A stretch of DNA of 41,309 nucleotides from a virus. Position numbers and translations under genes: made by a program. Location: IMG/VR virus record IMGVR_UViG_3300025141_000236, positions 1 to 41,309 of that record. One strand, written 5' to 3'. Below are positions 1 through 41,309 of the stretch, piece by piece (within the stretch, counting starts at the first letter, position 1; each line of letters opens with the position of its first letter). The notes below the pieces were generated by a model, which saw only the letters and a program-made list of their open reading frames with translations, had not been told where the DNA came from and searched no databases.

Positions 1-2238
1 AGAGGATGCCTTATCATCCATCTTTGCCATATCAGGATCTAGAACATTAACTCCATCAAATCCACCAAACATGAAGTTTGTAAATTTTGTAAATCGTGAA
101 AATCTATTAAAGTACACTGAAGATGTTAGTGCAAGAAGAGATGCAAATGTCATACGATCCCTACTTGCCAGATTATCTCTAACAGTGTAATTTGAAGGAT
201 TGACGATTCCATTTCTAATGTATGCTGTCTCTAATATGTGATCAGCTGCAGATCCTGTTATCACTGTGTTGGCAGTTATTGAAAGATCTGTTACAAGTGC
301 ATTTGATAGTGCTACCCTTGCCATAGTAAACTTATTATTATTGAATGAATCCGCGCCCGATCCGGTTACCAGTGCATCAAGCTTAGAAATTCCTAAGAAT
401 TTAGAATAATTTCTAAAGAGATCGTTGATCTCGCTAGAGACGTTAGAATTTAGCACTCCGTCTGCCATCTCTGCTTCTCTCGGAACTCTTGTAAATTTTG
501 TTCCCCAGTAAAATCTTCCATCTACATTTTCATCATCTCCAGGCTTTCCAATATAATTGGGAAAAGATGAAGACGCCATAACCTTTCCTCGTGTCACCTT
601 GAATCTAAATGGAACTGGAGGTAGAATTGAGCCTGTAAGAGACGAAGCATCACTTCGAGCTGATCTGTGGGTTGATCCCCCATATGCTCCTGTAACAAAT
701 GTTAGCCTTCTTCCTTCAGAGCTTCCTGCACCGCCCCTGACACCCGTAACAGAGCTATCAGTAAGAGTGTCGCTTGTTTTGATGGATGCAAATCCTCGGA
801 ATCCGAATGGGAGAGAATTTTTAGGAACATTTCCCTGCTCTAGAGAGGGATTCATAACAACTCTTATTCTAGATGACTTGTTGGGATATCTACCCTTTAC
901 CAGAACCTTTCTCTCATCCTCAGATTCAGCATCAAAGTTATAATATGCTTTATAATCTCCTATCTGCTTAGCAATATAGTCATCATCTAGAGGATTAAGT
1001 GTGCATTGAGGATATTGCTCCAATATCTGGGGAGCTGTATCGGTGTCATTAAATGCTCTCACCTCTACCTGGAAGCTTCCGTAAGGATCCATTGGATTAG
1101 AAGATTTTCTAACGTTACTTATGGAAATTTTGAATCTTTGGTTTGCAATCATTCCGTCAGAGATACATTCAAAGTGAAATAAATTGTACTCCTCTTTTCC
1201 ATAAGGCTGTGATATAAATGATGTTGTTCTTGGAGAGGTATATCTCGTATCGAATCTTCCAAATGTATCTGTAAATGATAGTCCAGATATCCCTGAGGAT
1301 ACTGAACTTAATGAAGACCCAGACATTAAAGCAACCGAGCCGGATTGAACTGTTGAGGTACCTGGAACATCTGCCACTACAGCTAGCTCTGTCTCCACAG
1401 GGAAGTGTGCATAAAGAACATGCTGGTCCACCTCAAATCTAGAGGGATCAGTGTTAAGAATTTTTCCAATATAGGTATCGGATACTGGATCGAGAGACGC
1501 TGTGTATATTCTTATTCCTGGAAAATTATCATCATTTGCAAATTCTGCACCTGAGGATGATGATAATACTAGCTTAAACTGACCGACAGCGTTAACTGTG
1601 GCAAGATCGGACTGTGCAGAACCTAGGGTTCCCCAGCTAGCACTTTGCATACAAATTATCTCAAATCTTGATGCAGTAGTTGTAAAAAGCATTCCCCTGA
1701 TCAGATTAATTGTTCCGCCTGTTGCTGCCTCTGTTGCTAGAAGAGGCTCAGGAAGAAAATAGCTATCATTATCAGTGAATACTGGAAATCCGACTCCCTC
1801 TCCGCTTGAAGAAACATAGTGTCTAGCAGCTATAAACTGAACCGCACCATTAAATCTTCCATCAGGATTAGTTGCTCCAACTGACGGAGCTGTTCCAATA
1901 ACCTTAAAACCAGCGCTCTTAACAATGCCTGCTACTCTTGTATTTTCTATGTCAGTTGTGCTCTCATTAGATCCAGCCCCAAGAACTCGGACGTAGGTTA
2001 GTGCTGTTCTATATTTGAAAAACTCCATAACCGCGTATGGTCCAAACATCTTAGGATCAAGAGATCCAAATTTCTTTTCAAAGTCTGCAAATGAACCTAG
2101 GGTTACAGGTACGAAGGCTGGGCCCATCTGTGATGTTCCGGCAACACCAGCTGGAACACCCACGATCTCACTTTCCCTTTGTGAGAGATCAATCTCTCTC
2201 TCAAAAAACCCAGGTGATCTGAATGTCTGTTCGGCCAT
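1..2238 (-). CDS. gp18: Tail sheath protein gp18, partial (3' end beyond left edge)
   Basis: Contractile tail sheath subunit, which polymerises around the tail tube and contracts during injection. The frame is open from the ATG at 2238 to base 1 (746 codons, no stop), so the C-terminus is missing. The N-terminus (MAEQTFRSPGFFEREIDLS, then VPAGVAGTSQMGPAFVPV, FGPYAVMEFFKY and YVRVLGAG) is typical of phage sheath proteins. GGFDGVN near residue 725 (bases 46-66) is the conserved sheath motif that precedes the C-terminal domain. T4 gp18 is about 660 residues; here more than 740 residues precede the missing end, so the middle surface domains are enlarged. A GGGAG ribosome site lies 9 bases before the ATG. 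It follows gp13-gp14-gp15, as expected for a neck/tail module. Confidence 0.93.
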   Translation of the reverse strand, partial: MAEQTFRSPGFFEREIDLSQRESEIVGVPAGVAGTSQMGPAFVPVTLGSFADFEKKFGSLDPKMFGPYAVMEFFKYRTALTYVRVLGAGSNESTTDIENTRVAGIVKSAGFKVIGTAPSVGATNPDGRFNGAVQFIAARHYVSSSGEGVGFPVFTDNDSYFLPEPLLATEAATGGTINLIRGMLFTTTASRFEIICMQSASWGTLGSAQSDLATVNAVGQFKLVLSSSSGAEFANDDNFPGIRIYTASLDPVSDTYIGKILNTDPSRFEVDQHVLYAHFPVETELAVVADVPGTSTVQSGSVALMSGSSLSSVSSGISGLSFTDTFGRFDTRYTSPRTTSFISQPYGKEEYNLFHFECISDGMIANQRFKISISNVRKSSNPMDPYGSFQVEVRAFNDTDTAPQILEQYPQCTLNPLDDDYIAKQIGDYKAYYNFDAESEDERKVLVKGRYPNKSSRIRVVMNPSLEQGNVPKNSLPFGFRGFASIKTSDTLTDSSVTGVRGGAGSSEGRRLTFVTGAYGGSTHRSARSDASSLTGSILPPVPFRFKVTRGKVMASSSFPNYIGKPGDDENVDGRFYWGTKFTRVPREAEMADGVLNSNVSSEINDLFRNYSKFLGISKLDALVTGSGADSFNNNKFTMARVALSNALVTDLSITANTVITGSAADHILETAYIRNGIVNPSNYTVRDNLASRDRMTFASLLALTSSVYFNRFSRFTKFTNFMFGGFDGVNVLDPDMAKMDDKASS

Positions 2239-2299
2239 TTATGAAATCTCCCGTATAACGCTTTACACATATAACTATTTCTTAAATTGACAAAAGTCC

Positions 2300-3511
2300 C
2301 TAATCAGATGCAGTATCTAGTGTAGTTTGTAAGTCGACTGTTATCCTTGAACTTGCAACAGTCTCTCCGGCTCTTTGATTCCTAGTAAGAATTCGAACAT
2401 ATCTTTCTGTTTTTTTGCCTGTAAAGGGATCAACTATTGTCTCTAAAAGCCTCTCATCTCCCTGTCCTCGCATTCCAGGAGCTTCTCCGTGAACATTAAG
2501 ATCTTGGACATCGCTAAGGACAAATTTATTATAATTGACCACGGCATCAGGATTTTCATCTACTACTGATACCTGCGTACTAGTTTGAACATACCCAAAT
2601 TCTATCTGGGGAGCGGAATAAAATTTTCTAAAAGGCGATGGTTGTCCATCATTCCTAGGTGCAAGAAGGTAGGACGGGATTGACATATTGAATGTATATT
2701 TGATAATTCTCTCGTCTGAAGAAAAGTCTGAAAAATTGTCTTCGGTATTAAACGGACCTTTGACATACGCTACATATGTGTGGCCTGTCTTTGACTCTAT
2801 AAGAAAGCCCTCATCCTGACCATCAAATTGAGAAAAGAATATCTCCATTATCTGATTCATTTGTTGCATGTATTGTGTCCAGAATGTTATCTCATAGTTT
2901 AGAGTCATAAACATGGGATACGGAAGAGTTATTATCTCAAAAATATTGTCACCAATGTCATTCCTTAATAAATTACCGCTAGGATCACCCATTAATGACA
3001 GATTTGTTAAATTTCTTCTTGACGCTAGCCGTCCTGCTTTTGAAACACTTCCAGGAAAAATATCCGATCGTGCAAAATTTCCCCTATCTGCTACATTGTG
3101 CTGACTTTTGAGTCTTAATTTATTAACAATCTTTTGATAATCTCTATCTCTGGGATCTAATCTCTTTCTTACGATGTAGTCCTGCTGATCTCGAAAAGAT
3201 ATCGCTGTTCCGTACCCTCCCTGAGAGGGAGAGTGATCTATGCTTGTCCGATGAATAGAAATTATAGGAAGTATGATTGCATTATTTTTATCTCGAATTG
3301 TGTGCTTTCTTCTTGTGAGCGCAAATCTCTCACCTGTAGAAAATACTATAGGCACCTTTTTAGACTGATCCTTTATCTTAACTTGAAAAGCTAATCGATT
3401 ATCAAAGAGATCAAAAAGTGCCCTATCCGTCTCTTCTATTCCCGAAGCGGGAATGTTAAAATCCTCTGGTACTGCTCCCTCATATCCAGAATCTATTTTT
3501 CTAGTAGACAT
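2300..3511 (-). CDS. gp15: Tail sheath stabiliser/terminator gp15-like
   Basis: Probable tail-completion protein that caps the sheath and tube and joins the tail to the neck. I place the start at the ATG at 3511 (403 aa) rather than the in-frame TTG at 3517, because 3511 forms a TAATG overlap with the stop of gp14, the same junction seen at four other gene pairs here. The central stretch YEITFWTQYMQQMNQIMEI (around residue 210) is characteristic of T4-like gp15 proteins. It is followed by a beta-rich region ending in RIIKYTFNMSIPSYLLAP. At 403 aa it is longer than T4 gp15 (272 aa), with extra sequence at both ends. The position between gp14 and gp18 supports the call. Confidence 0.75.
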   Translation of the reverse strand: MSTRKIDSGYEGAVPEDFNIPASGIEETDRALFDLFDNRLAFQVKIKDQSKKVPIVFSTGERFALTRRKHTIRDKNNAIILPIISIHRTSIDHSPSQGGYGTAISFRDQQDYIVRKRLDPRDRDYQKIVNKLRLKSQHNVADRGNFARSDIFPGSVSKAGRLASRRNLTNLSLMGDPSGNLLRNDIGDNIFEIITLPYPMFMTLNYEITFWTQYMQQMNQIMEIFFSQFDGQDEGFLIESKTGHTYVAYVKGPFNTEDNFSDFSSDERIIKYTFNMSIPSYLLAPRNDGQPSPFRKFYSAPQIEFGYVQTSTQVSVVDENPDAVVNYNKFVLSDVQDLNVHGEAPGMRGQGDERLLETIVDPFTGKKTERYVRILTRNQRAGETVASSRITVDLQTTLDTASD

Positions 3512-4179
3512 TAACAATCATCTCCATAAAATGCTGAACCAGCCCCCTCAGGATCTCCCTGGGGAGATATTTCTGCAGGGCCGGATATAGGCTTAGTTAA
3601 AACACCGTCTTTCTGTAGTGCACGAATGTCACCGGTCGGGCCCTCAGCATTCATACGAAATCCTCTTTGCTGAATAAATGTATTTTCAACAGCGTCGGGA
3701 TCGGAATATTTTTCGTCTGTCGGTCCAAATGTAACTGCATGGAACTGTCCCAGTCTTGCTTGTTTTCCTGTTATGGTTACAAATCCCTTATGTTCGACCT
3801 GACCATAAATCGTATTAGAGTCTGGAGCTGTTATTATCTCAAAGAAAACTGATCCGTAGCTAAAGAAGTCTCCCTCGAGAATTACAATTCCCTTGTCTAG
3901 TAAGTCCCTTTCCTGAAGGTATACTTCTATAGTATAATAGTCTTCGCTTCCAAAGAGGTTTGCCCTTACATCCTGGGGTTGATATTTAACCAGGCACCCT
4001 ATTTCAATCGGGTTTTCAAAAACTTTCTCTATAGCCTCTTCATAGACATCGTGAATTCTTGTCTTCACTTCCGATATCGGAAAATAATAGATCTTCTGGC
4101 CCACGACATCCTTGACGACTTCCTTTGCTATGTCGTTTATGAAATTTATCTCTCTGGGAGTTATGAAAAATCGTGCCAT
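3511..4179 (-). CDS. gp14: Neck protein gp14-like
   Basis: Probable head-completion/neck protein that forms part of the connector added after packaging. It has 222 aa (T4 gp14 is 256). The N-terminus FFITPREINFINDIAKEVVKD and the segment YYFPISEVKTRIHDVYEEA are of the gp14 type, followed by a beta-rich core (YYTIEVYLQERDLLDKGI) in which a ligand-like segment sits. The C-terminal 60 residues are Gly/Pro/Asp-rich and look disordered. It starts 3 bases after the gp13 stop and its own stop overlaps the gp15 start by one base, so the three neck genes form a tight translational unit. Confidence 0.72.
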   Translation of the reverse strand: MARFFITPREINFINDIAKEVVKDVVGQKIYYFPISEVKTRIHDVYEEAIEKVFENPIEIGCLVKYQPQDVRANLFGSEDYYTIEVYLQERDLLDKGIVILEGDFFSYGSVFFEIITAPDSNTIYGQVEHKGFVTITGKQARLGQFHAVTFGPTDEKYSDPDAVENTFIQQRGFRMNAEGPTGDIRALQKDGVLTKPISGPAEISPQGDPEGAGSAFYGDDC

Positions 4180-4182
4180 CTT

Positions 4183-5364
4183 TTATCCCATAAAAATCGC
4201 CCAGCCATTTGTCATAGGAACATAACGAAGCTGCTTGTTGACAAATTCTGCCCTATTGGCAGCGGTCTCCATCAGCTTGTCATACGTCATTGTCTCTAGC
4301 ATCTCTCTTAGCTGGGTTTTTAAATTTGTGATATCTTCCCTGCCCTGTGTAACTAGAGCAGTTCCGTTTAGTGTTAGATCAGAGCCTGGTATTGGAACTG
4401 TTCCAAATTTGCTTCTAACTAGTCCCAACAATTCTTTAGATAGGGCAAGTGAAAACTGTCTGACCCATTGTCTACCAATACTGTTGATATTAGTGTATTC
4501 TAAATTTCCAAATGGAATATCTGATAGATTGGACACTCCTCGTATCGTATCATCCTGATAGGAGGGATTAAGCGGGTCCGAGAAAAATTTCACTCGTAAG
4601 AATAATTTTTTGGCATCCTGCTCAGTTGGCATAGGATAAATTCTTATATGAGTTCCAATTATCTTATATGAATAATTTGATCGTCTCACACGGTTGGATA
4701 AATCAAGCTGTCCCGCACGCAAAATATCCTCAAAGACAGGAAGTACATAAAATATTGTCTCAGGTGTAAATGACTCAAAGCTGAACTCATTATTAAGATA
4801 GTTTATAGCTGAAGTTGTATCAAAAAATCTATAAGCTGCCTGAGGGCTGAAGTGGAATACTTCACTTATTTGCAATTTTGTCCTTAAGGGATTTAAACTG
4901 GAAGAAAATATAGAATTGCCTCTTGAATCCTTTAGCTCATTATATATGTCGTAATCCTGCCTGCTAGCAGATAAATTAATAGATCCGGAAATCATATCAT
5001 ATGATCCTCCAGTTCCAGCTTCAGATGCGTAAGGCTCTGCAACCCTTGTTAAAAAGTCTAAATTTTCTCTAGGATACTTATTTTCTGACCCTGACATGAC
5101 CCCTGAGGATCCTGTTATGGGCATTCCTAAAAATTGAACCATTTGAGATTTAGCCTGATACTGATTGAGTATTGCTCCAAATTCTAATGCAGACTCTTCG
5201 AGAGTCGCCCATATTTGTTTTTTTGTTAACTCGACGCTTAATATATCATCACCCATCTTTCTTTTGATAAATGTTACAATATTATCTGCCTCTGTTTGAA
5301 AGTCAGTCTCATTATCAAAAAATCCAAATGGAGTAGGATTTGTCGTATTAGCAAATGATGCCAC
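4183..5364 (-). CDS. gp13: Neck protein gp13-like
   Basis: Probable head-completion neck protein, 393 aa (T4 gp13 is 309). The N-terminal segment TPFGFFDNETDFQTEADNIV, followed by FIKRKMGDDILSVELTKKQI and a Glu-rich helix, matches the opening typical of gp13 in marine T4-like phages. The C-terminus ends in MTYDKLMETAANRAEFVNKQL and a hydrophobic tail. The start is GTG at 5364, supported by GAGGGAG about 7 bases upstream. It heads the neck/sheath group after a 150-base gap, the longest non-coding stretch in the window, so a promoter there is plausible. I separate it from gp14 by size, gene order and the N-terminal motif. Confidence 0.75.
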   Translation of the reverse strand: MASFANTTNPTPFGFFDNETDFQTEADNIVTFIKRKMGDDILSVELTKKQIWATLEESALEFGAILNQYQAKSQMVQFLGMPITGSSGVMSGSENKYPRENLDFLTRVAEPYASEAGTGGSYDMISGSINLSASRQDYDIYNELKDSRGNSIFSSSLNPLRTKLQISEVFHFSPQAAYRFFDTTSAINYLNNEFSFESFTPETIFYVLPVFEDILRAGQLDLSNRVRRSNYSYKIIGTHIRIYPMPTEQDAKKLFLRVKFFSDPLNPSYQDDTIRGVSNLSDIPFGNLEYTNINSIGRQWVRQFSLALSKELLGLVRSKFGTVPIPGSDLTLNGTALVTQGREDITNLKTQLREMLETMTYDKLMETAANRAEFVNKQLRYVPMTNGWAIFMG

Positions 5365-5514
5365 CTGTTTTCTCCCTCACAAAAGTCACAGTTCAATAAT
5401 AAATATGCACCGATGTTATAGTTTCCACATCGAAAAAAATTCAATTAATCCTTTCTATTCGTTGATCATAATGATCTTTTATCACTATCGATCTACAAGG
5501 TCAATTATAGAATT
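5365..5514. other. 150-base intergenic region with two inverted repeats
   Basis: Longest gene-free stretch in the window, between the sulfotransferase stop and the gp13 GTG. It contains CGATGT...ACATCG (5411-5432, 6-bp arms, 10-base loop) and GATCAT-A-ATGATC (5464-5476, 6-bp arms). Neither hairpin is followed by a T-run in the minus direction, so they are not convincing intrinsic terminators. A TATAAT box on the minus strand at about 5503-5508 has no convincing -35 partner. This region probably carries the transcription start for the neck/sheath genes, but I cannot prove it. Confidence 0.4.
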
Positions 5515-6264
5515 TTAACCATTTTCAAATTTATACCCAAATTTTTTTATTATTGGGCTAAATCTCTCTTCAACCAGTTTAATTGTTACTGGATCGTAGT
5601 ACTCTGAGTAATGTGTGCTTAATTTTCTTAAATTTGTCTTAAATCTGGGAACTGAATCAAACTTCACTCCTATCAAGTTACAAATATGCCTACAGTCTTC
5701 TTCTAGGCGTTCATATCTTATGGTGAAATCAATATCATCAGTATAAAATTTTTTAGATGCCCATGATAGCCAGTCCAGTGAAGATATTAATCCGTCTGAA
5801 TCTCCCCATGCAGTATCTGAAAATGATCCCAGGGTAAATAAAAATATTCTAAACTTTCTTATTAGGTCTATCCTACTGTCGTCTTTATTGGGAACTATAT
5901 CCTTTCCTCCCCACGACTTTCCGCTAAAAATACTCCACCACCAGTAGGATACACACATATCCCATGGGTTTCGAACTGCTGATATTTTTGTGTATTCACC
6001 CCAGCTGTCTCCCGTCTTATTATAGAGAATGTCTGGAGATGAATGAGGGTGAAATCTTGATAGCCCGTTTGACTGGTCTATATTATTTCTTGACCTGTAG
6101 GTTTCGAATATGTCACCGGTATCATCCCTGAGGTCTTTGTGAATTCCCGGGCCAGTGAGAAGATCGTCATCATCACACTCTCTGGAAAGCATTGCTTCGA
6201 TGCTAGTTCCAGCTACCTTCATTGGTTTAAAAAATATGAATTCTCTGTGATGACAGATTATCAT
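5515..6264 (-). CDS. Sulfotransferase family protein
   Basis: Predicted PAPS-dependent sulfotransferase of the Sulfotransfer_2/large sulfotransferase superfamily, 249 aa. The 5'-phosphosulfate-binding loop is FKPMKVAGTSIE (residues 12-23), with K13/K16 and the GTS turn. The 3'-phosphate-binding motif is SAVRNPWDMCVSYWW (95-109), with R98, N99, P100 and S106. A C-terminal RYERLEEDCRHICNLIGV segment is also usual in this family. The acceptor is unknown; likely targets would be virion glycans, host surface polysaccharide or a small metabolite. It begins on the base after the stop of the 64-aa gene, so the two are co-transcribed. It sits between capsid and neck genes, where T4 has no such gene, so it looks like an accessory (morphon) insertion. 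The short HFHPHSS-type region (about 70-76) may contribute to the acceptor pocket. Confidence 0.88.
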   Translation of the reverse strand: MIICHHREFIFFKPMKVAGTSIEAMLSRECDDDDLLTGPGIHKDLRDDTGDIFETYRSRNNIDQSNGLSRFHPHSSPDILYNKTGDSWGEYTKISAVRNPWDMCVSYWWWSIFSGKSWGGKDIVPNKDDSRIDLIRKFRIFLFTLGSFSDTAWGDSDGLISSLDWLSWASKKFYTDDIDFTIRYERLEEDCRHICNLIGVKFDSVPRFKTNLRKLSTHYSEYYDPVTIKLVEERFSPIIKKFGYKFENG

Positions 6265-6459
6265 CTATTTCTTTTTCTTTTTATCCTGTGTCTCAACCGG
6301 GCTCTCCTGTTGATCTTGGGCTGGCAGGCCTATAAACACATTGATTGCTGAACATATCTCTCCTGCCTCTTCTAGTGAATAGCAACCCTTTGATTGGGCG
6401 AGTCTTACGCCTCCAATCAATGTATTCAATGCTTTAATTTGAATATCTTCAACTGACAT
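6265..6459 (-). CDS. Small conserved phage protein (64 aa), function unknown
   Basis: Not assignable to a function. The protein is mostly helical: IQIKALNTLIGGVRLAQSKG, then YSLEEAGEICSAINVFIG, ending in a charged tail of five lysines. Its 'vrlAQskG.ysLeEAg.i..ai.vf' pattern resembles small proteins encoded near structural genes in marine myophages. A strong AGGAGA ribosome site precedes the ATG. The stop abuts the ATG of the sulfotransferase, so the two are translationally linked. The Lys tail may bind nucleic acid or act as a flexible end. Confidence 0.7.
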   Translation of the reverse strand: MSVEDIQIKALNTLIGGVRLAQSKGCYSLEEAGEICSAINVFIGLPAQDQQESPVETQDKKKKK

Positions 6460-6485
6460 CTGAAATCTCCTAAGAATGTCTCTTT

Positions 6486-6498
6486 ATCATTATAACAA
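6486..6498 (-). promoter_or_regulatory. Candidate extended -10 promoter ahead of the 64-aa/sulfotransferase pair
   Basis: The minus strand reads TGTTATAAT (6497-6489): a perfect TATAAT with the TGn extension, 30 bases upstream of the 64-aa ATG. No good -35 box lies 17 bases further up (ATAAAC), which is tolerated for extended -10 promoters. It lies downstream of the strong terminator after gp23, where a new start would be needed. The region is AT-rich, so chance matches are possible. Confidence 0.4.
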
Positions 6499-6537
6499 TG
6501 TTATTAATTTCGTTTATTAAAATTTTAATTGAATTCA

Positions 6538-6966
6538 CTATCTATGAAGAATTGGCAGCTGAGCTACAGCATTTGCAGGCCTGATTGCTCCTGACGATCT
6601 TGATAAGACACCCCAGCCATCAGGTGTCCACATGAGAATAACGACTGACCCTATATTTGTCGTAGATATTTTTGAATAAGCTCCGGCTGTTGTAGCAGGT
6701 GTTATATCAACAGTATTGTTGGTGGAGGAAAAAATAACTTTTATCTGTCCCACTGACGAACCATCTGCTAGTGTGACCCGCTCATTGGCGTCGTGGTCAA
6801 GAATTGAGACAGGTATTGTAGTGCTAAGAGCATCACGATCATTGCTCTTAATCTCAGCGCCCAGGGATAGAGATAATATCTTCTCTAGTGAAACAGGTGC
6901 GCCGTGAACCATCAAGGACCAACCCTTTTCACCCCTTTCAATGTCTGCACTGGTCAATATTGGCAT
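6538..6966 (-). CDS. Small beta-rich probable virion protein (142 aa)
   Basis: No firm family assignment. The open frame extends up to 7062, but the first residues of that version are translated from the terminator hairpin. I choose the ATG at 6966 because AAGGGGGG lies about 5 bases upstream. The C-terminal half (VGQIKVIFSSTNNTVDI, then TPATTAGAY and GSVVILMWTPDGWGVLSRSS) has the pattern of a beta-sandwich or fibre-type domain common in virion proteins: GQ.K.i, v.itP, G..v.l.W....W.v. It directly follows the major capsid gene, so a head-decoration or head-fibre role is a reasonable guess. It lies beyond the terminator and needs read-through or its own start near 7007-7012. Confidence 0.6.
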   Translation of the reverse strand: MPILTSADIERGEKGWSLMVHGAPVSLEKILSLSLGAEIKSNDRDALSTTIPVSILDHDANERVTLADGSSVGQIKVIFSSTNNTVDITPATTAGAYSKISTTNIGSVVILMWTPDGWGVLSRSSGAIRPANAVAQLPILHR

Positions 6967-7004
6967 AGAACCCCCCTTAGCCCAAGTCATGGTGGGCAAT
7001 ATCA

Positions 7005-7014
7005 TTATTATAGC
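7005..7014 (-). promoter_or_regulatory. Candidate TATAAT promoter element after the gp23 terminator
   Basis: The minus strand reads CTATAATAATG, with TATAAT at 7012-7007, 26 bases beyond the end of the T-run of the gp23 terminator and about 40 bases before the chosen ATG at 6966. No acceptable -35 hexamer is present, so it could instead be a phage late (TATAAATA-like) element. Weak evidence from position and one box. Confidence 0.3.
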
Positions 7015-7037
7015 ATTATGAGTGATTTCGTTTAGGT

Positions 7038-7070
7038 AAAAAAAATGCGGCGGCTTTTTCAAGCCGCCGC
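7038..7070 (-). terminator. Intrinsic terminator downstream of major capsid gene
   Basis: On the minus strand a perfect 10-bp GC-rich stem (GCGGCGGCTT / AAGCCGCCGC, 7070-7061 and 7056-7047) closes a GAAA tetraloop. It is followed by one A and then eight T residues (7045-7038). It begins 26 bases after the gp23 stop codon. This is a textbook rho-independent terminator, the only convincing one in the window. Confidence 0.95.
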
Positions 7071-7095
7071 AAATAGACCTTAAAGCCTATATTTC

Positions 7096-9090
7096 TTAGA
7101 TGATGCTCATATCCATGACCGTAACGGTACCGTAGAAGTCAGCTCGAACCATTCTCTTGCCGTACCGAGTCATCACGCCCTTGCGAGGTGTGAAGTCTTC
7201 AGGAGCGAAGATTGTAGGAGTGACGATCAGCGGAACGTACGGAGCGTAGACATATCCTGTTTCCAGGTAGCTTCCACCCTTGTAGCCAACGAGGATCTTA
7301 TTCCGTGGGAAGTACGGATCCTTGTAAACCGTGAATCGATTACTAAGAGTTCCAATCGGTGCTGCACCCAGTGTGAATGGATTCCCTACCTGACCGTCGC
7401 CATCAAGGCTGTAGTTAGGCTTGTAGAGTACCGATGCCTCAAAGATTGTTGCAACTTCAGGCGAACATACGCAGAAGTTAGCAGATCCTCTCAGAGTCTT
7501 TCTGTGAATCTCATTAGCAACGTCGATGATTGTCTCAACGAGAGTCTCATACCATTCGCGGACAGTACCCGTGAAGGATGGATGTCCGGCAACTGTCGAA
7601 ACATTGTTAACTAGGTTACCATTCGTCTTATTAACGAATCTACCAGGTGCTCTAGACCAGTAGTAGTTAGCTCCCTTCGCCTGATTAAGAAGATCATTAA
7701 GGATCTCTCTATCAATTTCCAGAGCGATTTGCTCTGACAGGATCTGAGTGAGCTCAACCTCAGCGTCGAGGCTGTGGTAGGCATTCAAGTCCTGGGCGAG
7801 TTCTGGTGACCAGCGAGCGCGCAATTTGCGTGTTTGAGCCGTGACCGCAATAGACTCGATCTTGATATCAATCTCGGGAATATTAGGGGACGGTGTAGCA
7901 GCAAAGTTCGACTCAAAGGTCGGAATCGTTAGAACGTCACCTGCTCGAGTGTCAACGTTTAGAGTCGCACCCACAGCGTAAGAAGCTGTTAGGTTGTGAT
8001 CAGTTGTTGGCAATGGGGAGGTTGCGCCCAGGGTCGAAAGCGATCCCGATAAAACAACGAGCAGTGCAGCATTCGGAGTTGTCCTTGTTGCCATAGGAGC
8101 TGATGTAAACCGCCTTGTGTTAGAATTCCATGTTCCCAGCTGATTAAGTCTGCGAAGATTAAGAAGATTCGCACCAGCCTGGAATGGTTGAGTATCTCCC
8201 ACATTGAATTCATGCAGACCGCCTGCATTATTCACAATATCGAGACCAGCGCCACTATCTGCCTGTGAGTACAAAGAGAAATCATTGACCTGTGTTAAAT
8301 CAATATCTGCTGGCAGGGTGGATGCCTGGATAACCAGCAGCTGAAATTGACCGTCGGCGGCTGGTTGCCCTCTGGAAGAAAGATTGTCTGTGATGGTATC
8401 AATAACCTGAGGGTCAAATTGCAATATTCTTGCATCTGATCCCGTAGCTGCGCACCATGCACCAGCGTGGAGAACATTATCCTCGCTTCCACCGCCGTAT
8501 GCTCCAGAGGCTAAAAGACTCAGCTGTGCTCCAACTGCCCTAAGGTGAACCTTAGAATAAGATGCCCCAATGAGATCGTATTGACCGCCAACGGCTAGTG
8601 ATCCAGATTGAACCCCTCTACCTGTTGGAAGGTTGTAGATCGATTGTCCCTGAGTGTAGGTTTGAGCACCAGGAGTTGTTCCTGCTGCGCCTGTATTCAG
8701 TACAGAGTCACCACCAACGTTGGACCCGTAAGTGTAATCCAGGTAAAAGAGAAGACCAGAAGGAAGACTCATCGGCTGGATAGATACGAGCTCGTTAGAG
8801 ATCAATCCGCCGAATACACGACGAACGATTGGGAATGCGATATTGGTAAAGCCGCGGATATCACCCGAGGACGTACCAGCACCAGCACCTGTTCCAATGC
8901 TATTCTGCTCTCGCAGAAGCTGTGCAGCTTGATTTTCCAAAAGACGGGACATTATCTCCGCTTTTTGATCCTCAAGACCGCGGAGAAGGCCTGTTCGGCT
9001 CCATTTCTCCATGAGACGGTTGCCCTCAGCACCCACGTTTCGATCGCGGATACCCTCAGTCAACTGTTGTAGTGTGAACGACTTAGACAT
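7096..9090 (-). CDS. gp23: Major capsid protein gp23
   Basis: HK97-fold major head protein of the T4 family, 664 aa (T4 gp23 is 521). Recognised by the C-terminal block YAPYVPLIVTPTIFAPEDF, then TPRKGVMTRYGKRMVRADFYG, and by RKLRARWSPELAQDLNAYHS and LTQILSEQIALEIDREIL near residues 410-460. The first ~61 residues resemble the delta domain removed by gp21: an L-R-E site at 59-61 precedes QNSIGTGAG, matching the (L/I)xE cleavage rule. The stretch from about 125 to 395 is expanded relative to T4 and probably forms an enlarged surface insertion. A strong AAGGAG lies 8 bases before the ATG. The gene is visibly richer in G+C than its neighbours, as is common for highly expressed capsid genes. Confidence 0.96.
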   Translation of the reverse strand: MSKSFTLQQLTEGIRDRNVGAEGNRLMEKWSRTGLLRGLEDQKAEIMSRLLENQAAQLLREQNSIGTGAGAGTSSGDIRGFTNIAFPIVRRVFGGLISNELVSIQPMSLPSGLLFYLDYTYGSNVGGDSVLNTGAAGTTPGAQTYTQGQSIYNLPTGRGVQSGSLAVGGQYDLIGASYSKVHLRAVGAQLSLLASGAYGGGSEDNVLHAGAWCAATGSDARILQFDPQVIDTITDNLSSRGQPAADGQFQLLVIQASTLPADIDLTQVNDFSLYSQADSGAGLDIVNNAGGLHEFNVGDTQPFQAGANLLNLRRLNQLGTWNSNTRRFTSAPMATRTTPNAALLVVLSGSLSTLGATSPLPTTDHNLTASYAVGATLNVDTRAGDVLTIPTFESNFAATPSPNIPEIDIKIESIAVTAQTRKLRARWSPELAQDLNAYHSLDAEVELTQILSEQIALEIDREILNDLLNQAKGANYYWSRAPGRFVNKTNGNLVNNVSTVAGHPSFTGTVREWYETLVETIIDVANEIHRKTLRGSANFCVCSPEVATIFEASVLYKPNYSLDGDGQVGNPFTLGAAPIGTLSNRFTVYKDPYFPRNKILVGYKGGSYLETGYVYAPYVPLIVTPTIFAPEDFTPRKGVMTRYGKRMVRADFYGTVTVMDMSII

Positions 9091-9098
9091 TTTTTTTA

Positions 9099-9104
9099 CT
9101 CCTT
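9099..9104 (-). promoter_or_regulatory. Strong Shine-Dalgarno of gp23
   Basis: The minus strand reads AAGGAG followed by an 8-base A-rich spacer (TAAAAAAA) and ATG, near-optimal for a very abundant protein. Confidence 0.75.
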
Positions 9105-9136
9105 AGTGTAATACATTTAATTTTATGCAGTTGTTC

Positions 9137-10573
9137 TTATTTCTTATCCGGAATCCCAGCCAATCGAGCCCATCGATCAACCTCAGAAGAAGCTGTTTGT
9201 GCAGAAGATCTGCCAGTTGTTCTTGAGGATGAACCAAGTGCCCTGCGAGCAGTAGATTCTTTTAGAGGACCTTTCGGACCTTTAGAAAAAGACTCCATAA
9301 GAGTCTTATAAACAAGCTTCACCTCTCTTAAGCTTTTTGCATTGTCAATTGACTCAACAACCGATCTCCTCTGAGAGGAAGATACGCTTTTGCTTTGCAA
9401 TAGCTTATTGACGTATAGAAGCTTGGCGTTAAACAGGTTTAAATCTGTCAACTGCTCACGAAGTGTTCCAACTGCACTTCTGTATTCACTGAGCCTTCCC
9501 TGGAGAGATCGATTCTTGCGTCTCTCTTGCCTAATAGCCTCGGATAGCTTATTGAGTGTCACCTTAAGTGGATCACCCTCTGCCTTTCCTCCGCCAAAAC
9601 TGTCGCCTCCTCCCTTGCCGGTGCCGCCAAAGGCGCCCTTGACGCCAACTTCAGCTGCGCCCTTTCCGCCCCAAGAGTGAGACATATCATTTTTAATACC
9701 TTTAATTTTTGCTAGCTCCTTTGCCTCGGAGATTCTATCCCGCAGCCTAGCAATTTCCGAGCGGAGGACGCTTTCTTCAATTTCGAAAACCTCCTCTTCT
9801 TCTTCCTCGACATCAACGTCCTCATCTTCTTCCTCGACATCAATATCAAGATCCTCATCTGCATCCTCATCTTCCTCGTCAGATACCAATGTAGCAAGAA
9901 TCTGTATCTCAGGATCTAGCTCCACGTCTCCCAAATCAATCTCAATCTTATCTTCATTGAGAGTGTGGCTAATTCCCAGTGATTTTAAAATCTCTGAAAG
10001 TTCCTCAGTTTCACTTTCTTCTTCTACTTCTACGTCGTCATCCTCTGACATTATCGCAGCAGTAAGGCTGGATAGTTCATCGAGGTCAACTTCATAAATC
10101 ACATCACCTGATTTATTCATTTTAGAATTCTCCTGTTGGGCACTCATATCATTATTTATTCTCGAAGTAGCAAAAAGATCTATGTTTTGACTAAGTTTAT
10201 TAGCAACTTGTAGCAATTTTTCTTTATCGTCATCTTCTAGAGAGTCAAATGATTCACTTAAAGCATGTTTTACAGATTCTTTTGAGCTCACATCAGATAT
10301 TTTTTTGTCACCAAATATCTCTAAAAGAGACATTAATGCACTTTCATCTAAAATAACATCTTGTGAGTTATTTGAAATTATTTCTGATGCGACACTTTCC
10401 AAAATATCGCTCTCATCTTCTTTATTGTTATCTTGATTCATAAGCTGTTCTTCTATAAAACTTCTAATTCTGGGAGTGACTGCTTCAATAATGGCATTTT
10501 TGGCATTTTGTTCAGCGGTCTCCCTCAAGAGCTTAGCATCAGCAATGGCTTCATCATAAACTGTTTTAGGCAT
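9137..10573 (-). CDS. gp22: Prohead core scaffold protein gp22-like
   Basis: Probable internal scaffold on which gp23 assembles and which gp21 degrades. It has 478 aa (T4 gp22 is 269). Order: an Ala/Glu-rich helical N-terminus (AKLLRETAEQNAKNAIIEAV), a long acidic segment (about 170-270) with runs such as EEEDEDVDVEEEEEE, a Gly-rich linker (about 298-330), then a basic helical C-terminal domain with LNLFNAKLLYVNKLLQ and SVVESIDNAKSLREVKLVYK. That C-terminal block recurs in scaffold proteins of marine T4-like phages. It lies immediately upstream of gp23, the T4 gene order. Several (L/I)xE triplets offer protease sites. The size, roughly 1.8 times T4, is due mainly to the acidic and glycine regions. 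Confidence 0.8.
   Translation of the reverse strand: MPKTVYDEAIADAKLLRETAEQNAKNAIIEAVTPRIRSFIEEQLMNQDNNKEDESDILESVASEIISNNSQDVILDESALMSLLEIFGDKKISDVSSKESVKHALSESFDSLEDDDKEKLLQVANKLSQNIDLFATSRINNDMSAQQENSKMNKSGDVIYEVDLDELSSLTAAIMSEDDDVEVEEESETEELSEILKSLGISHTLNEDKIEIDLGDVELDPEIQILATLVSDEEDEDADEDLDIDVEEEDEDVDVEEEEEEVFEIEESVLRSEIARLRDRISEAKELAKIKGIKNDMSHSWGGKGAAEVGVKGAFGGTGKGGGDSFGGGKAEGDPLKVTLNKLSEAIRQERRKNRSLQGRLSEYRSAVGTLREQLTDLNLFNAKLLYVNKLLQSKSVSSSQRRSVVESIDNAKSLREVKLVYKTLMESFSKGPKGPLKESTARRALGSSSRTTGRSSAQTASSEVDRWARLAGIPDKK
9798..9843 (-). repeat. Short direct repeat encoding the acidic tract of the scaffold
   Basis: A 19-base unit occurs at 9798-9816 and again at 9825-9843 (27-base period) within a longer GA-rich low-complexity tract (about 9790-9890). 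In frame it encodes repeated D-V-D/E acidic units of gp22. Such tracts can expand or contract by slippage. Confidence 0.7.
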
Positions 10574-10610
10574 AGGTCATCCTCTCCAATATTAATTATT
10601 ATGCAGAATA

Positions 10611-11306
10611 TTATTTTGCATTATCACTTTGATCTTCTAACTCATCTATTCTATTTAATAGCTTCAATATTTTGATTTTTTGACGCAATATTGATCTTTC
10701 ATCGGGACCTAAGTCCATTATATCAAAAAATCCATACTCAGGTATTTCATCATCTACAAGATTGTTAATCGGAGCTCGTGATGATCCGTACTGAGTTCCC
10801 GTTCTCCTGTAAGGCCCTGTCGTTCTAAATGCTTGATTTGCATCACCAGATCCCAATGGAGGGCCATCAAATCCCGATGGGTACAGAGTAGAATGAGGAA
10901 AGGGTGCTATTCCTTTGGATGCCTTTGGCAGCCTCTGACCCTTTGGAATGGGCATCATTGCCTCTCCTATTCCTCCTCCTCCCAATCCTAATGCCCACCC
11001 TATGCTTGTCTGTCCAAGAGACCCTCTATCAGCACGAGGCCAAAATGCAGGATCTGGGTTTACTACGTTTTTATTGATCATTTTAATAAAATGATATTCG
11101 TCATCCATGTCAAAGTCTTCATCTTCTTCATCTTCTTCATACTCGAGTGGAGGCTCTGTATATATTCCTGTTTTCGCCGATCCCATTGATCTTTCTGATC
11201 CCTGCCCTGTTCCAAAGCTTGGCGTCTTTTGAGCACGTCCATAGCCCATCCCCTTTCGGGGGTCTATTGTCGCAGATTTGGGATTATAGTATAGTCTTTT
11301 CGCCAT
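10611..11306 (-). CDS. Unassigned protein of the prohead gene cluster (231 aa)
   Basis: Not recognised. It shows an N-terminal basic segment (KRLYYNPKSATIDPRKGMG), a highly acidic patch (LEYEEDEEDEDFDMDDEYH, about residues 54-72), Gly/Pro-rich middle regions (GWALGLGGGGIGEAMMPIP) and a C-terminal helix (RQKIKILKLLNRIDELEDQ) that could be a coiled coil. Much of it is probably disordered. The gene lies between the prohead protease and scaffold genes, so a prohead core or internal head protein is the best guess. It starts 9 bases after the upstream stop with no obvious Shine-Dalgarno, suggesting coupling to the preceding gene. Confidence 0.65.
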   Translation of the reverse strand: MAKRLYYNPKSATIDPRKGMGYGRAQKTPSFGTGQGSERSMGSAKTGIYTEPPLEYEEDEEDEDFDMDDEYHFIKMINKNVVNPDPAFWPRADRGSLGQTSIGWALGLGGGGIGEAMMPIPKGQRLPKASKGIAPFPHSTLYPSGFDGPPLGSGDANQAFRTTGPYRRTGTQYGSSRAPINNLVDDEIPEYGFFDIMDLGPDERSILRQKIKILKLLNRIDELEDQSDNAK

Positions 11307-11315
11307 AAGAGATTA

Positions 11316-11834
11316 TTATGCGCTGCCGTCAGACCCAGCGTAGGATTTTCCACTAATATAAGACCCAAGTGTCTGCTTCTCAATTTCCGAGCTTGTAGTA
11401 AAGGGAGATTCAAGACCTCCTAGACCGGATCCGTATTCTGGTGCACTACTGGGAATCGTTCCGGTAAATACTTCCTGATCGGCAGCTGACGTGCTTCCCG
11501 GACCAGGAGAGTCAGGATTGGGAACATAGGGAGTTGCTGGTAATCCGCCGCCGCCAGTTTCAACTGTTTCTAAATCAGGAGCAACCTGTTCGGAGTTAGC
11601 TGGATTAACTGTATAAGACGTACTAAAATTTGGAAATCCAAATCCATCAGTTACACTTCCATCTAGGACTTCATTCTGATATGTGGTTTTTCTCTCTTCA
11701 TCATCTATTTCATTAAGTCCCCCGGGCAGCGGGGAATTTGAAAAAATGGCATTTAAATTTGCCTGATTTCTGGCTCCGTAGGGTTTGTCAACTGGTGCAG
11801 CTGGTTCAACAATTGTTTGTGGTTGTGATGCCAT
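11316..11834 (-). CDS. Unassigned Pro/Gly/Ser-rich protein (172 aa)
   Basis: Not recognised. The composition is low-complexity, with many Pro, Gly, Ser, Thr and Asn residues (GGGGLPATPYVPNPDSPGPG, then TSAADQEV). There are no membrane segments and no cysteines. The first 50 residues (PYGARNQANLNAIFSNSPLP) are the only part that looks like a conserved motif. A good AGGAG ribosome site lies 9 bases upstream of the ATG. It sits in the cluster between gp21 and gp22. It could be an internal head or prohead-core protein processed by gp21; function not assignable. Confidence 0.6.
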   Translation of the reverse strand: MASQPQTIVEPAAPVDKPYGARNQANLNAIFSNSPLPGGLNEIDDEERKTTYQNEVLDGSVTDGFGFPNFSTSYTVNPANSEQVAPDLETVETGGGGLPATPYVPNPDSPGPGSTSAADQEVFTGTIPSSAPEYGSGLGGLESPFTTSSEIEKQTLGSYISGKSYAGSDGSA

Positions 11835-11889
11835 TGTAAGTTTCTCCTAAAATACTCAATTATAATTATTCGACATATAAAAAAGCTTG

Positions 11890-12144
11890 CTATTTATCCT
11901 TTATTAGTTTCTTTTTAAGAAGGAATTGAGCTCTAGAAATCTGATCTGCTTTTTTTCTCAGCCTTGCCTCTTTGATTCCTAGAACTTTGATAAAGTCAAT
12001 AGGATCAACTAAGTTTTTGCCTCCTGCCCACGCATCCTCTACAGTTTCTACATCATCGACAGGAATAACTCCTGACTTTTGCATCTTTTTCTTTTCTTCA
12101 ATAATAATTCTTTTTAGCTGATTCAGTGTAAGATCTTTAGACAA
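11890..12144 (-). CDS. Small helical protein (84 aa), unassigned
   Basis: Not recognised. Start is TTG at 12144, supported by GGAGGG 4-5 bases upstream. Lys-rich and almost entirely helical: an amphipathic N-terminal helix (LTLNQLKRIIIEEKKKM), a short link containing DAWAGG, then a second basic helix (KEARLRKKADQISRAQFLL). The N-terminal helix resembles those of the 162-aa protein at 12215-12703 and the 75-aa protein at 21744-21971. The small size and lysine content recall T4 prohead-core proteins gp67/gp68 in character only; there is no sequence match I can claim. Confidence 0.6.
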   Translation of the reverse strand: MSKDLTLNQLKRIIIEEKKKMQKSGVIPVDDVETVEDAWAGGKNLVDPIDFIKVLGIKEARLRKKADQISRAQFLLKKKLIKDK

Positions 12145-12159
12145 TTTGCCCTCCAGTGA

Positions 12160-12176
12160 AAGTCACATTTATACAT
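12160..12176 (-). promoter_or_regulatory. Candidate late-type promoter (TATAAATG)
   Basis: The minus strand reads TATAAATG at 12173-12166, one base from the T4 late promoter consensus TATAAATA, in the 70-base gap upstream of the 84-aa gene and 22 bases from its TTG start. No other element confirms it. Confidence 0.35.
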
Positions 12177-12214
12177 ATATCATAAGTCAACAAATTAAGA
12201 TAACTTGGACTATT

Positions 12215-12703
12215 CTACTTTAATCTTATGGAGGGTGCGAATGCTAAGTCTGCCCACTTCGATGATGCTTCACTAAAAATATCTTCGGGTCTTGAATTAG
12301 CCATTGCCCTTGCTGCAGAATCTCCCGAAGCTGCTGTGGGAAGAGCCATTCCTCCGGGACCCATTCTATCAGCAGATACTTGTTCCTGCAATGTTGTCTT
12401 TGCTGTGTCCATCAAGATAGATGATAATACAGGGTCATCTGTCATCTGATTTGCCGTATTAGCTATATTTTTTTCAAAATCTTCATTTTCTCTTAAATTT
12501 TTATTTACTGATATCTTATCAAGACCAATTCTTCTCTCAGATCTCTCAGATATTCTATTGCGACTTGCTCGAGTTCGGCTTTCTCGAGTGAGGCTGGCCG
12601 CGGGAGTGTCAGAGATTTCCGGTGACATCAATCCCTCTTGTAGAATTTCAACAAGGCATTCTTTAACAATTAATTTCAATGCTGTTTTTGTAAACTTCGC
12701 CAT
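12215..12703 (-). CDS. Unassigned protein downstream of prohead protease (162 aa)
   Basis: Not recognised by function. It opens with an amphipathic helix (FTKTALKLIVKECLVEILQE), a pattern I associate with several small proteins of marine T4-like phages. It continues with an Arg/Ser-rich segment (TRESRTRASRNRISERSERR, residues 39-58) and ends in a Met/Ala/Gly-rich tail (MGPGGMALPTAASGD). The L-Q-E triplet after the first helix fits the gp21 cleavage rule, so the N-terminal helix may be a removable prohead-targeting peptide (inference). It starts 7 bases after the gp21 stop. Confidence 0.62.
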   Translation of the reverse strand: MAKFTKTALKLIVKECLVEILQEGLMSPEISDTPAASLTRESRTRASRNRISERSERRIGLDKISVNKNLRENEDFEKNIANTANQMTDDPVLSSILMDTAKTTLQEQVSADRMGPGGMALPTAASGDSAARAMANSRPEDIFSEASSKWADLAFAPSIRLK

Positions 12704-12710
12704 TTCTTTG

Positions 12711-13316
12711 CTACCAGTCTAAAATATCATTAAAAATTCTATCAATTCTATCACTTGAGGTAAAATGTTTATCTAGATCCTCTCTGGTGATCTCCCTCCC
12801 CTCTCTCATCATGAATGCTCCGGGGGTTGAGGGCTCACTAACCATATCGAAGCAAATCAATTGAAAATCATCTTGAACAACCTGAGAGCTGCCCTGAGAT
12901 CGCGTGGATCCCACTCCTCTTGAGGATATTCCCAGTGTCACTCCTGCCTCAATCAAGCTTTTTAAAATATTGCCGCTAGGTGTGCTAAGGATTTCAATAG
13001 TTCCCACAACATTATCTCCATCCATCTCAGCAGATCTAACTATATGAGAAACATTTTTTAACTCGACGACAGATGAATCTGGATGATCACACTCTCCAAG
13101 TGCCCTATTTTCCTTAATAAACTTTTGATAATTAACTACCTCTCTCTGCAAGATCGAATGTGGATAAATTCTTCCATTTTGATTCAAAGTATTGCATCTC
13201 TGTAGAATTCCGCTTAAAAGAATCTTTCCTTCATTGACTGCCTTAGACTCGTTTATGGACTGCGATGTATATTGAAGGGGAGTCCACTCAGTTAATAGTT
13301 TTAAATTTTTTGACAT
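12711..13316 (-). CDS. gp21: Prohead maturation protease gp21
   Basis: Serine protease that cleaves scaffold and capsid proteins during head maturation (T4 gp21 type, MEROPS S77). It has 201 aa against 212 in T4. Motifs in order: QNGRIYPHSIL (46-56), LGECDHPDSS with candidate catalytic H78 (73-82), TLGISSRGVGS with candidate nucleophile S131/S132 (127-137), and ICFDMVSEPSTPGAFMM (154-170). These are the usual conserved blocks of this family. A GGAG ribosome site overlaps the end of the upstream gene. The gene order portal - unknown - protease - small proteins - scaffold - capsid is the T4 head module with different small genes. Confidence 0.92.
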   Translation of the reverse strand: MSKNLKLLTEWTPLQYTSQSINESKAVNEGKILLSGILQRCNTLNQNGRIYPHSILQREVVNYQKFIKENRALGECDHPDSSVVELKNVSHIVRSAEMDGDNVVGTIEILSTPSGNILKSLIEAGVTLGISSRGVGSTRSQGSSQVVQDDFQLICFDMVSEPSTPGAFMMREGREITREDLDKHFTSSDRIDRIFNDILDW

Positions 13317-13321
13317 TTTAA

Positions 13322-14179
13322 TTACTCCGAAATCATGTTTGATAGCTCTTTCTGTAGCTGAATCAGAATGAGAAATCTGGAAACTGTATTATCGTCAACG
13401 GTACTAAAAGATTCGGAAAGTATTTTCTCCCTAACGCTGGCAATTTTTTTAAGCACAACCTCATTATCTGTCTTGTTCTTAAAATCTTCTAACTCTACAA
13501 GGATCTTCTCCCTTGTCTCAATTAGCCTATTGAGTATTTTTTCATCTTTGTTTTCTGAAAGTGAGAAAATATAATCTTTAACTATCGCCCTTTGATCTTC
13601 ACTAAGCGCGTCACCATATCTTGTGTTTATTTTTTCAGACATTATCTGTACAACAAGAGAGTTGACATCTGAATTAACTACCTCTTCAAGCGGTATATTC
13701 TCTTCTTTCTCCTTGAGCAGCCACTCGACAGCTTTTGATTCATACTGAATAACGCGAGAAAAATCAGAGATATCACCGGATCTCCAGTCATTTAAAAGAG
13801 TCTGGATAGTTGCGTACACCCTATATTCAGGTATTCTTCTGTGATAGAAGTCCTTGTCCTTTAGGTTGTGATTGATATCTTTGATTAGTAGAGATTTTTC
13901 CTTATTTAGCTTTGATTCATCACATCTTCTCGCAGCGCTTTTAGCTTCAGTTAAAATTGCAGCTGCCACAGCAGAATTACTAACTGTGGATTTTATCAAT
14001 GCGTTGAATAATCGAAATTCCTTATACAGCTCTGATGATTTATCAAATCTTTTTTCAATGATCTTTAATGCCTTTTGAGCAGAATGCTTATCATTCTTTA
14101 TCAGTGAATTGGAAATGTTTCTAAGCAGAAGCTCATAAATAACCCCGACATTTCTTTTTTTATTGTGAGATTTTGACAT
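13322..14179 (-). CDS. Conserved helical protein between portal and protease (285 aa)
   Basis: Function unknown. Almost wholly alpha-helical and charged. The N-terminus KSHNKKRNVGVIYELLLRNI resembles conserved proteins found at this locus in marine T4-like phages. Later helices include DFYHRRIPEYRVYATIQTLL and IPLEEVVNSDVNSLVVQIM, and the C-terminus SRFLILIQLQKELSNMI is amphipathic. No cysteine-based metal sites and no membrane segments. It starts 3 bases after the portal stop and ends 5 bases before gp21. The position is that of T4 gp67/gp68 (prohead core), but it is much larger than either, so an assembly or portal-associated core role is only inferred. Confidence 0.68.
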   Translation of the reverse strand: MSKSHNKKRNVGVIYELLLRNISNSLIKNDKHSAQKALKIIEKRFDKSSELYKEFRLFNALIKSTVSNSAVAAAILTEAKSAARRCDESKLNKEKSLLIKDINHNLKDKDFYHRRIPEYRVYATIQTLLNDWRSGDISDFSRVIQYESKAVEWLLKEKEENIPLEEVVNSDVNSLVVQIMSEKINTRYGDALSEDQRAIVKDYIFSLSENKDEKILNRLIETREKILVELEDFKNKTDNEVVLKKIASVREKILSESFSTVDDNTVSRFLILIQLQKELSNMISE

Positions 14180-14182
14180 GAA

Positions 14183-16234
14183 CTAGTTTTCTCCATCAAA
14201 GGATATGTCAGTTTCAGAAATTACCCTTCTTTTATTACTTATTTTGCTCTCGAGCGTTTTTAACGTAGATCTTATTTGAGATGTCATTCTTGCCTGGGTT
14301 GTCATCTTGTCATTTAAAAAATTATCTATAAAGTCATCATATTCCGATAGCTTATGAATGTTTCTAAGAGGATTGACATCATCTTTTGCGATACTCTTTT
14401 TTCTTTGCTTATCTAGCTCTCTAGCAAATGGGTGCCTTATAGAATCAGATACGTCTTTCTGCTTTTTATAGTGTGAAGACATTCCCGCATGATCGGGATC
14501 GGATATCGTCTTTTTTCTTCTTTTATTATTTGCGATATCTCTTTCTGCTTGTGTCTCATCGGATATTTCATCGTCTATTTCTTTATCTACTTCATCATTC
14601 TTAGATAGTTTCTCAGACAGCGTGTCAACTATATTTTGAGCCCTTATCGGTGACTCAGAATCGCTTATTGAAAAAGTTTTAAAGCTAACTGGAGCGTCTT
14701 CATCAGAGAGAAGAGTTAATCCCTTCGTATTTCTATCATCAGACGCTAACTCTAGATCTTCAGCTTCACCACCCATCTCTTCACCCGCTAATGCCTCTGC
14801 CTCAATAGCTTGCTCTGCACCCCCAGGGAGCTGGACTGCCTCAACCTCAAGATCTTCCAGTCTATCTGCTAGCCTCTGTTTATCCATCTCCTCTATATCC
14901 TCATCAGTCATATTGAAGAGAGTCTTTCTTATCCACTGTCTACTTACGAGACCCTCAGATCCAGCAGCAGATGTAGCAATTTCAAATCTGCTTCTATAGA
15001 GTTCCAGCTTTTGCTGTTGAGCAACGGTTGATGGGTTTGATAACTGTAATGCAAAATCAAGTAAATCTTCTCCCTCAAATCCATTACAGAAAAGATGAAT
15101 TATTGCTATTTTATTGAGTTCTGCTATGACAGTTCTCTGTATTCTAGCTATTGTTCTAGAAAATCGTATATCTTCTTGAGAAAGTGTAGCTTTGGCACCA
15201 AGGCCCTCATCATACCCCAGATATGCCTTGGGTATTTTAAGTGCAGCGAATAACTTCTTTTGAATATACTCTACATCCTCTATGGCGGTTGCATTCGCTC
15301 CCCCAGCTAAAGTATCTATTTTAGTTCCAGACTCCGCACCTCTTACTGGGATATAATAGTCCTCATCTACACTTAGGGGATTGTATCGTAGATCCACTCT
15401 TCCCGTACTTCTGTCCACGACCTGTGCTTTTTTGAGAGTGCTTTGTGCCTGCTCCATATAATTTGGAATATCTTCAGGAGGGACGTTTCCTACGTCAATA
15501 TAAAATACTCTTCTTTCAGGAGACCTAACAATTCTATAAACTAACATTGCGTCTTCCACTAAGATGAGCTGTCTCCATATTCTTCTTGCTGCTTCAAGAA
15601 CGGAAGACCCGTAGGGTAAAAATGCATCATTTCCCAATACTCTCATATGGCTTACCTGCCAGTTTTCAAGAACCTGATTACCCTGAGTTACCCATCTAAA
15701 TCTGACAGCCATGGGATCTTCAGGGTCAAACCCCTCCTCTCTTTCAACTTCGTTGACTGGCATTGGATACGTGCTTATTATTCCGTATTCTGGATTGACA
15801 TCATTAAAGAGGAAAAAATCACCATATTTGCAAAGATTTCTCACCCATGCTGTTAGATTAAATTCAACGTTTAATGTATCATAAAAAAGATCATCTAGAA
15901 GTCTTTGAATTATGGGATTCTCTGAATAAATGTGAAGTACCTTATTTTGCTCATCAGATGCGACAGTCTCTTCTGCGTAGATATCGAGTGCAGAAGATAT
16001 CTCGGGGGTATACTCCATTTCGGAGAAATCAGAATATCTTGCCATTCTATCGTAGGAGCCATATGCACTCATTGCTGTGCTATACACGTGACTCTGAGTC
16101 TTCCTAAACATCTCAAATGCAGACGAAGTTTTGGAAGACTGTTGGAAGTCTTTAACCTTTCTCTTTATAACGGGACCGCTTCTAAAGAGCTGTGTTAATC
16201 TTCTAAATAGACTTTGAGAATTTTTATCTGCCAT
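14183..16234 (-). CDS. gp20: Portal vertex protein gp20
   Basis: Dodecameric portal through which DNA is packaged and on which the neck assembles. It has 683 aa (T4 gp20 is 524). Strong family blocks: YGSYDRMARYSDFSEMEY, TPEISSALDIYAEETV, LVYRIVRSPERRVFYIDVG, DVEYIQKKLFAALKIPKAY and SQEDIRFSRTIARIQRTVI. The extra length is a C-terminal extension from about residue 490: first acidic/Ala-rich (EAEALAGEEMGGEAEDLELA), then Lys/Asp-rich, ending in a coiled-coil-like MTTQARMTSQIRSTLKTLE. This tail probably projects inside the prohead and may contact the scaffold. It follows gp17 by 8 bases. Confidence 0.96.
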   Translation of the reverse strand: MADKNSQSLFRRLTQLFRSGPVIKRKVKDFQQSSKTSSAFEMFRKTQSHVYSTAMSAYGSYDRMARYSDFSEMEYTPEISSALDIYAEETVASDEQNKVLHIYSENPIIQRLLDDLFYDTLNVEFNLTAWVRNLCKYGDFFLFNDVNPEYGIISTYPMPVNEVEREEGFDPEDPMAVRFRWVTQGNQVLENWQVSHMRVLGNDAFLPYGSSVLEAARRIWRQLILVEDAMLVYRIVRSPERRVFYIDVGNVPPEDIPNYMEQAQSTLKKAQVVDRSTGRVDLRYNPLSVDEDYYIPVRGAESGTKIDTLAGGANATAIEDVEYIQKKLFAALKIPKAYLGYDEGLGAKATLSQEDIRFSRTIARIQRTVIAELNKIAIIHLFCNGFEGEDLLDFALQLSNPSTVAQQQKLELYRSRFEIATSAAGSEGLVSRQWIRKTLFNMTDEDIEEMDKQRLADRLEDLEVEAVQLPGGAEQAIEAEALAGEEMGGEAEDLELASDDRNTKGLTLLSDEDAPVSFKTFSISDSESPIRAQNIVDTLSEKLSKNDEVDKEIDDEISDETQAERDIANNKRRKKTISDPDHAGMSSHYKKQKDVSDSIRHPFARELDKQRKKSIAKDDVNPLRNIHKLSEYDDFIDNFLNDKMTTQARMTSQIRSTLKTLESKISNKRRVISETDISFDGEN

Positions 16235-16242
16235 TTATGTGC

Positions 16243-17874
16243 TCACTTAACAACCCAATCCCACTCTTTCAATAATTTCAACTCTTGACGATTTTTCCAT
16301 GATGTGGGAAGTGAATTTCTCTTTGCTCCATCAGGATCTGTCCTGGGATCTCTAGTTGTGGAGCTATGGGGCCTTCCCTCTGTTATAGCTCCGGGCATAT
16401 CGTCGTATGTATTTCGTGTCATTTTCATGCTTTTTAGCATTGCATCATTCAGTGTCTTTGAGTTAATACTATAGTCTGATGAAGAATCGTATAACCATAT
16501 CCCTATTGCGAAGCTCATAACGAGATCATCATTGTATCCCTTCATAGCCCTTGCTTTATTGCCAGACCATGTAAAGGTCTTGAGCTCATCATAAAATCTA
16601 GTAGAATAAATTTTTATTTGCTTGTTTCGCAATATTTCTTCAAGCTTTGTGAGTATCAAGTTACGTGTCTTTCCGCTAGTAGTAAATCCAGCTAAATCCG
16701 TCTCTTTTGGTGGCACATAATCTCCAATAAAAAGTGCCTTTCTCCTCTTGTGGTAGAGGGTGGGATAGTTTAATTCCTTGAGCTTTAGAATTGTCGCATA
16801 TCCATAGCTATTATTTTCTGGACATAGCAGCGCCTTATTATATTTTAAGCCGAATTCACTTAATAGTTCGGCAAATCTATCCGGGGGTATTTTTCCCTTA
16901 TATTCTGCGACACACTCACCGCTATCAACATCAATTATATGAAAGGTGGAAAAATCCCTAGCATCGCCACGGGCAATATCTGCAGACATAATGTATCTAT
17001 GCTCAGAAAGTGGATACTCCCATATCCATACATTCCTATCAAATCCAACTCTCTCTCTGGGTGGTTTGCACATCTCTCGTATCCATTCTATATCATTTGA
17101 TGATAGGAATGTTTCCCCAGATGACGCAAAATCACACAGATACTCTTGAGATATCTGTCTGTCGGATAGATTTTTTGTTGTTTTTTGAAACCACTCCTCA
17201 CCCCTCTCTGGATGAACATCCCAGGGAAGCTTTATAGATTTAAACTCATTTAAACCAGCAGCGGCATCAGTATACAATTTATAATATTGTCCGCCAACTC
17301 CGTTAGGGGTTGACAAAATTATAACGCGGCCACCTGTTGAAATAGTAGGATAGAGTCCCATCCATAGCTCGTCAAAATTTCTTACAAACGCAGCCTCGTC
17401 AATAATAAGAAGTGATAGTGCTTCTGATCTTCCTGCATCATCAGATGTGGGAATAGCCTTAATTGATGATCCATGACTGAATTCTATTAGTTGTTTATTA
17501 TTTGTTATTATTTCAGGCAAGACTAGCCACTTTGGTAAGCTTCTAATCATAGTCTTGACTTTTGTGATGAAGTTTTGAGCCACACTAAGCTTTGTTGCAA
17601 TAACAAGAATGTTTTTATCTTTCTGAAAAATAGCCAGCCATACTGCGTATGCTGCGGAAAGTGTTGACATACCTAGCTGTCTTGACTTTAAAATTATATT
17701 GAATCTCTCATCAATAAAGCTTTGCACACACTCATCTTGAAATTGGTATGTGTCAAATTTAATTAAACCCCTGACAGGATGTTGAATTTTTGTGTAAGAG
17801 TTGAAGAAATAAATTGGGTCCCTGCCGCACTTGACAATCTCTTTCACCTGTAGTGATTTATTAATTTTTGACAT
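16243..17874 (-). CDS. gp17: Terminase large subunit gp17
   Basis: DNA-packaging motor ATPase and headful nuclease, 543 aa (T4 gp17 is 610). ATPase domain: deviant Walker A KSRQLGMST (63-71), lacking the usual lysine after the glycine; Walker B LLIIDEAAF (155-163); coupling motif III LSTPNG (187-192). RNase H-like nuclease domain: SADIARGD with D299, LCPENNSYG with E353, and YNDDLVMSF with D449/D450. Together these form the two-metal acidic triad. The C-terminal tail after about residue 490 is Ser/Thr/Pro-rich. The start overlaps the upstream stop by one base (TAATG). Confidence 0.97.
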   Translation of the reverse strand: MSKINKSLQVKEIVKCGRDPIYFFNSYTKIQHPVRGLIKFDTYQFQDECVQSFIDERFNIILKSRQLGMSTLSAAYAVWLAIFQKDKNILVIATKLSVAQNFITKVKTMIRSLPKWLVLPEIITNNKQLIEFSHGSSIKAIPTSDDAGRSEALSLLIIDEAAFVRNFDELWMGLYPTISTGGRVIILSTPNGVGGQYYKLYTDAAAGLNEFKSIKLPWDVHPERGEEWFQKTTKNLSDRQISQEYLCDFASSGETFLSSNDIEWIREMCKPPRERVGFDRNVWIWEYPLSEHRYIMSADIARGDARDFSTFHIIDVDSGECVAEYKGKIPPDRFAELLSEFGLKYNKALLCPENNSYGYATILKLKELNYPTLYHKRRKALFIGDYVPPKETDLAGFTTSGKTRNLILTKLEEILRNKQIKIYSTRFYDELKTFTWSGNKARAMKGYNDDLVMSFAIGIWLYDSSSDYSINSKTLNDAMLKSMKMTRNTYDDMPGAITEGRPHSSTTRDPRTDPDGAKRNSLPTSWKNRQELKLLKEWDWVVK

Positions 17875-18260
17875 TATTCACACTGGAACCTTGTGAATCT
17901 TCTATAGTACCCAGTCTTTCGAGGTGAAAATGCAGATGCTGTTATTAATTCAACATTATCAGTTGAATTTATCTGCTTTAGCTTAAGAGTTCTTCCTGAA
18001 GCTTCCTTGAAATCTTTTTTTAAACTTTTGATAAAGTCTTTTGTGAGTTTAATTGATTCTTCAGAAAATGGTTTTATCTGATCTCTTAAATTTCTTTCGG
18101 ACGCCAGATTGACTATTGTTGTATATGAGCATGAAAGTAAATCACCCTGTAGAGATGATCTAATGCACATAGTTGGAGTTCGAAAATCCCCTCTCGTAGA
18201 TTTACCCCACGTATCATTTAAAATTTGACCCAAAATATTAACTTCACTTGAATTAAGCAT
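17874..18260 (-). CDS. Unassigned protein directly upstream of gp17 (128 aa)
   Basis: Function unknown. The N-terminal half is mixed (ILGQILNDTWGKSTRGDF, then LSCSYTTIVNLASERNL) and is followed by a long basic helix (SIKLTKDFIKSLKKDFKEA). It ends in a beta-like, aromatic and Arg-rich tail (FSPRKTGYYRRFTRFQCE). Its place immediately before gp17, with a one-base TAATG overlap, is that of the small terminase gp16 in T4. However, gp16 is a coiled-coil protein and the sequence here does not look like one. I do not assign gp16; a packaging accessory is possible. AAGGAG lies 11 bases before the ATG. Confidence 0.65.
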   Translation of the reverse strand: MLNSSEVNILGQILNDTWGKSTRGDFRTPTMCIRSSLQGDLLSCSYTTIVNLASERNLRDQIKPFSEESIKLTKDFIKSLKKDFKEASGRTLKLKQINSTDNVELITASAFSPRKTGYYRRFTRFQCE

Positions 18261-18278
18261 GACTAAACACTCCTTATT

Positions 18279-18584
18279 CTAATTATCCTCATCGCGAAAT
18301 AAATTCAAGGATTGTTCTCTAATCCTCTTCTTATAATTATTAAGTACCTTATCACTAGGCCTCCATCCGCTATCCCATTTATTTCTCATGGGCTGTGCGA
18401 AGGCGATTTCACACTCATAGCAGCAATTAAATCTTTGATGAGAACTAAAATCCTCTTGTGTCTTCATTACAAATTCACACACAGGGCAAAAAAACGGTAA
18501 TCCCATCTGATTATCATCATCACACATTATTATGACAGAAAATAATTCTAAATCATCTGCTAAATACTTTTGCGTCTTTTTCAT
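18279..18584 (-). CDS. Small zinc-finger protein (101 aa)
   Basis: Probable zinc-binding protein of unknown role. Metal ligands are visible as FFCPVCEFVM (CxxC, 33-36), H49 within DFSSHQRF, and NCCYECEIAF (C54/C55 and C58). This gives a CxxC...H...CxxC zinc-ribbon or C2H2-like module, followed by KWDSGWRPSDK and a basic helix (KKRIREQSLNLF). Its first 32 bases overlap the 3' end of the Mre11-Rad50 fusion gene, which implies coupled translation. It could be a DNA- or RNA-polymerase-binding regulator, or a recombination or packaging accessory; context cannot separate these. Confidence 0.7.
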   Translation of the reverse strand: MKKTQKYLADDLELFSVIIMCDDDNQMGLPFFCPVCEFVMKTQEDFSSHQRFNCCYECEIAFAQPMRNKWDSGWRPSDKVLNNYKKRIREQSLNLFRDEDN

Positions 18585-21500
18585 GCTTGGTTATCTCCAG
18601 TGAGTTGTCTACAGCGTCTTTAATAGCGTCTACATGAGAAATTACAACTATATTTCGGAACCATTTCTTTAGAGACTCTAGTAGCCTACTGCATGCTTCA
18701 ATATTAGTATCATCTAGTGCTCCAAAACCCTCATCAATAATAAGCATATTTGTTTTTGTCAAAGATGATACATTTATAAGTGCAACTCTAATGGCTAAAG
18801 ATGACATCATTTTTTCCATGCCGGATGCAAGCTCAATTATTCTTCGGCTATCTCCGTAGTTGATGTAAATATCCATAGAGTTAGATTCGGGATCAGCTTC
18901 AAGCTCAACTGTGAATCCGGTGACCCCCTGGAGTATTTTCATAATTTCAGCATTGATTAACGGGAGCTGTGACATCATGATTTGAAGAGGAATTCCCTTT
19001 TTAGACGTTGCCTGCATGAAAAGATCATATGCAATTAGCTCGCCCTTAATGTTATCAAACTCCCTTCTCTCTTTATTTGTTCTCTTTATTTCTGAAGATA
19101 GTTCGACAATTTTTTCAAATCGATCTAGGCGAATCTTATCAAGATTTTTAATGTCCCCCTCAATCGACACTATTGATGAGCGTATTGCAGCGGAGGGATT
19201 TTCCTCCTCTTCCACTAATCGTGATGTCATATCTTCTAGAGATTCTTTCAATTTTAAAAGATCAGAGAGAGATATATTAATTTCATTTATTACATTGTTA
19301 AGATCGACTTTTAGATTTGAAATATCAATAGATAGTTCATTCTCCTCCTTTGCTAGAGAGTCGTGCTTAAAAATCTTTTCCTCTATTTCTTCTCCCAATA
19401 TTAAATCTAGAGAAATTTTTGCGGAATTTAAAGAATCAATAGATCTTTCAACATTTTTTCTCTGATCCGCTATTCTCTTCTTGTCTTCATGAGAATCTTT
19501 TATAAACTTGCATGAAGGAAATTTATCCTCACATGGAACCTCTCTAAGTTTAGAAATAGACGCCTCCTGCCTGTCCAGCTCCCTTTTCTGATTCTCACTG
19601 CTGTGTCTCAGTTCAATAAATGTTGTCTCTAATTTTTTCTGAGCGTCTCTTTTTTCCCATAATTCATCTATATCAAAATCAGACCGGACTAATCTAATAC
19701 TTGTTCGATTTTTGTCCTTTGCAGAAATTTTACTTTGAATTTCCTCCCTATTCTCCTTCAGAAGGCTTATGCTTTCCCTTTTATTCGCAATTGTCTTTTC
19801 TTGAGAAGTAATTTCCACTCTCGTTACAATATCGGGATTTCCCGAAACAGCAAGTTGAACATTTAGAAGCTTGAGAGTCTCTCTCTTTTGACCAATATCT
19901 CTCTCCACAGACTTAAGTGATTTTTTATTTTCTGATATGTTAAATTTTAAATCATCTATTTTTTCATCCCAGTCAATATCAGGATATCGCTTTGATCTAT
20001 TTCTTGTATCATAGGATTCGGTCTTAGCAGTCTCATACATCTTTTCAAAAACTCCAAGATCAAGAAACTTTGTAAGAATCATCTTTCTTGAAGATGCTCC
20101 CTCCTTTATAAAGGTATTCATACCTCCCTGTGATGCGAGAGAGGTCATTAAAAAATCTTCAGATGTCCCTATCATTCTTCTTAGTGTCTTTTCAGTTTCT
20201 CTTCTCTGCTCTTCTGTTAAATCCTCATCAATAATTCCCTCATCGGTAATCTTATGAAGCTGTAGAGATGTCGATGCATACACTTCCCCTTTTCTCGTTT
20301 GATGCTTTATTGTCGACCTCGTGACTCTTAGGTTTTCTCCGTTTAAAGATAGATCTACTGTTGCATTGCAAAAATCCTTTCTATTGTTAATAATGTGAAG
20401 GTTTTTAATAGATCCCCTGTCTGTGGTATTAAAAAGACCATACATTAAGGAGCCTATTATAGATGATTTTCCATTTGTATTTTTTCCAAAAATTCCAGTT
20501 ATTCCAGGAAGATTATCAAAATTAACTACATTTCCTTCGCCATACGAAAAAAGATTATCAAACTTAAACGAACTAACATGCCATCTGGAGTTTCTTAAAA
20601 CCTCTCCATCATTTGAAAGCTGAGAGGTGTATCTATCTATCAAATTATCAAATTTTGCTAATACTTCATCTCCAATGTCCCCCTCTCGATAGAAGTCACG
20701 TATAAGTCGCTTGTGTGTTTTTGAATCTCGAAGATTCTCCTTTGTTAGAGATTTTCCTGCCGACTTTATTTTTGAAAAATCAAATGATGACTCAGACTTA
20801 AAGACGACCTCAGACGCTGATTTTTCTCTTTTGAGGTCATATTGTAATCTTTTAATATCAGATTGAATCAAGACTGCGTTAGATCTTATTCTAAATCTTG
20901 ACCCATCTGGAAGGCCTAGTGACTTCTGAATAATATCATCTACTGAGCCATTCCAGCCTAACGTGATAAATGGCTTGAAGTGAGGTATTTCAAAAAACTC
21001 TACATCAAAGTCGTCCTTTCCCCTAATATCCCAAAATAAAAATCCCTTTCCGGGACTTTCTCCATAATTTTGCTGAATTGTTGATCCTGGGTATGCCATA
21101 GTCTTTTTGCTATTTAAAAACTGTCTTCTATGTATATCACCCAAAAGGGCGAAATCAAATTCATTAAAAAAGTCATCGGTTACGTCGCCTTCGATGCTAA
21201 AATTTATATCAGTCTTGGATCCCCATACAGCTCCATGAAATAGTGCAATATTTATCTTATCGCTATCCGGAATCACCTTTATCCACCCATCTTCATCAAA
21301 GCATGAAAAAACACACCAGTTAAATTCTTCATGTCCGGCTATGGGATATACGCCTGACTTTTTATAGAGGTAAAGATTTGGATTATTTAGTGCAGAAATG
21401 ATCGGAGATATTGCATCTTGCCTATCTTTATTAAGCATCAGACCGTCGTGGTTGCCAAGAATTATGTGCGTGGGTGCAATATCAGATAATTCGCTAAACC

Positions 21501-21690
21501 ACCAGGAAAGGCTATCTATCAGCTCTGGAGATATACCCTGCGTCTTGTTGTGTACTATGTCACCGCCTACATAAATCACATCAGGCTGGAGCTCCCTAGC
21601 CTTATTAAAAAAATGAGAAAAAGACTCTTTATATTCATCATGCCTTGACAGCCCTCTCCAGTGAATGTCAGCTATGTGAATTATTTTCAT
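18553..21690 (-). CDS. gp47-gp46: Fused Mre11/SbcD nuclease and Rad50/SbcC ATPase (gp47-gp46 fusion)
   Basis: Single 1045-aa polypeptide joining the two subunits that T4 encodes as separate genes 47 and 46. It would process DNA ends for recombination-dependent replication and host DNA breakdown. Residues 1-340 are a metallophosphoesterase with IADIHW (D8, H10), VGGDIVH (D44), LGNHD (N80, H81), FHGAVWG (H152) and LGDIHRR (D185, H187). Residues 365-1045 are the SMC-type ATPase: Walker A GIFGKNTNGKSS (399-410), long coiled coil, a CEDKFPSC hook (720-727), second coil, signature ASGMEKM (about 955-961), Walker B MLIIDEGFGALDD (982-994) and H-loop VISHVD (H1019). There is no internal stop or start signal between the halves, so this is a true fusion. 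The ATG has no clear Shine-Dalgarno. Confidence 0.94.
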   Translation of the reverse strand: MKIIHIADIHWRGLSRHDEYKESFSHFFNKARELQPDVIYVGGDIVHNKTQGISPELIDSLSWWFSELSDIAPTHIILGNHDGLMLNKDRQDAISPIISALNNPNLYLYKKSGVYPIAGHEEFNWCVFSCFDEDGWIKVIPDSDKINIALFHGAVWGSKTDINFSIEGDVTDDFFNEFDFALLGDIHRRQFLNSKKTMAYPGSTIQQNYGESPGKGFLFWDIRGKDDFDVEFFEIPHFKPFITLGWNGSVDDIIQKSLGLPDGSRFRIRSNAVLIQSDIKRLQYDLKREKSASEVVFKSESSFDFSKIKSAGKSLTKENLRDSKTHKRLIRDFYREGDIGDEVLAKFDNLIDRYTSQLSNDGEVLRNSRWHVSSFKFDNLFSYGEGNVVNFDNLPGITGIFGKNTNGKSSIIGSLMYGLFNTTDRGSIKNLHIINNRKDFCNATVDLSLNGENLRVTRSTIKHQTRKGEVYASTSLQLHKITDEGIIDEDLTEEQRRETEKTLRRMIGTSEDFLMTSLASQGGMNTFIKEGASSRKMILTKFLDLGVFEKMYETAKTESYDTRNRSKRYPDIDWDEKIDDLKFNISENKKSLKSVERDIGQKRETLKLLNVQLAVSGNPDIVTRVEITSQEKTIANKRESISLLKENREEIQSKISAKDKNRTSIRLVRSDFDIDELWEKRDAQKKLETTFIELRHSSENQKRELDRQEASISKLREVPCEDKFPSCKFIKDSHEDKKRIADQRKNVERSIDSLNSAKISLDLILGEEIEEKIFKHDSLAKEENELSIDISNLKVDLNNVINEINISLSDLLKLKESLEDMTSRLVEEEENPSAAIRSSIVSIEGDIKNLDKIRLDRFEKIVELSSEIKRTNKERREFDNIKGELIAYDLFMQATSKKGIPLQIMMSQLPLINAEIMKILQGVTGFTVELEADPESNSMDIYINYGDSRRIIELASGMEKMMSSLAIRVALINVSSLTKTNMLIIDEGFGALDDTNIEACSRLLESLKKWFRNIVVISHVDAIKDAVDNSLEITKHEKDAKVFSR

Positions 21691-21743
21691 AAATTTATAC
21701 TCAAACCATATTAATAATTACACAAACTTTATGATTGTATAAA

Positions 21744-21971
21744 TTAGGATGAAGATTCCTCAATTGTGCATAATGTATCATGACCCGGGCATGGGTCTGG
21801 CCATGTTATTTCACACTCTGGGCACTGATCACCCGGTTCATCAAATTCATCTTCTAGTCCCTGGTAATCAATATGAGATTCTAGACCTGTATCCTTTGCA
21901 CGTCTAAATAGGGCGTCGTCCTGTATGAGTTTTTTAATTTCTTCTCTTATAAGATCTCTTAAAAGTTTCAC
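21744..21971 (-). CDS. Small Cys-rich protein (75 aa), unassigned
   Basis: Not recognised. GTG start with AGGA 9 bases upstream. It opens with an amphipathic helix (MKLLRDLIREEIKKLIQDD) like those of two small proteins in the prohead cluster. It then has an acidic linker (GLEDEFDEPGD) and a compact cysteine motif CPECEITWPDPCPGHDTLC, whose four Cys and one His could bind one zinc ion. It lies between the primase and the Mre11-Rad50 fusion, so a role in replication or recombination is possible. Confidence 0.62.
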   Translation of the reverse strand: MKLLRDLIREEIKKLIQDDALFRRAKDTGLESHIDYQGLEDEFDEPGDQCPECEITWPDPCPGHDTLCTIEESSS

Positions 21972-22003
21972 TATTTAATTCCTATGCTCATAATTATTTC
22001 GCT

Positions 22004-22969
22004 CTAGAATAATGATCCCGTCCTTATTGAAGCTATTTTTTCTTTTATCGATCTTTCTCTTGTCCACAGCGCAGAATTTTCTCTAGCTTGTTTAAACTCT
22101 TCTTTCGACATTTCTCCCACATCGCTGAACCTTCCTAGCGGTAAAATCCTTACCGGGCAGCAGTATTCTGACAGCAGGTTTGCTATTTTTAGTGATTTTT
22201 TTTGCATGTCTCCATCCAGTGCGAGCAAGACAGGCGTGTTATGAGAAACAATTTTTTTGAATAAAAATGAAGCCCTGCTTAGACTTGACCCTAATAGGCA
22301 CGTGGAATTTTGATCACACTTAAAAAGATCAAAAGGTCCCTCAACTATTGTGAGCTCACTTTTCCAGTCTATATTAATCTCGTTAAAAATAATTTCTGTC
22401 TTTTTTGCCCTAGAATTAACGTATTTTGGAAATATCTTATCATCAATTGTACGTGCAGAAAAATAGTTTAACTCTCCCTCTGAATCAAATGAGGGAATAA
22501 TAATTCTCCTTCTAAATCGGCCACTTGTCGAAGATCCCACTTTAAAATACCATAAATCTTTTAAATTAATTCCCCTACCTTTAAGATACCTTATACAGTC
22601 TCTGACATCTGGATCCTTTGACTCTCTTTCTAGGCATAGGGGAATGAATCCTTTGGGCAATTCTACTTTGGGATCTTCTTCTGTAAGGCTTGGTTCCCCC
22701 ATGCTGGTATCTCCCAGAAACCTCTCCTTAAATTCTCTTCCCAGATCAGCTGATACGTGATTAATGAGGATCCGATAGAGATCTTTTCCCTTTACTCCGC
22801 ACACCCAGCAATGGCAATTCCAATTATCTACATTAATAGAAAACTTCTTCTTCTTAGATCCGCTGCCGCACTTTGGACAAGAGGCTGCAACATTGACTCC
22901 GTCACGGGCTACAGCAATCTCTCCAAGTGCCCTTCTAATAAAGCTTATTTTTGATGTAAATGTTTCCAC
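22004..22969 (-). CDS. gp61: DNA primase, gp61-like (zinc finger + TOPRIM)
   Basis: Synthesises RNA primers for lagging-strand replication. It has 321 aa (T4 gp61 is 342). The N-terminal zinc-binding domain has CPKCG (C31, C34) and NCHCWVCGVKG (C54, C57), the CHC2-type arrangement of DnaG-family primases. The TOPRIM core follows: LTIVEGPFDLF with E210, G211 and D214, then LLALDGDMQ with D252/D254, the acidic metal ligands. RRRIIIPSFDSEGELNYFSA before it is also typical of primases. The start is GTG at 22969 without a good Shine-Dalgarno. No helicase (gp41) is visible beside it. It follows the RuvC-like gene by 23 bases. Confidence 0.9.
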   Translation of the reverse strand: METFTSKISFIRRALGEIAVARDGVNVAASCPKCGSGSKKKKFSINVDNWNCHCWVCGVKGKDLYRILINHVSADLGREFKERFLGDTSMGEPSLTEEDPKVELPKGFIPLCLERESKDPDVRDCIRYLKGRGINLKDLWYFKVGSSTSGRFRRRIIIPSFDSEGELNYFSARTIDDKIFPKYVNSRAKKTEIIFNEINIDWKSELTIVEGPFDLFKCDQNSTCLLGSSLSRASFLFKKIVSHNTPVLLALDGDMQKKSLKIANLLSEYCCPVRILPLGRFSDVGEMSKEEFKQARENSALWTRERSIKEKIASIRTGSLF

Positions 22970-22992
22970 ATAGAAGGATACAGCACACTGTG

Positions 22993-23544
22993 CTAAGTGT
23001 TCATTAGTGCTGCTGATGCTATTACGTACGCATCAGCCATATCATAGCATCCGCTTACGAGAACTACCTGATCCTTTCTTGGTCCGCTTTTTAAAGTTTT
23101 AACTGGCCACGTATATCCTGTACCAATTAGATCTTTTGACACCCACTCCACAACCTGCTCCTTGGTAGGTTTTCCTCCATCTTTTTTTCGAACTAGTTTG
23201 AGCCCTAAGCTCTTTCTAGCCCTGTTGACATTTAAAAACCTTGGCTCAAAGCCAAACTCTTCAAAACACAGGTATGAAACAATTCCGTTGAATCGTGCTA
23301 ATGTAGAGAGTGTTTGAGCAGAAGAAAATCCCGACCTAAATGATTGAAGATTTTCTTCAATGCAGACTGCATCTATGTCATTTAGAGAATTCAACGTCTC
23401 TAGCTCTTTTTTAACAGCCTGAGATTTTTTAAAAACGTTCTTTTCAGACTTAAGGTCAATATATCCCATTGATGATAATGTGCCCTCATCATCTAATAGA
23501 CACCACCCAGTGCAGCTAGTTGAAACATCTAGTCCCAGTATCAT
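22993..23544 (-). CDS. RuvC-like Holliday junction resolvase / RNase H-fold nuclease
   Basis: Predicted structure-specific endonuclease that resolves branched DNA, 183 aa (E. coli RuvC is 173). The RNase H-fold acidic residues are visible: GLDVSTSCTGW (D6), VCIEENLQSF (E63/E64) and YDMADAYVIA (D168, D171). The last is the D..DA motif of RuvC-like enzymes. T4 uses the unrelated endonuclease VII (gp49) for this job, so this phage may have replaced it, though gp49 could lie outside the window. The start shares a one-base TAATG overlap with the stop of the preceding 813-aa virion gene, tying a replication enzyme to a structural gene. Confidence 0.85.
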   Translation of the reverse strand: MILGLDVSTSCTGWCLLDDEGTLSSMGYIDLKSEKNVFKKSQAVKKELETLNSLNDIDAVCIEENLQSFRSGFSSAQTLSTLARFNGIVSYLCFEEFGFEPRFLNVNRARKSLGLKLVRKKDGGKPTKEQVVEWVSKDLIGTGYTWPVKTLKSGPRKDQVVLVSGCYDMADAYVIASAALMNT

Positions 23545-25985
23545 TAAAAATCTTTCTTGAACCTAAATAAAATCCCATCACTGTCTCTCTTGAGAACTGG
23601 CTGTGCGAGATTACCTCTCATAATAACATTTAAATTATCATCATGTAAATTTAATCCGGTAATATAAACGAATCTAGAATTTATATCATTCGCGTCAAGC
23701 GAAGCAGAGAGAATCTTATACTGTGGATTAGAAGATGAATTAAACATTCCCACGCTTGCAGGAATATTAACAGTAAGAATATGTGTATTCTGCTCTCCCT
23801 TAAATGAAGCCTCAAATTTATTAGCTCCAAAATACGATAAATGTGGAGACTTAACTACTACAACTCCATCATCATACAGTATCGTTCCAACATTCGGCCA
23901 TGTTGCCTGCTGTGTTAGACAGTCAGCTCTATAAAGACTTCCCCTCCCATTATCCCTAAGTGTTATACTGACCTCTCCACCCGATCCTGTCATCATTGGA
24001 TCAGTGAGATAAAATGATCCAGGAAGAATTCTATTTCCGTAAAATAGATTTGAAATATCAAAAATAGAAATCTCATTTGAGCTAGGATCTCCCGTTCTCT
24101 GATAGACTGGAAGCGATACCTGGGGTGTGCCAGATGGGACTGTTCCGCTAAGATTCTCAGGAGTCGCTCCTGCAATTAAATCAACTGAAAAAGGTGGAAG
24201 AATTTTCCTGTAGCTGGGTGGCAGCATATTATTTAATCCGACTATGCTTAAATCATACCCGCCATATGCACTTTTAAATTTTGACATATTGGTGGACACT
24301 GATCCACTCAATAGAAATTCGTAATCGGGCTGAAAAAGACCATTATCATTTGGAAGAATAGTTAAGTTTCTCTTTCTAGATGATCCAGTTGCATAAATAA
24401 ATTCATTTGCCGTGCTTAGATCTGCTTTGCCAGTGATGGCCGATGACGTTAAGTGAAACAATCTAGGGTAGTATTTTTTCTTAAACTCTCTAAGAAAATT
24501 TGGCAAATTTATTATATACCCTCCGACTCCAAATGAGAATCTAGTGTTAAATGGATCCTCAGGAGTGCGTTGAGAAGTTTGAAAGGGAGATAGAAGACAG
24601 TCCCTCGGTCTGCCCTCTTTTGTAAAATATGGAGGAACGTAAAATATCAATCCATCTGATTTAATATTTGGCTGGCCAGTATTTCTATTTGACTCTATAG
24701 ACTCACTATCCAAGTATTTATTATAAATTTTTAAATCGTGTATTTCTGCATTTAGTGGGTGGCTGAATGTAAAGTTAACCGGATCCGACACTCCAGAGCC
24801 AAGTGATGGGTAGAAACCTTCTACACTCGCCGCAGCATTATTAAAGAAATCTCTCTCATCCCCAAATCCTGAAAAATAATTTCCTACAAAAAGTGCATCT
24901 CCATAATAGCTTCCCTGCGGATAAGTGCCAGCTGCAGGATTGGGAGACAATATTGATGATGATGGTACGTTAAAGCTGTAACTTTCATCATCAATTTTAA
25001 TACTTCCCGATCCATCATTAACTCTCTTTCTGCCCCACCTAATTGATACATGATGCCAGTGATTTCTCTTTAGTGAATTGTCACCGGATAGAAAGATTAA
25101 ATCATCAGGGTAATCCCTCTTGTTATTTTCGATGCTAAGATCAATACTTGATGGTTCGACATCTGCACTGTGACTCAGCTGAAGAAGCATTCTATACGCA
25201 TCGACCTCATCATTAGAGTCTCTCGAGCTTCCTGATACAAGAGATATCGCAAATGATGATGAAAGGTGTAAAATTGTTCCAGCTTTAAAATCCATGCCCT
25301 TGTTATTAGAGTACCGCGGATTAATGTAGAAGTCAAATGTAAAAGCACCCTTTGTAGAATAGGGCTGTGTCGCTGGACCGCCAGACTGCTTCATTAAATT
25401 AGAGTATATTATCGCAGAATTTGAAGGCACCTCTGACCCTGTGAAAAAATTCACAGTATGATAATTTGTATATGCAAATTGACACCCATCATAGACATGC
25501 GCGTAGAAGGGCATGAGAACATTTCTTATGGAGCTCTTTTCACACGAGTTTAAATTAAACCCAAAAGGAGGATCGAATCTCACAATATTAAATTTTTTAG
25601 TATTTCTAGGCGGATTGGATGAGGAGTTCACCGACTCCATGTATTTTTCCATTCCTGCGAATATATCTGTCTCAGGAATAACATTATTGAGGTATGAAAC
25701 GACATCAATTATTGAAAAGTTTCCTGCATTCCAGGGAGATAAAACAGCTGCAGAAGCGCGGCCAGCTATCTCTGCTTCTCGTGCTTCCTTATTAGCAAGT
25801 GCAAATCCCACTGTAGCCGGATCGACGATCTGTTTCACAAACTTGCTGGGTCTTGCGGCTAAAGGCATCGATCCAGTCGGTAGAGCTGTTCCCCCATCAA
25901 TAGATGAGCTTACATATCTAACCTCTGGGTGAAGAGTAAGTGTAAAATTTTCAAGATATTCTGGTAGAATCTTGATCAGTGACAT
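23544..25985 (-). CDS. Probable tail/virion protein with LamG-like jelly-roll domain (813 aa)
   Basis: Probable virion protein with a carbohydrate-binding-type domain. Residues about 213-430 have the concanavalin/LamG jelly-roll pattern: KGAFTFDFYINPRYSNN, then RNHWHHVSIRWGRKRVN (the conserved W.HVa.....), LFVGNYFSGFG and NAEIHDLKIYNKYLDSESI. The N-terminal 200 residues and the C-terminal 380 are not recognised. The last 40 residues (ITGLNLHDDNLNVIMRGN then a DF ending) resemble the end of the 415-aa protein encoded just upstream. Such domains in phage tails usually bind host glycans, so an adhesion or tail-fibre-associated role is likely but inferred. GGAAGAG precedes the ATG directly. Confidence 0.75.
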   Translation of the reverse strand: MSLIKILPEYLENFTLTLHPEVRYVSSSIDGGTALPTGSMPLAARPSKFVKQIVDPATVGFALANKEAREAEIAGRASAAVLSPWNAGNFSIIDVVSYLNNVIPETDIFAGMEKYMESVNSSSNPPRNTKKFNIVRFDPPFGFNLNSCEKSSIRNVLMPFYAHVYDGCQFAYTNYHTVNFFTGSEVPSNSAIIYSNLMKQSGGPATQPYSTKGAFTFDFYINPRYSNNKGMDFKAGTILHLSSSFAISLVSGSSRDSNDEVDAYRMLLQLSHSADVEPSSIDLSIENNKRDYPDDLIFLSGDNSLKRNHWHHVSIRWGRKRVNDGSGSIKIDDESYSFNVPSSSILSPNPAAGTYPQGSYYGDALFVGNYFSGFGDERDFFNNAAASVEGFYPSLGSGVSDPVNFTFSHPLNAEIHDLKIYNKYLDSESIESNRNTGQPNIKSDGLIFYVPPYFTKEGRPRDCLLSPFQTSQRTPEDPFNTRFSFGVGGYIINLPNFLREFKKKYYPRLFHLTSSAITGKADLSTANEFIYATGSSRKRNLTILPNDNGLFQPDYEFLLSGSVSTNMSKFKSAYGGYDLSIVGLNNMLPPSYRKILPPFSVDLIAGATPENLSGTVPSGTPQVSLPVYQRTGDPSSNEISIFDISNLFYGNRILPGSFYLTDPMMTGSGGEVSITLRDNGRGSLYRADCLTQQATWPNVGTILYDDGVVVVKSPHLSYFGANKFEASFKGEQNTHILTVNIPASVGMFNSSSNPQYKILSASLDANDINSRFVYITGLNLHDDNLNVIMRGNLAQPVLKRDSDGILFRFKKDF

Positions 25986-25996
25986 CTCTTCCGCCG

Positions 25997-27244
25997 TTAA
26001 AAGTCAAGTCGAATCCGAAACGTTATGTCCTTTTCATCATTTTTTTCTATGGGCCTTGACATCTTTGCAACTGCAAGCAAGTTATCGTTAGCATCGTAAA
26101 GACCGACCGTTGTTACAAAACAAAAGGCACGCTGGGTGGCTTCTTGTCCGACTTCAATAACTCTAATTCTATTAGTAGAGCCATCGATATATGTGGGATT
26201 GGACGAATAGTTAAACTCGTCAGCTGTTAAACGACAAAATATCAATGTTGAGTTAATATTTGTCAAATTTTGAAAAGTCATTGATGTCAGGGAGCCAGAA
26301 CTAAACCTACAGCTAGCAAGATGATCAATAATATTGTCAAGTGATGCAGAAACCATAAGGTCGGGAATGAATTTTGCCTTCGGATTAGAGGAATCACCAA
26401 ACTCAGGTGATCCAATTAGAGTTCTGCCCAGCCCAACACCCGAGGGATCATTTGCATTCATCGCAGAGATCACCCCAGAGACATGTTGGGATCCTGACAT
26501 AATTTTAGCCAGGTCAAATGCTGCTATTCCAGCCTCATAAAAAATAAGGCCAACGGTTTCATTAGTATTTGATGAATTTACTATATTTCCTACCGCCCCT
26601 CCAAATGCTATCTCCTGATTAATAGAAGATCCCACATCAGTAAAAATAGCTGATCCTGACTCTGATGTTTGAGTGAGATTTGGCTTTTGTGTCTCACTGG
26701 TTCCTGGTTCGAAGGGTGTATGAGATGCAGAAGTAAAAAATCTCATCGCAAATGTCTCTCGTTTTATCATGTCTCTTGAAAAAAGACGCTTAAAACAAAC
26801 AAACATTGCATTATCAATTCTATCGGATGTAGAAAATCCAGAATAAGGTGCTGCGAACTGTGTATTAGCATTGCCAAGCAACAATTGAGCAAATTGTCTG
26901 TAGTTACTTACCTTCTCCCTCATCATTAAAGAGTTGGATGCAAATAGTACCTTTCCATTAACATCAACTGCTGTTGATGCAGAAACTACAGACGCAGATC
27001 CCGAAAAAAGTCCAACAGTTATATCTAGAACAGGATTCGCCGTCTGAAGAGAGAAGTCCTGATCATACACTGTTTGAAAAAGAGAAGATGTTACTCCGGG
27101 ACCTACTCCACCGGTAACGAATATCTGATATGATTTTCGAGTGTTTGACCCTGATATATCTTCTTGAATGACATCTACAAGCTGATTAAGAAATGACTTA
27201 GTCGTCTTGATGTCCGCGCTTGTTAGCTCCTTAAATGTAGCCAC
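25997..27244 (-). CDS. Conserved virion structural protein (415 aa), function unknown
   Basis: Not assignable to a named T4 protein. Start is GTG at 27244 with GGAG 8 bases upstream. The N-terminus (FKELTSADIKTTKSFLNQLV then DVIQEDISGS) and YQIFVTGGVGPGVTSSLFQT, plus VSNYRQFAQLLLGN around residue 115, resemble a conserved structural-protein family seen in large marine phages (recollection, not a search). The C-terminus VGLYDANDNLLAVAKMSRPI followed by an FRIRLDF ending is shared in pattern with the 813-aa protein. Within the tail/baseplate block it is likely a baseplate or tail component. Confidence 0.7.
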   Translation of the reverse strand: MATFKELTSADIKTTKSFLNQLVDVIQEDISGSNTRKSYQIFVTGGVGPGVTSSLFQTVYDQDFSLQTANPVLDITVGLFSGSASVVSASTAVDVNGKVLFASNSLMMREKVSNYRQFAQLLLGNANTQFAAPYSGFSTSDRIDNAMFVCFKRLFSRDMIKRETFAMRFFTSASHTPFEPGTSETQKPNLTQTSESGSAIFTDVGSSINQEIAFGGAVGNIVNSSNTNETVGLIFYEAGIAAFDLAKIMSGSQHVSGVISAMNANDPSGVGLGRTLIGSPEFGDSSNPKAKFIPDLMVSASLDNIIDHLASCRFSSGSLTSMTFQNLTNINSTLIFCRLTADEFNYSSNPTYIDGSTNRIRVIEVGQEATQRAFCFVTTVGLYDANDNLLAVAKMSRPIEKNDEKDITFRIRLDF

Positions 27245-27259
27245 TTTTTTTCTCCGTAT

Positions 27260-27967
27260 TTACGTTATTTGAACTCTAAGATTTAGAGATGCTCCTGAAT
27301 TAAGTCCCTCTACCTGCATAATTCTTTCCACGACATTCGAATTTTTTTGCTTATAGACATTAAAAGTTTCATTTGAAACTGTTTTTGCAAAAAGGTTAAT
27401 GGAGAGGGAAGAAAGATTGTTTGAATCTATTGAAGGATCTGCAGCTATAGTGTAGGTTGCAACATTATCTACAGAAACACTATCAGGAACAGCACCCGTG
27501 ATTCCTAAGAATAGATGATCTATAAGCACCCTATATGCAAAATCTGTCAAATCAGGATCTAGCGCATTTGCACTCTGCATAGACTGTTTAAATGTAAGAT
27601 TTTTTGATCTATCAAATCCAGCTAGAGTTCCAAATCTACCTAAAGATACTATATCATCTGTGAGTGAAGTTTCGATGGCGACTGTGGGCAGTCTTACCAG
27701 AGCAGCGTTGTTTATAGATCTAGTTCTATATTTTTGTGCAAGATTTGAATCAGTGGATGCTTCTAGAATTGGAGTGTTCTTTTCAATTTTTTCCTTTCCG
27801 ACAGTTCTCCCAAAGTCAACTATAAACCCATAATCAACTTCCTCATCTGAGCATGCAAACTTAAAAATATTAAAACTTCCATCCTGCCGAGCCAGTGCCT
27901 CTCTTCCCTTGTCAGTCAATACTGCGTCTATAATAATGTTATTTGTACTATTGTCAAGAAATCCCAT
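27260..27967 (-). CDS. Conserved virion protein, paralogue of the 391-aa gene product N-terminus (235 aa)
   Basis: Function unknown. The N-terminus MGFLDNSTNNIIIDAVLTDK, then GREALARQDGSFNIFKFACS and DEEVDY, belongs to a widespread phage structural module with the pattern LD..T..i.DavLT..GR......G...i..fa.sD.EvdY. The same module opens the protein encoded at 37889-39064, so the two are paralogues over about 50 residues. The rest is beta-rich (VSVDNVATYTIAADPSIDS). A perfect AGGAGGG ribosome site (27973-27979) lies 5 bases upstream of the ATG. Probably a baseplate or tail component. Confidence 0.72.
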   Translation of the reverse strand: MGFLDNSTNNIIIDAVLTDKGREALARQDGSFNIFKFACSDEEVDYGFIVDFGRTVGKEKIEKNTPILEASTDSNLAQKYRTRSINNAALVRLPTVAIETSLTDDIVSLGRFGTLAGFDRSKNLTFKQSMQSANALDPDLTDFAYRVLIDHLFLGITGAVPDSVSVDNVATYTIAADPSIDSNNLSSLSINLFAKTVSNETFNVYKQKNSNVVERIMQVEGLNSGASLNLRVQIT

Positions 27968-27972
27968 TTATT

Positions 27973-27979
27973 CCCTCCT
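27973..27979 (-). promoter_or_regulatory. Consensus Shine-Dalgarno of the 235-aa gene
   Basis: The minus strand reads AGGAGGG five bases from the ATG, the strongest ribosome site in the tail block. It suggests a high-copy virion protein. Confidence 0.7.
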
Positions 27980-28030
27980 GTCTTTAAATATACCGATAAA
28001 AACTATTCTAAGTAAATCCTCAGTGATTTG

Positions 28031-30187
28031 CTAAGATATATTTCTGTAGTTCCTAAGTGTTGTTGGGTTAAGGGGAACTACTGCAGGCGGTCCGTGAACA
28101 TCATTAATCTTAAGCTTAATTACCTTACTCAGCTGATTGTCAATGTTAATAATTTGAAGTTGATATTCATCTCCTATGAGATTCATCATCTGTGTTTTCT
28201 TCATTTCTCCATTGGGAGACTTATTATTGACAGCTGTATTACGCTTGGCACTGAAGCGAGATCCCTGTGTTGTAGCAGAAGTTCCTAAATTGGAGCTATC
28301 ACTGGTTGTTGCCTTGAATACATCATAATATTCCGGATCAAAAAATATCCTCATCCGGGAATGGCCAGAATCTTTCATAGTATCAACGAATAGATCCTGC
28401 TCTAAATACATATTTGGATAGGGTTTGGGAGCGCCAGAATGTGATACAAGCTCAACCTTTAACTTATTCTTAAATGTGTTAAAAGTCACTCTAAACTGAG
28501 CAGAATAGTTGGACGTGAATCCCCTGGCATCCACAGCCGCCAGCGAATAAATAAAATCAGAATCTTTTGTAAATTCAGGATCCCTATAAAGCTTTACCGG
28601 GCCAGGAACCTTTAATATTAATCTTTTGGGTGCTTTCTCACGCGGTATAGCCTTGGAGGTGGAAAAATCAAAATCAAGCTCTCTAATTAGTGTGAACGGG
28701 ACATCAATTGACCTTCTTCTAAATATCTGATATCTTAATACGTCCCTTTGAGGATTTAGTTCCTCAGACCACAATAACATTAGACTGTTTTCCCTATAGT
28801 CCCAGTGAAACTTGAGATCTTGGGGTGGATTGGGAGGTATTTCTTCAATACATTCAACCCTCACCCTGAGACCATGAGACGATGTAAGTATTATTGCCAG
28901 GGTTACTTCATCTGGCTGACCATCTCCGCTCTCATCAACTCTTATGCTTTCAAATTGTGTCAGGTAGACTGACTTAATGTTATAAACATAAACTCCTCCG
29001 TATCTAACATTAAAGTCGTACACACAGGTTTGGAGAGGCCCCTCAATTATTAATTTATCGTGCTCTATCATTCCCTCATTGGTAAATTCAAATTTTTCAA
29101 TAATATACCCTACTGGAAGGGATGCTTCATTGCTAAATGATGGGACAGCTGAAAAGCCTTTCATTGACGAATCAAATGATTGTTCGTGAATGACTCCGGC
29201 TACAGTCAATTCAAATTCATCACTTTTGATTTTTACAGGCTCTGAATTTGATCGTGACCAATTTTGAATATTCTGCGACTGCGGGGCTAGATATCTCAAT
29301 TCATTTTCGTAGATGTTGCACCTATCGCTAACTGACTCATTAATTATGCTTCCAATTAATTTATTATTGATGCTCATAAAAAAATCAAGATTAGTCACAC
29401 TTGTAAATGCATTACTGCTTATGGATTCCCTAACATCTGAGGGAGCAAAAGAGATTCCTTGAGATTGCATATTTGCAAGAGAATCTTTAATTTGTAATCC
29501 ATCAGGACTAAACACAGACGTCGTATTTATTTTTCCCTCAAGATTATGAGCATCAGTATTTCCACTCTGATTCTCAGGAAGGCCAAAAAAATCAATTGAT
29601 CCCTTTAGAGAGCTATAGAACTCTGTGTCTATTAGGTCATCCTGAATTAGCGTTGAAGAAAAATATTTTGATGCTAAAGATCCCTCACTCTGAACCATGT
29701 CGATGTTATTTCTTATTAGCCCTTTTCCCAAACCAAGCTGGCTAGCTATTCCCTTTAATCTAAATATGTTTGGATCACCCCCACGTGATGATGGAGAAGA
29801 CGTTCTAGCGCAATCAACAGGTGTGATCTCCAATAGATTAAATCTAGGAAATGTGTCACTTCTAAGCTGGGATTCCTCGAGCTGAGAAAGATTATTTATA
29901 TCCACTGTGGCGAATGTGCCAGCGCCGCTTGTTCTTTCATCCCTCGTATAGTAATTATAATTCCACGTAACATTCACACTTTTGACATCCGGTATATTAA
30001 GATGTGTTACTGGCGTGGCAGGGTAAGATGAATAATTCTTGTCCAGTGAATCTGAAAATTCAGAGAGTGCAGATTCATACGCTTCAACTACAGTCGGAGA
30101 GTAATCATAGTTTAGATTTATGTAGTAGCCACTCTGACTAACCTCTACCTCCGTACCAGATTTTTCAAACATTTTGTCGGTTGGCAT
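28031..30187 (-). CDS. Virion protein with fibronectin-III-like domain (718 aa)
   Basis: Probable tail/baseplate protein of unknown exact role. Residues about 453-570 form an FN3-like beta-sandwich: NPPQDLKFHWDYRENSLMLL then WSEEL, LRYQIFRRRSIDVPFTLIRE, and FIYSLAAVDARGFTSNYSA, the usual closing 'Y.v.AvD..G..S..s'. DESGDGQPDE (418-427) just before it looks like a calcium-binding loop. The N-terminal 400 residues are not recognised. The C-terminus YQLQIINIDNQLSKVIKLKI is beta-like. A Lys/Ser/Asn-rich linker lies near residues 640-680. FN3-type domains are common in surface-exposed phage tail proteins. Confidence 0.72.
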   Translation of the reverse strand: MPTDKMFEKSGTEVEVSQSGYYINLNYDYSPTVVEAYESALSEFSDSLDKNYSSYPATPVTHLNIPDVKSVNVTWNYNYYTRDERTSGAGTFATVDINNLSQLEESQLRSDTFPRFNLLEITPVDCARTSSPSSRGGDPNIFRLKGIASQLGLGKGLIRNNIDMVQSEGSLASKYFSSTLIQDDLIDTEFYSSLKGSIDFFGLPENQSGNTDAHNLEGKINTTSVFSPDGLQIKDSLANMQSQGISFAPSDVRESISSNAFTSVTNLDFFMSINNKLIGSIINESVSDRCNIYENELRYLAPQSQNIQNWSRSNSEPVKIKSDEFELTVAGVIHEQSFDSSMKGFSAVPSFSNEASLPVGYIIEKFEFTNEGMIEHDKLIIEGPLQTCVYDFNVRYGGVYVYNIKSVYLTQFESIRVDESGDGQPDEVTLAIILTSSHGLRVRVECIEEIPPNPPQDLKFHWDYRENSLMLLWSEELNPQRDVLRYQIFRRRSIDVPFTLIRELDFDFSTSKAIPREKAPKRLILKVPGPVKLYRDPEFTKDSDFIYSLAAVDARGFTSNYSAQFRVTFNTFKNKLKVELVSHSGAPKPYPNMYLEQDLFVDTMKDSGHSRMRIFFDPEYYDVFKATTSDSSNLGTSATTQGSRFSAKRNTAVNNKSPNGEMKKTQMMNLIGDEYQLQIINIDNQLSKVIKLKINDVHGPPAVVPLNPTTLRNYRNIS

Positions 30188-30222
30188 ATTATTCCTTTAT
30201 TAAAATATAACTATTACGATCA

Positions 30223-33200
30223 TCACAATATCAGCTTTGCCAATCCTGGTGTATCGGAGGTCGATGCTAGTTCCTCTATATCTACTTCTGTCATTATCGA
30301 TGCTGTTGCGAAATAGTGATAATACTCTGGGACGCATGACTGATCAGAAGATGTAGCAATAGAATCCTCATCTAGCTGGACGACAACCTTTCTTGCGTCT
30401 GTCCTGCTTTTTCCAGCAATTGCGTCTGCAGGTATCCCGCCAACTCCTTCGGGAGATATATCCCTTCCAGCAAAATCTCCCACACTTTCAAACTTGCTCT
30501 CAGTTGCATTCCATGAATTATCATCTACCAGAATACAAAAAACCCTATCAAATATTTTTGGAAAAACTATCTTATTTTTGTATTTATCGGGGCTGAATAA
30601 TATTGATCTAGCTACCTCAGAAATAACTCTTTCAAATGTTATTCCATCTGCGAGATCATTAGCTTCGTATTCCATCTCCATAAGATCTACAAAGCTTTCA
30701 AATATTTTCGCCCTTCCTCCTGAAAATTGGGAGCTATTTGTTGGAATAGATGTACGGCTATGTGAAAATTGAAATGTGTCCTCCTCTATGTCAATTCCCG
30801 TAGTCAGTAAAAGATATAATTTTAAATAGCTATCGATGACTGTGTTGTTAAAAATCTGCTTGAGAGCATTTTTATTATTATTATAGCTAGAATTAACACT
30901 AACAGGAGCATTTCCCACAGCATCAACTAAATTTTCTTGTGAAACTGTGGCACTTGAGCTAAATCTATCTGCAGTTGAAGTAGAATATGCAGCTCCCTCC
31001 GTCGTCTCTATCACGCCCCATCTTCCAAGAGTTTTAACCGATATTCCGCTAAAGAGGTCTGCTAGTGACGAAGGCCCTGGAGCTGGAGGGAGAGAGTCTT
31101 TTCCTGAATTTCCCGGTAGCATGCCTACTCCAGGTATTGACCCATACCCGACTGGTAGGTTTTTCCCCGGAAGTGTTTTAATTACTGATGAGTCAATTCC
31201 AGTACTTCCCCCGCCTGGTCTCTTAAAGCCTGCGGCTCCTTTTAAGCCCCCTCCGCCTCCGTTGCCGTCATCACCTAAAAGTTGCAACGGATTATCATTT
31301 TCCAAATTTAAAACGATTCCAGCATTTACATCAAGAAGTGATTCCGATGATAAACCATTGTTAATGATAAATTTAGAAACATCAAAAATATACTCTTGAA
31401 CCTCTATTGTATTATCATTTGTAACCAGATTTTTTCTATAGAGTGAGATTTTAATAATATTTGATTTATCAAATCTATAATCCCCGTCTTTTGAACTAGA
31501 AGCAGACGCTCGTAGAAATTTCATCATTCCCGTAGGTATTCCCATTGAAAAAATCCACTTTCTTCCAGAACTATTGGATTTTTTCCATGCTGGAAGCTGA
31601 CACATCAAGCCTAGTGCCTTCGCCTGGTGGGTGGATATCGCCTCTCCAGAAGGCAGGTGTGGAGCATATCTACTAGCAGAACCAAGAGATTCATACATAG
31701 CTCGACACAGCCTCAATTGATCCTCTCCAGCAAGAGACAATATGCCATTTAGCTCATCTATACTTAAATTTGAAACATTAGAGATATCTGAAACTGAGAG
31801 ACTTTGAAATGTAGATAAAATTGAGTTAATCGTGCTTATCACTAGCTCACACACATCTGCTAGATAGGAAAAAGAATTCCATGCGAGAATATCCCATTCC
31901 ATCTGAGGGATCACATACGTGTAGTAGAGACTCTTAATATCATTAATTTCATCCCTTCGTCCGAGCCCTGTCTTCCAATTCCATGTAGCATCATCATATG
32001 CTAATTCGCCCCTAAGCATCGCTGCATCTGTGGATGGTGTATTTGATTTTTCATTATTTGCTTTCGATAGTGAGGCTACGGCTCTCTTACTTGGTGACCA
32101 TAGTATTCCAAATAAGTTTGATGTGCCCGAACCAGCCCACTCCTCGCCAGCTGCAACGTCATCTGTGGACGCCTTCGACGCTCCCTGGTTGTTTGTCCCC
32201 CCTGTCTGTGAAGATGCACCTTTAACAAACTGACCGTGAGGAAGGTAGACAGCAAATCTTTGAGTCTGCTGTACAATCATCATGAAAAAAATGTATCCCA
32301 CAATTAGTCTAGACTCTCTAGATAGTCCCAGAGAAGATGTTAGTTCATACGGATTTTTATCAAATCCCACGCCCGTTGACTTCATGACCCTAATGTCCCA
32401 CTGCCACACTGCGCGTGATACTGCATCCAGTATTGCGTCATCAAGAGTTCGCGGATCAGTTGAAGTCACGTCCTCAGCATTTTGAATTATATCATCTGGG
32501 TCAGTAGAGTCTCCGCTATAGGGTTGCAATAAGGCATCTTTCAGCCAATTTTGCCACGAGGGAATATATGCATGGTGGCTCCCGTGACCCACTGTATCAG
32601 CAGCCTCATACCACACACCATCATAATCTGTGCTCACGGTATTGGGAAGAACACCAAGATTAACCTGTTTTCCGTCTAAATCGTATCCATACCCATAGTA
32701 TCTTATCTCATGATCGTCACCCTCTTCTCCAAATTGAGTTTGAAGCTGATCGGAGTCGTTAACAGCCTTAACAACGTCAAATCCAAAAAAATTAGCTATT
32801 TTATCACCCCACACATCATCTATCTTGTTCATAATAACGGGTGTAGAATTTTGAAAATACCTAGTTCTATCTCTTAGCATGAAATACTTTAAATATTCCC
32901 ATGCCATGTCTCCATCCTGTAGAGCTGCTATTAAAAATAGAGGAGCAACAGAATTAGCCTTATTTGATCCTGCTTTAGATGACATCATGTCTTCACGAAA
33001 ATATTTTTGAATAGCCTCAGAAGTTTCCTCAAATATTCTCTGTGTCAGGCCGGCGGCGGCTACAGTGCTCTGAGAAAGAGAATCACTATTAAACCCTGTC
33101 ATTCTGACATCTGCGCCGTCATTAGCAGCTAGCAGCAACTTGTATATATCATCTTCTTGTAAGCCAGTCCAGTTTAGAGGATCCACCTCTCCAATATCGG

Positions 33201-35229
33201 ATGGCACAAATGAATTAACCATATGTGTTCCAACAACGTCTAGCATAGTCTCCAGGCTGAATTTAAAACTATTTAATTTTGCCAGATTATCGCTAAAATC
33301 TGCGTCTTGAAAAAAGTTATCAAGGTAATACTTCATTCCATCAAGCGTGACGTTTGCCCCAGCATTGGGTATTGTGTCTCCGGTTCCCAGATTAAAATTT
33401 GCAACCGATTCATTTTTGGATGGATCTCCCACTTGCGGTCTTAATCCCTTAACACCATATGCTCCCTTAGATTGATCTCCCACAGCGACTGATTTAAATG
33501 ATGAAAGGTTAGACTGCGGCTTGAGAGGGTTCCACCCAATTAGGTCTGTCAGCAAATCCTCCGTAGCGACAGATTCCAAAGCTAGCGACTCTGCAGCATC
33601 TTCTGTCGAACCTATAGCAACACACTGATTGATAAAGTCTCTTGCGACCATATAGAGGCACGTAGGATCCTTTTGAGTAACTATCTTGTCCCAAAGAACC
33701 ATAAAGTCTCCCTTTGTAAACTCTACAGTTCCCACTAGGTCACTATCGATATAATCGCCAACAGTTCCTCCAGTTGCTACTATTTTTGTATACTCGTATT
33801 TTCCAAGCTGCTCTATAGCTGCATAGTCTCCCCCTTTTCCACTGAATAATTCCTTATCTATTCCTGGGACTGTTCCCTTATCGAACGGTGTACCAGACTG
33901 TCCGTTTGATTGAAGATTCGAACCAAGCAGCTTATAGTCCTTAAGTGGGACTACAGTTCTTCCCACGCAATCAGCCAAAAGTTGCATGACTATTGCAGTG
34001 TTAGAAGCGTTATACCACCACTCATCGGGACAAGAAAGCTGCTCTCTAAGATAAATCTCTAGGGAAAGTTTGCCTGGAGCGATATTTTTAATAAAATCAG
34101 TATTATACCTTGAAAAAACTCCATCAATAGCCTTTCCCACGGTGGAAGAATTAAATCCATCATAAAAATTTGTCTTAATTGAAACAGCAGATCGTAGATC
34201 TTGTACTCCCAGAGCTGTTGATAAAAAGTCTAGAATTAATTTTGAATTCAAGATCTCCTGGTCGTATTCATCAATCATCTGCTGACTATTGGCCGCAGAT
34301 GAGATGATTCTCTCCTGTTTCTTTTGAGGAGCATTGGGATTTATAGACTTTCCTGTCAGCCTGACACCTCCCGACGAAATAGATTCTAGGCCTAGCTCCA
34401 TCTTCGAACATAGTGCACTGATAGCTTCAGCGTATCTTAATTGTTTGAGCTGGGTATGCATATCAATAAGCTCTCCTGCACCTGTAGAATTATATACTGT
34501 GTCTAGATTTATAAATGAAGACTCTAAAGGTGGGAGAAACTCAAAGCACCCAATAATCTCAGGTCTTAAAAGAGAGATACCGTACTCAGACAACCTTGCC
34601 TGTACAGAGGAGTCGAGATTTGCATCATAAAAATTATCATCTATTTGTACCGTATCGCCTTTCATGTTTTCTTTTAAGATGTCAGTTGCCGCCAGATAAT
34701 CTATATTTGACAAACCACCTGCAACGACGCCTGCTGACTTTGAAGATCCCCCAGCATATGTTTTCTTAGCTGTGGAAAATATCATCGGCTTCACACTAGC
34801 ATCAGCAGAAAAATCGGCATCTGCTAGGCCGAAATTGAAAACTCCAGTAGCTACACCGCCAGCTCCCTTTGCCACAGAGGGAGGGGAGCCAGCTCCCTTC
34901 ATAGATGGAGAAGAGACTCGTGTTTCACTTGTACTTGATTCCCAATGCTCAGTTGAGGGAGTGCCGCCTCTACTTCCCCCTCTGCCCCCTATTCCCTGCC
35001 TGCGTGCGACACCGGCTATAGTCGTTGCCCCCGAGTATGTCTCATTTCCTACAGGACCGTACGCAACTCCAGCTTCATTTTCGTAATAACCTCCCTCACC
35101 TGACGAATCACCGTGGGCATTTGGATCAATTACTCCCTCATAGTCCGAATCTTTTTCGATGACGACATCACTTTGAATATAGACATTGCTGCCTCCTACT
35201 GCGCCATCACTTTTTATTCCGCCAGCCAT
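30223..35229 (-). CDS. Giant unassigned virion protein (1668 aa)
   Basis: Largest gene in the window; function not recognised. The N-terminal ~150 residues are Gly/Ser-rich and low-complexity (ARRQGIGGRGGSRGGTPS). A second Gly-rich linker (GDDGNGGGGGLKGAAGF) lies near residue 1320. Between them are mainly helical regions with scattered Trp (DEWWYNASNTAIVMQLLADC, GDMAWEYLKYFMLRDRTRYF). No signal peptide, transmembrane pair, lysozyme, peptidase or ATPase motif stands out. It shares one-base TAATG overlap with the upstream 886-aa gene. The position in the tail block and the size suggest a baseplate hub/wedge or tape-measure-like component, but long coiled-coil periodicity is lacking, so tape measure is unlikely. 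Confidence 0.7.
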   Translation of the reverse strand: MAGGIKSDGAVGGSNVYIQSDVVIEKDSDYEGVIDPNAHGDSSGEGGYYENEAGVAYGPVGNETYSGATTIAGVARRQGIGGRGGSRGGTPSTEHWESSTSETRVSSPSMKGAGSPPSVAKGAGGVATGVFNFGLADADFSADASVKPMIFSTAKKTYAGGSSKSAGVVAGGLSNIDYLAATDILKENMKGDTVQIDDNFYDANLDSSVQARLSEYGISLLRPEIIGCFEFLPPLESSFINLDTVYNSTGAGELIDMHTQLKQLRYAEAISALCSKMELGLESISSGGVRLTGKSINPNAPQKKQERIISSAANSQQMIDEYDQEILNSKLILDFLSTALGVQDLRSAVSIKTNFYDGFNSSTVGKAIDGVFSRYNTDFIKNIAPGKLSLEIYLREQLSCPDEWWYNASNTAIVMQLLADCVGRTVVPLKDYKLLGSNLQSNGQSGTPFDKGTVPGIDKELFSGKGGDYAAIEQLGKYEYTKIVATGGTVGDYIDSDLVGTVEFTKGDFMVLWDKIVTQKDPTCLYMVARDFINQCVAIGSTEDAAESLALESVATEDLLTDLIGWNPLKPQSNLSSFKSVAVGDQSKGAYGVKGLRPQVGDPSKNESVANFNLGTGDTIPNAGANVTLDGMKYYLDNFFQDADFSDNLAKLNSFKFSLETMLDVVGTHMVNSFVPSDIGEVDPLNWTGLQEDDIYKLLLAANDGADVRMTGFNSDSLSQSTVAAAGLTQRIFEETSEAIQKYFREDMMSSKAGSNKANSVAPLFLIAALQDGDMAWEYLKYFMLRDRTRYFQNSTPVIMNKIDDVWGDKIANFFGFDVVKAVNDSDQLQTQFGEEGDDHEIRYYGYGYDLDGKQVNLGVLPNTVSTDYDGVWYEAADTVGHGSHHAYIPSWQNWLKDALLQPYSGDSTDPDDIIQNAEDVTSTDPRTLDDAILDAVSRAVWQWDIRVMKSTGVGFDKNPYELTSSLGLSRESRLIVGYIFFMMIVQQTQRFAVYLPHGQFVKGASSQTGGTNNQGASKASTDDVAAGEEWAGSGTSNLFGILWSPSKRAVASLSKANNEKSNTPSTDAAMLRGELAYDDATWNWKTGLGRRDEINDIKSLYYTYVIPQMEWDILAWNSFSYLADVCELVISTINSILSTFQSLSVSDISNVSNLSIDELNGILSLAGEDQLRLCRAMYESLGSASRYAPHLPSGEAISTHQAKALGLMCQLPAWKKSNSSGRKWIFSMGIPTGMMKFLRASASSSKDGDYRFDKSNIIKISLYRKNLVTNDNTIEVQEYIFDVSKFIINNGLSSESLLDVNAGIVLNLENDNPLQLLGDDGNGGGGGLKGAAGFKRPGGGSTGIDSSVIKTLPGKNLPVGYGSIPGVGMLPGNSGKDSLPPAPGPSSLADLFSGISVKTLGRWGVIETTEGAAYSTSTADRFSSSATVSQENLVDAVGNAPVSVNSSYNNNKNALKQIFNNTVIDSYLKLYLLLTTGIDIEEDTFQFSHSRTSIPTNSSQFSGGRAKIFESFVDLMEMEYEANDLADGITFERVISEVARSILFSPDKYKNKIVFPKIFDRVFCILVDDNSWNATESKFESVGDFAGRDISPEGVGGIPADAIAGKSRTDARKVVVQLDEDSIATSSDQSCVPEYYHYFATASIMTEVDIEELASTSDTPGLAKLIL

Positions 35230-37889
35230 TAATTACCCCTTAGTTTTGTAACCTGTCTATCCCTCATTATCGTCGATCCGAGAGAAATTTCCTTTCCTGT
35301 CTCTCCGTCAAGAAATATTGGGATTGCAGAGTAAACTATTCTACCAACGTAATTTTTGTTCAAATAGTCAATAAATATCAAATTATTATTATCACTTTTA
35401 TGACATGCGCCACATATAGACTTCACACCCTGTTTTTCACACAATATGACAAATGAGTCAATTAATTCCCTTTTGGACTGCGAGCCTGAGCCGACACTCA
35501 ATCTCAGAACAGGTCCGCGATTGGCTGAGTAGGTTAAGGATGTTAAGCTCAATGATATAGGAGATCCCCTCAGGTTAATATCAAAATCAAAGTAATCTCC
35601 CGAAAAAAACTCACGCAATGGATCTGAGGGGGATGAGGGAATTACGCCTCTAGTTAGAGATGGTTTAGAAAAATATTTATTTGCCTTAGAAGTATTATAT
35701 GAAATTGATGAAGCTTGGATAGAAATGTCCTCCACTGTTTCCTGCAATGCTATTCTTCGCAGCTTAGCGTATGTTGTGGGACTTCGTAGAACTCCGGGGT
35801 CACTTAAAACAGACTTGAACGTCGTAGATGACTTTAGAGAATCAAATGCTATCTCAGGTGCCATCAATGTGGGAGATATTCTATAAATGTATGATATTCC
35901 GGATGTGGGCGGGCCTGCTGCTGTCAATAGTCCGTTATCGACTACAGTTTCACCCTCTGGAAACACCCCTAAATAATCGGTCTCACCGCTGTCATAGTTA
36001 AACCTCTCGATATCAAAAAATATTAAATTCCTTAGATTATTTTTAACACTATCCAGATCTTCTTCCCAAAGATCACTTAGGCCAGCTGATTCTAGAGCGG
36101 CCTTAATCTTATCAGCAGTTGTCTGCTTTATATTCCATGCTATTTTAAAGCTAACTTTATTGTTAGATGTATCAATTGAAATCGGCTTGCACGAAATAAA
36201 ATTCATGGGAGGATTAAAGACTTCAAATCTAGATATAGTCGATATAGACGAAACTCCCTCCCTTAAAAATAATCTTGCACGATACTCATACTGATGACCA
36301 GCTGTGACATTTTCATCCTCAACGGAGTATCTCAGCGGAGACTGTGCTGACGCAGACTGCTTTCTCTGCAAGAACTTTCCGTCATTAACAGATGTAATGA
36401 CAGGTGTAAAATCCCTCTCTCTTCGTGTAATATTTCTTCTCTCAAAAAACACACCTGTGACATTTTCAGATAAATTTTTTATCTGGAGAATTATTCCGCC
36501 AAGAGATGGCTTTGTGTAAACTGAAGCTTTTGTCACTAAGAAGGATTTTGTGCCTATCAAAGAAGATGAAAAATTATTGAATGTCCTTCCATCCTTTGTT
36601 ATGGGAATTGCTCTCATTATGACCATCTTTTCCTTTGCACCTGAAATAGGAATGCGTAATCTTCTGCTTATTGATATCTTATTTTTATTTTGAATGCTGG
36701 ACGGTTTAAATGTTGTTATCTTTCTGAATTTTGACTTGAGAAAATCTTGCGTTTCACTCACCCTTCTTATATAGATGTCATATCCAAAAATATAAGGATC
36801 AATATTGGACAGAGTTACATTAGCGATCTTTCTAACTGATGCGCGAGAGAATGACAGCTTTGATGAAATAATCTCAGAGGGTGCCAAATAGTCTTCCATC
36901 TTTTGTCTGTGATTGATTTTCTTAGTGATAATTTGCTCCATCTTTCCAAGCTTATCAATCATTGCGACCTCTAAGAAAAATTCATTTGCATTAGATAGGT
37001 CGGCTAGATCTATGTTTATCTTAATTGGAATTCTTCTTACTGTATTGGTAACTGTCTTGGTGATTCCCACAACTGCACCAGACGACATCTGTGAAAGAGA
37101 TGTTGAGACCTCTCTTGTCTGAGCCCTCCCTTCAACAGCTTTTCTGAGGGAAAACATTATCTCATCGCTTCTCCTATTCCCAGATTTAACATTTGGACTC
37201 ACGAAACATCCTCCGCGAGCGGGATCTACGGGAGATGTACTTATAGAGGGAAATAAATTAGAAGATGGATCTCTGGCAGATGAAAGTGATCTCTGGTAGT
37301 TTTCAATAAAGCCTGATGAGTTTATATATCCAGTGCTATTTTCTGTTACATTTCTCTGGGATAGCTGATAATTTTTACCAGCTTTTCTGCTATCATCCAC
37401 AGAAACTATTTCTATCTTCTTAGTGGTTCCAAATAATTGTCTGTCATTGAGCTGATTTGCCTTATTCAATTTAAAAAAATCAAAGTGATCCAAAAGACTC
37501 ACATTCACTCTAGAGAGGAGACCATCTCTATCTCCCACAACTATGTAAGTCTTATTGTCCTTCATCTTTCCATAAACTGTTGATATTACAGTCTTCGGGC
37601 TATTAGAGCCCATTGTCGAAAATAGATCAAACTTCTTTCTATTTATCTTGCTTCTAACACTCACTCGAACATTGAATAATTCAGAATTTATTGCTTTTCT
37701 TAAATCTACATTAAAGAAAAATACATAATGAGCTATCCTTCTAGTGACCTTGGAGATTGCGGGCTCTTCATTACCTTCGATATTATCTGATGATATAAAA
37801 AATTCATCATGTGAAATATTCTCTATGTGAGAATCATCAAATTTTGAATCTGATATTATAGAGTATCGTTTTGTCTTTTTTGTCTTCAT
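35229..37889 (-). CDS. Virion protein with repeated FN3-like domains (886 aa)
   Basis: Probable tail/baseplate protein. The N-terminus is charged (MKTKKTKRYSIISDSKFDDS). At least one FN3-like domain is clear at about 460-560 (LGGIILQIKNLSENVTGVFF, then GHQYEYRARLFLREGVSSIS). Similar beta-sandwich patterns precede it (about 350-450, with FGYDIYIRRVSETQDF) and follow it (about 565-690, with GISYIYRISPTLMAPEI). A fourth, C-terminal repeat ends GRIVYSAIPIFLDGETG. Both boundaries are one-base TAATG overlaps, so it is translated in series with its neighbours. FN3 arrays usually act as spacers or weak glycan binders on tails; the exact role is unknown. Confidence 0.7.
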   Translation of the reverse strand: MKTKKTKRYSIISDSKFDDSHIENISHDEFFISSDNIEGNEEPAISKVTRRIAHYVFFFNVDLRKAINSELFNVRVSVRSKINRKKFDLFSTMGSNSPKTVISTVYGKMKDNKTYIVVGDRDGLLSRVNVSLLDHFDFFKLNKANQLNDRQLFGTTKKIEIVSVDDSRKAGKNYQLSQRNVTENSTGYINSSGFIENYQRSLSSARDPSSNLFPSISTSPVDPARGGCFVSPNVKSGNRRSDEIMFSLRKAVEGRAQTREVSTSLSQMSSGAVVGITKTVTNTVRRIPIKINIDLADLSNANEFFLEVAMIDKLGKMEQIITKKINHRQKMEDYLAPSEIISSKLSFSRASVRKIANVTLSNIDPYIFGYDIYIRRVSETQDFLKSKFRKITTFKPSSIQNKNKISISRRLRIPISGAKEKMVIMRAIPITKDGRTFNNFSSSLIGTKSFLVTKASVYTKPSLGGIILQIKNLSENVTGVFFERRNITRRERDFTPVITSVNDGKFLQRKQSASAQSPLRYSVEDENVTAGHQYEYRARLFLREGVSSISTISRFEVFNPPMNFISCKPISIDTSNNKVSFKIAWNIKQTTADKIKAALESAGLSDLWEEDLDSVKNNLRNLIFFDIERFNYDSGETDYLGVFPEGETVVDNGLLTAAGPPTSGISYIYRISPTLMAPEIAFDSLKSSTTFKSVLSDPGVLRSPTTYAKLRRIALQETVEDISIQASSISYNTSKANKYFSKPSLTRGVIPSSPSDPLREFFSGDYFDFDINLRGSPISLSLTSLTYSANRGPVLRLSVGSGSQSKRELIDSFVILCEKQGVKSICGACHKSDNNNLIFIDYLNKNYVGRIVYSAIPIFLDGETGKEISLGSTIMRDRQVTKLRGN

Positions 37890-39064
37890 TAGTCCAGTAT
37901 TATTGTAAAAAGGTTGACGAATACAGGAACTTTAAATTCATTTAAAAATACCTTTCCTGCAAAAAATACGTGCTTATTAGGCCTAGATGTATCATTGCTA
38001 TCAGTAAACTCTCCAAAGTCAATTACATCTAGCTTCTTAAACTTTAGTGTATCACTATTGGCCTCAAACATTTGCATCACGATATTATTCATTTCCGATG
38101 TTTTGTTAAATGTCACAATACATCTTTCTCTAGGAACACCTATGGGAATGGCGTCCACACTCTCTCTAGTTGAAGATATTGATTTCTCTGACACCCTGAT
38201 ATCATTCGCCTCTTGCCACGTTGAAAATGGCAAATTTCTATCATTGGGAACAGAAGAATATCTATCTGGATCATTTCTAATCGAGCCATTTAGATTTTTA
38301 ATTACATCTGAATACTTTATCTCTCTTTGTGCCTCGCCTAGCGGCCTGTATGATCCCAAAAATGCCCTATTAAACCTCTTTTTTGAAGCAGCTATTGGAG
38401 CCCTCTTTAACATTGTCATTATTCTATTATTGGGTTCTACAACAAGGGGTGGGAGAAATTTAAAATTAGGAATGTGTGATAATCTTTTATCCAAAAATAA
38501 ACACTCAACTGCATCGATATCACAAATGGATGCATCGGGACCTCTAACAAATGGGAAGGAATTGGAAATTAAGTACTCAAAGCTCTCGGGATTAACCACA
38601 AAATTATTATAAATCCCGGAAGCTAAATTGTCTGATCCCAGCATGTAATTATCTTTAAAGTGGTCAATTGAAGATGTAACTATTCCGGAAGATAGACTGG
38701 CAAAATCACCGGAGCCGGACACAAATGTCCAGCTATTGATGTCACTTAGGCTGCTATTAGATCCTCTCTGGAATAGATCCTCTCCTATAATTGTTAGATC
38801 CTCATTAATAGGATAGCCCATTAGCTTTCCTGAATCATCTGTCTCAAAGGTTATAAAATCCTGCCGTCGTGTTCCCTGACACTCAAAATAAATTCTTTGA
38901 GTTGCATCATCTGCTGCGGAACCCTCACCCGCCTCATAAAAGGCTTCACCATCAGTTAAAGAGGCATACTCAATCCTTAATCTTCCTGCGGACATTTGTC
39001 TTCTTCCGCTCTCCGTCACAACGGCGTCCATTATTCGAGTCTTTTTATCAAGAATTCCAGCCAC
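37889..39064 (-). CDS. Conserved virion protein with LDxxT...DAVxT..GR module (391 aa)
   Basis: Function unknown, probably structural. I choose GTG at 39064 because AGGGGT lies 6 bases upstream and the product then begins VAGILDKKTRIMDAVVTESG, aligning with the paralogue at 27260-27967. An in-frame TTG at 39082 is the alternative. The opening module continues GRRQMSAGRLRIEYASLTD. A Ser/Asn-rich middle follows, then a region with FNRAFLGSYRPLGEAQREI and a beta-rich C-terminus (HVFFAGKVFLNEFKVPVFVN). Its stop overlaps the next start (TAATG). Confidence 0.7.
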   Translation of the reverse strand: MAGILDKKTRIMDAVVTESGRRQMSAGRLRIEYASLTDGEAFYEAGEGSAADDATQRIYFECQGTRRQDFITFETDDSGKLMGYPINEDLTIIGEDLFQRGSNSSLSDINSWTFVSGSGDFASLSSGIVTSSIDHFKDNYMLGSDNLASGIYNNFVVNPESFEYLISNSFPFVRGPDASICDIDAVECLFLDKRLSHIPNFKFLPPLVVEPNNRIMTMLKRAPIAASKKRFNRAFLGSYRPLGEAQREIKYSDVIKNLNGSIRNDPDRYSSVPNDRNLPFSTWQEANDIRVSEKSISSTRESVDAIPIGVPRERCIVTFNKTSEMNNIVMQMFEANSDTLKFKKLDVIDFGEFTDSNDTSRPNKHVFFAGKVFLNEFKVPVFVNLFTIILD

Positions 39065-39112
39065 TAAGTCACCCCTATGCAATAACTATTATGAAGTAAA
39101 AATATCATCATT

Positions 39113-41309
39113 TTAACCAATTTTCTCAATCCTTACCATCACCCCTTGACCGTTGGTGTTTCCCGATGCGACCTGGAAGGAGTCATTTTGGGTCGGAGCG
39201 TTGGCATCTATAATGACACATCTGACTCTCAGCATAAATGCACCGCCTGCGCCGGAAACATCAACAGATGATATAAATGAGATGGGCCACGATGACCTAT
39301 TTGTCGTACCTTGAGTCTCAATTTCCATATAGTGACCTGCTCTCGCGGACGAGAGAACTGTGTTCTGGTTATTTGTGTCACCAAAGAGTGATATATTTAA
39401 ATCGCACCACTCCGTAGAGAAGTCGAAATTACTTCTCGTTGGGACTGTAACAGTTACAATATATGTTCCATCGTTGGGCAGTCCAATTAATCCTGATCCC
39501 GGTAAAGTCACGATTGTATCACCTTGAACTCCTTTAATTCCCCACCCCACTACAGTTTTGACGGAATTTGTGAGGTTGAGGTTCGCCGCTAAAGGTACAG
39601 TTAAATCAGCCTGGGAGTTGAGAGCTCCAAGATATGTGACTGCGTTTACGGAAGCTCCGGGGGAGGCCTCCCATACTGGATTATTGCCTGTGCCCTTTGT
39701 CGTAAGAACATGTCCTGTGGTCCCAAAACCCAACAATTCTGGGTCATTACCGGCACCGTATATTATAATGTCTCCCTGGGTGCCGTGCGCCATCATAGCG
39801 ATTTCTACTGCATTCTCTTGAATTGTAGTGACACCGCCATTGTCCATTACAACATCGCCTGTAACACTAAGCCCGTTGAATCCTGACCCGTCTCCAATAA
39901 GGAGCTGCCCATCTAGCACTTCAACTCCAGCAATCTGGCCGCTACCCGAAGCATTTCTGCATAAAACTCTGTTTCCAGCAACATCACCAAAGGCTAGACC
40001 GCCCGAGTTACCAGAGATAATCTTAAGCGGGATATTCTCTGTGGAGTCAAGCTTTAGCTCAAGAGTTGAACTATCTGTGATGCCATTCGGAAAACCGCTA
40101 AGCTTCAATCCATTGTTGTCCGTGAGATCCACTTCGATTTTGTTTGGGTTGCTTATGAGAATCCCGGGGCCACCGTCAACTAAAGCGTCAATGGACTGGA
40201 AAGATGGAAGTGCTGCTCCACCATTTGAGGTGAGAACATCTCCTGAAGAGCCTGCGGTGACGATTTTGGGTTCGCTATCACTCAGCGCATTTGGAGTAAA
40301 ATAAGAGATTAGCTCTCCACAATTTTGATTGTCAAGAACGATTTTATCAGATCCACCGCTGAAGCCGCCGTCGCTAATTCTAATCAGGCCGGTTGCGGGT
40401 GCGGTATTTACCTTGAGTTTTCCGGCGCCTGTTGCACTTAATCCGTTCCCTCCGATTTTTGAACAAAATGTATTAAACGTGCATTGCGCTCCCTGAGCTG
40501 GCTGGGCGTCCAGAAAGATAACTGAGTCCGCAGACGGGTCGGGATCGGTTTGGGTGAATTGGGCCAGATCAGACGTAATTGTGACATCAGCGCTACCATT
40601 CCAGTCTGTTGCTTGACCAAGCGAATCAGCTATACCCGTTCCAAATGTTAATGTGGATGGTGTCTTAATGACAGCAACTCCGCTTGAAGAGACTCCTATT
40701 GTTCCTGAGACGGTATCTGGTTCCACAGCAACTGTCTGATTTTGCTGGGATCCATCGTAAGTAAAGTCAACTATACCATCTCCGTCTTCTAGAGCGTTTG
40801 GAAGAACAGCATCCTCCCACGAAATTGCAGGACCGCCTATTACTGTGAGAACCTGATTTACACTTCCTACATTAAGTCTTGCAGGGTCGGGATTGTAAAA
40901 AAGGAGCTTGGGAATATTTGTTCCATTGCTGTGATGGAGCTGGACAAGATCAACTGCGTCGTTGGCGATTTTTGCCTGTGTTACAGCTAAGGGTGCTATC
41001 TGGCCTGTCTGAACCTGTCCAGCAGCAGGTGCAGCTTGGACTCCAGTAGAGTTTCCTATGACAGTATTAGCGGCAATGTCTGCAATATTCACCCCGGTAG
41101 AGCTTACACTTATAAGAGTTCCAGGTTTAACCTCGAGAGTTCCGTCGTCACCAGCTTGATCAAATTTCAATCCCTTGTTTGCCGTTAGCTCGACGTTTAA
41201 TGTATCGGGTGTGGTCTGTGTGTCAAAAACAAGCCCTGCCCCAGCAGTGAATCCCGGTGTTGCTGCAGCCCAGTCAGGAGTTCCAGATACAATTGTTAGG
41301 ACCTCATCA
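39113..41309 (-). CDS. Tail fibre protein with internal repeats, partial (5' end beyond right edge)
   Basis: Probable host-binding tail fibre. The frame is open to the right edge (at least 731 codons), so the start is outside the window; the TTG at 41170 is internal. The shaft contains at least four copies of a 'G.VLT..G..p.W' repeat plus segments such as QAKIANDAVDLVQL and NAVEIAMMAHGTQGDIIIYG, typical of marine T4-like phage fibres. The C-terminal ~150 residues (GTYIVTVTVPTRSNFDFSTE to GQGVMVRIEKIG) look like a compact jelly-roll, C1q-like tip. The base composition is visibly more GC-rich than the adjoining genes, as often seen for exchanged host-range genes. Confidence 0.82.
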   Translation of the reverse strand, partial: DEVLTIVSGTPDWAAATPGFTAGAGLVFDTQTTPDTLNVELTANKGLKFDQAGDDGTLEVKPGTLISVSSTGVNIADIAANTVIGNSTGVQAAPAAGQVQTGQIAPLAVTQAKIANDAVDLVQLHHSNGTNIPKLLFYNPDPARLNVGSVNQVLTVIGGPAISWEDAVLPNALEDGDGIVDFTYDGSQQNQTVAVEPDTVSGTIGVSSSGVAVIKTPSTLTFGTGIADSLGQATDWNGSADVTITSDLAQFTQTDPDPSADSVIFLDAQPAQGAQCTFNTFCSKIGGNGLSATGAGKLKVNTAPATGLIRISDGGFSGGSDKIVLDNQNCGELISYFTPNALSDSEPKIVTAGSSGDVLTSNGGAALPSFQSIDALVDGGPGILISNPNKIEVDLTDNNGLKLSGFPNGITDSSTLELKLDSTENIPLKIISGNSGGLAFGDVAGNRVLCRNASGSGQIAGVEVLDGQLLIGDGSGFNGLSVTGDVVMDNGGVTTIQENAVEIAMMAHGTQGDIIIYGAGNDPELLGFGTTGHVLTTKGTGNNPVWEASPGASVNAVTYLGALNSQADLTVPLAANLNLTNSVKTVVGWGIKGVQGDTIVTLPGSGLIGLPNDGTYIVTVTVPTRSNFDFSTEWCDLNISLFGDTNNQNTVLSSARAGHYMEIETQGTTNRSSWPISFISSVDVSGAGGAFMLRVRCVIIDANAPTQNDSFQVASGNTNGQGVMVRIEKIG
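39664..41308 (-). repeat. Diverged protein-level repeats in tail fibre shaft
   Basis: Four copies of the same element, read on the minus strand: EVLTIVSGTPDW (about 41270-41307), QVLTVIGGPAISW (about 40817-40856), DVLTSNGGAALPSF (about 40198-40245) and HVLTTKGTGNNPVW (about 39670-39712). Spacing is irregular (about 430 to 620 bases), and the copies are diverged at the DNA level, so this is an old repeat array rather than a recent duplication. Confidence 0.75.

Follow-up and report, generated by a model that had tools for sequence, protein, structure and literature searches.

Fusions of Mre11 and Rad50 into one polypeptide are already documented. Yoshida, Claverie and Ogata described in 2011 the Mimivirus protein R555, an Mre11/Rad50 fusion, together with a further twelve from bacteria, eukaryotes and a Bacillus phage (PMC3175470). 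The same study found hundreds of R555 homologues in aquatic metagenomes, many of which had phage genes (primases and endonucleases, for example) next to them and were overrepresented in viral size fractions, and a phage origin was proposed for some of these (PMC3175470). R555 is characterized by two substitutions in the nuclease, namely a His that ends motif II and an Asp that replaces the residue equivalent to His206 of P. furiosus, and a helix-loop-helix followed by a linker of 9-12 residues was argued to be compatible with a normal Mre11-Rad50 (MR) complex (PMC3175470). Several fusion events were argued in that work, for other taxa than those considered below (PMC3175470).

The window analysed here is the whole of a 41,309-nucleotide stretch (IMG/VR virus record IMGVR_UViG_3300025141_000236), which is the contig of a T4-superfamily myovirus with a Gp23 capsid protein, a gp15 stabiliser, a T4-type terminase and a portal. 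The fusion gene sits in a replication/recombination cluster, with a primase (22004..22969, minus strand; phrog_47, 3.8e-45) and a RuvC-like resolvase (22993..23544, minus strand; phrog_159, 2.5e-14) upstream and the large terminase (16243..17874, minus strand; PF03237, 2e-20; phrog_2, 3.5e-53) downstream. All three are conserved neighbours by synteny, and the order RuvC, primase, fusion, two small genes, terminase and portal is found in most marine relatives with sufficient contig. Among isolated phages, the closest terminases are those of the Flavobacterium immuto phages and of the Microcystis phage Mel-JY01, at about 43% identity. Elsewhere in the window, the Gp23-like major capsid protein (7096-9090, 664 aa) has the better of its two Gp23 stretches at residues 388-655 and a long N-terminal part largely without assignment, while a sulfotransferase-like protein (5515-6264; phrog_3347, 9.4e-09; Pfam Sulfotransfer_2 just below the cut-off) lies among the structural genes. 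Four large proteins encoded in series at 30223-41170 (1668, 886, 397 and 685 aa) have no match in PHROGs, and those of 397 and 685 aa have none in Pfam either.

The gene at 18553..21690 (minus strand) is a single ORF with an ATG start that encodes 1045 aa, and it is confirmed as a genuine in-frame fusion of an Mre11/SbcD-like nuclease (residues 1-360) with a Rad50/SbcC-like ATPase (residues 370-1045). In Pfam, Metallophos is matched at residues 1-188 (1.9e-13), AAA_23 at residues 378-653 (4.4e-07) and SbcC_Walker_B at residues 952-1005 (1.4e-04, under the curated cut-off), and the protein belongs to phrog_77, SbcC-like (3.1e-46). The NCBIfam models sbcc and sbcd both match under their curated cut-offs, as expected since the fusion is a distant homologue. 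In parallel, a sequence search of the PDB matched the C-terminal part to Rad50/SbcC and the N-terminal part to SbcD/Mre11. As both halves are thus matched within one ORF, the fusion is real, and the sequence-only reading, which had placed an in-frame fusion here with the nuclease first and both catalytic halves present, is borne out.

An AlphaFold2 model of the chain (mean pLDDT 83.7, pTM 0.53, the placement of the domains relative to each other being unreliable) delineates the parts, all encoded on the minus strand. The nuclease and capping domains (residues 1-300; 20791..21690) are aligned by VIA-align to SbcD from S. aureus (7dog_B, Z 24.8) and E. coli (4m0v_A, Z 24.2). They are followed by a probable Rad50-binding helix-loop-helix (residues 323-360; 20611..20724), which is predicted as helices 323-333 and 341-359, is aligned in the relatives and takes its proposed role from T. 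maritima Mre11 (PMC3175470). The fusion junction is an inter-domain linker of conserved length (residues 361-369; 20584..20610), modelled as about 9 residues without helix or strand that connect helix 341-359 to strand 369-378. Rad50 lobe I with the Walker A motif (residues 370-543; 20062..20583) then leads into the coiled coil (residues 546-896; 19003..20055), whose long helices are predicted in two runs, the first spanning 546-567 through 674-717 and the second 731-765 through 832-895, giving arms of about 170 residues each with cysteines 720 and 727 at the tip. Lobe II (residues 900-1045; 18556..18993) carries the signature, Walker B and H-loop. For residues 370..1045 of the model, SbcC/Rad50 structures are retrieved at Z of about 26-29 (SbcC 7yzo_D, Z 28.8). 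In BFVD, the model is matched best by proteins of giant viruses, in alignments spanning the whole length (Tupanvirus, E 1.1e-53; Yasminevirus, Harvfovirus, Terrestrivirus and Catovirus), and the fusion of Tenacibaculum phage pT24 comes after them.

Our preferred reading, to which we give a probability of about 0.88, is that the gene encodes an R555-like single-chain Mre11-Rad50 (SbcDC) that is vertically inherited in marine T4-superfamily myoviruses, assembles in an M2R2-like manner and processes phage DNA ends. Following the argument made for R555 (PMC3175470), the helix-loop-helix and the linker of about 9 residues are compatible with a normal complex, and an ordinary M2R2-like complex is most likely. 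That the covalent link would constrain M2R2 assembly, as the sequence-only reading held, is conjectural. Two chains would pair via the Mre11 dimer interface and the ATP-driven engagement of the Rad50 heads, generating the usual head with two nucleases and two ATPases. Each linker would connect the Rad50-binding helices with the beginning of the Rad50 lobe in the same chain, so that the fusion would mainly ensure that both parts are made in equal amounts and assemble together. DNA would be tethered by the coiled coil and its cysteine hook, while the enzyme would process the ends of phage, and possibly host, DNA and feed recombination-dependent replication. A role in phage replication is suggested by analogy with T4 gp46/gp47.

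The catalytic motifs are those of both enzymes, with lineage-specific changes. The nuclease displays D8-x-H10, GD44xxH47 (GDIVH, 43-47), GNHD (79-82), H152 and GDIH (184-187), while the ATPase has Walker A at 402-409, Q521, the signature SGME at 956-959, Walker B at 983-987 and H1019. Among 70 aligned full-length proteins, the motif residues are kept in 70/70, the only exceptions being motif I and C720 with two gaps apiece, which excludes chance. In particular, G402, G407-S409 and Q521 are invariant, and H47 at the end of motif II, D185 of motif V, S956, G957, M958, E959, D986, E987 and H1019 are each found in 70/70. Substitution rates indicate purifying selection in the nuclease, the helix-loop-helix and linker, and the ATPase, for the pairs with an estimable dS. 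The fusion looks functional and is shared by the whole clade. Two points of the earlier description are to be refined. All five metal motifs claimed for the nuclease are present, but motif V is GDIH whereas T4 and most split homologues have GHxH, so that one metal-ligand His is changed to Asp. The ATPase has Walker A, Q-loop, signature, Walker B and H-loop, and in its hook C720 and C727 form CX6C rather than the apical CXXC typical of Rad50/SbcC; the assignment to Rad50 is made because of the fold and the ATPase motifs. The two cysteines are kept in 68/70 and 70/70 of the aligned proteins, respectively. The CX6C spacing (19510-19533, residues 720-727) is nearly invariant in the marine clade, and a split Moorella phage protein has a similar VPC-x7-C.

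These changes are the basis for the rival that survives best, according to which the enzyme is functionally shifted, with the motif V Asp and the altered signature modifying metal use and ATPase coupling relative to the MR of T4 and E. coli. The Asp is present in 27/27 aligned fusions compared with 2/14 split pairs, and the signature residue that precedes Glu, which makes the window protein SGME and not SGGE, is Met or Lys in 28/28 fusions of the tree set compared with 0/14 split pairs, which have Gly (Ala in one). However, Asp can ligate metal, lineage signatures can be neutral, and two split phage homologues have the Asp as well. Indeed, the Asp was rejected as a mark of fusions only, since the split pairs of Vibrio PVP21 and Edwardsiella ZHS carry it. 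A functional shift is thus possible but doubtful, and the two changes would best be regarded as lineage marks with a conjectural effect on the enzyme. Of the present findings, the Met/Lys substitution alone was absent from the literature searched, which covered few subscription journals. A broader idea is that the single-chain MR proteins of phages and giant viruses may form one old family with an altered core (Asp ligand, Met/Lys) and a coupling unlike that of all characterised MR complexes, and we regard it as similarly speculative.

The subunit ratio expected from the single-chain reading would differ if a separate Rad50 were made from an internal start alongside the full-length fusion, so that the working complex would hold more Rad50 than Mre11. 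Scattered in-frame starts do occur near the junction in some relatives, but almost none has a Shine-Dalgarno-like sequence, and no such start is conserved at a fixed position among the 70 aligned proteins. In the window itself, the sole candidate at the junction is a TTG at codon 350, again without a Shine-Dalgarno-like sequence. The sequences thus offer no conserved internal start that would point to separate Rad50 synthesis, and this alternative is improbable.

As for the origin of the fusion, a tree was built with 28 phage fusions and 14 split pairs, T4-like, Herelleviridae and Vibrio among them. One branch with support 100/100 divides all 28 fusions from the 14 split pairs, long branches being flagged, a topology that agrees with one old fusion event among the sampled phages. 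The suggestion that the fusion arose by loss of a T4-like stop/start overlap is unsupported, because T4 genes 47 and 46 are separated by 46.1 and 46.2. An independent recent fusion of T4-type gp47 and gp46 through such a loss could draw on the abutting 47-46 genes of some split phages (Vibrio PVP21, Aeromonas Ahp1), but it is very unlikely given the two intervening genes of T4 and the single clade in which all sampled fusions stand apart from the T4-like, Herelleviridae and Vibrio split pairs.

The sequence-only reading had also asked whether the 1045-aa fusion is unique. A search for relatives showed instead that it is common to a whole aquatic phage group, of a kind already described in 2011: a scan of IMG/VR gave, as its best 80 relatives, proteins of 41-74% identity on contigs from many sample series, and 80/80 have a single uninterrupted frame over the matched region with the same gene order. 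Such an already described fusion in all close relatives is the outcome that the sequence-only reading itself had named as counting against it. Artefactual joins may exist, as in Listeria phage LMTA-57, whose split sisters have one base more in the region where it is annotated with a single protein, but a sequencing or assembly artefact that joined separate gp47 and gp46 genes here is barely conceivable, being excluded for practical purposes by the 80/80 relatives with the same open frame and by the isolated phage Mel-JY01. The LMTA-57 case itself has the appearance of an isolated, possibly artefactual join, in contrast to the clade of the window.

The distribution of the fusion was followed in other collections. 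A search of 84,980 genomes for bacterial carriers gave three matches; two of these candidates (L091 and L092) show the same terminase/portal gene order as the phages and were set aside as phage contigs binned with MAGs, and the third (L093) is a 5.5-kb fragment. A plasmid search for the fusion gave weak, partial matches only. A second, separate MR was sought with phrog_77 in ten large related IMG/VR phage contigs, where the fusion and weak partial matches only were recovered; two of the ten encode additional metallophosphoesterases (224 and 256 aa). The gene is interrupted in some phages. In a 484-kb phage (LR756508; L085, 2000-6133), a 305-aa ORF whose product has a TnsA-like endonuclease domain (PF08722) splits the nuclease domain just past motif V and is probably a homing element. 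A second phage (L123, 3304-6544) is broken at about the same site past motif V by a short insert and a frame change. No Rfam intron was found in the interrupted copies.

Collectively, the explicit phage genomes back the idea of 2011 that many marine R555-like fusions are phage proteins. A natural single-chain MR would also ease mechanistic work, because two proteins otherwise have to be mixed to set the subunit ratio, and the metal-site and ABC-signature changes specific to the lineage offer a modest, testable lead.

Compared with known systems, the window protein is closest in design to the R555 type, with which it shares a nuclease-first single chain, a cap, a helix-loop-helix, a short linker, Rad50 and both R555 substitutions, while primase and endonuclease neighbours are shared with the R555-type metagenome scaffolds. 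Unlike R555, it has 1045 aa rather than 1351 aa, and the phage genome context is now explicit. Kinship with R555 itself is suggested by the published residue descriptions and by the structural matches of the model to other giant-virus proteins. Mel-JY01 likewise encodes a full-length fusion downstream of a primase (WWT39521.1, 30% identity over 1040 aa), but it is a Microcystis phage, its protein has a CXXC hook and the annotation is merely 'AAA domain containing protein'. The fusion of pT24 (BPT24_019) has the same GDIH motif V and SGME signature, but is distant and larger (1310 aa), with a longer coiled coil and a CXXC hook. T4 gp47/gp46 and E. coli SbcD/SbcC share both activities, the domain order and the folds with it, but as separate polypeptides, and T4 has a GHxH motif V, SEGE with Gly before the signature Glu, and a CXXC hook. 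All in all, the fusion of the window is neither unique nor new, and belongs to the kind of fusion described in 2011.
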